From: an uncultured Bacteroidales bacterium | GTDB taxonomy: Bacteria > Bacteroidota > Bacteroidia > Bacteroidales > F082 | DNA length: 64,000 nt | Assembly: GCA_947303395.1 (NCBI GenBank) | Contig: CAMYYD010000001.1 | Location: 1-64,000, forward strand | Direction: 5' to 3' | In this document: one piece after another, positions 1 to 64,000 of the stretch | Position numbering within the stretch: position 1 is the first letter of the stretch | Layout of the letters: every line of letters begins with the position of its first letter | The notes under the pieces: model-generated | Told to the model about the DNA's origin: nothing | What the model saw: only the letters and a program-made list of their open reading frames with translations | Databases searched by the model: none | Made by a program: the position numbers and the translations under genes

Positions 1-347
1 GGGCTGGGCAAAAAAAAATACTACCTGAAGAGAAGCGAAAGGTGGAGATTTTTTTAGACCAGCTCGCGAAGCCCTTGCAGGGGGCAAAAAGGCTTTTAAG
101 GCAGCGCGGAAGCGAACACCGCTTTCCCGCCCACACACTCACAATTTGAACGAGAACATTGTGTAGAAGCAGGAATCAAAAAGACGGAACATTTGAAAAG
201 CGGCGAAACGGAACGAGGTGTTTAGTAGAGACCATCAAGCCGCGAAAAATTACGAAGATTACGAAGATTACTATGCGTGGGAATCTTCGGAATCGTAGGA
301 ATTGACTCGGAGTGCTCAGAGAACTAGGAGAGCTCGGGGTTTAGACT
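1..347. other. Intergenic stretch with low-complexity repeat
   Basis: No convincing coding sequence is seen. The first 240 bases are unremarkable mixed sequence. From about 246 to 340 there is a copy of a word-like repeat: ACGAAGATT units, then GGAATCTTCGGAAT, then CGGAGTGCTCAGAGAACTAGGAG and AGCTCGGGG. A second copy lies at 1206-1350 on the other side of the ADP-ribosylglycohydrolase gene. Confidence 0.6.
246..340 (+). repeat. Word-family repeat, copy 1
   Basis: Contains tandem ACGAAGATT, GGAATCTTCGGAAT, a CGGAGTGCTC block and GAGAACTAGGAGAGCTC. The same words in the same order occur at 1206-1300, so the two copies flank the gene between them. Related words recur at 33379-33410 and inside the coding region of the DUF3987 gene (15890-16035 and 16325-16365). 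Function unknown. Confidence 0.8.
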
Positions 348-1133
348 TTAGGCTTTAGATTTGCAATATTGTGTTTCAAATTGATTGAGGACTTCTTTCA
401 TGTCGTTGGGGAGATAGGTGAGGGCTTTCTCGCGGAGCGAGGATGGGATGCCGTAGGCGGCGCCGGCGAGGGTGCCGACGATGCAGCCGAGGGTGTCGGA
501 GTCGCCTCCGTAGGAGATGGCGAGGCGGATGGCGTCGTCGAAGGTTTTGGACTCGAGGTAGAGCTTGATGGCGAGGGGGACGCAGCCTTGACAGGTGCCG
601 TCCCATGTGCCTGGGGCGGGGACGTTGTTGCGGAAGTTGACGCCATAGAAGTTGACGGCGAGCATGAGAACCATCTGACGGGAGTAGTCGGTGTTGTGAT
701 GGGTGGCGAGATAGGTGGTGCAGGCGGCAATGGCTTCGGCTCCTTTGATGCCTTCGGGATGGTTGTGGGAGCACTCGGCTGAGCGACGAGCTTCGTCGAT
801 GGCTTCCTTAGGATTGGGGAACGCCCAACCGATAGGGCTGACGCGCATGGCGGCTCCGTTGCCGAAGGAGTTGTAGGGCTGTGGATTGTCGGCATCGATC
901 CATTGGGCGAACATGTTGCCGTAGGCTCCCATGGGGTTGCGATAGCGGCGGCACCAATCGAGGAGGCTGTCTTTGTAGGGGATACCTTTTAATATAGCAT
1001 CGGCAATGGCGATGGTGCAAATGGTGTCGTCGGTGTAAGAACTGCCTTCGGGGAAGAGCTTGAAGTTGTAATCGCGAGTGTTGTTGAACTCGTAGGTTGA
1101 GCCTATGATGTCGCCTATGATTGCTCCTAACAT
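348..1133 (-). CDS. ADP-ribosylglycohydrolase family protein (DraG-like)
   Basis: This 261-residue protein has the hallmarks of the ADP-ribosylglycohydrolase fold. They are an N-terminal GDIIGS segment, an acidic YTDDT metal-binding motif at residues 33-37 and a second metal motif, GGDSDT, near residue 210. Members remove ADP-ribose from proteins or small molecules using two divalent metal ions, in the cytosol. The length is normal for a single-domain enzyme. The start codon is the first ATG after a TAnnTTTG promoter box at 1157-1164. No ADP-ribosyltransferase gene is next to it, so its substrate cannot be inferred. It sits alone between two direct copies of a low-complexity repeat, just before a phage-defence-type operon, which could mean it is part of the accessory region. 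The family call is secure; a role in defence is only a guess. Confidence 0.88.
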   Translation of the reverse strand: MLGAIIGDIIGSTYEFNNTRDYNFKLFPEGSSYTDDTICTIAIADAILKGIPYKDSLLDWCRRYRNPMGAYGNMFAQWIDADNPQPYNSFGNGAAMRVSPIGWAFPNPKEAIDEARRSAECSHNHPEGIKGAEAIAACTTYLATHHNTDYSRQMVLMLAVNFYGVNFRNNVPAPGTWDGTCQGCVPLAIKLYLESKTFDDAIRLAISYGGDSDTLGCIVGTLAGAAYGIPSSLREKALTYLPNDMKEVLNQFETQYCKSKA

Positions 1134-1156
1134 ATTTTACTATTTTTTTGTTGGGA

Positions 1157-1164
1157 CAAAGGTA
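1157..1164 (-). promoter_or_regulatory. -7 promoter box for the ADP-ribosylglycohydrolase gene
   Basis: The minus strand reads TACCTTTG, matching the Bacteroidetes sigma-ABfr -7 consensus TAnnTTTG, about 24 bases upstream of the start codon. Confidence 0.6.
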
Positions 1165-1205
1165 ATAAATAATAAAGTATGGGAAAAGAAAAAATGTTAC
1201 AAAAA

Positions 1206-1350
1206 ATAATTACGAAGATTCCGAAGATTACTACGGAGTGGGAATCTTCGGAATTTAGGAATTGGGACTCGGAGCACTCTGAGAACTAGGAGAGCTCGGG
1301 GATTGATATGGCCATAAGTCAGATAGGACGAATAGGAGAAATGCAAGGCT
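1206..1350 (+). repeat. Word-family repeat, copy 2
   Basis: Same vocabulary and order as the copy at 246-340 (GAAGATTCCGAAGATT, GGAATCTTCGGAAT, CGGAGCACTC, GAGAACTAGGAGAGCTC), with an extra ATAGGACGAATAGG word at about 1332-1346. The extra word also occurs, repeated, inside the DUF3987 gene at about 15986-16013. The rest of the 1134-1460 gap is AT-rich promoter region. Confidence 0.8.
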
Positions 1351-1393
1351 TGCAATTTGATGCAAGAAATGTTGAAAAAATTTAAAATTTATA

Positions 1394-1425
1394 TTGCAGA
1401 TCAATGACTTTTTTGTTTAATTTTG
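1394..1425 (+). promoter_or_regulatory. Promoter of the radical SAM/DISARM-like operon
   Basis: TTG at 1394-1396 (-33 region) and TAATTTTG at 1418-1425 (-7 box, TAnnTTTG), 21 bases apart, as in Bacteroidetes housekeeping promoters. Predicted start of transcription is about 25 bases before the ATG at 1461. No other strong promoter was noticed between the five genes, so they are probably one transcript. Confidence 0.6.
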
Positions 1426-1460
1426 TAGGGTTAAATATCTTCATTAAGATTTACTTATAA

Positions 1461-2891
1461 ATGGCAAAAGGAATAATCAAGATAGGGCTTGTAGATGCTG
1501 ACCTTCTTTGTAATGGAACTCGGCATCCTAACCTTGTGTTGATGAAACTTGCTGGATTTCTTTATGACAACGGAATCGATTTCCATCTAATTATTGATCA
1601 AAACGAAGATATCTCACAATATAAGTTAATCTATATTTCTCGCGTTTTCACATTTACACAAATGCCGGCATTCTATGAGAATGCTACTGCAACTCAAAGA
1701 AAAAAATTTAGAGAAGGTGGAACCGGATTCTACGCTAATGAGTTGAATGTAAATAAATATCGTTTCCAGCGTGAAAAAGATATGAATCAGCTGGCAAATG
1801 ATGAATTCCTAAACCAATACCCCAACCATAGAGGTGGTCCTCGCACTAACGGCATTGATCTTGCTCATCAGATGCCATATTATCACCTGTATGATGAATT
1901 TGTAGAGCAAAAAGTTAGAGAAGGCTTTAAACGAGATAAATACAAAGATTACCAACAATATAGTATTGGATTTCTTACGCGCGGTTGTATCCGTCACTGT
2001 CCATTCTGTATAAATAAATTGGAGGATACAATTCTTCCATATTCAGAACTGGAATGGTTCCTTGATGAGGAACGTGACGAACATGGCCGTTTAGTTCGTC
2101 CTTATATTTATTTATGGGATGATAATTTTCTTGCATCTGATCCTTCGGTATGGCGTGCACGGTTACAACAGCTGATCAACACTGGTCGACCTTTTCAATT
2201 TCGTCAGGGGTTGGATGAGCGTATGCTAGCTGAAAGCCCTTATGGTGAAGAGATGGCTGAAATGCTTTCGCACACAAAATACCATGGTGACTTTATATTT
2301 GCCTTTGATAACTGGAAAGATCGGCCATTGATAGAACGAGCTCTAAAAATTTGGAAGCATTATAATCCAAATAAAGGCACAAAATTTTATCTTTTCTGTG
2401 GTTTTATGCAGAAACCAGATAATTTTGAAAAGTTTTATAAAGATATTTGGGAAATCTTCCATCGTATAAAAGTGTTAATGACTTATGGTTGTGTGGGATA
2501 TATTATGCGCCATGAAGACTACAAAAAGGCTCCTGTTTCAAATCTTTATATCCAGATAGCACGGTGGTGTAACCAGCAAGCTTTTTACAAAAAGATGTCA
2601 TTTTGGGAATATACCTATCGAAATCAGACTTATTGGGAACAGTCTGCTGGTTTTAATGTTGCGAAGGAAATAAAAACATTCGAAGAATTCCAAAAAGACT
2701 ATGAAAGCGGTTATTATGAAAAGCTGGATTCTCTAGGCAAGCAACGTAAGATATGTAAAACGTTGCAAACATTACTAGATACGTTAGAAATGTTTCCAGA
2801 GCACAGAACGGAACTTCTTGAGATGTTTAGTTTTAAAATGTCAGAATTAATAGATCCAAGTCTTTGGAAAACTCTTAAAAATACTGAATAA
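1461..2891 (+). CDS. Radical SAM protein, first gene of the DISARM-like operon
   Basis: This 476-residue protein carries a CX3CX2C iron-sulfur cluster motif (C176, C180, C183, in RGCIRHCPFC), the signature of radical SAM enzymes. The N-terminal 130 residues look like the alpha/beta module seen in B12-binding-type radical SAM proteins (LVDADLL, HPNLVLMKLAG, LIYISRVF), but no DxHxxG cobalamin motif is visible. The segments LWDDNFLA and FQFRQGLDERML after the cluster resemble an uncharacterised radical SAM family I associate with phages and mobile elements. The reaction and substrate are unknown: modification of nucleic acid or a peptide is possible. The stop lies one base before the next ATG, so translation is probably coupled to the NERD-helicase gene. 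The gene is AT-rich like the rest of the operon. The radical SAM call is firm; a defence role comes from context alone. Confidence 0.85.
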   Translation: MAKGIIKIGLVDADLLCNGTRHPNLVLMKLAGFLYDNGIDFHLIIDQNEDISQYKLIYISRVFTFTQMPAFYENATATQRKKFREGGTGFYANELNVNKYRFQREKDMNQLANDEFLNQYPNHRGGPRTNGIDLAHQMPYYHLYDEFVEQKVREGFKRDKYKDYQQYSIGFLTRGCIRHCPFCINKLEDTILPYSELEWFLDEERDEHGRLVRPYIYLWDDNFLASDPSVWRARLQQLINTGRPFQFRQGLDERMLAESPYGEEMAEMLSHTKYHGDFIFAFDNWKDRPLIERALKIWKHYNPNKGTKFYLFCGFMQKPDNFEKFYKDIWEIFHRIKVLMTYGCVGYIMRHEDYKKAPVSNLYIQIARWCNQQAFYKKMSFWEYTYRNQTYWEQSAGFNVAKEIKTFEEFQKDYESGYYEKLDSLGKQRKICKTLQTLLDTLEMFPEHRTELLEMFSFKMSELIDPSLWKTLKNTE

Positions 2892-2892
2892 T

Positions 2893-4644
2893 ATGCCAAT
2901 CGTATCGCATGTCAGTTATAACAATAGCAGTGATTTGGAATCCATCATTACCCAAAATGATGGTAGCCCACTCTATGGTGAAATTGAAATGTTTCGACGT
3001 ATATATTATGATTGCCAGAATAGTGATTATACTTGGCATTTTTGGCATAATTTGAGATTACCAGTTTCTGTAAAAAACCAAAATGAAATACAGATAGACT
3101 TCTTGTTAGTATCCGAAAAAGGTGTGGTTGTTGTAGAAGTTAAAGGTGGAAAAATTGGAATAGAACAGGGACTTTTTTATTATGAAGTGTCTCGTGAGCG
3201 GACTTATATGGAACGATCTCCGTTTGACCAAGCACGAGATTATATGTATGCTTTGATTACTAATCGTATCATTAGCTCCTCACAATTATTCATAGATACA
3301 ATATGTGCGTTTCCTCATACAAGAATGGAACACACTAATACAAATTACAGAGCTGATTTGGGGTATAAATTATGGTCTAAAATTCAACATGATGATAAAA
3401 ATACCTCTTTTGCTGATTTCTGTATAGATGTGTTGGAAACAGACAAAAATAAAAATGGATGGAGCAGACCGGATCTGGAGCCTCAAGATGTAGAAATAGC
3501 AATTCAGTCTTTGTTATTTAATTTTGCTGATAGAAGTAGAAATGTCTATTCTGAAAGAGGCATGGAGGCGATATTGCAACGATTGAATATCGACAATTTA
3601 AGTACATTTAACAGTCTTCAAAAAAATGAACGCCTTTTTATTGAAGGTGGACCAGGTACTGGAAAAACAACAATTGCGCGTGCCTATATTGAAAAATACC
3701 ATACTTTAAGGGGATTATATTTGTGCTGGAACAAACTTTTGGAAGCTAAAATAAAGAATGATTTGTGGCAAGCAGGCTTGCCTAATTGCACCGTAGAACA
3801 ATTTGCAGCATTTGTTTTCTCGCTTCAGGCACAATCATCTTCCAAAAAGCTATCTCTGGAAGACATCGAAAGTGGCGCAGCCAACGACAGCTTAGAGCAA
3901 TTGTTTTCTTTAATTCGTGAAAATTCAGATTTTGTTCCTTATGATTATATTATCATAGATGAGGCACAAGATATTCTTGATAAAGGAGCCATACCACTTT
4001 TAAATGCTCTAACTTCAGTTACGAGAGATGGAGTTACAATAGGACGATATCTTGTGTTTTTTGATACCGAACAAGGATTTGATAACAAAACACGACAAAT
4101 TGACGAAATAGCAGATGCATTAGCTCTTAATGGTGCAAGATTTGTACTAGATACGAACAAAAGAGTTCCAAATAATAAAGAGATTGTTTCTTTTGCTAAA
4201 TCATTACTTGATGGAATATCCGCAGGGGAGTTATTTCAAAACATCATAAATGAGAATTATGCATCAACCCAAGTTTTCTTTTTTGAAGGCGCTAAACAAT
4301 TAATTAAGCATATAAATCAAATAAAAAAAGATATAAGAGATGGTGCTAAAAACTGGAATGAATATGTTATCCTTGCTGATTCAAGCACCAAAAAAGAGCA
4401 GACATCTGGTAATGAAAAATTATATGACAGAATCGCGACAATAGAGGGAATCAAAGAACTTTCTCCTAAAAACATAGGATATGACACATCTGAGATTCCT
4501 TTTACATCTATATTGGCATATAAAGGCTTGGAATGTAAACATGTAATATTGGTAATTAACGGACGGATAGGAATAAGCACATTCGAATTATATGTCGGTA
4601 TGACAAGAGCTATAATGGATCTTCAATTGTTAGTATTGCAGTAG
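2893..4644 (+). CDS. NERD nuclease domain fused to an SF1 (UvrD/REP-like) helicase
   Basis: This 583-residue protein has two parts. Residues 25-120 match the NERD (PD-(D/E)XK) nuclease fold, with candidate active-site residues E30, D69 (QIDFLLV), E82 and K84 (VEVKGG) and Q113 (FDQARD). From about 245 onwards is a superfamily 1 helicase/ATPase: Walker A GGPGTGKTT at 252-260, Walker B IIIDEAQD at 353-360, and motif-VI-like YVGMTRA at 567-573. It ends soon after motif VI, which makes it compact. Such proteins are expected to translocate on DNA and cut or process it. It lies one base after the radical SAM gene and six bases before the 779-aa gene. In known DISARM loci the nuclease is DrmC (phospholipase D fold); no DrmC is seen here, so this protein may take that role. 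That replacement is inferred. Confidence 0.85.
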   Translation: MPIVSHVSYNNSSDLESIITQNDGSPLYGEIEMFRRIYYDCQNSDYTWHFWHNLRLPVSVKNQNEIQIDFLLVSEKGVVVVEVKGGKIGIEQGLFYYEVSRERTYMERSPFDQARDYMYALITNRIISSSQLFIDTICAFPHTRMEHTNTNYRADLGYKLWSKIQHDDKNTSFADFCIDVLETDKNKNGWSRPDLEPQDVEIAIQSLLFNFADRSRNVYSERGMEAILQRLNIDNLSTFNSLQKNERLFIEGGPGTGKTTIARAYIEKYHTLRGLYLCWNKLLEAKIKNDLWQAGLPNCTVEQFAAFVFSLQAQSSSKKLSLEDIESGAANDSLEQLFSLIRENSDFVPYDYIIIDEAQDILDKGAIPLLNALTSVTRDGVTIGRYLVFFDTEQGFDNKTRQIDEIADALALNGARFVLDTNKRVPNNKEIVSFAKSLLDGISAGELFQNIINENYASTQVFFFEGAKQLIKHINQIKKDIRDGAKNWNEYVILADSSTKKEQTSGNEKLYDRIATIEGIKELSPKNIGYDTSEIPFTSILAYKGLECKHVILVINGRIGISTFELYVGMTRAIMDLQLLVLQ

Positions 4645-4650
4645 TAAGCT

Positions 4651-6990
4651 ATGGATAGTCAGGAAAAATATCAAGAGTTAATCAATAATGAAAATGAAAC
4701 GTTCTCTGCTATATGCGAGATGATGCTTCATTCTAAAGTGGAACATGGCCGTCAATTTCTGTGTGCCATGAATAATATAGTTGATTATTATACTAACAAA
4801 AATAATGAAGGGACGATTAATTTACAGATTATATATGTTCCAACATGTCCAGAATGGGCTCGTGAACTATTAGTACGCTTTCTGATACATAAAGAAGCTT
4901 TTTCTAATACTCAAAAATTTATTTCAATAGCAAGAAAAAAAACATCGGGCCATCTAGTTCTGCCGGAAGGACTATCATCAAAACATAAACAATATAAGCA
5001 AATACAAGCTGATAAGAGTTATTTTTCCAAATTCTTAAAACTATTTGGAAAGATAACTGATTCAAGTGATTCAGTTAGTAAATCGTTATTTGTTGTCCAA
5101 GATAAAGATATTATTACGAGGAAAAACGATAAGAATCCTTGGCTTGAACAACTATACACAAATGATTTAATTAGTGATGATGATGACAATGTTATTGTAA
5201 CAAGTAGTTTATCTGCTCATGATGTAGAGGACATAATTAGAAATAATCGAGATAATATTCCAACACTAGAGAATCTTTTTATTTTCCACTCACAGAATAG
5301 AGGGAAAATTACACAATCATATAATATAGATCAACTTGAAAGATTAAACCAATATGGTGTTGGCATAAAGAATTGTTTTGTTTTTTACATAACAGAACAT
5401 CCATTCAGGTTATATTATGCCAAAGAAAACATTAAATCTAATATATCTTCATATTTACTTAATCGAGAGATTAAACGATTTGATGATTTTGATGGCTTCA
5501 TTACTTTTACACCTGATGAATTGGATATAATGTTTCAACGAAAAAATAAACATCTAAAAGCAATTTTAGATTCTCCTGATCGTGAGATATTTACTACTGA
5601 AATTGATTATTATTTAGACGAATTACCACATAATTATAGGGTGAAAAATGCGCTATCTCTCGCTTTTTTAAATGACACGCAAAATGTGTTTATGAAAGAG
5701 TGTGAAATGGATGTTGGCGTAATGCAAGAAAAGATAGTCAAACCTTTTCTTGATTACTATAAGAATTTGTGGCTTAATGAATTTGCCCCTAGGATTAATT
5801 TTGAATTATCAAAATATCATGATATCGCATTTGTTTTTTCACCAGGAATAAACAATACATATAAGAGGGCTCTTCAACGATTCTTCTATAATGGAAATAA
5901 CAGAACTATAACAGCCGATTTTGATCAACTAAAATATGGAATCGATGCTGATTTAGTAGTTCTATTCACATTTCGCTATACTGATAATAAATACAAGTCA
6001 TATCCCAACTCTTTTGATCCTTTACCATTGAAAGCAGGACAGGACGGATTAACCATAATAAATAGGCTTACTCACAATAAGTATTATGAGTGGACAAAGC
6101 ATTATTACGAAAAAGATTTTAATGGTTTACTATTTTCAGCATATAGAAAGAGTTTTTTAGGTTGGAGCAATAGAAATTTTCAAAGACCTACAATTCCAGA
6201 CATTTTGGATGATATTGATGAAGCTGAATATGATGCTCGAGAGTATATGGCCGAAAAATGCACAGTGGTTTTTGAATCCGGTAACAAAACCAAAAAACTG
6301 GCAGCAGATCGTGTTTTATATGATAACGAGGGGCAGTATTATATCTCAAGTTTAAAAGAGCTTCCTTTTACAGAAGGAATAAAGCTACAATTCCTTGATG
6401 AGCTTGTAAATAAGATAAAAGATAATCTTATCAACAAAACTGATGATGATCTAAAATCGGAAAGTATTATTCGCCGGAACCCAGAGTATGATCTTACCGA
6501 AGATGAAATTAATTCTAATATAGAGTTATGGAAATTTCTTTTAAAAAGAAAAGTCGACGTATTGGGCATTGAGACGGTATATAATGCAATTTTCCCCAAA
6601 GAAAAGGAAATATCTATAAGAGGGTTTGAAAGATGGTTGGATTTTGATTATCCAATGATACTCCCACGTAGTCATAAAAGCCAAAATAATCTACTAACAT
6701 ATCTAGGCTTTGCTTTAAGATCTCCCTATCATAGGTTAATATTGACCAAAAAACTTTTAAAAAATAAAAACACCAAATTGTTAAACAGTCAGATTGAATC
6801 TCTGCTGCAATCAATATTAACAGTAACAAACATTGAGGAGGAGTCTTATGATGATATCTTTGACAAACATTCGGATATTTTAACACTTTTGGAGATTGAT
6901 ACTATAGATGAGATCAAAGTTTTGATCCAATTATTAGAAATAAATTTAAGAACAGTAAAAACTATAGCATATGATTCAGACAAAGCGTGA
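4651..6990 (+). CDS. Large operon protein of unknown function, possibly DrmE-like
   Basis: This 779-residue protein has no motif I can tie to a reaction. It has no signal peptide or membrane span, is rich in Lys, Asp, Asn and Tyr, and is mostly alpha/beta in appearance. Segments such as NVIVTSSLSAHD (about 190-202), LFIFHS and FYITEHPFRLYY (about 245-275), and DADLVVLFTFRY (about 430) have the look of a degenerate helicase/ATPase core without a Walker A motif. Position and size fit DrmE: in the Bacillus paralicheniformis DISARM locus drmE, of unknown function and similar length, directly precedes drmA and drmB. I cannot confirm homology by eye. Its 3' end overlaps the start of the DrmA-type gene by 20 bases, strong evidence of co-translation. 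Orphan alternative: a new subunit peculiar to this variant. Confidence 0.5.
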   Translation: MDSQEKYQELINNENETFSAICEMMLHSKVEHGRQFLCAMNNIVDYYTNKNNEGTINLQIIYVPTCPEWARELLVRFLIHKEAFSNTQKFISIARKKTSGHLVLPEGLSSKHKQYKQIQADKSYFSKFLKLFGKITDSSDSVSKSLFVVQDKDIITRKNDKNPWLEQLYTNDLISDDDDNVIVTSSLSAHDVEDIIRNNRDNIPTLENLFIFHSQNRGKITQSYNIDQLERLNQYGVGIKNCFVFYITEHPFRLYYAKENIKSNISSYLLNREIKRFDDFDGFITFTPDELDIMFQRKNKHLKAILDSPDREIFTTEIDYYLDELPHNYRVKNALSLAFLNDTQNVFMKECEMDVGVMQEKIVKPFLDYYKNLWLNEFAPRINFELSKYHDIAFVFSPGINNTYKRALQRFFYNGNNRTITADFDQLKYGIDADLVVLFTFRYTDNKYKSYPNSFDPLPLKAGQDGLTIINRLTHNKYYEWTKHYYEKDFNGLLFSAYRKSFLGWSNRNFQRPTIPDILDDIDEAEYDAREYMAEKCTVVFESGNKTKKLAADRVLYDNEGQYYISSLKELPFTEGIKLQFLDELVNKIKDNLINKTDDDLKSESIIRRNPEYDLTEDEINSNIELWKFLLKRKVDVLGIETVYNAIFPKEKEISIRGFERWLDFDYPMILPRSHKSQNNLLTYLGFALRSPYHRLILTKKLLKNKNTKLLNSQIESLLQSILTVTNIEEESYDDIFDKHSDILTLLEIDTIDEIKVLIQLLEINLRTVKTIAYDSDKA

Positions 6991-9900
6991 TTCTCTTGAA
7001 AGATTTTTAAGGGAACAAATGGAAGGCCCCGGGGCTTGCAATGGACATTTCTATTGTCTTGATGGTGATGTTAATGAAGAAATTATTAACACAACGCCTG
7101 GCTCATTATATAGTACTGCAATTTTATTTCCATCAAGAAAGTATGTTGAAGATGTTTCTTCAGAAGACCCGGGAGCAACATCTAATACAAACGATTCAGA
7201 TTTAGAGAGTGATGCCGATTATCAAGAGTCTCAAGATGATAATAGTAGCGATGATCTTGATGAAAGAGTTAATAGATTAGGAGCGGACGAGGAGGATCTT
7301 TATTCTCTTAGTCAACGATTTCCATCAACAATTGGTATTTCTTGTTGCCTAGATAAAAAAGGAGCGCCATTAGATCCTTCTGATTTGATCATAACTATAT
7401 CAGGCCGTTATTATAAGAAAATATCACAGAGAGATTGTTGCAATGTTGTTGTGAAAATTGATGATGAAATCGGTTTTAAATCGTTTTATAATAAATTTAA
7501 ATCCCAACTTGAGCCGTATTTTACTACTGTTGAAGGTGGTTTACACCTCACAAAAGATATTACGAAAGATATCGGGATAGTTAAAGAAACGATCCTGTCA
7601 ATCAATAAAGAATTATGTAAAACAATAGCAACAAATTCTGATAATTCTGTAGATAAGGAGTATGAACAAATTGGAGATAATTATAGATATCTCAAATCAT
7701 ACAAAGAGCGTTTATGGAGAAAACTTAAATTTTTTAAAGACAAAGAAAACTATATATCTAATGAGGAACGCCAAACTATAGATACAAGAATGCAACTGAT
7801 TGAACAGGGTGAAACATATCTGTCCTATCTTGAAGATGCAATGAATATATGTAATAATAAATCTTTTGGTTTTTGGCAATCTTATACGTTTAACAAATCT
7901 ATCAATCTTAATGGTATAGATTTAAATAAAAGTGGTAATAAAGTTATTTACTCACCACGTGAACATGAAAACGAAAACTTAAACATTCTTTTTGAGGGAA
8001 ACGAGGCAGACAATGTTAAGTTTGTCCGCAAATTGTCAGTATGGTTGCAGGTTACAAGATTTACATCTGGTGCTAAAAATAAGACATATTTAAAGGTTCA
8101 ACTAGAGAATAGTTCCACACCGTTTGAAGAAGATTCAAAACATTATTTTTCAATTGTAACAGAAAAAGTTAACGAAAGATGTTTCTTCGGAGTCCAAATC
8201 AAAGTTGCAAGTAATTTGTTAAGTCCATATCAGGAAAGAAACACTGAAAATCGTCAAGAAGATGTAGAACATCTGAATTATTTATATCGCTCTATAAAAG
8301 ATTATGCCGTTGGTCATTCGTGTTCGGTTGATTGGAAGATAACTAGCAACGAAAAGTGGGTGCGGTCTGAGTTTATTCCTTCATACGAGATTCCTGATGT
8401 TGAACCAATTCCTCGTGATAAATATTTATTTGTTAATGAAAATGGTGCTCGGGTACCAAAACCCATCGTTGATGATTCTAAAGTATTAGAGTTTAAATGG
8501 TTGTCACTTTTCTCAAATGCTACCGATGATGAGATCATACATCATTTAAAAGGCTTTGTTGATAAGTATCAAACATGGATCAACAAACAAAAAGATTTTT
8601 TACAAAAAGATACTGGAGATAATAGAATCGGATATGAAAACCTTGATAAATGTCAGACTGATTGTAATAGAATGTTGGAAAATATCAGATTGATATTAGA
8701 GGCTGACAAATCCAATATGGAGTGTTTCCGATTAATGAATACGGCTATGTTTATTCAATTGTGGCATAGTCAGAAATCAACAGACGAAGAAACAAGTTTT
8801 GATTTTTATAAAGACAAAGCTGACGATCATTTATTTGATGATAAGCCAGCGGCATGGCGTCCATTTCAGTTAGCATTCATATTGCTTAATCTTGATGGTA
8901 TTATTCAAAAGGATAATGATCCTGAATGGAAATATAGAAATGAAATTGTTGATCTTGTATGGTTCCCAACTGGTGGTGGTAAAACTGAGGCATATTTAGG
9001 GATTATAGCATTATCTATTATATATCGCCGCAGGAAATACCCAGATAATGGAGGAGGTACTACAGTAATCATGAGATATACACTTCGCCTTCTTGCTACT
9101 CAACAGTTTCAACGCGCTATGCGTTTAATATTAGCATTAGAACAATTGCGCCGATGGTGTTTATATGATTTAGGTAAAGAACCAATATCTATTGGCTTAT
9201 ATGTAGGCGATGATTCTCTTCCAAATACAGCAAAAAACCTACAAGAAGAATGTCAAAAATGGAATACATTTGATGATTTTGGTAGGCGTCGCGAATCAAA
9301 AATACCATTAGATAAATGCCCATGCTGTGGTAGAAAGTTAAAATATCAAAACAAAGGTTCTTTAACTGAGCCTAAAATTGTTTTCCGATGTGACAATATA
9401 GATTGTACTTTTTCAGATGAACTTCCAGTTAAGCTTTGTGATGAATATATTTATCAAGAGCCTCCAACATTGCTATTTGGTACTGTTGATAAATTTGCTG
9501 CACTCGGTCATAAAGTTTCCACATCAAAGGAAAAACAAGATTCAAGACGATTGTTTGGCAATGGCTGTTTAAAATTACTTCCACCATCATTAATAATTCA
9601 GGATGAGTTACATTTACTACTTGGTCCACTTGGCTCTGCTGTTAGTTTATTTGAATGTGCCATCGACCAGTTGTGTTCTTACCAAAATGATTCTGGATTA
9701 ATAATACGTCCTAAGATTATTTCCTCAACAGCAACAACTCGCAATACAGAATTGCAAATTCGCGCTCTCTATGATAGAGATGTAAGTATATTTCCAAAAC
9801 CAGGAATTGATTATGACGATTCCTTTTTTGCTTTTTATCAACGAAAAGAAGTCAATAATGAAATACAATTTGTTTCAAAAAGAAAGTATATTGGCATCTT

Positions 9901-11062
9901 CCCAACAGGAAGAACACATATGACCACTCAAATGCGTTTGGTTGCTGCAATGTTTGTTCATCGTGCTATCTTTGAGAAAGAAAATGCGAATTCTCTTGAT
10001 GATAAAAAAGTCCAAGAGGCTATGGACTATTATCATTCAATTATAGATTATTTCAACAGTTTGAAAGAAGTTGGAAAAACAGATGCTCAGTTTTACACTG
10101 AATTCACTAAATATACTCGTCGTTTATTTAAACGTGTATTACGATTTAGTAATAAGTTAGAATGCTTGTATTGTTATGACTCTTCATATAATAAATCTGA
10201 GCTAACTGGGAGACTTTCTGGAGCTGAAGTCGTTAATGAGCTAATGAAAGTGGCTAAACACTGGAAGGCAGATGAGCGATTGCCGCACAAAAATGAAGCT
10301 GGAACGGAATGGCTCCATGGGAACACTCCACCAGATTTGATACTTGCAACGAACATGATTTCTGTGGGTTTGGATGTTGATCGTTTTAACACAATCATTA
10401 TGAATTCAATGCCCCGTAATATCGCGGAATATATACAGGCAAGTAGTCGTGTCGCTCGAAAAAAGCTAGGACTGGTAATTACTTTACATAATCCTTTTAG
10501 AGCTAGGGATTTATCTCATTTTGAACGTTTTAGAGAGTTTCACGAAAAGCTTTATTACTATGTTGAGCCTATATCAATAACTCCTTTCTCAAAGAAATCA
10601 GTTAATAAATATATGCCATTGTATAATGCTGCAATGATAAGGCATCATTATAATTCTTTAGCAAATCCAGAAAATGCTTCAGCATTGTCAGTGCAGCTTC
10701 AAAATACAATAAAAAAAGACATGTATTTATATTTCAGGGAGCGTTTAGAAAGAACAAAAAAGTTATCTAGCGAATTGAAAGAACTACTTACTGAAGAACT
10801 TGAAAATTATATTGAACAATTTATAGATGAAGCATTAAGAAAATGGCAAGGAATGGTCGATGAGCAACAATCTGAAGATTACTCATTGCGCTATTCTGGC
10901 TCCGACTTTTTGAATTCAAATGGCCGTCAAAGAACAAAATGGAAGGATCTATTTTTAGCATTAGATGCATATTTAGATGATGATGCTAATAATATGTGGG
11001 CAGTTCCAATGTCTTTGCGAACCGTTGAATCTGAAGCAGTCTTAAATATAAAAGATAATTAG
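6971..11062 (+). CDS. DISARM DrmA-type SF2 helicase
   Basis: This 1363-residue protein matches DrmA, the large helicase of DISARM phage defence. Visible motifs are Walker A PTGGGKT at 666-672 followed by EAYLG; the DEAH-like box QDELH at 877-881; a motif III ISSTATT; a four-cysteine zinc-type cluster beginning CPCCG at 783-787; and C-terminal helicase motifs ATNMISVGLDVD (about 1124) and QASSRVARK (about 1155). The N-terminal 600 residues start with a FLREQMEGPG segment, as I recall for DrmA, and include a very acidic stretch around residues 75-100. In DISARM, DrmA works with DrmB on incoming DNA in the cytosol. The gene overlaps the 779-aa gene and is one base from drmB. Apparently full length and intact. 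Confidence 0.85.
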   Translation: MIQTKRDSLERFLREQMEGPGACNGHFYCLDGDVNEEIINTTPGSLYSTAILFPSRKYVEDVSSEDPGATSNTNDSDLESDADYQESQDDNSSDDLDERVNRLGADEEDLYSLSQRFPSTIGISCCLDKKGAPLDPSDLIITISGRYYKKISQRDCCNVVVKIDDEIGFKSFYNKFKSQLEPYFTTVEGGLHLTKDITKDIGIVKETILSINKELCKTIATNSDNSVDKEYEQIGDNYRYLKSYKERLWRKLKFFKDKENYISNEERQTIDTRMQLIEQGETYLSYLEDAMNICNNKSFGFWQSYTFNKSINLNGIDLNKSGNKVIYSPREHENENLNILFEGNEADNVKFVRKLSVWLQVTRFTSGAKNKTYLKVQLENSSTPFEEDSKHYFSIVTEKVNERCFFGVQIKVASNLLSPYQERNTENRQEDVEHLNYLYRSIKDYAVGHSCSVDWKITSNEKWVRSEFIPSYEIPDVEPIPRDKYLFVNENGARVPKPIVDDSKVLEFKWLSLFSNATDDEIIHHLKGFVDKYQTWINKQKDFLQKDTGDNRIGYENLDKCQTDCNRMLENIRLILEADKSNMECFRLMNTAMFIQLWHSQKSTDEETSFDFYKDKADDHLFDDKPAAWRPFQLAFILLNLDGIIQKDNDPEWKYRNEIVDLVWFPTGGGKTEAYLGIIALSIIYRRRKYPDNGGGTTVIMRYTLRLLATQQFQRAMRLILALEQLRRWCLYDLGKEPISIGLYVGDDSLPNTAKNLQEECQKWNTFDDFGRRRESKIPLDKCPCCGRKLKYQNKGSLTEPKIVFRCDNIDCTFSDELPVKLCDEYIYQEPPTLLFGTVDKFAALGHKVSTSKEKQDSRRLFGNGCLKLLPPSLIIQDELHLLLGPLGSAVSLFECAIDQLCSYQNDSGLIIRPKIISSTATTRNTELQIRALYDRDVSIFPKPGIDYDDSFFAFYQRKEVNNEIQFVSKRKYIGIFPTGRTHMTTQMRLVAAMFVHRAIFEKENANSLDDKKVQEAMDYYHSIIDYFNSLKEVGKTDAQFYTEFTKYTRRLFKRVLRFSNKLECLYCYDSSYNKSELTGRLSGAEVVNELMKVAKHWKADERLPHKNEAGTEWLHGNTPPDLILATNMISVGLDVDRFNTIIMNSMPRNIAEYIQASSRVARKKLGLVITLHNPFRARDLSHFERFREFHEKLYYYVEPISITPFSKKSVNKYMPLYNAAMIRHHYNSLANPENASALSVQLQNTIKKDMYLYFRERLERTKKLSSELKELLTEELENYIEQFIDEALRKWQGMVDEQQSEDYSLRYSGSDFLNSNGRQRTKWKDLFLALDAYLDDDANNMWAVPMSLRTVESEAVLNIKDN

Positions 11063-11063
11063 T

Positions 11064-13172
11064 ATGGAAATACATAAAGATATACAATATAATCAGGGAA
11101 TTGGGAAATATAAGGTTTTATCTTCCAATGCAGGAGTTGGTTCTATAATTACTACAAAAGCAGGATTCTTCATCATGCCTAAGTCAGTCTCGTTCTGGGG
11201 TTTTGTTAGAGATGTGAATAAGCATATAGAGAACTTTAGTGACAGTGATCCGGAATCTATTTCGAAGTCCGCTGGTGTAGATGTTATCAATGATCCACGT
11301 TTTGTGGAATTCTTAAAAGACACTCAAGGAATTCCCAAATTAAAATATCTAATCGATGTTCCACACTTGTCTTTAGATAATTGGAATTATCCAAGAGAAA
11401 AAAAACATCCATTATATCTTCGTTGCAAAGAAAACACGGGTCATGAATTAAAACCAGATCATTTTTTCATTCCTGCCATACATTTTCCTAGATGGTTCTA
11501 TAGTAGGAAGGAAAAATATTTCAAACCTCTTGAAGAATGGGAGAGTTTATGGAAACAAAAGACAAGTGACTCAAGATTACAATATTTTGCTCCGCCAAGA
11601 GATCCTTACACAAATACACATAGAACATTCAAAGACAATAATCAAACTAGAGATATCTATGATACTCTGGTACAAATCCCAATATTGTTGATATGCAAGA
11701 ATGGACATATATCTGACATTCCATGGTATCAATTGTTTTGCGCTGGTCTTGATAATAAAAGAGACGATATGAACAAGCCAGAAGGATTTGAACTATTCGA
11801 TTATCCATGTAAAGATTGTGATAAAGGTGGCCGACACGAATTACAATGGATTGAAAACCGTAATAATTCAGAAAGTTGGGGTACTTTAAAATGCAAGAAA
11901 TGTGGCAAGACTTATGGTCTTGAAGGTATTATGAATATACATCCATTCTGCAAAGGAGATACACCATGGAATGGATTTGGTACAAAGTCTGATGACTCTT
12001 GTAAAGATGTGAATGGTGCAAGGGGCGTTATGCAAATGGCGCTGGTAACCAGTAATAGTGTTTATTATGCCGATTCATTCAGTAGTCTGTATATTCCTCC
12101 AAAATATTTGCCTGATATTGCTTTGCCACCACTGCTTCAAAAGGTTTTGGATTTACTTAATAATAGATGGTATCCTAAGGCACTGGAGCGCAATAAAGAT
12201 CTTACAAAAGCATCGTATCTTGATAGTATTGATATTAGGGATAAGGCTGAGGATAGTGATATAGAATTAACAGATGAACAAGCCAATGTGATAAAAGATC
12301 GTTTTTTGGCAGTTAAAGATATTCCTAAAGATACTCACGAACAATATAGATATGAAGAATATCGCGTGTTTTCAAAATATTCAGAGTCTATTCCTGAAAC
12401 ATCAAATTTAGAATTCAAAGATATAGATTTACCTTCTGATCTTCAACCATATTTTAATAAGATTCAACAGGTTGACACTTTGGCTATTACACTAACTCAA
12501 CTGGGATTTAACAGAGTTTCTATGCCATCACCATTAAGAATTGATGGCGTAGTTGTTCGACCTGAGGGTCAGAGGATTTATAATGAACCTGTAGAAAAGG
12601 TATATTCTCTGCCAGCGAATCAAAGCTTAGGAGAAGGTTTATTCTTTGAATTTAATAATGATGCAGTAGAAAGTTGGTTGGTTAATCATTATGAACTTTT
12701 TAATAATCGATATAATCAACCAGAAGGAGAGATTGGAAAAGCATTAAAAGGTGAAATGGAACAATACGGTGCTCCAAAATTCTATTTACTTCACACTTTC
12801 TCACATGTCATCATGAAGGAATTAGAGTTTTCTTGTGGATATCCAACAGCGAGCCTTCAAGAGAGATTGTATTATTCAGATAGAATGTGTGGCGTTTTGA
12901 TTTATACTGCAGATGGCGCTGAAGGTAGTATGGGTGGTCTTGTATGGCAGGGACAACCTCGGCTTATAGAAAAAATAATAAAAAACGCTATAAATAATGC
13001 TCAAGAATGTTCTTCCGATCCATTATGCTGGGAAAATGAAGACCAATTAAATTTGGCAGCTTGTTTTTCTTGCTGTTTAGTCTCGGAAACTTCTTGTGAA
13101 AAGAGGAATTTGGGATTAGATCGCAGAGCATTGGTGGATCCTGAATTTGGATTCTTTAAAGATCTATCATAG
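11064..13172 (+). CDS. DISARM DrmB-type protein with DUF1998 domain
   Basis: This 702-residue protein shows the features of DrmB. An N-terminal GVGSI segment is followed by a cysteine-containing region with CKDC and CKKCG pairs (about 250-285) that probably binds zinc. The C-terminal DUF1998 domain (about 570-695) contains HTFSHVIMKELEFSCGY, YSDRMCGVLIYTADGAEGS, GGLV and the cysteine block AACFSCCLVSETSCE, close to the ACHAC...PETSCE signature of the family. DrmB forms a complex with the DrmA helicase in DISARM and contacts DNA. It begins one base after drmA and ends the operon; no drmC or methyltransferase gene follows. The downstream 290 bases hold the Fic promoter, so the operon seems to stop here. 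Confidence 0.85.
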   Translation: MEIHKDIQYNQGIGKYKVLSSNAGVGSIITTKAGFFIMPKSVSFWGFVRDVNKHIENFSDSDPESISKSAGVDVINDPRFVEFLKDTQGIPKLKYLIDVPHLSLDNWNYPREKKHPLYLRCKENTGHELKPDHFFIPAIHFPRWFYSRKEKYFKPLEEWESLWKQKTSDSRLQYFAPPRDPYTNTHRTFKDNNQTRDIYDTLVQIPILLICKNGHISDIPWYQLFCAGLDNKRDDMNKPEGFELFDYPCKDCDKGGRHELQWIENRNNSESWGTLKCKKCGKTYGLEGIMNIHPFCKGDTPWNGFGTKSDDSCKDVNGARGVMQMALVTSNSVYYADSFSSLYIPPKYLPDIALPPLLQKVLDLLNNRWYPKALERNKDLTKASYLDSIDIRDKAEDSDIELTDEQANVIKDRFLAVKDIPKDTHEQYRYEEYRVFSKYSESIPETSNLEFKDIDLPSDLQPYFNKIQQVDTLAITLTQLGFNRVSMPSPLRIDGVVVRPEGQRIYNEPVEKVYSLPANQSLGEGLFFEFNNDAVESWLVNHYELFNNRYNQPEGEIGKALKGEMEQYGAPKFYLLHTFSHVIMKELEFSCGYPTASLQERLYYSDRMCGVLIYTADGAEGSMGGLVWQGQPRLIEKIIKNAINNAQECSSDPLCWENEDQLNLAACFSCCLVSETSCEKRNLGLDRRALVDPEFGFFKDLS

Positions 13173-13460
13173 TGTAAAATGGCATATACATAAAAATGCA
13201 TTAATGAGGAAGTTTGTTCGGTAAAAAAACTTAGTTATAAAAGATGTTGACATTTTAATTTTCTAGGTTTCCGAGACCGCTGACGCTCAGCTAGCTTTCT
13301 AGTTTAGAAGCTTAATAGCTTAGTAGCTTAAAGCTTAATAGGACAAATAATTTTAAAAATAGTTTTGTGTTTAGAAAAAAGTTGTAAATTTGCGCCTTGA
13401 AAGTGGTATATTACCACCTGTAATGGTGGTTTTTGATATTTTTATATAAAATGATTTAAT
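13173..13460 (+). promoter_or_regulatory. Intergenic region with fic promoter
   Basis: The 288 bases between drmB and fic hold AT-rich sequence, a run of short repeated words (AGCTTAATAGCTTAGTAGCT-like) around 13305-13340 related to the word-family repeats, then a promoter: TTTTG at 13363-13367 and TAAATTTG at 13385-13392 (TAnnTTTG). Predicted transcript leader is about 65 bases and contains the short inverted repeat ACCACC...GGTGGT (13414-13431). Confidence 0.5.
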
Positions 13461-14537
13461 ATGGCGAAAGAAAGGCTGAATGATTTATTGGAACAGTGGA
13501 AGGCGCTACAACCTCTCACAGAGACACAACAGAACAATTTGAGTAGGCGGTTTACGGTTGAGTATAATTACAACAGTAATCATATTGAAGGCAATACGCT
13601 TACATACGGTCAGACTGAGCTTTTGCTTATGTTTGGTGCTGTTAGCGGTGAGGGACATCTGCAAGATTTTACAGAGATGAAGGCCAGTCAGGTGGGATTG
13701 GAAATGATGAGCCAGGAGGTAAGAGAAGGGAATATGCCTCTGACGCAACACTTTATCAGAACGCTTCATAAAACTTTATTAAGAGATGACTATACTGTAT
13801 ATCGCAATCTGCCAGGCGGACAACAGACAAGCTATGTAATACATGCAGGTCAATACAAAACACGACCAAACAGTGTGATTACACGCTATGGAGACCGTTT
13901 TGATTATGCTTCGCCTGAAGAGACGCCTGCACTAATGACAGATCTTGTCAACTGGTATAACGATGCTGAGAAGTCGGGCAAGTATTCAGTAGTGGAGCTT
14001 GCGGCATTGTTTCATTATCGATATATCCGTATCCACCCATTTGAGGATGGTAATGGCAGAATAGCCCGTTTGATGGTGAACTACATATTGGCTCGTCATG
14101 GATGGCCAATGATTGTTGTGAGAAGCAGAAAAAAGCAGGATTATTTGGAAGCATTGCATAAAACAGATATGGTTGTTGGCCCGGTGCCTTCGGAAGGAGC
14201 TCGCGCCAGTTTGACAAAGGCAAGGAATTTTGTGAAGTATTTTACGAAACTGGTGGAAGACGAGTTGGCTTACAACATAGCTTTTATTGAAAACAAAGAC
14301 GAAAATGTGTGGTGGTATGATGGCGAGAAAATAGCTTTTCGGTCACCTAATGCTTCGAGATTGCTTGGTATTCTTAAAGACAATCCATATATCACATTGG
14401 TGAAACTGTCGGAAGAGATTGGCATAAACATGTCGGCCATACAAAAGCTTATTGAAAGCATGGTTGAAAAAGGTTATATCCAGCGCCGTGATACTGACAA
14501 ATCGTGGCTTGTTTTGGCATCTTCAGTTATAAAATAA
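13461..14537 (+). CDS. Fic family protein (AMP-transferase type)
   Basis: This 358-residue protein contains the catalytic Fic motif HPFEDGNGR at 192-200, including the essential histidine and the Gly-Asn-Gly-Arg anion-binding loop. An N-terminal inhibitory helix motif, S39-xxx-E43-G44 (SNHIEGN), lies before it. This fits the class II Fic arrangement, where the inhibitory glutamate in the same chain blocks ATP. The C-terminus (about 300-350, KDNPYITLVKLSEEIGINMSAIQKLIESMVEKGYI) looks like a winged helix-turn-helix. Fic enzymes transfer AMP, and sometimes other groups, to hydroxyl side chains of target proteins. It has its own promoter and a bidirectional terminator. It may be cargo of the same island as the DISARM-like operon, or an unrelated regulator. 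Confidence 0.9.
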   Translation: MAKERLNDLLEQWKALQPLTETQQNNLSRRFTVEYNYNSNHIEGNTLTYGQTELLLMFGAVSGEGHLQDFTEMKASQVGLEMMSQEVREGNMPLTQHFIRTLHKTLLRDDYTVYRNLPGGQQTSYVIHAGQYKTRPNSVITRYGDRFDYASPEETPALMTDLVNWYNDAEKSGKYSVVELAALFHYRYIRIHPFEDGNGRIARLMVNYILARHGWPMIVVRSRKKQDYLEALHKTDMVVGPVPSEGARASLTKARNFVKYFTKLVEDELAYNIAFIENKDENVWWYDGEKIAFRSPNASRLLGILKDNPYITLVKLSEEIGINMSAIQKLIESMVEKGYIQRRDTDKSWLVLASSVIK

Positions 14538-14554
14538 TAGCGACAGTTCGGACG

Positions 14555-14587
14555 AAGAAAAAAGCCTCGGTTGAGGCTTTTTTTTAT
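14555..14587. terminator. Bidirectional terminator between fic and the DUF3987 gene
   Basis: Eight-base stem AAAGCCTC/GAGGCTTT with GGTT loop at 14561-14580, preceded by an A run and followed by a T run, so it can stop transcripts from both converging genes. Confidence 0.8.
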
Positions 14588-16476
14588 TTTTGAGGTTTGA
14601 TATAGCTGCCGTAGGCGGGATGCTGGAGCTGGCCGGAGGCGCAGAGGCGGTGGATGTAGGACTCGGCGGTGCGAGGTGTGATGCGGAGCTGCTGGGCGAC
14701 GGAGAGATAGGTTTGGCGATCGAACTCGGCTGGGAGGCTGTTGAGGAAACTGGACATATTGACATTGGGACGATGGGAGGCGGTATCGGGCTCGGAGGTT
14801 GGGAGATTGCTGAAGACGTGGGCGGTGTGCTGAAGGAGCACACGAGCCATGATGAGAGAAGTGCGGAAGTCGGTGTCGGAACAAAGGGCGACTGGAGTGA
14901 TGGCGACGCCATCCATGAAGCGGAGCGTGGTGAGAATCATGGCCAGACGGAAGGTGATGAGACCAAGACGACGGACGGAGGCTACGATATCCAAACCGAA
15001 GAGAGAGGAATACTGGAGCTGGACATCGCCAAAGAACTGGTTGAACTCGAGCTGCTGAGGGGCGGTGAGCGAGAAACGGATGGGCTGGGACTGCTGAAGC
15101 GTTTGATAGAACGCGAAGAAACGGTGGCCGAGATGCTCGAAATACTGGTCGATGGTGTTGTCGGAGGCGGCGAAGACGTTGAGCCATTCGAGGATAAGAC
15201 TTTTATTGTAGAAGATGAAGCGGCTGAAGAGGCCGTTTTCGGCATCGGGGATGAGCGAGAGAACCTGACGTGGAGTGCCGGAGAGCAGAGCCGAGAGGCG
15301 AGGACGGGCAAGCTCGACAAACTCACGGTCTTTGCGGCGGGTATATGATATCATTTCATGATGGAAAGCCTTGCGGAAGCCATCGGAGAAGTTGCCATAG
15401 TCGGACTTGAAGGTGTTGGCAAGGGTGTCGCCCTCGGTTTCGAGGATGATGCCGATGCCTTGGTTGTCGTTGAGCATTTGATAGACAGCGGTGGCGGAGC
15501 TGTTGGCAGGGATGAGAAGGGTGCGGATTGGTGGTTCGGCAGGCTGCTCGTGGGTTTTCTTATCCTGATTGTATTCGTTGAGCTGGCGATGGTATTCTTC
15601 CATTTCCAACTTGTTGAGCTGCTTGAGGTTGTCGTGGATGGGCTTGATGAGATAGCGGCAGGAGGTGAGGCGGCCTTTGCCGGCGGAGGCTGGGGCAGAG
15701 ACGAAGGTGAAGAGGTTGGGGAAGACCTCACGCTCAGCATAGATGCCTGAGACGTTGGGAAGGCAGGCGGAGATGGCGGTGAGGGAGCCGAGGATGAGGA
15801 GGTCGGCGTCTTCATAGTTGGAGGCTTTGGAGATGATGTCGGATAGGAAGCCGTGGAGGAGGCTGTAGATTTCGTTGGAAAATGTGGGGAGGGGCTCGGA
15901 GCACTCGGAGGACTGGGAGCACTCGGTTTCGGAATTACTAAATTCACAAGATTCCGAAGATTCCGAAACTTGGGAATTTGAAATAGGACGAATAGGGCTA
16001 ATAGGACGAATAGGGTTAATAGGGGCTTTAGAGGCAGTAGGGGCTTTAGGGAGAGAGATGCCACTTTGTTTTGCCAAGTGAAATAAGGTGTTGATAGTGA
16101 TGCCACTGCCTTTTGAACGCAGACAAGCAGTAAACTGCTTATCTGCTTCGCGTTCATCATAACCACAATAGAAGCGAGACAGGCGATGAAAGTAGGAGCG
16201 GCCACCTTCACCGAGGGCGTCCGCTAGGGCGAAGGCCATGTCACGCCATTCGCTGTAGCTTGGAGCTATATCAGCTGAAGCGGATTCAACGGAGCAGACA
16301 AGCTGCTCGATTTCATTTTCAAGATCGGAGAACTCGGAGAACTGGGAGCTCTCGGGGGAGGGTGAGACAGGAGGCTCTGGCGAGCCTCCTTTTTCGGTGT
16401 TTGGGATAACGGGATTAGGGGATAACGAACTTTTTTTCTTTCCCAACCATTCTGAAGGATTAAAATCTTTCTTCAT
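14584..16476 (-). CDS. DUF3987 protein with PriCT-2-like domain, integrative-element helicase/primase type
   Basis: This 630-residue protein has a PriCT-2-like domain at about 65-140 (SYSEWRDMAFALADALGEGG, YCGYDEREADKQF) and a DUF3987 domain from about 200 (GSLTAISACLPNVSGIYAE, SAPASAGKGRL, LLSGTPRQVL, LFSRFIFYN). In Bacteroidales integrative elements this type pairs with a BT4734 protein and probably supports element replication. It overlaps the BT4734 gene by ATGA. Two linkers, at about residues 15-50 and 148-195, are runs of Ser/Glu/Pro/Ile encoded by the same words as the intergenic low-complexity repeats at 246-340 and 1206-1350. The reading frame survives these tracts, so they are tolerated insertions or expansions. 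The C-terminus (560-625) looks like a helix-turn-helix. Confidence 0.75.
   Translation of the reverse strand: MKKDFNPSEWLGKKKSSLSPNPVIPNTEKGGSPEPPVSPSPESSQFSEFSDLENEIEQLVCSVESASADIAPSYSEWRDMAFALADALGEGGRSYFHRLSRFYCGYDEREADKQFTACLRSKGSGITINTLFHLAKQSGISLPKAPTASKAPINPIRPISPIRPISNSQVSESSESCEFSNSETECSQSSECSEPLPTFSNEIYSLLHGFLSDIISKASNYEDADLLILGSLTAISACLPNVSGIYAEREVFPNLFTFVSAPASAGKGRLTSCRYLIKPIHDNLKQLNKLEMEEYHRQLNEYNQDKKTHEQPAEPPIRTLLIPANSSATAVYQMLNDNQGIGIILETEGDTLANTFKSDYGNFSDGFRKAFHHEMISYTRRKDREFVELARPRLSALLSGTPRQVLSLIPDAENGLFSRFIFYNKSLILEWLNVFAASDNTIDQYFEHLGHRFFAFYQTLQQSQPIRFSLTAPQQLEFNQFFGDVQLQYSSLFGLDIVASVRRLGLITFRLAMILTTLRFMDGVAITPVALCSDTDFRTSLIMARVLLQHTAHVFSNLPTSEPDTASHRPNVNMSSFLNSLPAEFDRQTYLSVAQQLRITPRTAESYIHRLCASGQLQHPAYGSYIKPQK
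15890..16035. repeat. Word-family repeat inside a coding region
   Basis: On the plus strand: CGGAGCACTCGGAGGACTGG, then GGAATTACTAAATTC, AAGATTCCGAAGATTCCGAA, and two copies of AATAGGACGAATAGGG. The words match the intergenic copies at 246-340 and 1206-1350. Here they encode the Ser/Glu- and Pro/Ile-rich linker of the DUF3987 protein. A shorter copy (CGGAGAACTCGGAGAACTGG) lies at about 16325-16350. Confidence 0.75.
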
Positions 16477-17042
16477 AATTCGAGGATTTTAGGGTTGATG
16501 AAACAATCGGGATCGTGGGGGAGGAAGCAGGCGCGGGAGATGTCTTTGCCGGAGGGATCGACTTCGAGACCATAATCTAATTTAAGATAGTTTTGAATGG
16601 CGAGGAAATAATCCAAGTGAGAGGCTTTCGAGAGGTCGATAGCGACTATCCATTTGAGACCATCGCCGGAAGGTGAGGTGAAGAGAAGCTGCGTTTCGAA
16701 GTATTGGTCGAGCATGAGGGCGGCACGGACTTCGAGAAGATTTTCGAGGTGGTCGAAATCGAGACACATGAGGCCTGAATGAGAGATGAGCGCTTTGTCG
16801 GAGCGGGTTTCGAAGAGGCCTGAGAAGGTGCAATAGTCGAAGTTGGCGGCTTTAAAGAGACGAGCCATCTTGGGGTCGTTTTGCTTGATGATGCGGAGCT
16901 TTTGGGTGGCTTCGCGGGCATCGGGACCGGTGATATAGCGATAAGCATCAGCCAGAGTGAATCTGGCTGACGGATGTGTGTTTTTGACAGGCTTCGGGAA
17001 GAAAGAGAAGCGAGTGAGGGTGTTATTTGATGATGATTTCAT
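16473..17042 (-). CDS. BT4734/VirE N-terminal-type primase-like protein
   Basis: This 189-residue protein resembles the BT4734 (VirE_N) family, regarded as related to archaeo-eukaryotic primases. Conserved blocks are SGLMCLDFDHL with acidic residues, LLFTSPSGDGLKWIVAID and the C-terminal DISRACFLPHDPDCF. I chose the start at 17042 (MKSSSNN) because the longer frame upstream merely runs through the two HTH genes. This start overlaps the end of the upstream HTH gene by 20 bases, and the stop overlaps the DUF3987 start as ATGA. Together with the DUF3987 protein it probably forms the replication module of the integrative element. Family call fairly sure; activity inferred. Confidence 0.75.
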   Translation of the reverse strand: MKSSSNNTLTRFSFFPKPVKNTHPSARFTLADAYRYITGPDAREATQKLRIIKQNDPKMARLFKAANFDYCTFSGLFETRSDKALISHSGLMCLDFDHLENLLEVRAALMLDQYFETQLLFTSPSGDGLKWIVAIDLSKASHLDYFLAIQNYLKLDYGLEVDPSGKDISRACFLPHDPDCFINPKILEL

Positions 17043-17268
17043 GGCTGAAGTCGATTGCTGATGGAACATAATTGTCGGCAAGGTATTGCTGGATATCCTG
17101 ACGGCGGTAATAGATCTTATTGTTGATCCTCGAATAAGGCAGAGTGTTGTTGGCACGGAGCGTTTGGAGGGTGCGGCTGCTGATGTGGAGGAGATGGATG
17201 ACGGCATAGTTGTCGATCCAGTCTTCGATTTTAGTTTCGGCCACTTGTTTTTTGAGTTCAGCGTCCAT
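17023..17268 (-). CDS. Small helix-turn-helix DNA-binding protein (second of a pair)
   Basis: This 81-residue protein has an excisionase/MerR-like helix-turn-helix (AVIHLLHISSRTLQTLRANNTLPYSRI, then NKIYYRRQDIQQYL). The start at 17268 is set by a strong Shine-Dalgarno, GAAAGGAGG, located inside the end of the preceding HTH gene; the longer frame upstream is only read-through of that gene. Proteins of this kind in Bacteroidales elements control excision or transcription of element genes. It overlaps its neighbours on both sides, so it belongs to one operon with the BT4734 and DUF3987 genes. Confidence 0.8.
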   Translation of the reverse strand: MDAELKKQVAETKIEDWIDNYAVIHLLHISSRTLQTLRANNTLPYSRINNKIYYRRQDIQQYLADNYVPSAIDFSHEIIIK

Positions 17269-17563
17269 TGCGACCTCCTTTCTGCATGCAGTAGGCGTTG
17301 GCGCGCATGCTGATTTCCTCGTCGGTGGCGATGCGGTTGCTCTGGAGCCAGTCTTCGAGTTCCTTGCGGTTGAAGTAGCACATTTTTCCGGCAGGTTTGA
17401 AATGCGGAATCTGACGGCGCATGGTGAGCTTATAGAGATAGGATTTAGAGAAACCACAGTAAGCTGCTGCCTCGTCGCTGGTGAGGACTTCTTTGAAACA
17501 ATTGATGATACTAGCTTTGACTTGTTCGGCAAGTTGATTAAGATCTTCTGACATAACATACAT
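17258..17563 (-). CDS. Helix-turn-helix domain protein (first of a pair)
   Basis: This protein of up to 101 residues has a classic HTH_17 domain: EVLTSDEAAAYCGFSKSYLY, KLTMRRQIPHFKP, YFNRKELEDWL. The start may be the first ATG (17563) or the internal one at 17554 (MSEDLNQ); the latter looks more typical. It is probably an excisionase-like or regulatory DNA-binding protein of the integrative element. It is transcribed from TATTTTTG (minus strand, 17676-17683), giving a leader of about 110 bases that contains a GGGGTC...GACCCC hairpin. Confidence 0.8.
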   Translation of the reverse strand: MYVMSEDLNQLAEQVKASIINCFKEVLTSDEAAAYCGFSKSYLYKLTMRRQIPHFKPAGKMCYFNRKELEDWLQSNRIATDEEISMRANAYCMQKGGRNGR

Positions 17564-17675
17564 TTTTTTGATAGAAGATTTGGGCTGTCCGGGGATGCGG
17601 GGTCAACTTCCGACCCCCATGTTTGCCCATGTGACGATCATAGCGTTGACCTTTACTATGATTGGAATCACATTG

Positions 17676-17683
17676 CAAAAATA
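17676..17683 (-). promoter_or_regulatory. -7 promoter box for the HTH/BT4734/DUF3987 operon
   Basis: Minus strand TATTTTTG. A second TATTTTTG lies at 17699-17706, overlapping the terminator hairpin of the gene upstream. Confidence 0.5.
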
Positions 17684-17697
17684 GAGGGTAACGGAAA

Positions 17698-17727
17698 GCA
17701 AAAATAGTGTGCCTGACAAGCACACTA
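17698..17727 (-). terminator. Terminator of the 269-aa gene
   Basis: Perfect eight-base stem TAGTGTGC/GCACACTA with seven-base loop, followed on the minus strand by TTTTTGC. Confidence 0.7.
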
Positions 17728-17748
17728 TTAAGCACAATATTTGGGAAA

Positions 17749-18558
17749 TTATTTCACTAGGTTGTCGTAGTGAATGCGCCATGGTTGGGGTTTGAGCGCT
17801 TCGTGGACTTGCCGTAGCGACCTGTCGAGTCGGCGGACTCCGAACAAATCTTCCAATGCCGTGTAAGGCACACGGCCACCGGCGTTTCCGTTGACGTTGC
17901 TGTCGCGTTTGTAGCCGAAAATAAGACCACAAAAGTAGGCGAGTCGAGCGGAACTTTTTTTGCCGTTATCGCCGAGCCACTCCAACTTGTTGTCGGCCAA
18001 AGGTTTGATGTAGCCTTTTAGGACAGCTTTACGCAGACAGCTTGAGACATGACGATTGTTGAGGCCGTCGGGGAGTGTCAGTTTGAATTTTTTAGAAGAA
18101 TTTTGATGCTCGGGGTTATGGGATTTTTGCAGAGGAGGTGCTTGGGTGTTGTCAGGCGACAACAAATCAGACCTCGGCATATTCCCCGGCGGAGCGTTGG
18201 TGAGCTTCTGGAGGAACTGCTTGGGCAGGATTTCGGTGTGATAATAGTCGAAGACGGAGATGATGCGATCGGCGAGATTTTGTTTCTGCTCGATTTCAGG
18301 GTTATTGCTGTCGTATTCGATTTCCTTGATGCATTTAGCCCACCATTCGTATTCGGCGAATTTGACGCATACGGCGGTGATGTCGGTATCGGAGACGTCG
18401 TGCATGTTTTTGGACATGTGGATATAGAGGAACTTGGTGAGAAAATAGAAATTCTCATCGGGGCTGTCGCTGATGATATCGTTTTCGAGCTCTTCGAGAG
18501 GTTTGGGAAGCGTGTCTTTGCGCAATTTCTTGTAGCATTTCTTATAATCTTCTTTCAT
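17749..18558 (-). CDS. Integrative-element protein of unknown function
   Basis: This 269-residue soluble protein has no domain I recognise. The first 130 residues look helical (MKEDYKKCYKKLRKDTLPK, WWAKCIKEIEYDS). A Pro/Ser/Asn-rich linker at 125-155 follows, then a C-terminal part (SSARLAYFCGLIFGYKRDSNV, YTALEDLFGVRRLDRSLRQ) that might bind DNA. It sits 12 bases after the integrase stop and is likely transcribed with it. Proteins in this place in Bacteroidales elements are usually uncharacterised. Confidence 0.6.
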   Translation of the reverse strand: MKEDYKKCYKKLRKDTLPKPLEELENDIISDSPDENFYFLTKFLYIHMSKNMHDVSDTDITAVCVKFAEYEWWAKCIKEIEYDSNNPEIEQKQNLADRIISVFDYYHTEILPKQFLQKLTNAPPGNMPRSDLLSPDNTQAPPLQKSHNPEHQNSSKKFKLTLPDGLNNRHVSSCLRKAVLKGYIKPLADNKLEWLGDNGKKSSARLAYFCGLIFGYKRDSNVNGNAGGRVPYTALEDLFGVRRLDRSLRQVHEALKPQPWRIHYDNLVK

Positions 18559-18570
18559 GACAATGGGGTT

Positions 18571-19803
18571 TTAGAGAATCTTATCGATATTGAGGGCGTT
18601 GAGGCTATTGATGGCTTCTGATTTGAGGCTGTCGATAGCGCGGGTGTATTTCTCGGTGTGCTTGAGACCGCTGTGACCGAGGAGAGATGCCACGGTTTTG
18701 ATGTTGGCACCTTTGTTGAGGATGTTGACGGCGAAGGAGTGGCGGGCGCAGTGCCAGGTGATGTGCTTGTCGATGCCGGCATGTTCGACCCAACGCTGGA
18801 CTGACTTGCAGCACATTGTATAAGATGGCAGCTTGAAGATGAGGCTAGAGGAGTTCTCGCCCGGGCCTGGCTGACCGATGAGCTGGATGATGCCGTCGGA
18901 AAGAGGGATGACGACACCACTGGCTGCTGAGTGGCCTTTGGTTTTGTTTTGCTCAAATGAGAGCAGGCGGAGCGAGTAGTTGACGTTTTTATACATCAGA
19001 TCTTTAACATCGCAAAAGCGGAGACCACAGTAGAGACAGAAGATGAAGGCACGGCGGATTTCGGGGCTCTGCTTGGGGTCGTGGAAGTTGAGAAGTGTTT
19101 CGATTTCCTCTTCGGAGAGGATATCTTTTTTAAGCTGCTGGTCGTCGACCTTGATGGTGATGCCGATGCAGGGGTTCTTTTTCATGTCGCCATGTTCGAC
19201 GGCATAGTTGATGACTTTTTTGAAGCGTTGGAAGCAAGACTTGGCGCCTTCGCCTTTGGAGTGAGCCTGAAGATATTCGGAGAAAGCCACCATCATATCC
19301 TTATTAAGGCTCTCGGGCTTGATGCAGCGTGCATACTTCCTGTATTCGTTAGATTCCTCCAGAAACGATTTAAAGCGCCGTAGAGCCATTTCCATCATTC
19401 GCTTGTCCTTCTTAGTGTAATCGTTGATATATCCTTGGAAATACTCTAAAAAGTCGATATTCTGGTCTTTTTTGAGTCGATAGCCTTCGGTATTGTCGAG
19501 GAGCTCCTGACCTTTCTCGAAACGGATTTTGAGGGCGAGGTCGAGGGTTTCCTTGTTTTGGGCTCGCTCTTCGGGTGTACGAGGGGCTTGCCAGAGGTAG
19601 AGTGAGAGGAACTCGCGGCGGCGGTCGACTGCGATTACGTCCTTTTGGAGTTTCTCGCTGAAGTGCTTTTTATAGCCGAAATAGAAGTCCAAAAAGAGGG
19701 ATTCGGTACCGTTCCTCAGTACTTTCGCTCCGAGCTTGGGGTTATCGGTGGTATTTTTAGAGATCAGATAGGTGTTATCTGACCTGATGTCTTTGCGTGC
19801 CAT
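18571..19803 (-). CDS. Tyrosine recombinase/integrase
   Basis: This 410-residue protein is a full-length Bacteroidales-type site-specific integrase. It has an N-terminal arm-binding domain (about 1-100), a SAM-like core-binding domain (about 110-215) and a catalytic domain. Its catalytic residues are R262 (GLRFCD), K289 (TKG), H351 and R354 (HCARHSF), H377 (LLGHS) and Y386. It cuts and rejoins DNA at attachment sites, moving the element. The start codon is 32 bases after a minus-strand TATCTTTG box (19835-19842). All catalytic residues are present, so it may be active. Upstream are two tandem 11-bp repeats that might be arm-type sites. The attachment core was not identified. Confidence 0.9.
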   Translation of the reverse strand: MARKDIRSDNTYLISKNTTDNPKLGAKVLRNGTESLFLDFYFGYKKHFSEKLQKDVIAVDRRREFLSLYLWQAPRTPEERAQNKETLDLALKIRFEKGQELLDNTEGYRLKKDQNIDFLEYFQGYINDYTKKDKRMMEMALRRFKSFLEESNEYRKYARCIKPESLNKDMMVAFSEYLQAHSKGEGAKSCFQRFKKVINYAVEHGDMKKNPCIGITIKVDDQQLKKDILSEEEIETLLNFHDPKQSPEIRRAFIFCLYCGLRFCDVKDLMYKNVNYSLRLLSFEQNKTKGHSAASGVVIPLSDGIIQLIGQPGPGENSSSLIFKLPSYTMCCKSVQRWVEHAGIDKHITWHCARHSFAVNILNKGANIKTVASLLGHSGLKHTEKYTRAIDSLKSEAINSLNALNIDKIL

Positions 19804-20117
19804 AATTATGAAAATTTCGGAAAATTTATTTCTTCAAAGATAAGAAGAAAAAGGATACGAAGGGAAGGAAAAAGTGGAAAAGTTATCAACAAAATGCTTG
19901 ATTTTCATAAGTTTATGAGAATGAGGGAGATAAAAATTTTTTTCAAAAAATGATAAAAAAAGGTTGGTATATGAAAAAAAGTATTATTTTTGCACCTGGT
20001 TCTTTGATTAGAAATGTGTCAAAAAGTATGACTATTTTTGATAAAGAATTTTGAAAAAATAACAGTGATAAAAAGTTAAAAAAAAGAGTAATAAAGGTGC
20101 TTTAGGGTGCTAATTTT

Positions 20118-20139
20118 GGGTAGCAAAAGGGTAGCAAAA
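20118..20139 (+). repeat. Two tandem 11-bp repeats, possible integrase arm sites
   Basis: GGGTAGCAAAA occurs twice head to tail (20118-20128, 20129-20139), with a weaker related GGGTGCTAATTTT just before (20105-20117). Position about 300 bases upstream of the integrase start fits arm-type binding sites, but this is inferred. Confidence 0.55.
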
Positions 20140-20268
20140 AGCGACAAAACAAGGTCTTTTTTTAGAAAACAAGAGAAGATAAGGTGTTGAAAATCAAGGA
20201 CTTTGGTTGCTGATGGTTGCAGGAAATGCGGGGAAAATACAGGCCCTGGGTACAAAGAATTAAAAGTT

Positions 20269-20308
20269 AATCCCTTGGTAATAATATGATTATCAAGGGA
20301 TTTTTTTA
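20269..20308 (+). terminator. Rho-independent terminator
   Basis: Long stem AATCCCTTG...CAAGGGATT with a short AT-rich centre, followed by a T run. No protein gene precedes it on the plus strand, so it either ends a small RNA or is a leftover of the site's former 3' end. Confidence 0.65.
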
Positions 20309-20329
20309 TTTAGGTCGCCAAATGTGACA

Positions 20330-20707
20330 TTATTCCAGTGGTATCTCAGGATGCTGCACCGAAAGTGGCATACCTTCCTGCGAAAGATAGAACATGTAGA
20401 GAACGACGGGCTTCGTGCCGCGGTTTTCGCCATGGTGGATGGTGCCTACCATCTCGACGACGGCTTCGCCTTCGTGAACGGTTTTTTCGTTGCCGTGGAG
20501 GCTGACGATGGTGAGATCGCCCTGTACCAGTATGCCGTGGTTCATCACAGGATGGTGATGCCAGCTGAGTTTCTGCCCGGCTGGTATCTCATACTTGATG
20601 GCTACAATTTCGGGACGACCTTGAAGATAGTCGGGAAGCAGGGCTCCGTCCCAGCTTTGGCTGGTGCGAATCAGTTCGGTGGTATTTACCTTGTTATTAT
20701 CAGTCAT
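20330..20707 (-). CDS. Cupin domain protein
   Basis: This 125-residue single-domain cupin has the metal-site pattern HHHPVMNHGILVQGDLTI, a G-rich turn, and the second motif THHGENRGT...VVLYMFYL. Cupins of this size are often metal-binding enzymes or ligand sensors; the substrate cannot be told. The start at 20707 (MTDNNKV) was chosen over a longer frame because upstream codons only duplicate the PAP2 gene's end, giving an eight-base overlap with it. Probably co-transcribed with the PAP2 gene. Confidence 0.75.
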   Translation of the reverse strand: MTDNNKVNTTELIRTSQSWDGALLPDYLQGRPEIVAIKYEIPAGQKLSWHHHPVMNHGILVQGDLTIVSLHGNEKTVHEGEAVVEMVGTIHHGENRGTKPVVLYMFYLSQEGMPLSVQHPEIPLE

Positions 20708-21626
20708 TTCGTTTAGAATTTTTTTCAAACTTGAACAACATTGGATAGATGCCGAAATCGATGAAGGCGACGATGGCGTAGCGGGCACAGCGCACCATCA
20801 TGGCGGCGGTGCCGCTTTCTGATAGAAATTCCTTCGAGAATGGCATCTTGAGCAGCTTGCTCACAACAATATATACTACCAGACCTCCAAGCAGACGTGC
20901 TGCCATAAACAGGGGCTTGCGAGTGTTTTCAAAATGGACGAAATAGTCGTCAAGGAGAGTGGCGCCCATGAAACCGATCAAGAGACCTGTCGCGGCGAAA
21001 TAATCGGCACTGTTGCAGTAGAAGAAACCCGGAATGGCGGTGGCTAAAAGTATGCCGTAGAGCAGGAGGGTGCTTTTAATCCGTTTTTGAAGAGTGTAAA
21101 CGATGATCACACTGAGCAATCCAAGCAGCCAACCACCAAGCACATCGGTGGGATAGTGCGCGCCTACCACTACTCGTGAAAAGCCGGTGAGCAGCGGTAT
21201 CACTATGGCCAGAATCGTCATCCAGCGTTTGCGGAGGTTGAGAGCCAGCGAGCCGAACACCGTCACCACATTTGTCGAATGACCGCTGGGGCAGGAGTAG
21301 CCCTGTGCTGCGATGTCGTATATGTCGGCCGACGGATCGACGACGCGCAGAATCTTGATATTCTTATGGTCGAAGTATGGCCTGCGGCGCAAGACGATAT
21401 TTTTAATCATGGTGTTCCAGATTAGTCCCATGATGGCAATAAGTCCAACCGAGCGGCCCATCTTTTTGTCGTAACTCCAATAAAGGAATCCAACGATAAG
21501 GATGAGCGGCAACTCTTCTCCGAACAGGGAGAAGTTTGAAATGAACGATATTCCTGTGCCGCCGATGTGCGACTGCAGCCACTCCATCAAGGAGACTTCC
21601 CAAGTGAAGAAAAAAGTGTTGCCCAT
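20700..21626 (-). CDS. PAP2 superfamily membrane phosphatase
   Basis: This 308-residue integral membrane protein carries the three PAP2 phosphatase motifs: KNIVLRRRP, PSGHS (YSCPSGHSTNVV), and SRVVVGAHYPTDVLGG with the catalytic histidine. There are about eight hydrophobic segments, including several in a C-terminal extension of about 110 residues. Such enzymes dephosphorylate lipid phosphates, for example undecaprenyl pyrophosphate or phosphatidic acid, at the periplasmic face. The start at 21626 (MGNTFFF) follows a minus-strand TATCTTTG box at 21645-21652; the longer frame would begin upstream of this box. A remnant of a close paralogue lies at 30321-30450. Confidence 0.85.
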   Translation of the reverse strand: MGNTFFFTWEVSLMEWLQSHIGGTGISFISNFSLFGEELPLILIVGFLYWSYDKKMGRSVGLIAIMGLIWNTMIKNIVLRRRPYFDHKNIKILRVVDPSADIYDIAAQGYSCPSGHSTNVVTVFGSLALNLRKRWMTILAIVIPLLTGFSRVVVGAHYPTDVLGGWLLGLLSVIIVYTLQKRIKSTLLLYGILLATAIPGFFYCNSADYFAATGLLIGFMGATLLDDYFVHFENTRKPLFMAARLLGGLVVYIVVSKLLKMPFSKEFLSESGTAAMMVRCARYAIVAFIDFGIYPMLFKFEKNSKRND

Positions 21627-21644
21627 TGCAATATATTTTGGGTG

Positions 21645-21652
21645 CAAAGATA
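21645..21652 (-). promoter_or_regulatory. -7 promoter box for PAP2-cupin genes
   Basis: Minus strand TATCTTTGCACCC, a TAnnTTTG match 18 bases before the start codon. Confidence 0.6.
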
Positions 21653-21813
21653 AGCAATTATTTGTAAGTTTAAGTGGAAAAACATTCGACTTTTTGTGTT
21701 TTTGAGGCGCCACTTATTGTCTAATGTCTATTTATTATCAATTTGTTAATTCGATTTTTTGTAAAAAACATTCGACTATTTGTGCACATTAACAAACTAT
21801 GTACAGAATTTTT

Positions 21814-21821
21814 TATTTTTG
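21814..21821 (+). promoter_or_regulatory. -7 promoter box for the alarmone/partner-switching operon
   Basis: TATTTTTG at 21814-21821, 20 bases upstream of the ATG at 21842. The genes from 21842 to 28518 are separated by at most 12 bases or overlap, so this is probably the operon promoter. Confidence 0.55.
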
Positions 21822-21841
21822 TAAAAAATAAACAGGGAATA

Positions 21842-22693
21842 ATGAACGAGATAAAAATCAACCTTAGCGATTATGAGCCATCGGGCGCCGGTGCCCTTGG
21901 CGAGAGTTATATATCCCAAAAAGACCCCAACATTTTGCTCAAACTCTATTCAAGCGAGCGTGAGCAGATGGGCTATGACGAGTATGAGAGAGCCTGCAAG
22001 GTGTATAGCATCGGGGTGCCGTGTCCTGAACCTGGCAAGCTGGTGCGCACTGAAGACGGACTGCTCGGCATACAGTTTCGCCGCATAGTGGGCAAGAAGT
22101 CATACGCCCGCGCCTTGGGCGAGCATCCCGAACGGCTTGAAGAATATGCCGCTCGCTTCGCCGAAGAGTGCAAGAAACTACATTCCATCCATCCTGAACC
22201 GGGGCTCTTCCCCACCGCCAAGGAACAGTGCTTGATGCATATCCGCCTCGATAAGTTCCTTTCAGATGAAGAGAAAGCAGGCTTGGAACGCTACGTCAAC
22301 AACCTTCCAGACGCCGACACCGCACTTCACGGCGACCTGCACTACGGCAATATTATCTTTACTGAAGACGGGACGCAGTATTTCATCGATCTCGGTGAAT
22401 TCTGCACAGGCAGTCCGCTATTCGACTTGACCATCGTTTACAGACAGACATGCCTTAAGCCGGAGACTTTCATCAAGGAGAACTATCACATCGACGCGGC
22501 CACGGCTAGAGCATTCTGGCGCGCCTTTGTGAAGTATTATTTCGGTCAGGAAGCCCGCATCGAGGAGGTGGAAGCGATGCTTGAACCATACAATGCGCTG
22601 CGTTCGCTTGCCCTCGAACAGTCACTCGGAAAATACCACCCTGACATCCGCCCTGAATTACACAATATGATAGAATATCCCTTTTTTAAATAA
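21842..22693 (+). CDS. Aminoglycoside-phosphotransferase-fold kinase (TIGR02172-like), paralogue 1
   Basis: This 283-residue protein has the small-molecule kinase fold: an N-terminal lobe, the catalytic loop HGDLHYGN at 163-170 (D165 as base, N170 for metal) and the metal motif FIDLGEF near 181. It resembles the family named TIGR02172, described as a Fibrobacter paralogous family of unknown substrate. The start at 21842 was chosen for its promoter spacing; the longer frame extends through the promoter. A second copy at 25192-26022 shares the motif positions. Both flank the alarmone genes in one operon, so their substrate may be linked to that signalling. Function unknown. Confidence 0.75.
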   Translation: MNEIKINLSDYEPSGAGALGESYISQKDPNILLKLYSSEREQMGYDEYERACKVYSIGVPCPEPGKLVRTEDGLLGIQFRRIVGKKSYARALGEHPERLEEYAARFAEECKKLHSIHPEPGLFPTAKEQCLMHIRLDKFLSDEEKAGLERYVNNLPDADTALHGDLHYGNIIFTEDGTQYFIDLGEFCTGSPLFDLTIVYRQTCLKPETFIKENYHIDAATARAFWRAFVKYYFGQEARIEEVEAMLEPYNALRSLALEQSLGKYHPDIRPELHNMIEYPFFK

Positions 22694-22705
22694 AATTACA
22701 ACATT

Positions 22706-23512
22706 ATGAAAAAGCTATTTCTTATTTTGGCAGCTGCAGCAATGATTTTTGCATCATGCAGCAAGAAAAACAACACACCTACACCTGAGCCGACACCTGC
22801 CACAAAGACCGTGCTCGCCGGCATGGATGCCTCTGGCATCATATTATACGGCGACGTGGCTTACAACTACACCTACGATGCCGATTATCGCCTGACTAAT
22901 ATCTACGAAGTCACACTCAGCGACAACTACGTGGTCCGCGACATCAACTTCGTCTATAGCGATGGTCACATCTCAATCACAGGCATTACTGAAGGTTACG
23001 ATTTAACCGCCGAATGCATCCTCGACGAGCAAGGCCGCATGACCGAGATGACACGTTCTGTTGTTTCAACAACAACCGGTTTCACCTCTAATCGCACCTT
23101 TATCTATACTTACGATGCCGACGGACGTATGGCTACAACAACTCAAATATCCGACGACGGCGAGCTTACCCACACATTTGTATGGGAAAACGGCGAGCTT
23201 GTCTCGGCCTATACCGGTACCGGAACAGCCAATGGTGATATGGTGCTTAGTTTCGAGACCAGCGACGCTCCCGCACAAGCATTATTTTACCTGATGAAGT
23301 ATGACGGTGATGTCTCAGAGCTTTGCTATCAAGGCTGTTTTGGAACACTTCCAGTCCACATGCCTTCTACAAGATCGTTGACAGTTTATATGAATGGCAT
23401 TCCGATTCATTCCCCAGCGTCAGAATACGTTTACACCGTGGAAAATGGCCGTCTTGCCACATGCCAGGATAACGAAGGCGTCTCATTCACTTTCCGTTGG
23501 GAAGATAGATAA
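22706..23512 (+). CDS. Lipoprotein of unknown function
   Basis: This 268-residue protein has a lipoprotein signal peptide with lipobox FASC (Cys17) followed by a Lys/Thr/Pro-rich spacer. The mature part contains YD-like repeats (YTYDADYRLTNIYEV, YTYDADGRMATTTQI) of the kind found in Bacteroidales surface lipoproteins. Expected in the outer membrane. It lies 12 bases after the first kinase gene in the signalling operon; a sensing role is possible but not shown. Confidence 0.7.
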   Translation: MKKLFLILAAAAMIFASCSKKNNTPTPEPTPATKTVLAGMDASGIILYGDVAYNYTYDADYRLTNIYEVTLSDNYVVRDINFVYSDGHISITGITEGYDLTAECILDEQGRMTEMTRSVVSTTTGFTSNRTFIYTYDADGRMATTTQISDDGELTHTFVWENGELVSAYTGTGTANGDMVLSFETSDAPAQALFYLMKYDGDVSELCYQGCFGTLPVHMPSTRSLTVYMNGIPIHSPASEYVYTVENGRLATCQDNEGVSFTFRWEDR

Positions 23513-23523
23513 CTATTTTAACT

Positions 23524-24612
23524 ATGACAACAAACCTAACACATAACGAAGAGCTGTTGGCTCAGTATCGAAACCTGCTGCCTGTTTATAATAAGATGGT
23601 GGAGGTGATTCCGGCAATGCTGAAAGACTTTTTCGACAAGACAGGAATCATTGTGGCCGCTGTGGAGCAACGCGTGAAGGCCGAGAAATCGCTTGCGGGC
23701 AAGCTGAAGCTCAAAGGCGAAAAATATCGCGACATCTACGACATCACCGACCTGGTAGGCGTGCGCGTCATCACTTTCTACACTGACGATGTGGATAAGG
23801 TAGCAACCATTCTCGAGCGCCTCTTTGACATCGACTGGGAAAATTCCATCGACAAGCGCAAGGTTCACGATATTGACAGCTTTGGCTACCTCTCGTTGCA
23901 TTACATCTGCAGCATTCCGGAGTCGTCTTACACCATGCCGGGACGTCCCGAGTTCAACAAAATACGTTTTGAGGTGCAGATGCGCACCGTATTGCAGCAT
24001 GCTTGGTCTAACATGGACCACGACACGGGCTACAAGAGCGGAGTGGAGATTCCAAAAGTTTATATGCGCAACCTCAGCCGTCTGGCAGGCATGCTTGAGC
24101 TTGTTGACGACGAGTTCAGCCGCATCCGCAGAGAACTTAACGACTACAGGCGCAGGGTGCAGTCGCTGGTGGCATCGGGCAACCTCGACGAGGTGCTGCT
24201 CGACGGCGACTCGTTCAAGAGCTACCTCCAGATAGGGCCTTTCGACGCTTTGATGCACCGCATCGCCTCCATCAACCAGGCTGAGATACAGGAGGTGGAT
24301 CTGTCGTCATTCCTCCCATTGTTCAAAGCCATGGGTTTCAAGACCCTCGGCGATGTTGCGAAGATGGTGAAAGATTTTTCAGATGCCGCCTATCAGATTG
24401 CCTGCTTCCAGATGGGCATCACCGACCTGGATATCTTGTCATCGTCGGTGGCGCCACAGAACCTCTGCACGGCTTTCATCCTCAAAAACGGAGGCGGAAA
24501 GACCGGTCTGAAGCTGATGTTCGACACCTTGAACGGCCCATCGGAAAACAACGCTTTCATGGCCGACTTCCTGATGGAACAAGCTCGTGACTATCCATTT
24601 ATGAATAAGTAA
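23524..24612 (+). CDS. RelA/SpoT-type alarmone synthetase domain protein
   Basis: This 362-residue protein contains a (p)ppGpp synthetase domain at about 55-190: KLKGEKYRDIYDITDLVGVRVITFY, FGYLSLHYIC and FEVQMRTVLQHAWSNMDHD. It lacks the HD hydrolase and the TGS/ACT regulatory domains of long RelA/SpoT proteins, so it is a small-synthetase-like protein, with a C-terminal alpha-helical extension of about 170 residues of unknown function. It transfers pyrophosphate from ATP to GDP or GTP to make the stress alarmone. It lies five bases upstream of an HD hydrolase-like gene, giving a synthesis/degradation pair. Confidence 0.85.
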   Translation: MTTNLTHNEELLAQYRNLLPVYNKMVEVIPAMLKDFFDKTGIIVAAVEQRVKAEKSLAGKLKLKGEKYRDIYDITDLVGVRVITFYTDDVDKVATILERLFDIDWENSIDKRKVHDIDSFGYLSLHYICSIPESSYTMPGRPEFNKIRFEVQMRTVLQHAWSNMDHDTGYKSGVEIPKVYMRNLSRLAGMLELVDDEFSRIRRELNDYRRRVQSLVASGNLDEVLLDGDSFKSYLQIGPFDALMHRIASINQAEIQEVDLSSFLPLFKAMGFKTLGDVAKMVKDFSDAAYQIACFQMGITDLDILSSSVAPQNLCTAFILKNGGGKTGLKLMFDTLNGPSENNAFMADFLMEQARDYPFMNK

Positions 24613-24616
24613 AATT

Positions 24617-25192
24617 ATGGCAAACAAATATTTGAATACCGAAATTCTTGACCGCGCAATAGTTTTTGCAGTCAAGGCTCATGCCAATACCGAACGCAGA
24701 GGCAAGGGCTATCCTTACATTGTGCATCCTTTGGAAGCCGTGGAGATTGTGGCAACAATGACTCCCGACCAAGAACTGCTTGCCGCAGCCGCACTTCACG
24801 ACACGGTGGAGGATACCGAGGTGACAGTGGAACAACTCAAAGCTGAGTTTGGCGAGCGTATAGCCTCTCTGGTGGCCGACGAGAGCGATGTTATGCCTGA
24901 AGGCATGACCGAAGAAGCCAGCTGGCACCAGCGCAAGCAGGCTGCCATCAATCGTCTTTCAAAAGCCAGCCACGATGCCAAGATGGTGGCTTTGGGCGAC
25001 AAACTCTCCAATATTCGTGCCATCGCCCGCGATTATGACGAGATAGGCGACGCCCTCTGGAACCGTTTTCACACCAACGATCCCAAAGAGCATGAGTGGC
25101 ACTACCGCGGACTCGCTGACGCTTTACGCGAGCTGGAAGACACCGTGGCTTATAAAGAATTCGAATCGTTAATCAATAAAGTTTTCAAATAA
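24617..25192 (+). CDS. HD domain phosphohydrolase, probable small alarmone hydrolase
   Basis: This 191-residue HD protein has the SpoT/MESH1-like pattern RRGKGYPYIVHPLEA, then ALHDTVEDTEVT with the HD pair at residues 61-62 and the ED pair at 65-66, and a later GDKLSNIRAI. It would bind manganese and remove the 3' pyrophosphate from (p)ppGpp. It is adjacent to the synthetase and its stop overlaps the next kinase start (TAATGG), so the three proteins are probably made together. The alarmone substrate is inferred from the motif and the neighbour. Confidence 0.8.
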   Translation: MANKYLNTEILDRAIVFAVKAHANTERRGKGYPYIVHPLEAVEIVATMTPDQELLAAAALHDTVEDTEVTVEQLKAEFGERIASLVADESDVMPEGMTEEASWHQRKQAAINRLSKASHDAKMVALGDKLSNIRAIARDYDEIGDALWNRFHTNDPKEHEWHYRGLADALRELEDTVAYKEFESLINKVFK

Positions 25193-26022
25193 TGGAAGCT
25201 ATCAAGATATCTCTCAACGACTATGTTCTTTCCGGAGGCGGCGCCAACGGCGAGAGCTACGACCACAAGACAGACCCGTCGGTGATGCTGAAACTATATT
25301 TTCCGGGCAAGATCCAACAGCCATTGGATGAAATGAACCTCGCCCTAAAAGTCTATGAAATGGGCATCCCGACACCTGAGCCAGGCGAATATGTGGTGAC
25401 CGAAGACGGCCGCTACGGCATCCGTTTCAAGCGTATCCTGGGCAAGAAATCATATTCGCGCGCCACAGCCGACGAGCCCGAAAAGGTGGCACAGTTTGCT
25501 GAGGAATTTGCTCAGATGTGCCTCCAACTTCATGCTACTCATGTCGATACAAAGCAGTTTGAAAACGTAAAGGACCGTTACTGTCGCCTTTTGCAGGAGA
25601 ATCCATTCTTTACAACGGCTGAAAAGGACAAGTTGGCACGTTTTATCGCTGACACGCCTGACGAGGACACAGCCATCCACGGCGACCTTCAATTCAGCAA
25701 TGTCATCTTTGTCGGCGACAAGCGTTATTTCATCGACTTAGGCGATTTCTGCTGGGGTAACCACCTCTTCGACATGGGTATGCCTTATCTCTGCTGCTGC
25801 CTCGACGACGAGGCATTCATCCAAGAGACCTTCCATATGTCGAAGGCTCTTGCCTTAAAATTCTGGGAGTATTTTGCGCCAGCGTATTTCGGAAAAGGTA
25901 TCCCGCTGAAGGAAATTGAGGAGATTATCAGACCATACGCCGGACTCAAGACCTTAATCATTGAAAGAGACATCAATCAGCCTATGCCAATATTTCGCGC
26001 AGCATTAGCTTCTATTTTATGA
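25192..26022 (+). CDS. Aminoglycoside-phosphotransferase-fold kinase (TIGR02172-like), paralogue 2
   Basis: This 276-residue paralogue of the protein at 21842-22693 has its catalytic loop HGDLQFSN at exactly residues 163-170 and FIDLGDF soon after. The N-termini are nearly identical in layout (ISLNDYVLSGGGANGESY against INLSDYEPSGAGALGESY). The substrate is unknown. It overlaps both neighbours by a few bases. Two copies around an alarmone module suggest related but distinct substrates or a paired enzyme. Confidence 0.75.
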   Translation: MEAIKISLNDYVLSGGGANGESYDHKTDPSVMLKLYFPGKIQQPLDEMNLALKVYEMGIPTPEPGEYVVTEDGRYGIRFKRILGKKSYSRATADEPEKVAQFAEEFAQMCLQLHATHVDTKQFENVKDRYCRLLQENPFFTTAEKDKLARFIADTPDEDTAIHGDLQFSNVIFVGDKRYFIDLGDFCWGNHLFDMGMPYLCCCLDDEAFIQETFHMSKALALKFWEYFAPAYFGKGIPLKEIEEIIRPYAGLKTLIIERDINQPMPIFRAALASIL

Positions 26023-28211
26023 AAAGAAACAGAAAAGATAAGAATTTGCTCGGCATGTCAACAAAAGCCGGCTTGTTGCTGGTGATTGTGGCTGTTTTCA
26101 CGTTAGAGGCCACATTTATCATCCAATACCACTATTCCCAAAGGGAAATAAAAAAAGAGGCCTCGCTCCGCGCTGCGAGTGAGCTGAAAAGTGCCGAGAA
26201 CAAAATCATGGATATTGTGAACCAGGCCGAAGCAGCAGTTCGCAACAGCATTTGGGTGGCGGAATGGTGCCTGGAAACTCCCGACAGTCTGGAGCGTATT
26301 CCCCAAAGGATAGTGAGCGAGAATCCTGTCGTGGTTGGATCGACCATGGCGCTGGTTCCAGGCTACAGCGAGAAATATCCTTGTTATGCCCCATACGCCA
26401 CGAGAGATTTGGAGACTGGCAAAATAAAGATGCTTTCACTGGCCACCGAAGAATATGACTATCCATCGTCAGAATGGTTTACCAAACCCATTGAGCTGGA
26501 CGACAGCTACTGGTCGGAGCCTTATTTCGACGAAAACGGAGGCGACATCCTGATGACGACATTTTCCATGCCGGTAAAAGACAAAAACGGCAAGATAGCG
26601 GCAGTGGTGACCGCCGACATCTCGTTGGAATGGCTGGCGGAACTCATAGAAAGGATGAAGGTTTATCCGAACGCTTTCAACATGGTTGTCAGCCGCAACG
26701 GAAATATCATGGTTTGTACTGTCGAAAGTTTGATTATGAAAGCCACCATCGACCAGATTGCCTTGGAATCGGATGACTATAAAGCCCTCGACCGTGTCAA
26801 CAAAGCCATGTTGGCCGGGCAATATGGCGAGATGCCGGTCAAATATCAAGGAGAAATCAACCACGTGTATTTTGCACCTGTCGAGCGAACAGGCTGGTCG
26901 CTCTCGATTGTGCTTCCCGAAAAGGATCTTTACAGCGGCGTCCGCCGAATGGCAATGAATGTGCAATCGCTGCAACTGTTGGGTCTGGTGATGATCATTA
27001 TCATTCTTAGGGTGGTGGCTAGAAACCGTGCCAAATACCAGAAAATCAACGAGCAAAAGGAACGAATTGAAAACGAGCTGCATATTGCGCGAGAGATTCA
27101 GATGGCGATGATTCCCAAGACTTTTCCGCCTTTCCCTGAACGAAAAGACTTGGACCTCGCCGCCTCCATCATTCCCGCAAAGGAAGTGGGTGGCGACCTG
27201 TATGACTTCTTTATCCGCGACGAGAAGCTGTTTTTCTGTATCGGCGACGTTTCGGGTAAAGGTATCCCAGCCTCTCTGGTGATGGCGGTTACCCGAAGTC
27301 TGTTCCGTGCCATTTCGGCGCATGAGGACAGCCCTGCAAAAATCGTCACATCGATGAACAACTCAATGTCGGAGAGCAATGAGAGAAGTATGTTTGTCAC
27401 ATTTTTCTGTGGTGTCCTTGACCTGAGCGCCGGCAAACTGCGCTACTGCAATGCAGGTCACAACCCGCCAATGATTCTCACCGATGCCATCAGAGTGCTG
27501 CCAGTGGAGCCAAACCTTCCGATAGGCATCATGAATGGAATGGATTTCATCGAGCAAGAGATGCCTTTCCTCTACGATGACGCACTTTTCCTTTATACTG
27601 ACGGGCTTTCAGAAGCCGAAAACGCAGCACAGGAACAGTTTGGCGAGGATAGGATAGAGAAGGCTCTTCACGGAAGAAAACGCTCGGCAGATCATCTGGA
27701 AAACATCAGACAGCAGGTGTCTCAATTTGTTGGCGAGGCTCCGCAGAGCGACGACCTCACTATGCTCTTTATCCACTATCTGGCTCATGTCGTTCCGGCA
27801 CAACAGGAGCGTCATCTGGAGCTTCACAACGATATCAAGCAGATTTCATTGCTGGCCGAGTTTATTGAGAAAATAGCCGAAGAAAAACAGCTGGATGAGA
27901 CTCTGGCGATGAACCTCAACCTGGCACTGGAGGAGGCTGTCACCAACGTCATCCTCTATGCCTACCCTAAAGGCACCGATGGACTGGTGGATATTGAAGC
28001 CATCCTGAAGGAACACTCGCTCGAATTCATCATAACCGACAGCGGCGTACCTTTCGACCCTACCGCAGCTCCTGAAGCCGACGTCACACTCTCGGCCGAC
28101 GAGCGTCCTATTGGAGGCTTGGGCATCTTCATGGTGCGTAAGCTGATGGATGAGGTGCATTACCAACGCCTCGATGATAAAAATGTATTAAAAATGACAA
28201 AAAATATTTAA
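26019..28211 (+). CDS. Membrane-bound SpoIIE-type phosphatase with sensor and RsbW-like kinase domains
   Basis: This 730-residue protein has a membrane helix at about 13-33, an extracytoplasmic sensor region at about 40-310 with Cache-like features (DSYWSEPYFDE, FSMPVKDKNGKIAAVVTADIS), a second membrane helix at about 315-332 and a short linker. A SpoIIE/PP2C phosphatase domain follows (about 360-580, with VGGDLYDFF, GDVSGKGIPASLV, NAGHNPP, YTDGLSEA, SDDLTM). At the C-terminus is a GHKL ATPase domain (about 590-725, NLALEEAVTNVILYAYP) like anti-sigma kinases RsbW/SpoIIAB. Having phosphatase and kinase in one chain is a recognised partner-switch arrangement. It would set the phosphorylation state of the STAS protein encoded four bases downstream. 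Confidence 0.88.
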   Translation: MKRNRKDKNLLGMSTKAGLLLVIVAVFTLEATFIIQYHYSQREIKKEASLRAASELKSAENKIMDIVNQAEAAVRNSIWVAEWCLETPDSLERIPQRIVSENPVVVGSTMALVPGYSEKYPCYAPYATRDLETGKIKMLSLATEEYDYPSSEWFTKPIELDDSYWSEPYFDENGGDILMTTFSMPVKDKNGKIAAVVTADISLEWLAELIERMKVYPNAFNMVVSRNGNIMVCTVESLIMKATIDQIALESDDYKALDRVNKAMLAGQYGEMPVKYQGEINHVYFAPVERTGWSLSIVLPEKDLYSGVRRMAMNVQSLQLLGLVMIIIILRVVARNRAKYQKINEQKERIENELHIAREIQMAMIPKTFPPFPERKDLDLAASIIPAKEVGGDLYDFFIRDEKLFFCIGDVSGKGIPASLVMAVTRSLFRAISAHEDSPAKIVTSMNNSMSESNERSMFVTFFCGVLDLSAGKLRYCNAGHNPPMILTDAIRVLPVEPNLPIGIMNGMDFIEQEMPFLYDDALFLYTDGLSEAENAAQEQFGEDRIEKALHGRKRSADHLENIRQQVSQFVGEAPQSDDLTMLFIHYLAHVVPAQQERHLELHNDIKQISLLAEFIEKIAEEKQLDETLAMNLNLALEEAVTNVILYAYPKGTDGLVDIEAILKEHSLEFIITDSGVPFDPTAAPEADVTLSADERPIGGLGIFMVRKLMDEVHYQRLDDKNVLKMTKNI

Positions 28212-28215
28212 CACG

Positions 28216-28518
28216 ATGACTATTAACATTGAAAAAACCAACGACATGACGATCGCCCATCTGGCTGGTCGTCTCGACACACCCGCATCAACAGAAGTGG
28301 CGCCAACTTTTGAGCAGCTGAATGATGCCGCAAACGGCATTGTGGTACTCGACTGCACGGAGCTTGTCTATATCTCCAGCTCAGGATTGCGTCTGTTTCT
28401 CGCCTTGCGCAAAGCATCAGCAGCCAAAGGCGGAAAGGTGATTGTAAGAAACATCAGCAACAGCATCCGTCAGGTGTTTATGATGACCGGATTCCTTAAT
28501 CTTTTTGAGATAGAATAA
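28216..28518 (+). CDS. STAS domain anti-sigma factor antagonist
   Basis: This 100-residue protein is a single STAS domain (TIAHLAGRLDTPASTEV, VVLDCTELVYISSSGLRLFL). The serines at 54-56 mark the usual phosphorylation site of SpoIIAA/RsbV-type antagonists. It is the last gene of the operon and the likely substrate of the SpoIIE/GHKL protein. No sigma factor gene is nearby, so the output target is unknown. Confidence 0.9.
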   Translation: MTINIEKTNDMTIAHLAGRLDTPASTEVAPTFEQLNDAANGIVVLDCTELVYISSSGLRLFLALRKASAAKGGKVIVRNISNSIRQVFMMTGFLNLFEIE

Positions 28519-28523
28519 AGCGA

Positions 28524-28641
28524 ACGGCACATGATAGCTATTGCAGACGTATTTCATGATATCGACATACGTCTCAGTGCTATGCATCTGCTGCTTGGTG
28601 GTGGCATCGTTAAGCCCTATGTAGATTTTAGTCTCGATCAT
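28524..28641 (-). pseudogene. Possible 5' remnant of a small gene
   Basis: A minus-strand frame begins MIETKIYIGLNDATTKQQ and continues convincingly for about 40 residues (TETYVDIMKYVCNSYHVPFAL). It then runs into the antisense of the STAS gene, where it no longer looks protein-like. This could be the N-terminal stub of a small cytosolic protein truncated at the operon boundary. No homologue could be checked. Confidence 0.35.
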
Positions 28642-28663
28642 AATAATCAGTTATTACAAATCT

Positions 28664-30307
28664 TTATTCGTTAATAAGGCACTGGCCTGTCATCTCTTGT
28701 GGTTGCGAAAGTCCCATGATGTGGAGGATGGTAGGAGCCACGTCGGCAAGGACGCCGTTTTGCACTCTTGCGTTGCTGTTCGCTGTCACGTAGATGAAAG
28801 GAACAGGGTTGGTGGAGTGGGCGGTGTTGGGTGTGCCGTCGTCGTTGATGGCATGGTCGGCATTGCCGTGGTCGGCAGTGATGACGACTTCATAGCCTTT
28901 CGCTTTGGCTGCCTCAACCAACTCGTTCAGGCACTGGTCGATAGTCTGCACTGCCGTTTGGATGGCAGGGTAAACCCCTGTGTGTCCCACCATGTCGGCG
29001 TTGGCGAAATTCACCACAATCCAGTCGTAGCGGTTGATGTTGAGCACCTCGATGAGACGGTCTTTCAACTCGTAGGCCGACATCTCAGGCTGCAGGTCGT
29101 AGGTGGCAACCGCCGGAGAGTTCACCAGTATGCGGTCTTCGCCCTCGAACGGCTCTTCGCGTCCTCCGTTGATGAAGGAAGTGACATGGGCATATTTCTC
29201 GGTCTCGGCGGCGTGCAGCTGCTTCAGACCTTTGCTTGCGATATATTCGCCAAGGGTATTCTCAACATTTCCTTTAGGGAAGATGACGTGTATGCCTGTG
29301 AAAGAGTCGTCGTATGGTGTCATGCAGTAGTACTGGAGATTAGGAATTGTCTGCATGTCCTGCTCAGGGATGTCGTGCTGAGTGAGCGCGATGGTCATTT
29401 CTTTGGCGCGGTCGCTGCGGAAGTTGAAGAAGATGACGACGTCGCCGTCTTTGATACGTCCGTCGACGTTGCTGTTAACGAGGGGCTCCATAAACTCGTC
29501 GGTGTTTTTGTGTTCCGGCGTGTGCGAGTCGTAGCACGACTGTATGCCCTCCACCATGTCGGTCACCGCACGACCTTGGCCATGTACGAGCAGGTCGTAA
29601 CCCAGCTTGATACGGTCCCAGTTGTTGTCGCGGTCCATGGCGTAGTAACGTCCGATGACAGATGCCACAACGCCTGTGCCTGCCTCTGCCATGTGCTGCT
29701 GCAGGTCGATGACGAAGCCTTTGCCCGACATAGGGTCGGTGTCGCGACCGTCCATGAAGCAGTGCATGTAGCAGTTCTCAATGTTATACTGTGCGGCGAT
29801 ATCGATGAGCTTAAAGAGGTGGTTGATAGAAGAGTGGACGCCACCGTCGGAAGTCAAGCCCATGAGGTGAAGGCTCTTGCCGGTGGATTGTGCATAGCTG
29901 TAAGCCGACACGATTTCGGGGTTTTGCAAGATGGAGTTGTCGTCACAGGCGTGGTTGATCATCACCAGATCCTGATAGATGACGCGTCCAGCACCGATGT
30001 TGAGGTGTCCGGTCTCGGAGTTGCCCATCTGTCCGTCAGGCAGACCCACGTATTCGCCCGAAGCCTGAAGCTGTGAGTGAGGATAGGTGGCGTTGAGGTA
30101 GTCGATATAAGGCGTGGGAGTATTAGCGATGACGTCGCCCTCGCCTTGGTCGCCTATGCCCCAGCCGTCGAGAATGACTAAAAGGGCTTTCTTTGAGGTG
30201 CTGCCCGGAATAGGGTTGCTCGAGCTGTTTTCTTTTTTACACGATGTAAATAAACTCGCAACGCAAACGAGGATGGCGGCGAGAATACCAATTATGTTCT
30301 TATTCAT
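28664..30307 (-). CDS. gpmI: 2,3-bisphosphoglycerate-independent phosphoglycerate mutase with lipoprotein-type signal
   Basis: This 547-residue protein is a complete cofactor-independent phosphoglycerate mutase: LDGWG metal motif (about 46-50), catalytic serine S97 in [15 protein letters not shown], and C-terminal TADHGNADH. It interconverts 3- and 2-phosphoglycerate, normally in the cytosol. Oddly, it begins [20 protein letters not shown] followed by [16 protein letters not shown], which is a textbook lipoprotein signal with lipobox Cys23 and a spacer before the enzyme starts at about residue 40. The start at 30307 was chosen because upstream codons belong to a pseudogene scar. Either it is exported or this is an N-terminal fusion picked up by rearrangement. 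Confidence 0.85.
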
Positions 30308-30320
30308 TGTTAAAATCATT

Positions 30321-30450
30321 TTTTTCAAACTTAAACAGCATCGGATAGACACCGAAATCGATGAAGGCGACTATGGCGTAGCGGGCACAGCGCACCATCA
30401 TGGCGGCGGTTGAGAGCCACTTCCCAAGTGAAGAAAAATGTGGTGCCCAT
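30321..30450 (-). pseudogene. Internally deleted PAP2 phosphatase remnant
   Basis: The first codons on the minus strand (MGTTFFFTWEV) match the start of the intact PAP2 protein (MGNTFFFTWEV, 21626 downwards). After about 11 codons the sequence jumps to the last 90 bases of the same gene: 30321-30410 is nearly identical to 20725-20814. The joint puts the end out of frame. So a second PAP2 copy once lay here and lost its middle (about 780 bases). Confidence 0.8.
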
Positions 30451-30475
30451 AGAACTGAAAAAAATCAAAATACTC

Positions 30476-32074
30476 TTATCTCAAAACGATTCTGAAGCCT
30501 AAAGTGGCGTCGCGGCCGTTGTGCTCTTTCTCGCGGCCGTGGTAGGCAGAGGTGCAAGTGTAAGGTGCGCTGTCGTAGCAGCCGCCACCGCCTACAATCT
30601 TTTCACCTGACTCGGGACCGGCATAGTCGGTGCCCTGGTCGGCAGGGAGGTCGGCCAGATCGGCATACCAGTCGTTGCAGTATTCCCAGACGTTGCCGCT
30701 CATGTCGTAGATGCCGAGCTCGTTGGGCTGCTTGGAGGCCACGAAGTGGGAGGTTTCTTCGGCGTTGTCGGCATACCATGCCACATCGCCTATTGTGTTT
30801 GAGCCAGCGTAGATGTAGCCGTTTGACTTGCGTCCGCCTGTGGCGGCATAGTGCCATTCGGCTTCGGTTGCGAGGGCAAAGTGCATACCGGCTGGAAGCT
30901 GGTCGGCGCACATCGCGTTCAAACGATCGAGGAATCCGCCGGTGCCGGTGATGTCATCATAGTTGACCATAGTGACAGGATAGAGACCTTCGCTTTCTGT
31001 TTGGCCTTCGGGTGTCGAGCCCATGACTGTCTGCCATATGTAGTTCATCGTTTCGGTTTGGCAGATATAGAAATCAGAGAGCGTTCCTGTGAAAGTTTTC
31101 TGTTCGCCAACGCGCTCATAAACGAGTTCGTAGTCGCCACCTTGCACTTCAACCATCGGGAGGTAGTAGCCGACTGTTCCGTTGTTTACTGCGATTGAAA
31201 GGAGGTTGTCGGGCTGGATTGGCTCCACGAGTGTTTCTTCATTGAAGTTGTCCACGAGGACAAGTCGCAGGCCGCGGTTTATATAGTTCTGGTGTATTCC
31301 CAGCCATGTATGGTAGGCGGTTTCGAGACCCGTCTGACGGGTGCCATAGCTGCCGCCGCGGTTGACACGGTAGTTGTTGTCGGCGTTGCAGACGTAGTTG
31401 AGACCTTGGTCGAGCGGGAGCTTGTCGAAATAGACGAAATGATCGCGGGTCCATTCCCAGACGTTGCCGGTCATGTCGTAGAGACCGAGTTCATTGGGTT
31501 GCTTCAGACCAACAGGGTGGGTGGTGCCGTCCGAGTTGCCACCGTACCAGGCCACTTCGTCTATCGTGTTGGATCCGGAATATGTGTAGCCCATGGACTG
31601 TTGTCCGCCACGGGCTGCATACTCCCACTGTGCTTCGGATGGCAGCGCGAAACGCTTACCTGATGGAAGCTGGCTGGCACACATCGTGTTCAGTTTGTCG
31701 ATGAAGCCGCCTTCACGGACGATGTCGTAGTAGTTTACATTGCTGACGGGGTATGAGTCGCCGTTGTTTGTCTGTCCTTCAGGTCTCCATCCCATAACAT
31801 CGTCCCAAAGCTTGTTGGTCACCTCGACTGGACAGATGTAAAAGTCAGAGAGAGTTCCTGTGACCGTCGTCACTTGGTCATCGTACATATACTCCATCGA
31901 GTAATCTCCACCTTCCACTTTTTTCATAAGCACGGCAGTGGAATTATTCACCTTGAAGGTGAGCGTCTCCGCACCCCACTGATTATTGCTTGGATTTTTG
32001 TTGATTGGAGTTTCTTTCTTGCAGGCGACAAATACCATTGCCACTGCTGCCAAAATGATAAAAAGCTTTTTCAT
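30476..32074 (-). CDS. Lipoprotein with two formylglycine-generating-enzyme (FGE/SUMF1)-like domains
   Basis: This 532-residue protein has a signal peptide with lipobox VAC (Cys18) and two tandem FGE-sulfatase-like domains, at about 45-275 and 290-530. Each has the family signatures RFALPSEAQWEYAARGG or HFALATEAEWHYAATGG, NELGLYDMTGNVWEW or NELGIYDMSGNVWEY, and a C-terminal GLRLVL or GFRIVL. True FGEs activate sulfatases with a catalytic cysteine pair. Those cysteines are not obvious here, so this is more likely a surface-binding or other member of the fold. Expected in the outer membrane. Confidence 0.8.
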   Translation of the reverse strand: MKKLFIILAAVAMVFVACKKETPINKNPSNNQWGAETLTFKVNNSTAVLMKKVEGGDYSMEYMYDDQVTTVTGTLSDFYICPVEVTNKLWDDVMGWRPEGQTNNGDSYPVSNVNYYDIVREGGFIDKLNTMCASQLPSGKRFALPSEAQWEYAARGGQQSMGYTYSGSNTIDEVAWYGGNSDGTTHPVGLKQPNELGLYDMTGNVWEWTRDHFVYFDKLPLDQGLNYVCNADNNYRVNRGGSYGTRQTGLETAYHTWLGIHQNYINRGLRLVLVDNFNEETLVEPIQPDNLLSIAVNNGTVGYYLPMVEVQGGDYELVYERVGEQKTFTGTLSDFYICQTETMNYIWQTVMGSTPEGQTESEGLYPVTMVNYDDITGTGGFLDRLNAMCADQLPAGMHFALATEAEWHYAATGGRKSNGYIYAGSNTIGDVAWYADNAEETSHFVASKQPNELGIYDMSGNVWEYCNDWYADLADLPADQGTDYAGPESGEKIVGGGGCYDSAPYTCTSAYHGREKEHNGRDATLGFRIVLR

Positions 32075-32099
32075 GGTGGCTTAATTTCCGTGATTTTTA

Positions 32100-32723
32100 T
32101 TAATCATTCTTTTTACGGATATTTTCAGCCAGAAACGATACCACTGTTTCTGGTTCCATGCCTGTTACATCAAAAACGAAGTTATAGTTGCGGGCGTCGT
32201 AGCGCGAGGTTTCGGCAATTGTCTGCACAAAGTTGTCTCTCGCCTTGTCGACACTATCAACCACCTTGGCTGCTTCCTCCGCGCTGATGTTTTGCTTTCT
32301 TGCGATACGCGCGATGCGTGCATCACGTTTTGCAGTGATAAGGATGTGCAATGCGTTCGGGTCGTTGCGGAAAATATTGAATCCGGCGCGGCCTACGATG
32401 ATGCAGTTTTCCTTTTCAGCCAATTCGCGCAGCAGGTGTTCTTCAGCGTAATAAACGCTCTTTGGAGTTGGGTCGGCAATGGCACCTGGCGTGTATCCAG
32501 CAGCTCCAAACTGCTGGTAGAAGCTGCAGAACTCGCTCCACCAGTTTGTCTTCTGTGCCTTGATGCGGTCCATTTCCTCAAGGGTAGTGCCAAAATGTTT
32601 AGCCACAGCCTCAAGCATGGTGCGCCCATAGACCATAAACCCAAGTTTCTCTCCCAAAAGGCGTGCAATCTCGCCGCCTCCACTACCGCATTCGCGGTTA
32701 ATCGTGATGATTGTTTTTCCCAT
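32100..32723 (-). CDS. Cytidylate kinase-like family protein
   Basis: This 207-residue protein belongs to the cytidylate-kinase-like (Cytidylate_kin2) group: P-loop-like RECGSGGGEIARLLGEKL near the start, then IIVGRAGFNIF and ILITAKRDARIARIARKQN. It would phosphorylate a nucleotide or similar small molecule; the substrate in this family is not settled. The start at 32723 (MGKTIIT) was chosen because a minus-strand TATCTTTG promoter box sits at 32745-32752, inside any longer frame. Confidence 0.78.
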   Translation of the reverse strand: MGKTIITINRECGSGGGEIARLLGEKLGFMVYGRTMLEAVAKHFGTTLEEMDRIKAQKTNWWSEFCSFYQQFGAAGYTPGAIADPTPKSVYYAEEHLLRELAEKENCIIVGRAGFNIFRNDPNALHILITAKRDARIARIARKQNISAEEAAKVVDSVDKARDNFVQTIAETSRYDARNYNFVFDVTGMEPETVVSFLAENIRKKND

Positions 32724-32734
32724 TTTTAATCTGA

Positions 32735-32881
32735 TTATTTTTTGCAAAGATAACAAATAAAAGGCAATGAAGTGGGTCTTTTATAAAAATCGAGCCCAGA
32801 CTCTTTCAATCCGAAATGCATGACTGCATAAATCATGGTGCCGACCGAAAACACTTTGCCCTTGGTTTTAAATCTAATCAT
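32735..32881 (-). CDS. Small ORF with its own promoter box, possibly a gene remnant
   Basis: A 48-codon frame starting MIRFKTKGKVFSVGTMIYAV begins 26 bases downstream of a minus-strand TATCTTTG box (32907-32914). The last ten codons run through the promoter of the cytidylate-kinase-like gene (PFICYLCKK), so the frame may be a truncated gene whose end was replaced. Not recognised. Confidence 0.35.
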   Translation of the reverse strand: MIRFKTKGKVFSVGTMIYAVMHFGLKESGLDFYKRPTSLPFICYLCKK

Positions 32882-32929
32882 TTCGTTATATGTTAATTTT
32901 ACGTGGCAAAGATATTAAATTATTATGAG

Positions 32930-33475
32930 AAAAGAAAAAAAGTTACAAAGTAATTCCAAGAGAACCGGTGAATCTCATAAATTTTCAGAAGGTGCTCCCT
33001 TCGTGCCTTCATCGTACTTGCATCGTGAAATGTTCGTGATTCATCGTGACAGTTACGACGTGATGGTTAACGGTTAACGGTAAATTGCATTTGCATGTGG
33101 ATTCGCAAATAAATTAATTAATAAATTATTAATAATACCTATTTAATAATTATATATAATTATGTTGAAAAAATGCGGTTGCATTTGAAATTTACCGTTA
33201 ACCGTTGACCATTGAATGTTTTTTCCTGATTTTTGTTGACAGTTTTTTGCTCGCAGATAGCGCAGAAAACGCAGGAATTTTTTCGACCACGAATTTCACG
33301 GATTAACACAAATCTGGACTTCCTTGGGGTTCTTCCACAAGGATTTGGCTCGTCGACACTTGTGGGATGGTGTAGATATTTCGGAGAACTAGGAGAGCTC
33401 GAGAATGGGTAAAAGAAATTAGCTATTGTAAACTTTCCCTTTTTAGGACAGTCACTTATTAGACTGCAAAGATAA
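32930..33475. repeat. Mosaic of intergenic repeats
   Basis: No gene is seen; a 118-codon minus-strand frame here is made of repeats. The stretch holds an inverted repeat (about 33063-33088 against 33193-33218, arms of the GGTTAACGGTTAACGG type) around a very AT-rich centre, then CGCAGATAGCGCAGAAAACG, ACGAATTTCACGGATTAACA, and a copy of the GGAGAACTAGGAGAGCTCG word (33382-33401). Such strings are common filler between Bacteroidales genes. Confidence 0.6.
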
Positions 33476-33506
33476 TAAAAAAAGCCCACTCTTCCGAGCG
33501 GGCTGA
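33476..33506 (-). terminator. Terminator of the small secreted protein gene
   Basis: Stem AGCCC(A/G)CTC around TTCC at 33483-33503; on the minus strand it is followed by seven or more T residues. Confidence 0.75.
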
Positions 33507-33579
33507 AACTGCACAAATTAAATTTGTCATTTTTCTGATTCCGTATAGATGAAATTAGAAAATTATGCTGTTTTTTTAT

Positions 33580-33840
33580 TTATTTTTTTCTCTTGCGAGC
33601 GACAGCGTAGCCGGCACCGAGGGCGGTGAGGACTATGAGACCGCTGCCGAGAGGAGCTTCAGTGTCGTTATTCTGAAAGTGGGTTGGAAAATTAAGACTG
33701 AAATCACCATTTGTTGGATTGCTGACTTCTCTGTTGCTGTAGCCATTGTCGTATGAGCTGAAGAAACCGTCACGACCTTGGGCGTTTGCGCTAAAACCGA
33801 TTGTCAAAACTATTGCGATTGCTAATAATATCTTTTTCAT
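33580..33840 (-). CDS. Small secreted protein with C-terminal membrane-anchor-like tail
   Basis: This 86-residue protein has an N-terminal signal peptide (MKKILLAIAIVLTIGFSANA), a short Gly/Asn/Ser-rich middle, and an end that reads APLGSGLIVLTALGAGYAVA then RKRKK. A short motif, a hydrophobic stretch and a basic end make up a sorting-type C-terminus often seen on small Bacteroidales exported proteins. The start has a strong AGGAGG ribosome site. It lies 22 bases downstream of the 1024-aa T9SS cargo gene stop and is likely co-transcribed with it. Function unknown. Confidence 0.65.
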   Translation of the reverse strand: MKKILLAIAIVLTIGFSANAQGRDGFFSSYDNGYSNREVSNPTNGDFSLNFPTHFQNNDTEAPLGSGLIVLTALGAGYAVARKRKK

Positions 33841-33862
33841 TGTATTTTCCTCCTATTTTTGA

Positions 33863-36800
33863 TTATCTAACAACAATTTTCTGGGTCTTCTCGTTTAATC
33901 TGAAAATGTAAACACCTTGTGATTTGACATTGATTGTTTCAATGCCGTTGACATTTTGGGTTGAGACCATACGACCCATGAGGTCGAAGATTTGGAGTTC
34001 GCCAGTGCCGTTGACAATTATGTCGCTGCCGTTTTGGAATGCGAATGGTTCATCTGCATCCTGATTGTAGCCAGTGGCGGTAAATGAAAGGATGAAACGT
34101 GACTCAACATCTTGTGCTGAGGCGATGAATGAATAGCTATTATCGAGAAGGAGATTGACATCCTCGCCAGTTAATCTGTCAATCAAGTGGAGATAATCCA
34201 TATCGATGCCTTCTGTGTTGACGCTGATGGTGTATTTGCCCATCTGTTTTGCTTTGAAGTTGACAGGCATTGTGCCTTTGCCTTCGCTGCTGACAACAGC
34301 GTATCGGCTACCATCTTGCGGAAGATAAATTTTTGTATTGCTTTCATCTAACATAAACTTAGGCAACGCATCGTTTTCGTTGAAACGAACTACAGCACGG
34401 TCGATAAGATTGTCGTTGTTGCCGATGACGTTGAGAACGATTTTCGAATCATTAAATCTCTTATCACCTGTATCTTCTGTGAATGTTACTGTTTGTTTTT
34501 CTGCAGAAGCATAAACAAAGATACCTTCCATTACGTTGACAGTTCCAGATGCGGAAATAACATCTGTACCTTCTGCATTCATTCTATAGAATGATGTCTT
34601 ATTAATTGTTGCATTTGTACTTAATGGGTTGCCAACAAGGTTCCAACCGGCGAAAGTTGCGTCTTCATCGTAACTTAAAAACACCTGACCATTTCCTACG
34701 TATTGATATCCTTCAAATCTAAGTGTAACCTTGTCACTATTTGCATAAAGATAACCACGTCCGGAAACAAGATTGAAATGCTTGTGAGAACCTTCTGCCT
34801 TCCAGTTTTCCCATTCGCCATTCTCACCAGATTGGTTGAAACGATAGAGGTCGTAGCTATTATCTAAGAAATGGTTAACTTCAATATGTGTAACCTGTCC
34901 GACTGGTGGAGCTATCAAACAGTATCCAGCCTTTGTTCCTGCTGTTGCACCACCTGCGATTTCCAGAGTTGGGGAAATAGTGGATTCATTGTCTTTGGCA
35001 TAGAAGCTAATGTCATTCTGACCACTTGCATAGCAACTGAAACGAGGCTGACTGCTGTTGTAACGCAATAAATTACGAGTATTTGAGCCTTTTGCAGTTA
35101 CAGTATTATTCTCGAAGTCAATTTCCCAAAGACCATTAGCATTATTAGTTGTTTGGTATGTTAAATCATTAGAACTGCTTGATGAAGCATAAAGATAACC
35201 TTCAGCTACAGGATCATAAATCGTGTAATAACCATCAATAGTTGGACCAATTATTACAAACTCTTGAATGCCAGAATTGGCAGGAACAGATATAGTATTA
35301 TCACTCAACGAAGCATCAAATGCATCATAGTAGTCTTTGTCTGAATGTTTTCCTCCCATGGCCTTTGTATAATTATCTGATGTAGCAACTATTAAATAAC
35401 GCTTGCCAGATATGATGCTTTCCGCCAAAGTATATGTTGTTGCTGGTGCTTGCTGAGTGAGGGTGGCGACATTTGAGATCACTTCATCGTCTCCCTCTCC
35501 AACACTTACTATTATATATGCCTTATTTTCTTCACCCTGGTTGGCGCTTAAACTGCATGAAACATAATATTTGTCATTTTCTGTAGTAATTGAAGCTGAG
35601 GTAATCCAAGATGGCAGTGTTGTAGTTGCGTTGTTTCCTTCGGAATCACAAAAATAGATTGTAAAATCACTTGTCTCTGATATGGTCATGTTTTCATATG
35701 TAATAGCCATTTTGCTTGTATTAGCTGTTGCAACAACAGAAGCATCTGCTACATTGATAGCAGGATCATCCGATGGTTCGGCAAGTTTGTACAGAGACAA
35801 GGCACTTCCTGTAGTATATGTTCTAAAATCATGATTGCCGGAATAATATGCTATATATCTTCCATTATTATCATCTGATTGAAAATAGAAACCGCTATTG
35901 TAAGTAACTTTATAGCTTTGACTTGCGGCATCCCCAACATTAAAAGAAGTTGTTGTACTTCCTTGAATATAACAATACTTTCCAGTGTATTCATTGTAAA
36001 GATTGCAATAAATAATATTATCGGTTACAGTTTTCTCCAAATACCACACAATAGCTGTCGATGGGTTGGTAATTTCGTTTTTATCATTTACGGAAACAGA
36101 TGTTCCTCCCATTTTGCCACTACTAATGCTGGAATTCATTGCATATCCGCTATTAACCAACACATAATACCCACCATCTTCAAGGTCGTTAGTTGATGTT
36201 ATCAATGTAAATGTACCTTGCCCATCGTATGTAGGTTTAGCTTGGGTAATTGTAACCACTTTGTCGGATGCACCAGAGAATGTTAATGTTACGGTTGCTG
36301 TTCGCTCTTCATTTGTTTCGTTCGCTGTGCAATTAAACGGAACTTCTGAGGCTGTAATTGTACCTAATGAAGTCAACCAACCGCCACCGTTGTTTGTTAT
36401 TGAAGCACCTACTAAACCTGTGCCATTGCTTATCGAATACTCGATTTTTCCCGAAGTTTTATCACTGGCGATATTAACATTTTCAGCATTAATAGAAGGA
36501 GTTGAGCTTCCGCCTGATGGACCTTCAACAAGTCTGACATTAGTTATTTTGAGGGTGCCCATTTTGCTGGAAGCTACAGTATTATTAGCAAAGGATACAA
36601 CAATAGCACCTTGAGCAGAAGTACCAGTAAAATTAAGTGTACTAGTAGTAGTAAGATTACCTGTTGAAGAAAACGTTTGTGTTCCCCATTCTGTTCCATT
36701 TACACTAACCGTACATGTTACATTATTTGATTTGTTGTAGGAATAAGTTATTATAACTTCTTTGACGGGATAAGTTTGTTCGGCAATGTTAATGTCATCA

Positions 36801-36937
36801 GGTTTATTACCATTATTAAGACTTTCTTCAATAGTTTGAGGGAAGTCGTGGGTATCATCTTCCGCAGCCCATGCATTTCCGATTCCTACTACCAGGGCGA
36901 ATAGCAGGAGCATGATTTTTGTAAATCTTTTTTTCAT
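33863..36937 (-). CDS. Large secreted T9SS cargo protein with BACON-like repeats
   Basis: This 1024-residue protein starts with a signal peptide (MKKRFTKIMLLLFALVVGIG, then NAWAA). It has an adhesin-like N-terminal region, BACON-type segments (ITNNGGGWLTSLGTITASEVP, then EERTATVTLTFSGASDKVVTITQ at about 180-235; a second one near 395-495), and central lectin-like sequence. The end, after about residue 955, has the type IX secretion C-terminal layout (GELQIFDLMGRMVSTQNVNG, GVYIFRLNEKTQKIVVR). It is probably exported across the outer membrane and attached to the surface or released. It has a long 5' leader of about 290 bases with nested hairpins. Ligand unknown. Confidence 0.8.
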   Translation of the reverse strand: MKKRFTKIMLLLFALVVGIGNAWAAEDDTHDFPQTIEESLNNGNKPDDINIAEQTYPVKEVIITYSYNKSNNVTCTVSVNGTEWGTQTFSSTGNLTTTSTLNFTGTSAQGAIVVSFANNTVASSKMGTLKITNVRLVEGPSGGSSTPSINAENVNIASDKTSGKIEYSISNGTGLVGASITNNGGGWLTSLGTITASEVPFNCTANETNEERTATVTLTFSGASDKVVTITQAKPTYDGQGTFTLITSTNDLEDGGYYVLVNSGYAMNSSISSGKMGGTSVSVNDKNEITNPSTAIVWYLEKTVTDNIIYCNLYNEYTGKYCYIQGSTTTSFNVGDAASQSYKVTYNSGFYFQSDDNNGRYIAYYSGNHDFRTYTTGSALSLYKLAEPSDDPAINVADASVVATANTSKMAITYENMTISETSDFTIYFCDSEGNNATTTLPSWITSASITTENDKYYVSCSLSANQGEENKAYIIVSVGEGDDEVISNVATLTQQAPATTYTLAESIISGKRYLIVATSDNYTKAMGGKHSDKDYYDAFDASLSDNTISVPANSGIQEFVIIGPTIDGYYTIYDPVAEGYLYASSSSSNDLTYQTTNNANGLWEIDFENNTVTAKGSNTRNLLRYNSSQPRFSCYASGQNDISFYAKDNESTISPTLEIAGGATAGTKAGYCLIAPPVGQVTHIEVNHFLDNSYDLYRFNQSGENGEWENWKAEGSHKHFNLVSGRGYLYANSDKVTLRFEGYQYVGNGQVFLSYDEDATFAGWNLVGNPLSTNATINKTSFYRMNAEGTDVISASGTVNVMEGIFVYASAEKQTVTFTEDTGDKRFNDSKIVLNVIGNNDNLIDRAVVRFNENDALPKFMLDESNTKIYLPQDGSRYAVVSSEGKGTMPVNFKAKQMGKYTISVNTEGIDMDYLHLIDRLTGEDVNLLLDNSYSFIASAQDVESRFILSFTATGYNQDADEPFAFQNGSDIIVNGTGELQIFDLMGRMVSTQNVNGIETINVKSQGVYIFRLNEKTQKIVVR

Positions 36938-37002
36938 TTGTTTTGTTTAGTTTTAGTTAATTATTATTTTGTTTTCTCTAATTTTCTTGCCTTAACTTCC
37001 TT

Positions 37003-37063
37003 GCGGCAGCCGCCTTAAGGCCCCTAAGGCCCTTAATGGCTTTAATGCCATTAGAGCTGCCGC
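37003..37063 (-). promoter_or_regulatory. GC-rich nested hairpin in the leader of the 1024-aa gene
   Basis: Outer arms 37003-37010 and 37056-37063 pair perfectly (8 bases); an inner hairpin pairs 37034-37040 with 37047-37053; the palindrome CCTTAAGG lies at 37013-37020. It falls about 65-130 bases upstream of the start codon inside the predicted transcript. It may be a regulatory RNA structure or a small palindromic insertion. Confidence 0.5.
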
Positions 37064-37316
37064 CAAACCAAGCACAAAGCATGGAAAAAGCATTATTTTC
37101 TACGCTCGAGCTGGGTTTGGCTTAACAAATTTTGCATATGACAAAATGTTGCATCAAATGCAGAATTCGTTGGTTTTCAATAAAATACAAAAGTTTTTCC
37201 TCTACACGGATCTACTTCAAAATGACGACGCAAAAGTACACATAAATTTTCAATACTTTTCAATTGTTGAAAAATTAATTTTTCTTGCTATTTTAATCAT
37301 GTTTATTAAAAAATTG

Positions 37317-37324
37317 TAATTTTG
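37317..37324 (+). promoter_or_regulatory. -7 promoter box for the C10 peptidase gene
   Basis: TAATTTTG, a TAnnTTTG match, 38 bases before the ATG. Confidence 0.55.
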
Positions 37325-37362
37325 CAGTCCTAATCCTAAAATTAACCATTAAAATTAAAAAG

Positions 37363-38376
37363 ATGAAGAATACTTTATCCGTTTTGTTGCTTTTTTGCGC
37401 TTTGACAAGCTTCGCGCAAGAGCCTCTTGTTAAATCAAAATGGGATCAAGGCTATCCTTACAACATGCTTTGCCCAAGAGATCCGTTTAACGGTTATGCG
37501 TATAGCGCTGCCGGTTGTCCAGCTGTCGCCATGGGGCAGATTATCAATTATTTGAGGACGACGCAAGGCACTCGCTTTGATGATGGCGACGACTATCACC
37601 ATGATTACATTGGTAGAGTGTATGATATTGACGACGATTGGGAAACGTTGCAATTCCCGTCGTTTCCGAAGCTTAACGTATTGCTGGATTCTGTCGATGC
37701 CTATTTCCAACGTGGCGATGAACTCACCGACTCGTTGAAGGCTGCGGTGATTTTTGCTTGCGGCACGGCTTGCACACAGGTCTATACTTCGGAAGGCTCT
37801 GGTACTTTCCAAGTGGGTCAGGCATTGGCAGCCTATCGACGCTTCGGCTTTGCCGACTGTAAGCTGTATCGGAATCCTGATGATGAAATGTTCGAAAAAT
37901 TGATTGCAAATATTGAAGCGGGCTATCCTGCTCATCTGGCCGTCGAAAATCCCGCAGGAACAGTTGGACATAATGTCGTGGTCGACGGCTATCGCGAATC
38001 GGATGGCAAATTCCATATCAACTTTGGCTGGGGCGGTCCTAATGATAACTGGTATCACATTCCCGACCCGACTTTTTATTATGGAATGACAAAGGTTGAA
38101 GGCATTATCGTGGATATCATTCCTAAAAACGATGCCGTTCAGGAAGTCTTCAGCCAGTCGCTTGAGGTTTATCCTAATCCGGCTTCCGATGTCCTTTATA
38201 TTAATAGCCTTCCTTGCGAAACGGCCGAATACGCCATTTTCAATGTCTTAGGTCAAAAGGTTGTCGTTGGCTCAACAAATGGAACCATTTCGGTAGCGGA
38301 ATTGGAAGCAGGACTTTATATTTTGCAGATCAAGGGCGAGAAACTCCTCGAAACTGTAAAATTCATGGTGAAATAG
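37363..38376 (+). CDS. C10 family (streptopain-like) cysteine peptidase with T9SS sorting domain
   Basis: This 337-residue protein has a signal peptide (MKNTLSVLLLFCALTSFAQ) and a papain-like C10 core with catalytic Cys52 in AAGCPAVAMGQII and catalytic His203 in GTVGHNVVVDGY, followed by FHINFGWGG. There is little room for the usual propeptide, so it may be made without a long inhibitory pro-region. From about 265 a type IX secretion domain follows (LEVYPNPASDVLYINS, YAIFNVLGQKV, LEAGLYILQIKG). It is an exported protease, probably anchored on the surface or released. Confidence 0.85.
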   Translation: MKNTLSVLLLFCALTSFAQEPLVKSKWDQGYPYNMLCPRDPFNGYAYSAAGCPAVAMGQIINYLRTTQGTRFDDGDDYHHDYIGRVYDIDDDWETLQFPSFPKLNVLLDSVDAYFQRGDELTDSLKAAVIFACGTACTQVYTSEGSGTFQVGQALAAYRRFGFADCKLYRNPDDEMFEKLIANIEAGYPAHLAVENPAGTVGHNVVVDGYRESDGKFHINFGWGGPNDNWYHIPDPTFYYGMTKVEGIIVDIIPKNDAVQEVFSQSLEVYPNPASDVLYINSLPCETAEYAIFNVLGQKVVVGSTNGTISVAELEAGLYILQIKGEKLLETVKFMVK

Positions 38377-38379
38377 TAA

Positions 38380-38414
38380 TTTGCTGCAAAAATACAAAAA
38401 ATTCCATATTTTTG
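38380..38414 (+). promoter_or_regulatory. rlmN promoter
   Basis: TTTG at 38380-38383 and TATTTTTG at 38407-38414, 23 bases apart; the ATG follows 19 bases later. Confidence 0.55.
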
Positions 38415-38432
38415 CAAAAAATTCATAGTATC

Positions 38433-39437
38433 ATGAAATCACTTCTTGGAATGTCGCTTGTTGAACTGCAAGATGTTGTGGCTCAACATAATATGCCGAA
38501 ATTCACTGCCAAACAGCTCGTCGACTGGCTTTACCGCAAACGTATTGCCACCTTCGATGAGATGACCAATCTTTCGAAGCAGACACGTCAGATTTTGGCT
38601 GAAAACTACGAGACAGGCTATCGCGCTTTCGCCGATGTGCAGGAGTCGAAGGACGGCACCAAGAAGTATCTGTTTCCGGCTGAAAACGGCTTTGTCGAGA
38701 CGGCGTATATTCCTGAAAAAGAACGTGCAACGCTTTGCGTGTCGTGCCAGGTGGGATGCAAGATGAATTGCCTCTTCTGCCAGACCGGAAAGCAAGGTTT
38801 TCAAGGCAATCTGTCGGCTGGTGACATTATAAACCAGATACTTAGCCTGCCGGAATACGAGAATTTGTCGAATTTCGTCTTCATGGGTATGGGTGAGCCG
38901 ATGGACAACTACGACAACATCATGCGGGTGCTTGAAATCATGACCTCCGACTGGGGTTTGGCGATGAGCCCGACGCGTATCACGGTGTCAACGGCAGGAG
39001 TGATTCCTAACATGAAGCGTTTCATCAACGAGTCGAAGTGCAATTTGGCAATCAGTTTGCACAGTCCGTTCCACGATGAGCGTGCCAAGATTATGCCGGT
39101 TGAGAAGACATATCCTATCAACGAGGTCATCCACGCCATTCGTCAGCACGACTGGAGCGGTCAGCGTCGCGTTTCGTTCGAATACATAGTGTTTAAAGGC
39201 CTTAACGATACTCCAAAGCACATCAACGAGCTCGCAAAACAACTCGGAAGCTTGCGTTGCCGTGTTAATTTAATAAGGTTCCACGCAATCCCGAATATCG
39301 ATTTGCAGAGTCCTTCAATGGAAGACATGGTCCGCTTCCGCGATAAATTAAACGATAAAGGCATCATCGCCACAATCCGCGCCTCCCGAGGTCAGGATAT
39401 TGACGCCGCCTGCGGGTTGTTATCAACAAAGCGTTAG
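38433..39437 (+). CDS. rlmN: 23S rRNA (adenine-C2)-methyltransferase
   Basis: This 334-residue radical SAM enzyme has the RlmN cluster motif CQVGCKMNCLFC, the GMGEPMDNYDN segment, and a late catalytic cysteine region (ASRGQDIDAACGLL). It methylates C2 of A2503 in 23S rRNA, and usually of A37 in some tRNAs, in the cytosol. The start at 38433 (MKSLLGM) was chosen because it follows the promoter; a longer frame overlaps the peptidase gene. A housekeeping gene. Confidence 0.93.
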   Translation: MKSLLGMSLVELQDVVAQHNMPKFTAKQLVDWLYRKRIATFDEMTNLSKQTRQILAENYETGYRAFADVQESKDGTKKYLFPAENGFVETAYIPEKERATLCVSCQVGCKMNCLFCQTGKQGFQGNLSAGDIINQILSLPEYENLSNFVFMGMGEPMDNYDNIMRVLEIMTSDWGLAMSPTRITVSTAGVIPNMKRFINESKCNLAISLHSPFHDERAKIMPVEKTYPINEVIHAIRQHDWSGQRRVSFEYIVFKGLNDTPKHINELAKQLGSLRCRVNLIRFHAIPNIDLQSPSMEDMVRFRDKLNDKGIIATIRASRGQDIDAACGLLSTKR

Positions 39438-39473
39438 CTTTTAGTGTTTTTCGATTATTTCGATGTTAATTAA

Positions 39474-40226
39474 TTAAGGTAGCTGTAGTTTTACCATCAG
39501 CGGCCGGTGGTCGGAAGCCATCGTGTCAGCAACCACCATTGATTCAATGGTCAAAACCGGATAGTTTTTAAACGAAGCCACGTAGTCGATGCGTTCGTTA
39601 GGCTCGTCGGCCGGGAATGTGGGCTCGTCGCCTGAATTTATTGTGAAATATTGCGTTATTTTCTGCAAAAGTGGCGAGTCGATGCTGTCGTTGAAATCGC
39701 CTGCGAGGATGAAAGGTTTCTGCCAAAGTTTGGCTTCGTCAATGATGAGTGGCACCGATTCCATGCGAGGTTCTTCTTCGAGGTCTAAATGCGTGCAGGC
39801 CAACACATAATCTTTCATCTCGACCATCAACAGCAAGCGTGGCTCATCGCCAGGCAACGCTATGCTTCTCGTGCTCAAAGGCATTTCGCGAGTGAGCACT
39901 CCAATGCCGTAAGTTCCGCTGTCAAATTCGATGGCTTTTCCAAAGATGTCATGATATGAAGTGTGACTTGCCAATTCGCCAAGCTGATAATGGAATTTGC
40001 TTCTTTTTGTCATGCTGTCGAGCTCCTGAAGCGCCACAATATCAGGCTGTTGCGCGATAATAACATTCGCCGTTCTGTCATAATCCAAAACCGTGTCCAT
40101 TCCCACGCAATGCTGCACATTATAGCACATAATTTTCACCTGCACCGGCTTTAATGACAAAATCAGCCAAAAGCTCGCAATGGTTAGAAATATCAGCAAA
40201 AAAGCGTCGAGAAATAATCTTTTCAT
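39474..40226 (-). CDS. Endonuclease/exonuclease/phosphatase family protein, membrane-anchored
   Basis: This 250-residue protein has one N-terminal membrane helix (MKRLFLDAFLLIFLTIASFW and on) and an EEP domain: KIMCYNVQH, QQPDIVALQELD (metal Glu), GDFND (catalytic Asp-Asn), and the ending SDHRPLMVKL. Members cleave phosphodiesters in nucleic acids, lipids or inositol phosphates. The catalytic domain probably faces the periplasm. The start at 40226 follows a minus-strand TATTTTTG box at 40250-40257. Confidence 0.82.
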   Translation of the reverse strand: MKRLFLDAFLLIFLTIASFWLILSLKPVQVKIMCYNVQHCVGMDTVLDYDRTANVIIAQQPDIVALQELDSMTKRSKFHYQLGELASHTSYHDIFGKAIEFDSGTYGIGVLTREMPLSTRSIALPGDEPRLLLMVEMKDYVLACTHLDLEEEPRMESVPLIIDEAKLWQKPFILAGDFNDSIDSPLLQKITQYFTINSGDEPTFPADEPNERIDYVASFKNYPVLTIESMVVADTMASDHRPLMVKLQLP

Positions 40227-40648
40227 ATTATTGTCTTGAAATATCGCATCAAAAATACAAATATTTTTGGATAAATCAGAAATAACATGTAACTTTGCAA
40301 GGTGAAATTTAAAACAAACACATGATATAAAACGAAGAAATAGATAAAAAGACATATTGAGCTGACGCTCTTGTTTCCTTTACTGCAAAGTCTGGAAAAC
40401 TTAAGTTTGGAACAGGGAATAAGATTGCGGATAGTTTACGCTATGGCGTGAATATCTTTCCACACTTATTTGTTCCAAGGTATTTCCAGGCACCTGCAGT
40501 AAGAATAAGTGGTCTGAAGGAAAGGATTTGCGCCTTTTTTCATACCATTAAATGACAACGGCTTTCAGTTCATATAAGCAATGAAATACTAATTGTTTAA
40601 TCATTATAAAACTGAGGAGCCGACAGGATAAAACGGGCATAAAGAAAA
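40227..40648. other. Intergenic region with an open fragment
   Basis: It contains the promoter of the EEP gene (minus strand, 40250-40257). On the plus strand, a 64-codon frame without start codon runs from about 40363 to 40554 (KLKFGTGNKIADSLRYGVNI appears in it) between two TGA stops. It looks protein-like and may be a decayed gene end, but I cannot name it. Confidence 0.4.
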
Positions 40649-41194
40649 ATGAAAAGATTTTTTTATTTTATTCTGATTGCAACTACTTTAGTAAGTTGTA
40701 CAACTACAAGGTATGGCATGACACGGGCAACATTGAACGATGCGGTAGATGAAATCAAAGCAGATTATTATGCTAAAGGATATTATCTCACATCGGAACA
40801 ACTTGAACAAGTTACTTCAACACAGATAATCAGCAACAATCGAGATGCGAGAAACTCAATGTATATGGCAGATAATGCCAATTCGAAAGTTGATGAGTAT
40901 TCATTCCAAGATACAATGGGTAATACTCTCAAATTTGCTATTGCATACAATGAGGCATATCAAAACAATACTATGTATTTGTTGGATGTAAATACAATTG
41001 GTTGCGAAACTTCAAATCCTAAGGATTATGAACCACTATGTGGAAGAAATTCCCCACTTGCGAAGATCAAACAGATCCCTCAAGATAAAGAGGTGGTGGT
41101 TGGTGATGCAGCTAAAACTCAGAAACTTGTGACAGTTGGTGCATGGAGTGCACTTGGAGTTGCAATAATATGGGCATTAACAGTATTTTTATAA
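40649..41194 (+). CDS. Lipoprotein with C-terminal membrane segment, unknown function
   Basis: This 181-residue protein has a lipoprotein signal (MKRFFYFILIATTLVSC) and a soluble middle of about 130 residues. A hydrophobic C-terminal helix (LVTVGAWSALGVAIIWALTVFL) ends the chain. No family recognised. The small membrane protein gene at 41225/41253 follows closely and may be in the same transcript. Confidence 0.6.
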   Translation: MKRFFYFILIATTLVSCTTTRYGMTRATLNDAVDEIKADYYAKGYYLTSEQLEQVTSTQIISNNRDARNSMYMADNANSKVDEYSFQDTMGNTLKFAIAYNEAYQNNTMYLLDVNTIGCETSNPKDYEPLCGRNSPLAKIKQIPQDKEVVVGDAAKTQKLVTVGAWSALGVAIIWALTVFL

Positions 41195-41252
41195 TTGGTT
41201 TTAATCAATAAAAGAATTAAATAAATGTTAGTAGAAAGAACTTTTTCTGTCA

Positions 41253-41639
41253 TTGACAAATCCCTCTGGTGATAATGGGATATGTTTTAATTGCCCAATA
41301 AACGAAGTGTGCTTCAAATTCGTAGATAGGCAAAATGGGGAAATACTTGCAGATAGAGTAGAGTCTTTTGCATTGCAAACATACAACTATCATGCCGTTG
41401 ATTTCGTTAAAATAACTGCTAAAAAAGCATCTATTTGTCGCAAAGCATTTCCTAAATATAGGATTAAAGAAACAACTCCAAAAGAAATTCATAGAATCGT
41501 AGGAAGAGGAGGTAACACCATAGTTGAATCCGAAAGTTTTCTTGGGATGATTGGACAGTATATTATTGTTACAATTGGTGTTGTTGTTATATTTGGCCTG
41601 ATTGCATTATTAATTAGTGGTATAGGTAGTTTGTTTTAA
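41253..41639 (+). CDS. Small membrane protein, TTG start or frameshifted
   Basis: This protein of up to 128 residues has a cysteine-rich start (GICFNCPINEVCF), a soluble part and a C-terminal membrane helix (IGQYIIVTIGVVVIFGLIALLI). No ATG lies upstream in frame. The start is either TTG at 41253 or an ATG at 41225 in another frame, which would need a one-base shift around the T5 run at 41242-41246 to join. So this may be a broken gene or contain a sequencing error. Function unknown. Confidence 0.5.
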   Translation: MTNPSGDNGICFNCPINEVCFKFVDRQNGEILADRVESFALQTYNYHAVDFVKITAKKASICRKAFPKYRIKETTPKEIHRIVGRGGNTIVESESFLGMIGQYIIVTIGVVVIFGLIALLISGIGSLF

Positions 41640-41662
41640 TTATTCTCATGCCCGAACCTCCA

Positions 41663-41700
41663 AATCGGAATGGAATCCCACATCGTATTCCATTCCGATT
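41663..41700. terminator. Perfect inverted repeat, possible bidirectional terminator
   Basis: AATCGGAATGGAAT (41663-41676) and ATTCCATTCCGATT (41687-41700) form a 14-base perfect stem with a 10-base loop between converging genes. T-rich tract after it is short, so termination is uncertain. Confidence 0.5.
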
Positions 41701-41782
41701 TTCCTGTGAATTTACAGTAAATTCGGAATATAATGCAAAAACTTTCCGATTTTCCTGCAAATTTGCAATAAATTCCGAATAT
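41693..41782. repeat. Pair of 39-base direct repeats
   Basis: Units at 41693-41731 and 41744-41782 share TTCCGATTTTCCTG, AATTT, CA, TAAATTC and GAATAT with a few changes. The first has an internal palindrome GAATTTACAGTAAATTC. They sit just past the end of the DUF4143 ATPase gene. Function unknown. Confidence 0.7.
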
Positions 41783-41786
41783 GGGA

Positions 41787-43217
41787 TTATTTCATGATGC
41801 TTTCAGCCAACTTATTCACACTATCAATATCAATTGGCTCCAAAACAATCTCTTCGGGTTCCAAATCAAGTAAAAACTGCATATAGTTTGGTAGTGTCAA
41901 TAATTGACCATTCCTGCCAATATTATAGTCGCCGAACTTTATGGCATGGTACACATGATACTTGTCGGGATGCTTCAACGCGGTTGAAAGACTCTTGGCT
42001 TTAGCCGACTTGGCTTTGACTTCAAGAGGAACACATTCGCCTTTGTAGCTAATCAAAAAGTCTAATTCCATCCCTGATCCTTTGCGATAATAATATAGAT
42101 TTTGCTCCTTTTTGTGAAGAGTGTCGGCCATCAGATTTTCATAGATAGCACCTTTAAAGCCACCTAAGTTTCCTTGGATTATGTCATTTCTGGTGGAACC
42201 GCCAAGCATGGTGGCCAGCAAACCTATATCAGTAATATATACTTTGAAGGTTGATTCGATAGCATTGCCTTCCATTGGCAAGCCTGTAGCCTCTGTGTTG
42301 TAACAACGGCAAATGACTCCCGCATCTTCAAGCCATTGAAGTGACCCTGCGTAATCTTCAGCACGACCACTATTTTTTATGAGGTTGTATTGAAACTTTT
42401 TATAATCTTTGGCAAGCTGTTTGGTAATGGAATCAAAACAACCGCGAATGTAAGGTTTGTCGTCATCACTGGCATATTTAACCATATCATCTTTATATTC
42501 TTTCAAAATTTTGCGAAGAACACCATCAACTTTACTAATATTGCCAGTTTCTATCAACTTGTTAACGGCTGCAGGTAAACCGCCAACAGCAACATAACGA
42601 TTCAAAAGACTTTTCATGGTTATATGAATCCCTTCTGGAATCGGTTTTTCATTTGCCATGCAGTCCTTTAAAAATGATACCACTTGTTCCGAGATGCCAT
42701 TTGCCCAAAGGAATTCTTCGAAATCCAGAGGATACATCTCGACGATATCTTCATAACCAACAGGAATGGAATTTTTACCTAATTCTATATTATCTTTATT
42801 CTTTCGTTTTAATTTCTTTTTCTTTTCACCATATCCTTGAACACCTAAAAGAGAACCTGTGGCAATAACGTCATAGCGTCCGTCTTCTTTAAAGAATTTC
42901 AATGATGTCCTGGCATCAGGACAATCTTGAATTTCGTCGAATATGAAACATGTTTGTCCGGGAACAAAATTGGCGTCTTTTATTTGGGCGGAAAGCTCAA
43001 AAAGAATCGCATCAACTTCTTTCGAACCTAAAAAGGCGCTAATACGCTTGGGCTGTTTGGTGAAATTCATGTAATAGACATATTTGTAATTGTCTTCCGC
43101 AAATTTTCGGACAATAAATGTCTTTCCACACTGACGTAGTCCCATTATGACAAGCGGCAAATGTTCAGGAGTGTCTTTCCATTCCCTTAGGGTGTTTTCA
43201 ATCTTTCTTTTTAACAT
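41787..43217 (-). CDS. AAA ATPase with DUF4143 domain
   Basis: This 476-residue protein has an AAA_14 ATPase with Walker A GLRQCGKT (26-33) and Walker B CFIFDEIQD. A C-terminal DUF4143 domain follows (YITDIGLLATMLGG, FKGAIYENLMADTL, YYYRKGSGMELDFLI and LEVKAKS). The last part resembles a PD-(D/E)XK nuclease-like core (ELDFLI...PLEVKAK). Proteins of this type are common, multi-copy and often variable in Bacteroidales; their role is not firmly known. The start at 43217 was chosen as it follows a minus-strand TATCTTTG box at 43240-43247. Confidence 0.85.
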   Translation of the reverse strand: MLKRKIENTLREWKDTPEHLPLVIMGLRQCGKTFIVRKFAEDNYKYVYYMNFTKQPKRISAFLGSKEVDAILFELSAQIKDANFVPGQTCFIFDEIQDCPDARTSLKFFKEDGRYDVIATGSLLGVQGYGEKKKKLKRKNKDNIELGKNSIPVGYEDIVEMYPLDFEEFLWANGISEQVVSFLKDCMANEKPIPEGIHITMKSLLNRYVAVGGLPAAVNKLIETGNISKVDGVLRKILKEYKDDMVKYASDDDKPYIRGCFDSITKQLAKDYKKFQYNLIKNSGRAEDYAGSLQWLEDAGVICRCYNTEATGLPMEGNAIESTFKVYITDIGLLATMLGGSTRNDIIQGNLGGFKGAIYENLMADTLHKKEQNLYYYRKGSGMELDFLISYKGECVPLEVKAKSAKAKSLSTALKHPDKYHVYHAIKFGDYNIGRNGQLLTLPNYMQFLLDLEPEEIVLEPIDIDSVNKLAESIMK

Positions 43218-43386
43218 TTTTTTAAATGAATTTTCGCTGCAAAGATACACTTTTTTTAACGAATATTTACATTTTTTAACATTTTTTTTAACGAATAATT
43301 GCTCTTTTGTTACACTTTTTTAAACGAATCTTTAATTTGTGGAATAAAAACTTCAAACTCCAAACTTCAAACTCCAAACTTTTTTG

Positions 43387-43394
43387 TATTTTTG
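43387..43394 (+). promoter_or_regulatory. -7 promoter box for the carboxylase beta gene
   Basis: TATTTTTG, 18 bases before the GTG at 43412. The transcript leader would be only about ten bases. Confidence 0.55.
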
Positions 43395-43411
43395 CAGAAA
43401 ATTGTATCAAA

Positions 43412-45019
<1,608 letters not shown>

Positions 45020-45021
45020 TT

Positions 45022-45789
45022 ATGGAATTCACCACACTTCAAATAGGAATTGAGAAAAACGTCGCGCGCGTCGCGCTGAACCGTCCCGAGGTCCGCAACG
45101 CCTTGAACGCCATGATGATTCATGAGCTCACTGAGGCCATCGATTGGCTCGACGCGCGTGAGGATATCCATGTGATTGAGATCTGCGGCAACGGTAAGAG
45201 TTTCTGTGCCGGTGCCGACCTCAACTACATGAAAGGCATAGCAAAATATGGCTATGCGCAGAATCTGGATGACGCAAACAAACTCTCGAAGCTGTTTCAG
45301 ACCATCTATTTCTGCAACACGCCAGTGATAGCTTTGGTGCACGGTCACGTTATCGGAGGCGGCAACGGCATCATCGCCGCTTGCGACGTGGTGCTGGCAG
45401 AAAATGATACAGTTTTTGCCTTCAGCGAGGTGAAATTGGGTCTCACTCCAGCCACGATTTCGCCTTTTGTCATTGCCCGTTGCGGTGAAACGATGGCACG
45501 TGACACCATGCTGAGCGGCCGTAAATTTACAGCTCAGGAAGCATTGAAATTCAACCTCGTGAACTACGTCGGCACGATGGAGGAACTCAACAAACATCTG
45601 GATTTCTACACAGAGCAGTATCTCTCGGCATCACCAGCAGCCATTAGGGATTGCAAACAATTAATACGTTCAGTCTGCGGTCATGATGACCCTTATAGTG
45701 ATGTTTTTAATTTGACATCGGCGCTCATCGCGAAAGAAAGAATGGGAAAAGACGCTCAGGAGAGAATGAAGAAATTTTTAGAAAAATAA
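45022..45789 (+). CDS. Enoyl-CoA hydratase/isomerase, probable methylglutaconyl-CoA hydratase
   Basis: This 255-residue crotonase-fold enzyme has the motifs ALNRPEVRNALN, GNGKSFCAGADLNYMK and HGHVIGGGNGIIAACD that build the oxyanion hole. Its place right after the methylcrotonyl-CoA-type carboxylase beta gene suggests that it hydrates 3-methylglutaconyl-CoA, the next step in leucine breakdown. A general enoyl-CoA hydratase is possible. Two bases separate it from the upstream gene. Confidence 0.82.
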   Translation: MEFTTLQIGIEKNVARVALNRPEVRNALNAMMIHELTEAIDWLDAREDIHVIEICGNGKSFCAGADLNYMKGIAKYGYAQNLDDANKLSKLFQTIYFCNTPVIALVHGHVIGGGNGIIAACDVVLAENDTVFAFSEVKLGLTPATISPFVIARCGETMARDTMLSGRKFTAQEALKFNLVNYVGTMEELNKHLDFYTEQYLSASPAAIRDCKQLIRSVCGHDDPYSDVFNLTSALIAKERMGKDAQERMKKFLEK

Positions 45790-45814
45790 GCCAATTATAA
45801 GCAATTAGCTACTA

Positions 45815-45876
45815 GCCATTTGCCATTAGCGATGGACGAACAAATCTAATGGCTAATGGCTAACACCTAATGGCTA
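45815..45876. repeat. Inverted repeat of CTAATGGC units
   Basis: GCCATTTGCCATTAG at 45815-45829 pairs, with one mismatch, with CTAATGGCTAATGGC at 45846-45860; a third CTAATGGCT follows at 45867-45875. It lies just before the GNAT gene. Confidence 0.7.
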
Positions 45877-45890
45877 AAAAACAATAGATT

Positions 45891-46361
45891 ATGCCTAAAT
45901 TCGAAATACGTCCCGCCCAAGAATCCGAAGCCGCATTAGTCCTCGACTTCATAAAGAAACTTGCTACTTACGAGAAAATGCTCGACGAAGTTGAAGCAAC
46001 TCCTGAGACCATTTACGATTCTTTATTTGTGAAGCACGATGCCGAGGTTGTTTTCGGCTGCGAGGACGGCATACCTGTCGGTTTCGCCTTGTTTTTCCAC
46101 AACTTCAGCACCTTCGTCGGGCGCAAGGGCCTCTATCTCGAAGACCTTTTCGTTATCCCAGAAAAACGTGGTCTAGGTTACGGAAAGGCATTATTACTCT
46201 ACCTCGCTCGTCTCGCCAAAGAGCGCCACTGTGGCCGCATGGAGTGGGTCTGCCTCGACTGGAACCAGCCCTCAATCAATTTCTACAAATCATTGGGTGC
46301 CAAGCCAATGGAGGAGTGGACGATTTACAGACTGGATGAAAAGAGTCTGGGGGAGATGTAG
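45891..46361 (+). CDS. GNAT family N-acetyltransferase
   Basis: This 156-residue protein is a single GNAT domain with acetyl-CoA-binding loop LEDLFVIPEKRGLGYGKALL and the later WNQPSINFYKSLGA. The sequence resembles the diamine N-acetyltransferase group, but the substrate is uncertain. Transcribed alone, preceded by a repeat. Confidence 0.8.
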   Translation: MPKFEIRPAQESEAALVLDFIKKLATYEKMLDEVEATPETIYDSLFVKHDAEVVFGCEDGIPVGFALFFHNFSTFVGRKGLYLEDLFVIPEKRGLGYGKALLLYLARLAKERHCGRMEWVCLDWNQPSINFYKSLGAKPMEEWTIYRLDEKSLGEM

Positions 46362-46595
46362 TGTTTTCCGTCATTAAATTTAATTATTATCGCCCTCTCG
46401 GGCTAGTTTTCTTGTTCTTTTGCTTGACCAAAAGAACCAAAAGTCAAGGCCCGAATTATCGGTCCCCGCTGCAGCCGTCCTAAGGCGGTGATCCTCATGG
46501 CGGGTAGTGCTTCTTCCAGAAGCAAACGACCAAGCGCCCCGCCTTGAGTATCAACGCCTTAGTCCGTCTTTTGGGCCACCGCTGCCCCGCGATTC

Positions 46596-46637
46596 GGGCC
46601 GGGCCACCGCACCGCGAAGCGACGTGGGGGCGAAGCC
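46596..46637 (+). repeat. Left inverted repeat flanking the helicase gene
   Basis: Core CCGCACCGCGAAGCGACGTG. Its reverse complement matches 49737-49777 over about 40 bases with a few changes. Confidence 0.75.
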
Positions 46638-46760
46638 CCGATGGCAAAAATCAAGCTGCGTGGTTAAGAGAGAGTATTAGACCTTCGCATAAAAAAAGCT
46701 TACAAATTTTAAAAAAATGTGAGCTTTTTGATTACTATTGATATTTTTTTGTCAAAAATA

Positions 46761-46790
46761 TTGAAGTGTTCCAAAATGTTTGTAATTTTG
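46761..46790 (+). promoter_or_regulatory. Promoter of the membrane-anchored helicase gene
   Basis: TTG at 46761-46763 and TAATTTTG at 46783-46790, spacing 19 bases. Confidence 0.6.
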
Positions 46791-46833
46791 TTGAGTAAAA
46801 CAAAATAATTAGTTAACAGGTGATATCAGATCT

Positions 46834-49707
46834 ATGTTGTTTGTTGTAATATGCTGTGTTATTTTGATAATTGGAGTCTATGCTATTATCGCAAGGCATA
46901 AGTATAGACGGAAAGTCAATAGTATTGCTGCACAAATAAAGACACTGTCAGATTATCTTGATGAAATGTTTAAACCTGACAAGTGTATTAGACAAGAAGA
47001 TATTGATGCTTTTTTAGAAAAAAATAAGATAGCAATAGATTCTGCTAAGGAAATATGCCTAACTCCAAGCATATATAAGGATTTGCTAAAATCTACCAGT
47101 ATAGAAGCATTTAATACAAGAATCAGTAATACTAATCTTCAGGCGAGTTTAAGAGAGAATAATACTATTTTTGATGCAATAGAACAATTAAATAATCTAT
47201 GCGAAGGGCCAATTAATAAATATAATGCTCTAGTGGCACCAGACCATTACTTTTCCTACTCAGAAATGGATACCTTTAAGGAGTCATTGTCTGAGATAGA
47301 ATCGTATGAAAAGCAAATATTTCCTAAATATTCAAAGTTTGTTACAAATAATTCGGTGAATACTCTTTTAAATATCAAGAAAGATATTGATCGAATAAGA
47401 TTGATTCATAATAAGGAATTTATAAGCAATGAGCTAGCCAAAAACGAACTGTATTTTGATAATGTTTTAGGCAAATATCCTCTTGATTCTCAGCAAAGAG
47501 ACTCAATTGTTAAGCTTGAAGATAATTGCTTGGTAATAGCAAGTGCTGGTAGCGGAAAAACATCGACTATATTAGGAAAAGCTAAATATCTGGTGGAAAA
47601 AAGAGGTATTGATCCTTCAAAGATACTTCTGATAACTTATACCAGAAAGGCGGCTAACGAGCTACATGAGCGTATGAAGATTGAAGGAATAACGTGTAGC
47701 ACATTCCATGCGTTGGCATATCAAATAATAGCCCAAATAACAGGACAAGCACCGTCTATTTGTGATGCAGATTTGCCGCTTAATGTATTTAGAAACCTTA
47801 TTCTAAACAATAAAGAGTTTTTACATGCTGTAAATAATTATATTATCAATCAGCAATCGCTGATGAAACTCGAACACGATTATAATGATGCTTTTTCATA
47901 CTTTGAAGATAGAAAGAAGTATGGCATACAAGCACTATTTCCTGATGCTGACGGTAAACTTGTTTTTACTAGAAGTGAGGAAGAAAAGCGTCTTGTTTCA
48001 ATCCTTACAAAATGGAGTATAACATTTAGATACGAGAATCCATATGAGGTAAAAACCACAACACCGGAAAAGAGACAATATAAGCCAGATTTTACTATAT
48101 ATTTCCAAGATGATAAGGGAGAGTGGAAATGGATTTATCTGGAACATTTTGGCATTGATTCATCAGGCAATGTGCCAATGTGGTTCGGAGAAGGAACTCG
48201 TGGCGGTTGGAAGGCGGCCAATGAAAAGTATAAAGAAGGTATTGATTGGAAGCGTATAACACATGAACGATATCGCACAACACTCATTGAGACAACCAGT
48301 GCTGACTTCAGAAATGGTTCGGTAGAAGCAAAGTTGCTAATGCAGTTGCGTCGTTGCGGAGTGCCAGTAAAAGAACGCACAGATCAAGAACTTTATGACC
48401 TTTTAGTAAAGCGTAACAGAAAACTTGAAAAATCGGTTTACACTTTACTTCTTTCATTTATCACTCTCATGAAGGCGAATGAGAAAACCATCGATTTGCT
48501 TTTAAGAGATTTACAAATTAATAAAAATGATAGGAATGAGAATATACTTACTAATATCATAAAACCTTTCTATGAAGAGTATCAGAGTGAGCTTAACAAA
48601 AACTACGAGATAGATTTTACAGACGCTATTATTCAAGCTACTGAATTGTGCAGAGATGGTCTGTGGAGAGATTATGATTATATATTGGTTGATGAGTTTC
48701 AGGATATTTCAATTGACAGATATAAATTCCTTCAGGCATTGCGAAGTGATGAGCCTAAAACCAAATTATATTGCGTTGGTGATGACTGGCAGTCAATTTT
48801 CCGCTTTGCTGGTTCGGATATGTCGCTATTTTATGAGTTTGAGAAATATTTCGGTTATACAGAGCTTTGCAAGATAGAAACAACTTATCGTTTCCATCAG
48901 CCACTAATTGACAGGTCTTCAGAATTTATTATGAAGAACAAAGAGCAAAAAGCTAAAACCATCAAAACACCAAACGATGATATTTACAAGACATATTTGA
49001 GCTTTGAAAAATGTGAGAGTAATGATGATGGCGTTTTGAAAAAGGTTGGGGAAATAGTTGGTAAAATACCTGCAAGCCAATCAGTTATCATAATTGGAAG
49101 ATACAATTACGATGCTACATCAGTCGGATTTAATGGCAAAATCGACATAAAAGAAAGCAAGATCAGGGTTAATATTGCAGGTAGAGAAATACCATTCTTG
49201 TCTGTTCATTCCGCTAAAGGACTTGAAGCGGACAATGTTATTTTAATCAATTGTAATCAAGGAGCATATGGGTTCCCATCGCTTATTGAAGACGACCCGA
49301 TTCTTGATTTCGTTTTGAGTAAGCGTGAAACCTATCCGTTTGCAGAGGAGCGTCGTTTATTCTATGTGGCAATGACAAGAGCCAGAATGCATATGTATGT
49401 GCTCTTCGATCAAGACAAACCATCTCCTTTTATTGGTGAGTTCTTACTTAAAGTCGAAAAAGGATCATATCTCTGTCCACGATGTCTGGAAGGTAAGGTA
49501 ACTGTTGTAAAAGAAGGTACTACAACTAACAATGTCAAATACAGATGCTTTACATGCTCAAATAAAGAAGGAGGTTGTGATTTCTTTGAAACAAAATATG
49601 GAGATTTGACTCCTCCTGGTATTAAGATTACAGACAAAATGACCGCTCAAGATGTTGAGAAATTGAGAGAGACTAGGAGAAGATTGGCAAATAACAGACA
49701 AAAGTAA
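46834..49707 (+). CDS. Membrane-anchored UvrD/HelD-like helicase with nuclease-like insert and C4 zinc finger
   Basis: This 957-residue protein begins with a membrane helix (residues 2-20, LFVVICCVILIIGVYAI), unusual for a helicase. A helical region (about 30-220) follows. The SF1 motor has Walker A ASAGSGKT (236-243), Walker B DEFQD (620-624), GDDWQSIFRFAG, TTYRF, HSAKGLEAD and LFYVAMTRAR. An insert at about 395-445 reads YKPDFTI...YLEHFGID with P418-D419 and E437, like a PD-(D/E)XK nuclease core. Residues 881-908 form a C4 zinc finger (C881, C884, C905, C908) of topoisomerase type. The gene is AT-rich, has its own promoter and is bounded by inverted repeats. It may be a DNA-repair or defence helicase working at the membrane. 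Confidence 0.85.
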   Translation: MLFVVICCVILIIGVYAIIARHKYRRKVNSIAAQIKTLSDYLDEMFKPDKCIRQEDIDAFLEKNKIAIDSAKEICLTPSIYKDLLKSTSIEAFNTRISNTNLQASLRENNTIFDAIEQLNNLCEGPINKYNALVAPDHYFSYSEMDTFKESLSEIESYEKQIFPKYSKFVTNNSVNTLLNIKKDIDRIRLIHNKEFISNELAKNELYFDNVLGKYPLDSQQRDSIVKLEDNCLVIASAGSGKTSTILGKAKYLVEKRGIDPSKILLITYTRKAANELHERMKIEGITCSTFHALAYQIIAQITGQAPSICDADLPLNVFRNLILNNKEFLHAVNNYIINQQSLMKLEHDYNDAFSYFEDRKKYGIQALFPDADGKLVFTRSEEEKRLVSILTKWSITFRYENPYEVKTTTPEKRQYKPDFTIYFQDDKGEWKWIYLEHFGIDSSGNVPMWFGEGTRGGWKAANEKYKEGIDWKRITHERYRTTLIETTSADFRNGSVEAKLLMQLRRCGVPVKERTDQELYDLLVKRNRKLEKSVYTLLLSFITLMKANEKTIDLLLRDLQINKNDRNENILTNIIKPFYEEYQSELNKNYEIDFTDAIIQATELCRDGLWRDYDYILVDEFQDISIDRYKFLQALRSDEPKTKLYCVGDDWQSIFRFAGSDMSLFYEFEKYFGYTELCKIETTYRFHQPLIDRSSEFIMKNKEQKAKTIKTPNDDIYKTYLSFEKCESNDDGVLKKVGEIVGKIPASQSVIIIGRYNYDATSVGFNGKIDIKESKIRVNIAGREIPFLSVHSAKGLEADNVILINCNQGAYGFPSLIEDDPILDFVLSKRETYPFAEERRLFYVAMTRARMHMYVLFDQDKPSPFIGEFLLKVEKGSYLCPRCLEGKVTVVKEGTTTNNVKYRCFTCSNKEGGCDFFETKYGDLTPPGIKITDKMTAQDVEKLRETRRRLANNRQK

Positions 49708-49736
49708 ACGATGCTGGAAATGTCTTGACTTTTCTT

Positions 49737-49777
49737 GGCTTTGCTCCCATGTCGCTTCGCGGTGCGCGGGGTCGGGC
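49737..49777 (+). repeat. Right inverted repeat flanking the helicase gene
   Basis: Core GTCGCTTCGCGGTGCG at 49751-49766, inverted relative to 46596-46637. Lies ten bases from the end of a truncated ParE frame. Confidence 0.75.
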
Positions 49778-49786
49778 AAAATAGTA

Positions 49787-49897
49787 TTATCCAAATTTCG
49801 AATAAATATCCATTTTCTGATGAAGAATTTCAACCGTGTAGATCCATATCCCGTTGAGGTCTTCTATTGCCTTGTTTGTGAGATGATACTGTTTCAT
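49787..49897 (-). pseudogene. Truncated ParE-type toxin
   Basis: The frame starts MKQYHLTNKAIEDLNGIWIY, a typical ParE N-terminus, and then goes TVEILHQKMDIYSKFG before stopping at 36 residues; normal ParE has about 95-100. The end is next to the right inverted repeat. The toxin is almost surely inactive. Confidence 0.75.
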
Positions 49898-50132
49898 AAT
49901 GTTTGGCTTTTAATTGGTTCAAATTGGTTTCAGGGTCAAAACTGTCGTTCCGGCCACTTTCAATTCCTTCTCGGATGGCACTTCTCAATTGTGCCACTTG
50001 CTGCTCTTGTTCTTCCAAAAGACGAAGTCCTGCACGTACCACTTCGCTGGCGTTGTTATACCTGCCAGTTTGGATGATAGAGGCGATAAACTCGTCAAAA
50101 TAACTGCCTAACGCTACTGATGTTGTTTTCAT
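49830..50132 (-). CDS. ParD-type antitoxin (ribbon-helix-helix)
   Basis: This 100-residue protein has the ParD signature: SVALGSYFDEFIASIIQTGR, YNNASEVVRAGLRLLEEQE and a toxin-wrapping C-terminus. It would bind its own promoter and neutralise ParE. A minus-strand TAATTTTG box lies at 50152-50159. The frame overlaps the toxin remnant by 68 bases, longer than usual, so its last 20 or so residues (QGNRRPQRD) may be read-through. The antitoxin may be an orphan as the toxin is truncated. Confidence 0.82.
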   Translation of the reverse strand: MKTTSVALGSYFDEFIASIIQTGRYNNASEVVRAGLRLLEEQEQQVAQLRSAIREGIESGRNDSFDPETNLNQLKAKHYETVSSHKQGNRRPQRDMDLHG

Positions 50133-50229
50133 ATTCTTTAATTTTTCGATGCAAAATTACTAAATATTATTAAATATTGGTAAATTTTATAAAAATTTTT
50201 ATACTCTTTTCGATATTAACAAAAAACAC

Positions 50230-50237
50230 TATCTTTG
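50230..50237 (+). promoter_or_regulatory. -7 promoter box for the DUF1905 gene
   Basis: TATCTTTG, 27 bases before the ATG. Confidence 0.5.
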
Positions 50238-50264
50238 TTGCCTTGTTATTAATCCCGTCACTCT

Positions 50265-50531
50265 ATGCCTGATCACTTTGAATTCTCTGCAATAATTCTT
50301 CAAAACGAAGATATGGACGCCGCCTACGTCGAGGTGCCATTCGACATCAAAGCTCTTTTCGGCAAAGGACGCCTACTTGTTCATGCCACCTTCGATGGGG
50401 TTCCTTACGATGGCCAAATCGTGAAGATGGGAACGCCGTGCTACATCATCGGAATTCGTAAAGACATCCGAAAACAGATTGGAAAAACCTTCGGCGATAA
50501 GGTAAAAGTGACGTTTCGAGAGAGGAAATAG
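50265..50531 (+). CDS. DUF1905 domain protein
   Basis: This 88-residue protein resembles a stand-alone DUF1905 domain: [64 protein letters not shown]. Members form a small beta barrel of unknown role. Transcribed alone. Confidence 0.8.
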
Positions 50532-50649
50532 CCTTACATCACATCCTGATACTCTTCTCGTCCCGTCATCAACTTCCTCGCATACGAGCAGAGTGGTAAA
50601 ATCTTGTTAATCTTGTAAATCCTGTCTAAAAATAAATCCTGTCAAATAA

Positions 50650-50681
50650 TTTGCATTGTCAATATAATTTTTGTACTTTTG
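50650..50681 (+). promoter_or_regulatory. Promoter of the carboxylase alpha operon
   Basis: TTTG 50650-50653 and TACTTTTG 50674-50681, 20 bases apart; among the best consensus matches in the window. The leader would be about ten bases. Confidence 0.65.
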
Positions 50682-50697
50682 CAACGAATTATATACT

Positions 50698-52680
50698 ATG
50701 CCTTCGAAGAAGATTCATAAAGTGCTTATTGCAGGCCGCGGAGAGATTGCGGTGAGGGTGATGCGTACGCTTAAGAAGCTGAGTATCAACTCGGTAGCTA
50801 TCTATGCCGACAACGATGCCAACAGTCTGCACCGCCGTATGGCTGACGAGGCTCGCCTTCTCGGCAACGGTCAACTTAAAGATACTTACCTCAATATTCA
50901 GAAGATTATCGACGCAGCTTTGGATACCGGAGCCGACGCCATACATCCAGGCTATGGATTTTTGTCGGAAAGTCCGGAATTAGCCGAGGCTTGCGCGAAT
51001 AACAACATCATCTTCATCGGTCCCGATGCCGACACCATGCGCCTCATGGGTAACAAAATCGCTGCCCGCGAGTTTGCGAAATCGCACGGAATACCAGTGA
51101 CCACTGGCGTTACCGGCACTATGGACGACATCATGAAGCAGGCCGACAAGCTTCTGTATCCTGTGCTGATAAAAGCAGCGGCAGGCGGTGGCGGCAAAGG
51201 CATGCACATAGTCAGAAGTAAAGAAGATTTGCGTGATGAACTCGAGAAAGCATCGCGCGAGGCACAGAAATACTTCGGCGACGGCGAGGTTTACGTCGAG
51301 AAATATGTTGAAAACCCGCGCCATATCGAAGTGCAGGTGCTTGCCGACCATTACGGCAACGTGATTCATCTCTACGAACGCGAATGCTCGGTGCAGCGTC
51401 GCTATCAGAAAATCATCGAAGAATCACCGTCGCCGACTCTCACTCCCGAGAAACGTCAGGCGATTTGCGAGACTGCTGTAAACCTCTGTAAAGCAGTGGG
51501 TTATAAGAATGCTGGCACGGTGGAGTTTTTGGTTGACAAAGACCTCAATTTCTACTTCCTTGAGATGAACACGCGTATCCAGGTGGAGCATCCCGTCACG
51601 GAGCAGCGCACTGGAATCGACATTGTTGAAGAGCAGATTCGCATAGCTCGCGGCAAGGAGATGGGCTGGACGCAGGACATGATTCAGGACAAGGGTCACG
51701 CCATCGAATGCCGTGTGTATGCTGAGGATGCGGCGAACGACTTCCTTCCGGCATCAGGCGAGGTGACACTCTATTACGAGCCTCAGATGCGCGGCGTGCG
51801 TATTGACAGCAGCATCGATGGTCCGTGCACCATCAGCGACAGCTACGACCCGATGATCGCCAAGCTGATTTGCTTCGGCAAGACCAGAGATGAAGCTATA
51901 GAAATTACTCGCAGAGCTTTGAAGGAATATATCGTTCAGACGGAGAAGACGAATATCCCTTATCTGCAAAGTATAATTGATAATCAAGACTTTACAAACA
52001 ATAAAGTCGACACTTCCTATTGCGGAAAGCATCAGGAGGAACTGGTTGAGACCATGCGTCAGGCTCGCCAAAACATCAAAAAAGAAGATGTGGCGGCGTT
52101 GTTCCTCTTCCACGATTTTAATAATCGTCAAAATATTGCAAATGTTTGGAACTCAATTGGTTACTGGCGTTTCCAGATGTCGCTGAACGTCACGGTGGAG
52201 GATCACTCGATGAAGGTGCAGATCAATCATCTTTCAAGCACCAACCTTGAGTGCGTCATCAACGGAAAGCCATATTCTGTAATGCTTTCGCAGAATGGCG
52301 AAGTCCAAAAGGTGATTGTCAACGGTCGCACCGAGCCGGTGTTTGTGTCGCAAACGCCGCATCACGACTACTGCGTGCATCTGCGCGGCCTGGATTTCAT
52401 CTGCCATCGCGACGACCAGCTCAACGACATGCGTGACTATTCGCATACCGACATTGCTGCCGATGACATGAAGTTTTTCTCGCCAATGCCTGGTAACGTA
52501 ATGAAAATCAACGTAAAAGAAGGCGATGATGTGCATTACGGCACAATTCTTTGCATCGTGGAGGCTATGAAGATGGAAAACAATATTGTGGCGAAAGGCG
52601 ATGCTAAAGTAGTGAAAATCAATGTTAAAGAAGGTGAAAAAGTAGATACGAAAACAGTTTTAATTGAACTTGGAATATGA
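50698..52680 (+). CDS. Acyl-CoA carboxylase biotin carboxylase/biotin carrier (alpha) subunit
   Basis: This 660-residue protein has a biotin carboxylase domain (about 5-450: LIAGRGEIAVRVMRTLKKL, HPGYGFLSES, AAAGGGGKGMH, FLEMNTRIQVEHPVTE) and a C-terminal biotin carrier domain with biotin lysine K625 in EAMKMEN. It charges biotin with bicarbonate and ATP for the carboxyltransferase encoded at 43412. The start at 50698 (MPSKKIH) matches the promoter; a longer frame starts with TTG inside it. It overlaps the acyl-CoA dehydrogenase start by ATGA. Confidence 0.9.
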   Translation: MPSKKIHKVLIAGRGEIAVRVMRTLKKLSINSVAIYADNDANSLHRRMADEARLLGNGQLKDTYLNIQKIIDAALDTGADAIHPGYGFLSESPELAEACANNNIIFIGPDADTMRLMGNKIAAREFAKSHGIPVTTGVTGTMDDIMKQADKLLYPVLIKAAAGGGGKGMHIVRSKEDLRDELEKASREAQKYFGDGEVYVEKYVENPRHIEVQVLADHYGNVIHLYERECSVQRRYQKIIEESPSPTLTPEKRQAICETAVNLCKAVGYKNAGTVEFLVDKDLNFYFLEMNTRIQVEHPVTEQRTGIDIVEEQIRIARGKEMGWTQDMIQDKGHAIECRVYAEDAANDFLPASGEVTLYYEPQMRGVRIDSSIDGPCTISDSYDPMIAKLICFGKTRDEAIEITRRALKEYIVQTEKTNIPYLQSIIDNQDFTNNKVDTSYCGKHQEELVETMRQARQNIKKEDVAALFLFHDFNNRQNIANVWNSIGYWRFQMSLNVTVEDHSMKVQINHLSSTNLECVINGKPYSVMLSQNGEVQKVIVNGRTEPVFVSQTPHHDYCVHLRGLDFICHRDDQLNDMRDYSHTDIAADDMKFFSPMPGNVMKINVKEGDDVHYGTILCIVEAMKMENNIVAKGDAKVVKINVKEGEKVDTKTVLIELGI

Positions 52681-53819
52681 ATTTCGGATTGACTGAAAAA
52701 CAAATCGAAGTGCGCGCGAAAGTCCGCGATTTCGCTGAGAAAGAGGTGAAACCTGTGGCGGCGTTCAACGACGAGCACGAGAAATTCGACGTCGAGCTGA
52801 CCAAGAAGATGGGCGAACTCGGACTTCTTGGTATGTGCGTGCCTCAGGAATACGGCGGTCAGGGACTCGACACTTTGTCGTATGTCATTGCTGTTGAGGA
52901 ACTTGCGCGTGTCGACGGCTCCACGGCAGCTACCATAGCGGCGGACAACTCGCTGGGTATCGGCCCAATCAAGGAATACGGAACGAAAGAACAGAAAGAG
53001 AAATATCTCCCGAAGCTGTGCAAAGACCATCTCTGGGGCTTCGGCTTGACTGAAGAGACAGCTGGCAGCGACTCGAGAGGAACAAAATCGACTGCAAAGA
53101 AAGTTGATAATCAATGGGTTGTCAACGGAACAAAGATATTTATCACCAACAGTGCCACCCCGATGACCTTGGGAAGTACAATCCAAGTCATCTCTGGCGA
53201 GAGCAACGGAAAGCCTGAGTTTACTGCGTTTCTCATTGAAAACACAACTCCTGGCTTCACTCAGCGCCCAATGGACCGCAAGATGATGTGGCGTGCATCA
53301 AACACTGGTGAACTGAAGTTCAACAACGTGAAGCTCAACGACGAGAATATCCTCGGAAAACCTGGCGACGGCTCGCATATCATGCTTGCAACGCTCGACG
53401 GCGGACGTCTCTCAATCGGCGCTATGGGTCTCGGTTGCGCTCAGGGTGCCTTCGAGATGGCTCTAGATTATTCGAAACAGCGCGAGCAGTTTGGCAAGCC
53501 GGTGTGCAAGTTCCAGGCTGTCAGCTTCATGCTTGCCGAGATGGCGATGAAGATCGAGGCGGCACGCGAGCTGCTTTACAAAGCCTGCCGCATGAAAGAC
53601 GCTCATCTGCCTTACGGAAAACAAGCCGCAATGGCGAAACTCTACTGCTCACAGGTCGCTGCCGAGGTTTGCGACAAAGCGGTCCAAGTGATGGGAGGCC
53701 ACGGTCTGCTGAAGGATTTCAACATGGAACGCTTCTATCGCGATCAGCGCATCCTGCAAATAGGAGAGGGAACGAGCGAAATTTTGAAATTAGTTATATC
53801 ACGATACATAGGATGCTGA
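52677..53819 (+). CDS. Acyl-CoA dehydrogenase, butyryl-CoA/short-chain type
   Basis: This 380-residue flavoprotein has GFGLTEETAGSDSRGTKSTA, WVVNGTKIFITNSA, and the C-terminal IGEGTSEI with a glutamate at position 364. That is where short- and medium-chain dehydrogenases have their catalytic base; isovaleryl-CoA dehydrogenases usually have alanine there. It would thus act on butyryl-CoA or a similar acyl-CoA, though the carboxylase context suggests isovaleryl-CoA. Electrons normally go to an electron-transferring flavoprotein, which is not encoded here. It overlaps the alpha subunit gene by four bases. Confidence 0.88.
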   Translation: MNFGLTEKQIEVRAKVRDFAEKEVKPVAAFNDEHEKFDVELTKKMGELGLLGMCVPQEYGGQGLDTLSYVIAVEELARVDGSTAATIAADNSLGIGPIKEYGTKEQKEKYLPKLCKDHLWGFGLTEETAGSDSRGTKSTAKKVDNQWVVNGTKIFITNSATPMTLGSTIQVISGESNGKPEFTAFLIENTTPGFTQRPMDRKMMWRASNTGELKFNNVKLNDENILGKPGDGSHIMLATLDGGRLSIGAMGLGCAQGAFEMALDYSKQREQFGKPVCKFQAVSFMLAEMAMKIEAARELLYKACRMKDAHLPYGKQAAMAKLYCSQVAAEVCDKAVQVMGGHGLLKDFNMERFYRDQRILQIGEGTSEILKLVISRYIGC

Positions 53820-53825
53820 ACCTAA

Positions 53826-53899
53826 AGGATTTCTCCATTCCGCTTCGCTTCAGTCGAAATGACAAATGGGTGTCATTTCGAGCGTAGTCGAGAAATCCT
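53826..53899. repeat. REP-like palindromic element
   Basis: Arms AGGATTTCTC (53826-53835) with GAGAAATCCT (53890-53899), and TCGAAATGACA (53854-53864) with TGTCATTTCGA (53871-53881). Palindromes of this kind are scattered in Bacteroidales genomes; here it lies between acyl-CoA dehydrogenase and phosphate butyryltransferase genes and may reduce read-through. Confidence 0.75.
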
Positions 53900-53957
53900 C
53901 AGGTTACGAAAACAAACAAAGAAAATACGAAATCAATAAATATTAAACATTAAAATC

Positions 53958-54860
53958 ATGGAAATCACCAAATTAAATCAAATGTTTGACGTGCTGAAAA
54001 GCCGTCCAAAAAAACGTCTCGTAGCAGCTTTTGCTATGGATGATCACACTGTTTGCGCTGTCAACGACGCTGTCGACAACGGTCTTATTGACGCCACCCT
54101 CATCGGTGACGAAGCCCGTATCGCAGAGATCTGCAAGGCAGAAGGTATCGACATCAAGAAGTTCAGAATCGTCCAGGAGACAGACGACGTGAAGGCAGCT
54201 GCATTGGCATGCGACCTCATCAACCGTGGCGAAGGCGACATCCTCATGAAGGGTCTTCTCCCGACCGACAAATACATGCGCGCCATCCTCAACAAGGAAC
54301 GCGGCCTCTGCCCACCAAACGTCACTTTGGCACACGTCGCAGTTATCCAAAACCCTAACTACCACAAGCTTCTCGTGGCTTCAGACTGCGCTATCATCCC
54401 GTTGCCTGACCTCAAGCAGAAACAGACAATCTTGAAATATGTCACCACAGTGTCGAAGGCTCTTGGCGTTAAGACTCCGAAAGTCGCCCTCGTGACAGCT
54501 ACCGAGCAGATGAGCGCCGGCATCCCGGCATGCGTCGACGCAGCTATCATCTCGAAGATGGCCGATCGTGGTCAGATCAAGGGTTGCCTCGTCGAAGGTC
54601 CTATCTCTCTCGACCTCGCTTGCGACGCTGAGACAGCACAGATCAAAGGTATGAACAGCCCAGTGGCCGGCGACGCCGACTGCCTCGTGTTCCCTAACCT
54701 CGAAGCATCGAACGTGTTCTACAAATGCTGCTCGAAATTCGACAAAGCCGAAATCGGTGCAATGCTCATGGGCGCCAAGGTTCCTTGCGTCCTCTCATCA
54801 CGCGGCGACACCTCGCTAACAAAACTCTATTCAATCGCATTGGCAGCATTAATCGCATAA
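53958..54860 (+). CDS. ptb: Phosphate butyryltransferase
   Basis: This 300-residue protein belongs to the phosphate acetyl/butyryltransferase family: GDILMKGLLPTDKYMRAILN, VALVTATEQMSAGIPACVDA, GCLVEGPISLDLA, DCLVFPNLEASNVFYK. It exchanges CoA for phosphate on butyryl-CoA or branched-chain acyl-CoA. It is 21 bases before the kinase gene; the two make ATP from acyl-CoA. An acyl substrate derived from leucine is possible given the neighbours. Confidence 0.9.
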   Translation: MEITKLNQMFDVLKSRPKKRLVAAFAMDDHTVCAVNDAVDNGLIDATLIGDEARIAEICKAEGIDIKKFRIVQETDDVKAAALACDLINRGEGDILMKGLLPTDKYMRAILNKERGLCPPNVTLAHVAVIQNPNYHKLLVASDCAIIPLPDLKQKQTILKYVTTVSKALGVKTPKVALVTATEQMSAGIPACVDAAIISKMADRGQIKGCLVEGPISLDLACDAETAQIKGMNSPVAGDADCLVFPNLEASNVFYKCCSKFDKAEIGAMLMGAKVPCVLSSRGDTSLTKLYSIALAALIA

Positions 54861-54881
54861 ATAACATAAAACATAAAAATC

Positions 54882-55952
54882 ATGTATAAACTTTTAATCG
54901 TCAATCCAGGCTCGACATCAACGAAGGTTGCTGTTTTCAATGACAAGGAACAGGTTTTCAAGAAGAATATCAAACATTCTGTTGAAGATTTGGCTAAATT
55001 CGATAAGATTGCTGATCAGTTTTCTTATCGTAAAGAAGTGATTCTCAATGAATTGAAAAACGAAGGTGTTGATATCAACGGTCTCAGCGCCGTTGTTGGC
55101 CGCGGCGGTCTTCTTCACCCACTCACATCAGGTGTTTATGAGGTGAACGAACCAATGATGCGTGACCTCAAAGCTGCTACATACGGCGAGCACGCCTGCA
55201 ACCTCGGTGGTCTCATCGCTAACGACATCGCCAAGGAATACGGCGTGAAGGCATACATCGCTGACCCTGTCGTCGTCGACGAGATGGAAGAACTGGCACG
55301 TTTCTCGGGTCACCCGCTGTTCCCACGTATCTCTATCTTCCACGCACTCAACCAGAAGATGATCGCCCGTCAGCATGCTGAGGCTGTTGGCAAGAAATAC
55401 GAAGACCTCAACCTCATCGGTGTGCACCTCGGCGGTGGTATCTCGGTGGCGGCTCACAAGAAAGGTCGCGTGGTGGACGTCAACAACGCTTTGAACGGCG
55501 ACGGTCCATTCACACCTGAACGCTCGGGCGCTCTTCCGTCAGGACCATTGATGAAGGCTTGCTTCAGCGGCAAATACACCAAGAAAGACGTCGACCTTAT
55601 GCTTAAGGGACAAGGCGGTTTCGTGGCATATCTCGGCACAAACGACGCTCTCGAGGTTGAAAACGCAGTGAAGGCTGGCAACAAGGAATGGGAGAAGGTG
55701 TATCGCGCAATGGCTTACCAGGTTGCCAAGGAAATCGGCGGTCTCGCAGCAGCGGCTCTCGACATGAACGTCGACGGCATCTTCATCACTGGCGGTATGG
55801 CCTACGACAAGACCTTCTGTGGCATCGTGACCGAACACGTCGAGAAGATCGCTCCTGTCTACCGTTACCCAGGTGAAGACGAGATGCTCGCCCTCGCTTT
55901 GAACGGCATCATGGTGCTCGACGGCAAGGCAGAAAACAAAAAATACGAATGA
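54882..55952 (+). CDS. buk: Butyrate kinase
   Basis: This 356-residue protein of the acetokinase family begins LLIVNPGSTSTKVAVF and has VVGRGGLLHPLTSGVYEVN, ISIFHALNQK, GVHLGGGISVAAHKKGRVVDV, ALPSGPL and ITGGMAYD. It converts butyryl phosphate (or an isovaleryl/isobutyryl form) and ADP to the acid and ATP. It works with the phosphate butyryltransferase just upstream. Full length. Confidence 0.92.
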   Translation: MYKLLIVNPGSTSTKVAVFNDKEQVFKKNIKHSVEDLAKFDKIADQFSYRKEVILNELKNEGVDINGLSAVVGRGGLLHPLTSGVYEVNEPMMRDLKAATYGEHACNLGGLIANDIAKEYGVKAYIADPVVVDEMEELARFSGHPLFPRISIFHALNQKMIARQHAEAVGKKYEDLNLIGVHLGGGISVAAHKKGRVVDVNNALNGDGPFTPERSGALPSGPLMKACFSGKYTKKDVDLMLKGQGGFVAYLGTNDALEVENAVKAGNKEWEKVYRAMAYQVAKEIGGLAAAALDMNVDGIFITGGMAYDKTFCGIVTEHVEKIAPVYRYPGEDEMLALALNGIMVLDGKAENKKYE

Positions 55953-55992
55953 TGGTAGGGGCGAATCATCATTCGCCCTTACACAATATTTT

Positions 55993-57561
55993 ATGCGTCG
56001 AATTAAATTTTTAATCCTGACATTATTTGTCTTTGCCTGTTGTGGCGTTTATGCCCAGCAGAATGGCAAGACGTTTGTCCATATTGTCCATGCAGACCAT
56101 CAGGTTTATGATGAATCGTATGGAAAAGATGTGGAACGCCTTATCGGCAACGTGGCGCTGCGTCAGGATTCGGCGTATTTTTACAGCGACAGCGCACATT
56201 TTAACGAGAAAACGCGCTATTTCGACGGCTATGGTCATGTTCATATCAAGGTCAACGACTCGACCGACATTTTCAGCGACAAATGCAAGTATTCCGGCGA
56301 TATAAAATTTGCTGAATTGTTTGATAATGTCATACTGAAAGATGATTCTACGGTGTTGAAAACCAATTACATGACGTATGACCGTAACAATCATCTCGCA
56401 ACGTATCCTCGTCATGGCTCGATAACGCGCAACGACAAGAACCTCGTGTCACGCAAAGGTTATTACCGCGATGACATCCAGGTGGCGTATTTCCGTACCG
56501 ACGTGGTGGTGACTACGCCGAAAAGCCGAATGTTTACTGATACTTTGGAGTATCGTATCCAAGAAGAGAAGATGTATTTCTTCGGTCCGACGACAATCTA
56601 TTATGATGATAATGTCCTTGTAGGCAACTATGGCTGGTACGACGCGAAAAACGACATCGCATATCTCGACAAGCGTGCCACTTTGAGCAATCAGGGCTAC
56701 TCAATCACTTCTGACACAATGTTTTACGATAAGAAAGCCGATTTTGCGAAGGCGATGAGTAATGTTTTTATCGAAGACACCGTCAACAAGGCAACTATTG
56801 AGGGAAATTATGCCGAGATGTGGAAAAAGTTAGGTAAAAGTTTTGTCACCGACAGCGTGCGAGCATGTTATTTTGCTGAGAAAGACACGCTTTATCTGCA
56901 TTCCGATACCTTATTTTTCTTCATGGATACGACTACTCAGAAAGCTGAGCGGATGCTGGCGTATTACAACGTACGTTTCTATCGTCGCGACATCCAAGGA
57001 AAATGCGATTCGTTGAACTATTATATCGCCGATTCATGTGCCAAGATGCGACGCGAGCCTATAGTTTGGGCTGAAAACAGTCAGCTTAGAGGCGATTCCA
57101 TTAATATCGTGATTGCGAAAAAGGCTATCGACAGCGTGCTGCTTTATCCGAACGGCTTCATCATTCAGAAAGATACCATCGAGGGTTATAACCAGATTAA
57201 AGGTAAGGTGATGACCGCCTATTTCAAGAAAAATGAGCTCGACCATGTTTATGACGATGGCAACGCTGAGACTGTTTATTGGCTGCGTGAGGAAGACGGC
57301 TCGATGATTGGCGTCAACGTGTCGCAGAGCGTGGCGATGGATATCAAAATCGAGAAAAACCAGATTGTCAGAATCAAATATTTCAAAAAGACCAATGAGA
57401 CCTTGTATCCGAAGGAGAAGATGAAGCCAGGCATTGAGATTCTGAAAGGCTTCGAGTGGCTCGACGAGCTGCGTCCTGTCGACCCGAACGACATCTTCCG
57501 CAAACCTACGAAAGCTGTTGAAGACACTGGAAAAGCCCGCAGGAAAGGCCGTCGGAAATAA
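55993..57561 (+). CDS. OstA-like/LptA-related periplasmic protein
   Basis: This 522-residue protein has a signal peptide (MRRIKFLILTLFVFACCGVY, then AQQ) and a series of beta-strand repeats of OstA_2 type (LIGNVALRQDSAYFYSDSAHF, YGHVHIKVNDSTDIFSDKC, MYFFGPTTIYYDD). It likely forms a beta-jellyroll in the periplasm, taking part in lipopolysaccharide transport to the outer membrane. It ends with a lysine/arginine-rich tail (KARRKGRRK). Confidence 0.82.
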   Translation: MRRIKFLILTLFVFACCGVYAQQNGKTFVHIVHADHQVYDESYGKDVERLIGNVALRQDSAYFYSDSAHFNEKTRYFDGYGHVHIKVNDSTDIFSDKCKYSGDIKFAELFDNVILKDDSTVLKTNYMTYDRNNHLATYPRHGSITRNDKNLVSRKGYYRDDIQVAYFRTDVVVTTPKSRMFTDTLEYRIQEEKMYFFGPTTIYYDDNVLVGNYGWYDAKNDIAYLDKRATLSNQGYSITSDTMFYDKKADFAKAMSNVFIEDTVNKATIEGNYAEMWKKLGKSFVTDSVRACYFAEKDTLYLHSDTLFFFMDTTTQKAERMLAYYNVRFYRRDIQGKCDSLNYYIADSCAKMRREPIVWAENSQLRGDSINIVIAKKAIDSVLLYPNGFIIQKDTIEGYNQIKGKVMTAYFKKNELDHVYDDGNAETVYWLREEDGSMIGVNVSQSVAMDIKIEKNQIVRIKYFKKTNETLYPKEKMKPGIEILKGFEWLDELRPVDPNDIFRKPTKAVEDTGKARRKGRRK

Positions 57562-57573
57562 TTTTGAAAAATA

Positions 57574-57607
57574 TTTGTCGGGCGTATCAAAAAAAGCTGT
57601 AATTTTG
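57574..57607 (+). promoter_or_regulatory. Promoter of tRNA-Ala
   Basis: TTTG 57574-57577 and TAATTTTG 57600-57607, 22 bases apart, 15 bases before the tRNA. Confidence 0.6.
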
Positions 57608-57622
57608 CAGCGCAAAACTAAA

Positions 57623-57695
57623 GGGGTATTAGCTCAGTTGGTAGAGCGTTTGAATGGCATTCAAAAGGTCAGGAGTTCGATTCTCCTATGCTCCA
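57623..57695 (+). tRNA. tRNA-Ala (anticodon GGC)
   Basis: Complete cloverleaf: acceptor GGGGTAT with ATGCTCC, D-arm GCTC/GAGC, anticodon stem TTTGA/TCAAA around loop ATGGCAT (anticodon GGC), T-arm AGGAG-TTCGATT-CTCCT. The CCA end is not encoded. Own promoter and terminator. Confidence 0.93.
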
Positions 57696-57698
57696 CGT

Positions 57699-57728
57699 AA
57701 CCGCTTGATAATCAGGCGGTTTTTTTAT
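57699..57728 (+). terminator. Terminator after tRNA-Ala
   Basis: Stem AACCGCTTGAT/ATCAGGCGGTT with one wobble pair, followed by a T run. Confidence 0.75.
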
Positions 57729-58645
57729 TTTAATGATTCAATAATCTCATCATCCAAAACTCTGAAATCCCCGGCTTTCACAACCTTTCCATCCTCAATG
57801 AAAACATAAAGCGGGAACTTTCCGTATGTTATCGCCATAAACTCCGGCGCTGGAATCTTCCAATGTTCGTAGTCGGAAGTGCCAGTTATTTCAATGAATC
57901 GAGCGATAGCTTCGTCGCTGCCGCCGATGATAAACTTCACTTTTTCGTGAGAAATGCCATTTCTGTCAAGCATCAAAGTGAGTTTCTCGGCTCCGACTTT
58001 GCAAAATTTGCATCCTGCAAGCGCATAATTAATAAGGTATCTACCCTGCTGGAGGTCAACAAACGTCGAATCGCTTATGCTTTCATAAAACGCCCCCGTG
58101 TTCACATTTTCTTTTTCAGAATAAATCTTGTTGTAAACCACGTCCATCGGGAGCAAAACGAAAGAAACGACCAGCGAAATCACTATAGTTGAAGCGACAA
58201 GCCATTTCTTCAAAACCGGTTTGTAATCGTGGCTTTCTTCATTTTTGATAAAGAAAAGCAGTGCTATCGTGATGATATTTTTAAGGATAGACTGTATCGG
58301 GTTGAGCTCTATCAAATCTCCGAAACAGTGACAGTTGCTGTCGTTTCTGAAAATGGCGGCATAAATCAAAAACAGTGTAAAGCCGAGCATCATCAGCATG
58401 GTGAGCCACCAGATTTGCTTGAAACAAATCTTAAAAATTAAGCTAATTCCTATAATTAACTCAATGAAAATCAGTAATCTGGAGAAAAATGTGGTCCAAG
58501 TGTAACTGAATAGTCCTAAGCTGTAAATGTAGACTTCGAAATTGTCGATCGACAATAATTTCAATACGGCTGTGCCGATGAAAAACACACCGAGCAACAG
58601 CCGTATCGTAAGTCGTAAAACGCCAGAACTACTGAGGTTTGACAT
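57725..58645 (-). CDS. MauE/DoxX-like membrane protein with thioredoxin-like domain
   Basis: This 306-residue protein has four or five N-terminal membrane helices with the MauE/DoxX-type signature CHCFGDL (about 106-112), then a further helix. A C-terminal periplasmic thioredoxin-like domain follows (about 190-306) with a CKFC pair in YALAGCKFCKVGAEKL and a later cis-proline-like FPLYVFIEDGKV. It may move electrons for disulfide chemistry or protect against oxidative stress. It overlaps the AsmA gene by 17 bases, so the two are co-transcribed. Confidence 0.78.
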   Translation of the reverse strand: MSNLSSSGVLRLTIRLLLGVFFIGTAVLKLLSIDNFEVYIYSLGLFSYTWTTFFSRLLIFIELIIGISLIFKICFKQIWWLTMLMMLGFTLFLIYAAIFRNDSNCHCFGDLIELNPIQSILKNIITIALLFFIKNEESHDYKPVLKKWLVASTIVISLVVSFVLLPMDVVYNKIYSEKENVNTGAFYESISDSTFVDLQQGRYLINYALAGCKFCKVGAEKLTLMLDRNGISHEKVKFIIGGSDEAIARFIEITGTSDYEHWKIPAPEFMAITYGKFPLYVFIEDGKVVKAGDFRVLDDEIIESLK

Positions 58646-61600
58646 TTGCTTTTAATGAACTGGAGATGATCTTCTTAATCTCAGCAACTTTCTCTTCCCT
58701 ATAGTCGCGCTTCTCAGGCTTAAACATGTTCTTGTGTCTGCTTCTTCTGACCTTGAACTTCATGTTGTCTAAATCCGGACCTTTTATTTCAAGACCAAGT
58801 CGGTTGAGAATTGGCGGACTGAGCACCGCGATGTGGTAGTCGTAGCTCATGTCGAGGTTGTGACGACCATACAGCATTGCCGAGTATTTGTCCATTGTGA
58901 CGGAGAACGGGTAGACGTCGATTTCGTTCTTGAACACTGTGAACTGCACGTCGAGACTGTCGATCTTGTTGTCGGTTTTCTTGCTGAAGAAGAGCAGTCG
59001 CTTGATTTTGTTGAACGTCTCGCCGTCGAGCACCACAAGGTCTTGTCCTTCGATGCTGCACGCTGCCTTCAAAGTCGAATATTTCAACGAATAGTCGGAT
59101 TTCAAGTTAGTCTCAGCCGCGAAATGGAACTCGGCTTTTCCTGCGAACGACTTCAACATCGGGACGATGGTGTCGAGGTCAGGGATGATACGGATCATCT
59201 CAGCGATGTCGATGTCGAGCAGATGGAAGTCAAGACCGGCATATAAGTGATTCTTTCTCTTCGACTTATACAATGCTGTCAGCTGCATCTTGGCTGCATC
59301 GCTGGTGAAACCCATCTCCTGCAAAACGAGGATTCCGTCTTTTACGGTAAGGTCGCCACCGACGTTGTGAATCTCCATCTCTCCAGCTAATGCGTTGTTA
59401 ATCTTGGTGTGTAATATAATATTCACACCATATGGCACCATAAACGGGTCGTCTTCCTGAATGGCAGTGGTGTCGGTTGTCGCTGCAGCTTGAGCAGGTG
59501 CTTCTTCTTCAGCTCCAGCACCGCTGAACATGTCCATGAGCTGGTTGACGTCGGTGTATTCAGAGGTGAAGTTAAACTCTCCGACCAAGAGGTCGTTGTT
59601 CTTAAAATGCTCATACAGATTGGTGAGGTTGCCCTCGAGCTCGAAGTCGGAATTGCCCACTGTCATCTGGCTGTTCTCGATGTGCAGACCTTGCTCGCCA
59701 TAATTCAGATTGATATCAGGGATTACGACGTCCTCATTCATGTCTTTCATCGAGAAGACGGCGTTGCTGAGGTCGAGTCCGACGGCTGGTTTCCATTGTA
59801 AGAACAAGTCTTCCTCTTTCTCGTCATAGTCGGTGTTCACGTCAAGAGCAAGGGCTTCTGTGGCGAAAAACATCTCATCGCCCATGGCGAAGACCAATGT
59901 GTCGCTGCTGTAAACTGCTGCATAGGAAGTGTTTCCTTCGGTCGCTGAAGGCAGCATCGATGCGCTTCCGTTGGCATTGTCGGAATGAAAGTCGATATCG
60001 TCCATCTTGAAATCAATAGTGCCGAAGCCAAAGTCGGCGATGGCAGCCATAGGGACGTTGTCGTCCAAAACATTGGAAACCTGCGCCGAGATGTCGAAAT
60101 CGTTGAGCACGGCGGTCATCATGTTGGTGATGTCGGCATCGAGGTCCGATCCGCTGATTTTGACGTCAGCAAGTCCGTTTTTCAAGAAATTGCCTTGCGG
60201 ATTTGGCAAGATGAAATCAAGTTTTAAATCTGAAGATTTGATATTGATGGTATCTGCGTACTTGATATCCAAATCTTTACATTTGATCTTGCCGTTGAGT
60301 TTGGTGTTCATCAGGTCGAGCTCGCTGAACTGGTCGGCGGTGCCTTTGAGGTTTATGTCGGCCTTGATTTCACCTTTGGCGATAAGATCGTCGGGCATGA
60401 AAGTCTTCACGTCGTTGAAGTTGACATCCGCCTTGACGCTGAGGTTGCAAAGCATCTTGTCCATCACGTCCTTGACGCTTCCGCTAGCTGCCACCACGGT
60501 GTGATTCATCCTAGCGCGAAAACTCTTGATGTTGACATCCGATTTTCCGTTAAGGTCGAGGTCGGTGTGAATGCTGGTGTTCACACCTGTGAGCGGAAAG
60601 GGCAGCTCTTCGGGCATCTCAAAATAACCGTCAGCGAGTGTCACGTCGGCGTTGATGACTGGCATGAGATTTTCGCTGTAAGTGCCTTCGATATGCGATT
60701 CGAGCAACAGTTTTCCGTTAAGTTTGATGCCTTTGAGGAGGCTTTCCCTCATTCTTTCCGGAATGAGATTGATCAAATCGTTGATAATCATTGCATTGGT
60801 GCGCAAATCCATGTTGAGATTGATATCATCTTTCATAGTTGCTTCGCCAATGAATTCAACTTTGATATCGTTGAGTTTTATCTCCGATTTTTCGAATTTT
60901 GCTTGATATTTGTTGATGTCGAGCTCGATTGGGATGTCGAGACAGATGTCGGCGTTGTCGGCATATTTCTCGTCGTCCATAGCCATCGTCAACCCGTTGA
61001 TTTTCAGGTTGGCCAACCCTTTTATAAACTCGTAGTTGTTTACAACGCCGTTGTAGTTGAGACTCAAGCTGTTAAGGTTTGCACCGATTTTTTCGTCGCC
61101 TGTCATGAGGAAAGCCAGAGCGCCTGTCGCAATGGTTGCATCGGCTTTGATGTCATCGCCTTTCATGTCTATTTTGCCGTCGAAACTGATGTTTCTGATG
61201 CCGGCTTTCATCGTCGTCGTGTCGTCGATATCAGCTGTAATTTCTTTGATGTTCAGCTTGAGGTCGCCTGCGATGTCGTCATCTTTGATGGCTCCTTTCA
61301 TCGAGAGCCCCAATCCGTTGATGGTGGCGACGGTGTTCGATGACAAATCGGTGTAAACGATCTTTACATCGTTGATTTTCAGCTTGTCAAGGTCGATAGG
61401 GTAGGACGTCTCTTCTTCTTCAGCCACTGGCTCCGACGGCTCGCTTGGCGGGAAGATGTCGAAGTTGTTGTTGCCTTCAGTGTCGAAGAAAGCGTTGATG
61501 AATCCGCCGTTGAGCTGGCAGCTGTTCACTATGATTTCGTCTTCGAACAGTATTTTCTTGAGGTTCACCGATACCACGCATTGGTCGATGGCGGCGAGTG

Positions 61601-61862
61601 TGTCGGTGGTCCAGCCTTTAGTCGGGTTGATAAGCACAAGGTCGTCGATTTCAAGCCCAACGTCAGGAAAGGTCTTAAACAAAGTCAAGTCGACCTTGCC
61701 GATGTTGTAGTCGCAAGTGATGAAATCCGCCGCGTATTTGTTGACCAGCGACGTCAGACGTTTCGAACTCAGCACCAGATATAGTGCCAAAACTATTACG
61801 ATAATCACCACGCCAAACACCGACGCGAGGCTTATCCACGTGACCTTGTATGCTTTTTTCAT
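58629..61862 (-). CDS. AsmA family protein
   Basis: This 1077-residue protein has one N-terminal membrane helix (about 8-32) and a very long periplasmic beta-rich repeat region. It has AsmA-type features: DFITCDYNIGKVDLTLFKTFP, DVGLEIDDLVLINP at the N-terminus, and the C-terminal MDKYSAMLYGRHNLDMSYDYHIAVLSPP with NRLGLEIKG. Such proteins bridge the inner and outer membrane and are thought to carry phospholipids. An Ala/Glu/Gln-rich linker lies at about 780-800. Confidence 0.85.
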   Translation of the reverse strand: MKKAYKVTWISLASVFGVVIIVIVLALYLVLSSKRLTSLVNKYAADFITCDYNIGKVDLTLFKTFPDVGLEIDDLVLINPTKGWTTDTLAAIDQCVVSVNLKKILFEDEIIVNSCQLNGGFINAFFDTEGNNNFDIFPPSEPSEPVAEEEETSYPIDLDKLKINDVKIVYTDLSSNTVATINGLGLSMKGAIKDDDIAGDLKLNIKEITADIDDTTTMKAGIRNISFDGKIDMKGDDIKADATIATGALAFLMTGDEKIGANLNSLSLNYNGVVNNYEFIKGLANLKINGLTMAMDDEKYADNADICLDIPIELDINKYQAKFEKSEIKLNDIKVEFIGEATMKDDINLNMDLRTNAMIINDLINLIPERMRESLLKGIKLNGKLLLESHIEGTYSENLMPVINADVTLADGYFEMPEELPFPLTGVNTSIHTDLDLNGKSDVNIKSFRARMNHTVVAASGSVKDVMDKMLCNLSVKADVNFNDVKTFMPDDLIAKGEIKADINLKGTADQFSELDLMNTKLNGKIKCKDLDIKYADTINIKSSDLKLDFILPNPQGNFLKNGLADVKISGSDLDADITNMMTAVLNDFDISAQVSNVLDDNVPMAAIADFGFGTIDFKMDDIDFHSDNANGSASMLPSATEGNTSYAAVYSSDTLVFAMGDEMFFATEALALDVNTDYDEKEEDLFLQWKPAVGLDLSNAVFSMKDMNEDVVIPDINLNYGEQGLHIENSQMTVGNSDFELEGNLTNLYEHFKNNDLLVGEFNFTSEYTDVNQLMDMFSGAGAEEEAPAQAAATTDTTAIQEDDPFMVPYGVNIILHTKINNALAGEMEIHNVGGDLTVKDGILVLQEMGFTSDAAKMQLTALYKSKRKNHLYAGLDFHLLDIDIAEMIRIIPDLDTIVPMLKSFAGKAEFHFAAETNLKSDYSLKYSTLKAACSIEGQDLVVLDGETFNKIKRLLFFSKKTDNKIDSLDVQFTVFKNEIDVYPFSVTMDKYSAMLYGRHNLDMSYDYHIAVLSPPILNRLGLEIKGPDLDNMKFKVRRSRHKNMFKPEKRDYREEKVAEIKKIISSSLKANVKPQ

Positions 61863-61864
61863 AA

Positions 61865-62512
61865 TTATTCTGCTCTAATCAAATTGTATTCTGCTCTCCA
61901 ACCTTCGTTGTTGTAGTGGAAGTGTGTGGCGTCTAAATTCAGGATGTTGCAGTACTGTGGGATCTCGCTCTGACCACCCTGGAAATAAACGGTCTGTACC
62001 ATCTGGTTGGTTCCTTCGAGAATTTGCCAGTCGAAATCATCGGCTTCGTCTTCATTGACATCGTCGGCCGGATCCCACATGTGACCTGTTCCGTCGGCGT
62101 TGTAAACCTCGCAATGACCGCCGTCGGCAGTGCTCCAACGGCCTACGAGAACCTTAAACGACTGCTCGTCGGTCTGTTTTGTGGCTCCGTCAACGACATA
62201 TTCATAGTGATATGTGAATGAATCAAAAGCCAAGTCGTTGATGGCATGCGAGAAACCGTTTTTGTTGAAATCAATTTCATATTGCTGATAATCATCAGTT
62301 CCTCTCTTCAACATAAGGGTTAATGCCGTTAAATTGTCGGCATTGGTGAATGTTCCGCTGAATGTTCCGGCATTGAATGCCAATGAGAAACTTGTTGTCA
62401 TTGAAAACACCTTTGGTGTCGATGCCGGAGTGTCATCTTTCTTTGAGCATGAAACTGTGAACAATGTCACAAATAATGCTGCGACTAATAATATTGAAAA
62501 ATACTTCTTCAT
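61865..62512 (-). CDS. Lipoprotein of unknown function
   Basis: This 215-residue protein has a lipoprotein signal (MKKYFSILLVAALFVTLF, then TVSC, Cys22) and a Ser/Lys/Asp-rich spacer. The C-terminal half (VGRWSTADGGHCEVYNADGT, FDWQILEGTNQ) resembles lipocalin-like domains found in Bacteroidales lipoproteins. Two bases upstream of the AsmA gene, so likely same transcript. Confidence 0.7.
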   Translation of the reverse strand: MKKYFSILLVAALFVTLFTVSCSKKDDTPASTPKVFSMTTSFSLAFNAGTFSGTFTNADNLTALTLMLKRGTDDYQQYEIDFNKNGFSHAINDLAFDSFTYHYEYVVDGATKQTDEQSFKVLVGRWSTADGGHCEVYNADGTGHMWDPADDVNEDEADDFDWQILEGTNQMVQTVYFQGGQSEIPQYCNILNLDATHFHYNNEGWRAEYNLIRAE

Positions 62513-62523
62513 ATCTTTAAAAT

Positions 62524-62901
62524 TTAAAGTGCTGCGATCATTTCAATTTCTACCATAACTTCTTTTGGAAGTGTTCTCACTGCGAAAGCTGCTCTCGCCG
62601 GAGGATCCTGCTTGAAATACTTTCCGTAAACAGCGTTCATTGCGCCGAAGTTGGCGATGTCGCTGAGATAGCATGTCGATTTCACCACGTTGTCGAAGGT
62701 GCATCCTGCCTCTTTGAGGATGGCCTCGAGGTTCTTCATAACCATTTCGGTCTGCTCGGTGATGCCGCCGTCAACCACGTTGCCTGTGGCCGGATTCACT
62801 GGCATCTGACCTGAGATGAATAAAAATCCGTTAGCTGCAATGGCCTGGCTGTAAGGTCCGATTGCGCCTGGAGCGTTGTTTGTTGCAATTGCTTTTTTCA
62901 T
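62524..62901 (-). CDS. ridA: RidA family deaminase
   Basis: This 125-residue protein is a typical RidA: APGAIGPYSQAIAANGFLFI, SGQMPVNPATG, the NVVKSTCYLSD segment and the late PARAAFAVRTLPKEVMVEIE with the substrate-binding arginine. It removes reactive enamines/imines formed from amino acids. The start at 62901 (MKKAIAT) was chosen as the usual N-terminus; it overlaps the transglycosylase stop by four bases. Confidence 0.9.
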   Translation of the reverse strand: MKKAIATNNAPGAIGPYSQAIAANGFLFISGQMPVNPATGNVVDGGITEQTEMVMKNLEAILKEAGCTFDNVVKSTCYLSDIANFGAMNAVYGKYFKQDPPARAAFAVRTLPKEVMVEIEMIAAL

Positions 62902-64000
62902 TTTAACCAAGTTTTAAAATTATTCATTCTTTCTGTTACTTTTCTGATGTAGTTCTGCGTCTCCGGAAGGAGTTTCTTCTCGAGATATTTAAAGAGCTGG
63001 TCGTAGCTCATCTCGTTGATTTGCGGGATGGCCTTACCAATCTTGGTGTCGCCTCTCAAAGCGCGTGCCAAGTTGCCTGCTCCTGTGTTGTATGAAGCGA
63101 TGACGCACAGGTTCTGGCTGTCTTTGTTTTCGACTTTAGTAAAATATCTCTTCTTCAATAAATACAGATAATGCACGCCCATCTCGATGTTGTTTTCAGG
63201 CTCGTAGAGGTAGTTGCCTGTAGGTGCTGAGAATGGCTTCTTGAGGCTCTGAGCGCAGTCGGCGCCTGCTGTTCTAGGCACAATCTGCATCAAGCCGTAA
63301 GCCGGGACGTATGACTTTGCCTTCGGGTTGAACGACGACTCGGTTTGCATAATGGCATAAGCCAATGCCGGGTCGACATCCCACTTCTGGCAGTATTTCT
63401 GAATCTCGTTTTTGTATTGCTCAGCGCGTGTTTTGATGTGGTCTGGAGCTAAGTCGAGTTTTATTGTAACCACCTGACGTTCAACGTTGTCCTCGCCTTT
63501 GATGGTCTTGACCTCTGGCTGTACTTTCTCGGCAATCTCCTTCACGTCCTTGTCGAGGTTTTTCTCAGTGACCACCTCGCCAGAAGGGGTCTTTACCTGG
63601 TTTTCAAGCACCGGTGTCTCCTGCAATGGCACGGCTTTCTCGACTTCTGAGTCGTAATCTTTGGTTTTTCCTTTGTTTGTCAACAAAAACTTGAGGTTTT
63701 TCTCAATCTCTTTTTTGTCGACTTCCTTGCCTTTTTCTTGGATGATTTCTATTGTGGCTTCGCCCTTTTCAAAGTCGACGGTGCTTCTTGCCTTGCCGTC
63801 GTTTGAATACTCAACCCAGTCTTTCGGTGTGCTTTCTTTCACGTTGCCTTTGCCCCAGATGAGCTCACCGGTTTTTACGAAATGATCGTAGGCCTCTTTT
63901 TCGGCTTTCACGTATTCTTCGTATTCTTTCTGCATTCTGGCCATATCGTCGTTCTGGCTTTTCTGCATATTTTGCATCTGCTCGTTCTGCTCTCTGGCAT
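62898..64000 (-). CDS. Membrane-bound lytic transglycosylase (MltC-like), 5' end beyond window
   Basis: The open frame continues past the window edge, so the N-terminus and any signal peptide are missing. The visible part (at least 367 residues) has an MltC-type N-terminal domain (STPKDWVEYSNDGKARSTVDF) and, from about 190, an SLT catalytic domain. Counted from the first internal ATG at 63977, the catalytic glutamate is E213 in AIMQTESSFNPKA; GLMQIVPRTAG and VIASYNTGAGNL follow. It cuts peptidoglycan, leaving 1,6-anhydro ends, in the periplasm. Confidence 0.85.
   Translation of the reverse strand, partial: AREQNEQMQNMQKSQNDDMARMQKEYEEYVKAEKEAYDHFVKTGELIWGKGNVKESTPKDWVEYSNDGKARSTVDFEKGEATIEIIQEKGKEVDKKEIEKNLKFLLTNKGKTKDYDSEVEKAVPLQETPVLENQVKTPSGEVVTEKNLDKDVKEIAEKVQPEVKTIKGEDNVERQVVTIKLDLAPDHIKTRAEQYKNEIQKYCQKWDVDPALAYAIMQTESSFNPKAKSYVPAYGLMQIVPRTAGADCAQSLKKPFSAPTGNYLYEPENNIEMGVHYLYLLKKRYFTKVENKDSQNLCVIASYNTGAGNLARALRGDTKIGKAIPQINEMSYDQLFKYLEKKLLPETQNYIRKVTERMNNFKTWLK

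Follow-up and report, generated by a model that had tools for sequence, protein, structure and literature searches.

What stands in for the DNA methyltransferase in an operon that carries drmA and drmB and lacks a methyltransferase gene is the question raised by positions 1461-13172 of the window, i.e., the whole stretch of 64,000 nucleotides of Bacteroidales DNA analysed here. Class 2 DISARM (PADLOC type II definition) is described as requiring the cytosine methyltransferase DrmMII (PMC9252829), and published work on how DISARM tells self from phage points to methylation sensing by DrmA and also to recognition of DNA ends. The locus is a compact operon of five genes encoding a radical SAM (rSAM) protein, a NERD-SF1 helicase, a 779-aa protein, DrmA and DrmB, all on the + strand:

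1418..1425, + strand: possible operon promoter, TAATTTTG, a TAnnTTTG match 43 bases 5' of the rSAM start
1461..2891, + strand: first gene, radical SAM protein of 476 aa (ORF, phrog_9298, locus comparison)
1986..2009, + strand: codons of CIRHCPFC, the [4Fe-4S]/SAM motif, residues 176-183 (motif search)
2893..4644, + strand: fusion of a NERD (PD-(D/E)xK-type) nuclease domain and an SF1 helicase, 583 aa (Pfam NERD, SLFN-g3 helicase)
4651..6990, + strand: DrmE-like protein, 779 aa (fold model, profile comparison)
6971..11062, + strand: DrmA, YprA-family SF2 helicase of the full-length type, 1363 aa (profiles, PDB 7s9v)
11064..13172, + strand: DrmB, DUF1998/MZB zinc-binding partner, 702 aa (NF038324 above cut-off)

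Intergenic spacings of 1, 6, -20 and 1 bases, together with a GC content of 31-36% in the individual genes (43.6% in the window as a whole), bear out the tight, AT-rich five-gene operon of the preliminary description. The full order is found in at least two of the 99 genomes of the genus (those of the window and G050), all of which were searched with the rSAM protein only, and also at loci from other families; since it recurs there, where the preliminary description had proposed to look, the arrangement is not due to chance. TAnnTTTG, which we take to be the consensus of the Bacteroidetes -7 element, makes TAATTTTG a promoter candidate, a call that is suggestive at most as the consensus is an assumed one and 11 further 8-mers of this type occur within the operon itself. 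The Fic gene at 13461-14537 was considered as a further member of the system and rejected: it follows the operon after a gap of 288 bases, TAnnTTTG matches of its own are present at 13360 and 13385, and G050 shows no Fic match at that place. A Fic protein also follows the operon at locus L069, which was taken as coincidence.

The last two genes had been seen as DrmA and DrmB types, and NCBIfam, PADLOC and Pfam profiles confirm it. DrmA matches NF038325 of NCBIfam with an E of 4e-225 (750 bits, below NCBI's cut-off of 950 bits), PADLOC DrmA with 1.5e-180 and the DrmA of PDB 7s9v with 3.7e-109, while DrmB reaches 285.6 bits against NF038324 (cut-off 240), E 2.4e-55 in PADLOC and a Pfam MZB match above cut-off. 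Both parts of the DISARM core, a DrmA helicase and a separate DUF1998/MZB DrmB, are therefore present. Regarding the 779-aa protein, said earlier to occupy the drmE position, its location directly before drmA stands, and the assignment can be refined to its C-terminal part, which by profile-profile comparison aligns over 176 columns, with a probability of 85.5, to an alignment including a true DrmE; judging from this comparison, the C-terminal domain may be shared with DrmE. No match was found for this protein in Pfam, PADLOC (DrmE models included) or PDB sequences, nor in the plasmid search, and the remaining hits are a PHROG of unknown function (E 8e-4) and one NCBIfam match below cut-off (E 0.048). 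Its fold model predicts a core of two RecA domains of SF2/SNF2 type without Walker A/B, i.e., an inactive pseudo-helicase.

The second gene combines Pfam NERD (E 2.7e-13) with an SF1-type helicase (SLFN-g3), and its D...ExK and Walker A/B motifs are present. It is conserved beside drmAB in relatives but is not peculiar to this variant, methyltransferase-bearing relatives having a NERD helicase too; among DrmAB loci further away in sequence, 27 out of 44 match a NERD-helicase reference. The odds that the NERD protein is the effector nuclease are about even.

The first gene carries the radical SAM cluster motif (CIRHCPFC) and matches phrog_9298, named "radical SAM domain protein", with an E of 8.7e-35; CxxxCxxC is kept in all 10 long homologues checked. 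Up to an E of 0.1, none of the families in Pfam, NCBIfam and PADLOC is hit by the protein, and comparison by sequence with solved structures gave nothing useful. Its fold matches, weak and headed by radical SAM enzymes with MiaB, MtaB and RimO among the better ones, weakly suggest a partial TIM barrel. It is rare, being found (window included) in 1 of 395 genomes of a phylum-wide even draw (E 1e-8) and in 3 of 393 of an order-wide one (E 1e-12), G108 being a weak partial match in the latter.

Family profile searches of the five operon proteins found no methyltransferase or PLD family, and regular expressions found no N6, C5 or HKD motif, so that the reported absence of methyltransferase and phospholipase D is upheld. 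In terms of the DISARM classes, none of the five proteins matches DrmMII or DrmC of class 2, nor the SNF2 helicase (DrmD) or N6-methyltransferase (DrmMI) families of class 1. The absence is not a simple loss, as the rSAM sits in the slot of a cytosine-C5 methyltransferase in sister lineages, where a methyltransferase does accompany this gene order. Among the best 80 DrmA loci from species-genome contigs, seven, from several Bacteroidales families, have the rSAM-first order (L063, L064, L065, L066, L069, L071 and L097, the window being counted separately; L071 is the G050 contig and L097 ends at a contig edge inside DrmA). L066 belongs to Dysgonomonas sp. 520, whose assembly carries no MAG label, so that an isolate may exist. 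In the phage collection, a contig of 7 kb (L142) also shows rSAM, NERD and DrmE-like genes, and G754 holds a broken copy of the rSAM-type operon. The 25 rows of the full-length-DrmA clade comprise 8 with the rSAM, 12 with a C5 methyltransferase (detected at species-genome loci with C5 reference proteins only) and 5 with neither, four of the latter cut by a contig end and the fifth, L091, also lacking NERD. Ten of the 12 methyltransferase rows share the operon order, L068 having no NERD and L078 its methyltransferase on the opposite strand; the slot methyltransferase, of about 570 aa, has GSPPC and MENV motifs in 12/12. No DrmA locus seen has both enzymes.

In a quick DrmA tree, the rSAM rows (window included) form one clade (SH-aLRT 100) with L062, whose contig begins at DrmA so that no 5' side is visible, and this clade is nested in a group of 17 rows (SH-aLRT 99) with 7 methyltransferase rows. 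Between the first gene and NERD lie 1-14 bases in the case of the rSAM and -4 to 3 in that of the methyltransferase (seven loci each). From these comparisons, the methyltransferase was very probably replaced by the rSAM in the same slot, and a single replacement of an ancestral cytosine-C5 enzyme appears well supported.

The first gene seems to have had a history of its own. L071 and L069 are 83, 60, 77 and 79% identical in NERD, DrmE-like protein, DrmA and DrmB, and just 64% in the rSAM; the L071 rSAM is 84% identical to that of the window and 87% to that of L063, with DrmA at 54 and 60%, respectively. The rSAM tree conflicts with that of DrmA (AU p 0.0005), and the first gene of the methyltransferase lineage is likewise discordant (AU p 0.03), which indicates that the first gene is swapped independently of the other four in both lineages. 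Together with a close rSAM homologue without DISARM in G020, this unlikeness to the DrmA tree could be expected of a hitch-hiker lying upstream by happenstance. Such an origin is, however, very improbable, given that the rSAM is present in 8/8 clade rows having their 5' side, across several families, with examined outer flanks that differ, and that 1-14 bases separate it from NERD in the seven loci measured (L065 being the spacing exception). The independent swapping also argues against a dedicated protein substrate within the operon, and thus bears on the view that the rSAM modifies a protein, a tRNA or a DNA lesion in a methylthiotransferase- or repair-like manner, for instance in maturing a system component. 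The presence of MiaB, MtaB and RimO among the better fold matches speaks for this view, the pairing of the rSAM with an unrelated cassette in G020 against, and we consider the view improbable.

The mark could also still be 5-methylcytosine, with a C5 methyltransferase encoded elsewhere acting in trans and the rSAM having another role in the complex. Generic PF00145 methyltransferases do occur elsewhere in 7/8 rSAM-type genomes, the eighth (G552, 1.4 Mb, likely incomplete) having no such match. An altered methyl-sensing residue in the rSAM clade was ruled out, since the V1296-equivalent of DrmA, still aliphatic, is V in 6 and I or L in 2 of the rows having that end. The dedicated 568-aa methyltransferase, however, has no full-length match in 10/10 whole genomes with the rSAM or its remnant, several of them incomplete (control positive), unlinked enzymes matching parts only; none of this type is found in the window's own assembly (92% complete), nor any methyltransferase type by Pfam in nine flanking ORFs of five rSAM loci and an extra frame of L065. 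A methyltransferase elsewhere in the genome, named in the preliminary description as a possible objection, has thus not turned up in full-length DISARM form in these ten genomes, and methylation in trans is rather unlikely.

Among the closest known systems is a Bacteroidota operon of C5 methyltransferase, NERD helicase, DrmE-like protein, DrmA and DrmB, which has the gene order and spacing of the present one and homologues of four of its proteins, and differs in its first gene, a cytosine methyltransferase of about 570 aa (Psychroflexus L073, Chryseobacterium L070). We know of no name for this operon. Class 2 DISARM (drmMII, drmE, drmA, drmB, drmC) is approached through the strong DrmA and DrmB profiles, the DrmE-like gene directly 5' of drmA and the DrmMII type of activity with which sister operons start, whereas the operon here has an rSAM for the methyltransferase, an added NERD-SF1 helicase, no DrmC and a DrmE-like protein too diverged for PADLOC models. 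To our knowledge, the modifying enzyme of BREX type 4 is not a radical SAM protein. That system, whose proteins are unrelated to those here, resembles the present case as a defence scaffold with methylation swapped for phosphorothioation (PMC10273834). ARMADA and TALON share the YprA-family helicase core, TALON also a NERD nuclease, but their DUF1998 is fused to the helicase where DrmA and DrmB are separate genes here, and their partners (BrxHII and PglX; TPR-CSD and TBP) are absent from the five operon proteins (PMC12458937).

Taken together, it can be proposed, with a probability of about 0.5, that the operon is a DISARM-type anti-phage system, on a branch within the Bacteroidota that is related to class 2, in which the rSAM took over the job of the methyltransferase. 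Since the rSAM lies exactly in the methyltransferase slot, own DNA may be marked by a different chemistry; marking "done differently", if any, was already suggested in the preliminary description and fits with rSAM and NERD genes being kept beside drmAB in relatives. That the rSAM is the DNA self-marking enzyme is an evenly balanced proposition. It would modify a host DNA base, radical methylation and methylthiolation being possible reactions, and DrmAB would then not be activated on self, much as DrmAB ATPase is reported to drop on 5mC DNA (PMC9142583). Phage DNA that lacks the mark and has ends that are single-stranded or carry a 5' overhang would be loaded by DrmA-DrmB, the DrmE-like pseudo-helicase might serve in sensing or as a scaffold, and unwinding and cutting of the loaded DNA would fall to the NERD-SF1 helicase.

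Alternatively, the rSAM may be an effector or signal maker with viperin-like logic, the phage being blocked by a small product such as a modified nucleotide, and DrmAB may rely solely on DNA ends in distinguishing self from phage, which would make the methyltransferase dispensable. An antiviral role is known for radical SAM viperins, which act via nucleotide products (PMC12926258) and are probably of another subfamily, and PMC9142583 also reports that DISARM recognises 5'-overhang DNA and restricts phage without methylation sites; this alternative is unlikely, though less so than those above.

The marking role has a further, tentative extension, less probable than the role itself, in which the rSAM installs a novel DNA modification read by DrmAB as self, also serves an unrelated cassette in a sister species (G020), and is kin to phage DNA-modifying enzymes. 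In G020, an rSAM 83% identical to that of the window heads a different nuclease-helicase cassette (ParB, AHJR-like REase, SNF2, ParB), with no methyltransferase family by Pfam in six neighbours tested. In the second ParB protein, the ParB part has a match (E 6e-7) to phrog_498, which bears the name DNA methyltransferase, over profile positions 32-104 of 633 only. No methyltransferase/rSAM swap was found in this type of cassette, the ParB query, run with no positive control, matching 0/384 genomes of the order and nothing in viral contigs. A first rSAM scan of viral contigs found none, and a second with other patterns gave 10 loci at 32-40%; in phage L143, a distant rSAM homologue lies between an N6/N4 methyltransferase, itself with a ParB match below cut-off, and a C5 methyltransferase, the genes overlapping. 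In plasmids, the L066 rSAM as query gave distant matches only, in 2 records.

The locus amounts to a natural experiment in which the methyltransferase was exchanged for a different enzyme and DrmAB retained. The function of the rSAM, once found, would tell whether DISARM needs a mark and might uncover a novel modification of Bacteroidales DNA; if the marking role is true, this would be a restriction-modification-like system with a mark laid by radical chemistry, e.g., a carbon-bound methyl or methylthio group. A testable function is thereby offered for phrog_9298, a radical SAM family found in phages.

As regards other loci, a further DrmAB group (L083-L094) that looks methyltransferase-less has genes of about 300 aa, four of which were tested and match no Pfam family. 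An exchange of cassettes between G020 and G047 at one chromosomal site was also considered and rejected, there being no DNA or translated match beyond the rSAM. A Schlafen/AlbA-type gene lies downstream in both genomes.

The operon (window 1461-13172, + strand) consists of five ORFs, which lie at the positions given in the preliminary description, share the + strand, and are separated in order by 1, 6, -20, and 1 bases. The GC content per gene is 31-36%, compared with 43.6% over the whole window and 57% in the gene that precedes the operon. The first gene encodes, as first noted, a radical SAM protein (rSAM), with CIRHCPFC at residues 176-183 and a match to phage family phrog_9298 "radical SAM domain protein"; Pfam, NCBIfam, and PADLOC, searched to E 0.1, gave no family. 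The second likewise combines a NERD nuclease and an SF1 helicase in one protein (Pfam), and the D...ExK motif of NERD is present in all 12 homologues inspected. NCBIfam and PADLOC profiles bear out the DrmA and DrmB types assigned to the fourth and fifth genes, the DrmA score lying under NCBI's own cut-off; a further match of this DrmA is to the Serratia DrmA of known structure (PDB 7s9v). Regarding the third gene (779 aa), no family was found in Pfam or PADLOC, the single NCBIfam match is sub-cut-off (E 0.048), and a PHROG of unknown function matches at E 8e-4. Models of this DrmE-like protein (window 4651-6990) and its homologues are two-RecA-domain SF2 ATPases devoid of Walker motifs, which may be a clue to the role of DrmE.

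A scan of the genome_contigs collection with a five-row DrmA alignment gave at least 596 stretches, at least 572 of them relatives, and the best 80 loci were all annotated against a reference set (L062-L097 in detail, L098-L141 by tags). The conservation of the radical SAM and NERD genes beside drmAB in relatives, on which the preliminary reading depended, held: rSAM is present in seven of these best 80 DrmA loci, from several Bacteroidales families.

Loci carrying rSAM among the best 80 DrmA loci, with their taxon labels
L063, Prevotellaceae
L064, Bacteroidaceae
L065, Prevotella
L066, Dysgonomonas
L069, Bacteroides
L071, uncultured Bacteroidales
L097, Porphyromonadaceae

No C5 methyltransferase was found within 10 kb of these seven loci with C5 reference proteins. 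In a DrmA tree of 57 rows, built by a quick method from 55 of the 80 loci, Bacteroidota genome G520, and the window, with SH-aLRT as the sole support measure, the rSAM rows form one clade (SH-aLRT 100) together with L062, whose contig begins at DrmA. This clade, whose exact sister is not fixed by the tree, is nested in a 17-row group (SH-aLRT 99) and a 25-row group (100). A C5 methyltransferase occurs in 12 rows of the latter, on the opposite strand in L078 and in a locus devoid of the NERD gene in L068; L091 has neither gene, and no first-slot gene was scored in L075, L077, and L079 because the contig ends there. The spacing from the first gene to the next is of the same kind with rSAM and with methyltransferase, except in L065, where 624 bases and another frame lie between rSAM and NERD. 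A single replacement of the methyltransferase by rSAM is the simplest history.

DrmA matches were found in 20 of the 395 Bacteroidota genomes searched, the window's counted, and neighbourhoods were inspected for 11 of the 19 others. The genes of G201 and G520 run in the order 568/598-aa protein, NERD helicase, protein of ~830 aa, DrmA, and DrmB. The protein at the head of this order is a cytosine-C5 methyltransferase (the G201 copy matches Pfam PF00145 at E 2e-35). PADLOC ranks type II methyltransferase models highest for it (E 2.5e-43 and 9.5e-47), followed by DrmMII models (E 1.5e-22 and 3.2e-25), roughly level with DruM of Druantia. The lack of a methyltransferase, claimed at first for the operon, was also checked genome-wide for the dedicated 568-aa type: it was absent at full length from all 10 genomes searched (eight that carry the operon, together with G020 and G047 of the window's genus, several being incomplete assemblies) and was detected in the positive control. 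Partial matches to this protein occur in six of the 10 (30-41% identity, at most ~200 of 568 residues), and generic C5 methyltransferases are encoded elsewhere in seven of the eight operon genomes.

Within the genus, the long rSAM is found, whole or in part, in four of 99 genomes, namely the window's, G050, G020, and G047. The five-gene order, sought in relatives, is complete in G050, as in the window. G047 (L021) has a decayed copy reduced to rSAM residues 1-264 and the final 139 DrmB residues, and another decayed copy, in G754 (L166), keeps rSAM, NERD, and a short DrmE-like fragment. In G020, an rSAM 83% identical to that of the window heads a cassette (L020:12177-17538) continuing with a ParB-domain protein, an AHJR-like REase (its Pfam match is under the cut-off), an SNF2 helicase, and a second ParB-domain protein, possibly a restriction system not yet described.

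The first gene moves independently of the other four. Among the seven complete rSAM operons compared, L071 (a contig of G050) and L069 share 83% identity in NERD, 60% in the DrmE-like protein, 77% in DrmA, and 79% in DrmB, and just 64% in rSAM. The L071 rSAM is 84% like that of the window and 87% like that of L063, the corresponding DrmA identities being 54 and 60%. Grouping L064, L069, and L071 is rejected in the rSAM tree (AU p 0.0005), and a similar, weaker conflict is seen in the methyltransferase-bearing lineages (AU p 0.03). The slot thus behaves as an exchangeable module in both lineages, as would be expected for an enzyme working by itself and not as a bound subunit. Since the G020 and G047 sequences are placed inside the DISARM rSAM tree, the same enzyme works, or has worked, for a different cassette.

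DrmMII and DrmC, two of the genes that define DISARM class 2, were both looked for in the window operon and neither was found; the rSAM operon is therefore regarded as a DISARM variant outside that class. It appears undescribed in the open-access literature on DISARM, radical SAM, defence, and DNA modification, the parts covered holding no description of DISARM and radical SAM together. In the portions covered of a YprA-helicase survey (PMC12458937), "radical" occurs only once, inside "radically", and NERD is named for TALON and in a reference, no further. A NERD-helicase reference matched 27 of the 44 more distant DrmAB loci (L098-L141), possibly through the helicase part only, and the NERD helicase may be a regular, so far unrecognised DISARM component.

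According to the parts covered of PMC9142583, DrmAB is autoinhibited, 5'-overhang single-stranded DNA is its loading substrate, and 5-methylcytosine lowers its ATPase. The base-contacting DrmA residue V1296 corresponds to V1352 in the window (G050 DrmA aligned to 7s9v, the window placed via a shared motif), and since the position is aliphatic throughout the rSAM clade, the sensing surface looks kept. It can be hypothesized that rSAM now supplies the mark in place of the methyltransferase. BREX type 4, tabulated with phosphorothioation where other BREX types methylate (PMC10273834, portion covered), is a precedent for such an exchange of modification chemistry within one scaffold. Phage methylated by DrmMII is still restricted by DISARM according to a review (PMC10286901, portion covered), which counts against a simple mark. 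The NERD helicase plausibly degrades DNA, and may be accessory given its absence from Filimonas L068 and from L091.

Matches to rSAM occur in 12 records of the phage collection, and the neighbourhoods of six were opened. An unverified 7-kb human faecal contig (MT837356) has the DrmE-like gene beside rSAM and the NERD helicase, which suggests that a mobile element may carry the operon. The rSAM homologue of an Oscillospiraceae phage lies, with overlapping genes, between a C5 methyltransferase and an N6/N4 methyltransferase that also has a sub-cut-off ParB match. A Methanomassiliicoccales virus has its homologue flanked by genes for an SNF2 helicase and for ParB. Methyltransferases are annotated no more than a few genes away in two Bacteroides phages, and none near the homologue of Marinitoga camini virus 1. 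Among the tested neighbours in 10 IMG/VR loci are XPB-type helicases and a DNA polymerase; most neighbours match nothing that was compared. The viral neighbours would suggest DNA-related functions, perhaps leaning to modification. ParB domains are reported to be often fused to DNA methyltransferases (PMC12783734, portion covered). On two phage contigs (L168:4732-6630 and L173:10004-12253), rSAM is fused to long extra C-terminal parts with no Pfam match and adjoins helicase or unknown genes.

Another DrmAB group of 10 loci (L083-L085, L087-L090, L092-L094), in which no C5 methyltransferase was found, has a ~490-aa protein before DrmA (803 aa in L093), preceded in most by a ~300-aa gene, with no Pfam family in the four such proteins tested. 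With regard to the flanks of the window operon, the following genes are found:

348-1133, - strand, ADP-ribosylglycohydrolase, left of the operon
13461-14537, + strand, Fic protein with winged helix, right of the operon
14584-19803, - strand, DUF3987/PriCT-2, BT4734-like, and tyrosine integrase genes, adjoining the operon and the Fic gene on the right

The last belong to an integrative element, which may carry the operon. A tyrosine integrase also lies near the operon in G050 (L019:1048-2382). Words of 12-15 bases, e.g., AAGATTCCGAAGATT and ATAGGACGAATAGG, are common to window 1213-1336, in the leader before rSAM, and 15895-16014, in the DUF3987 gene, as direct and inverted copies.
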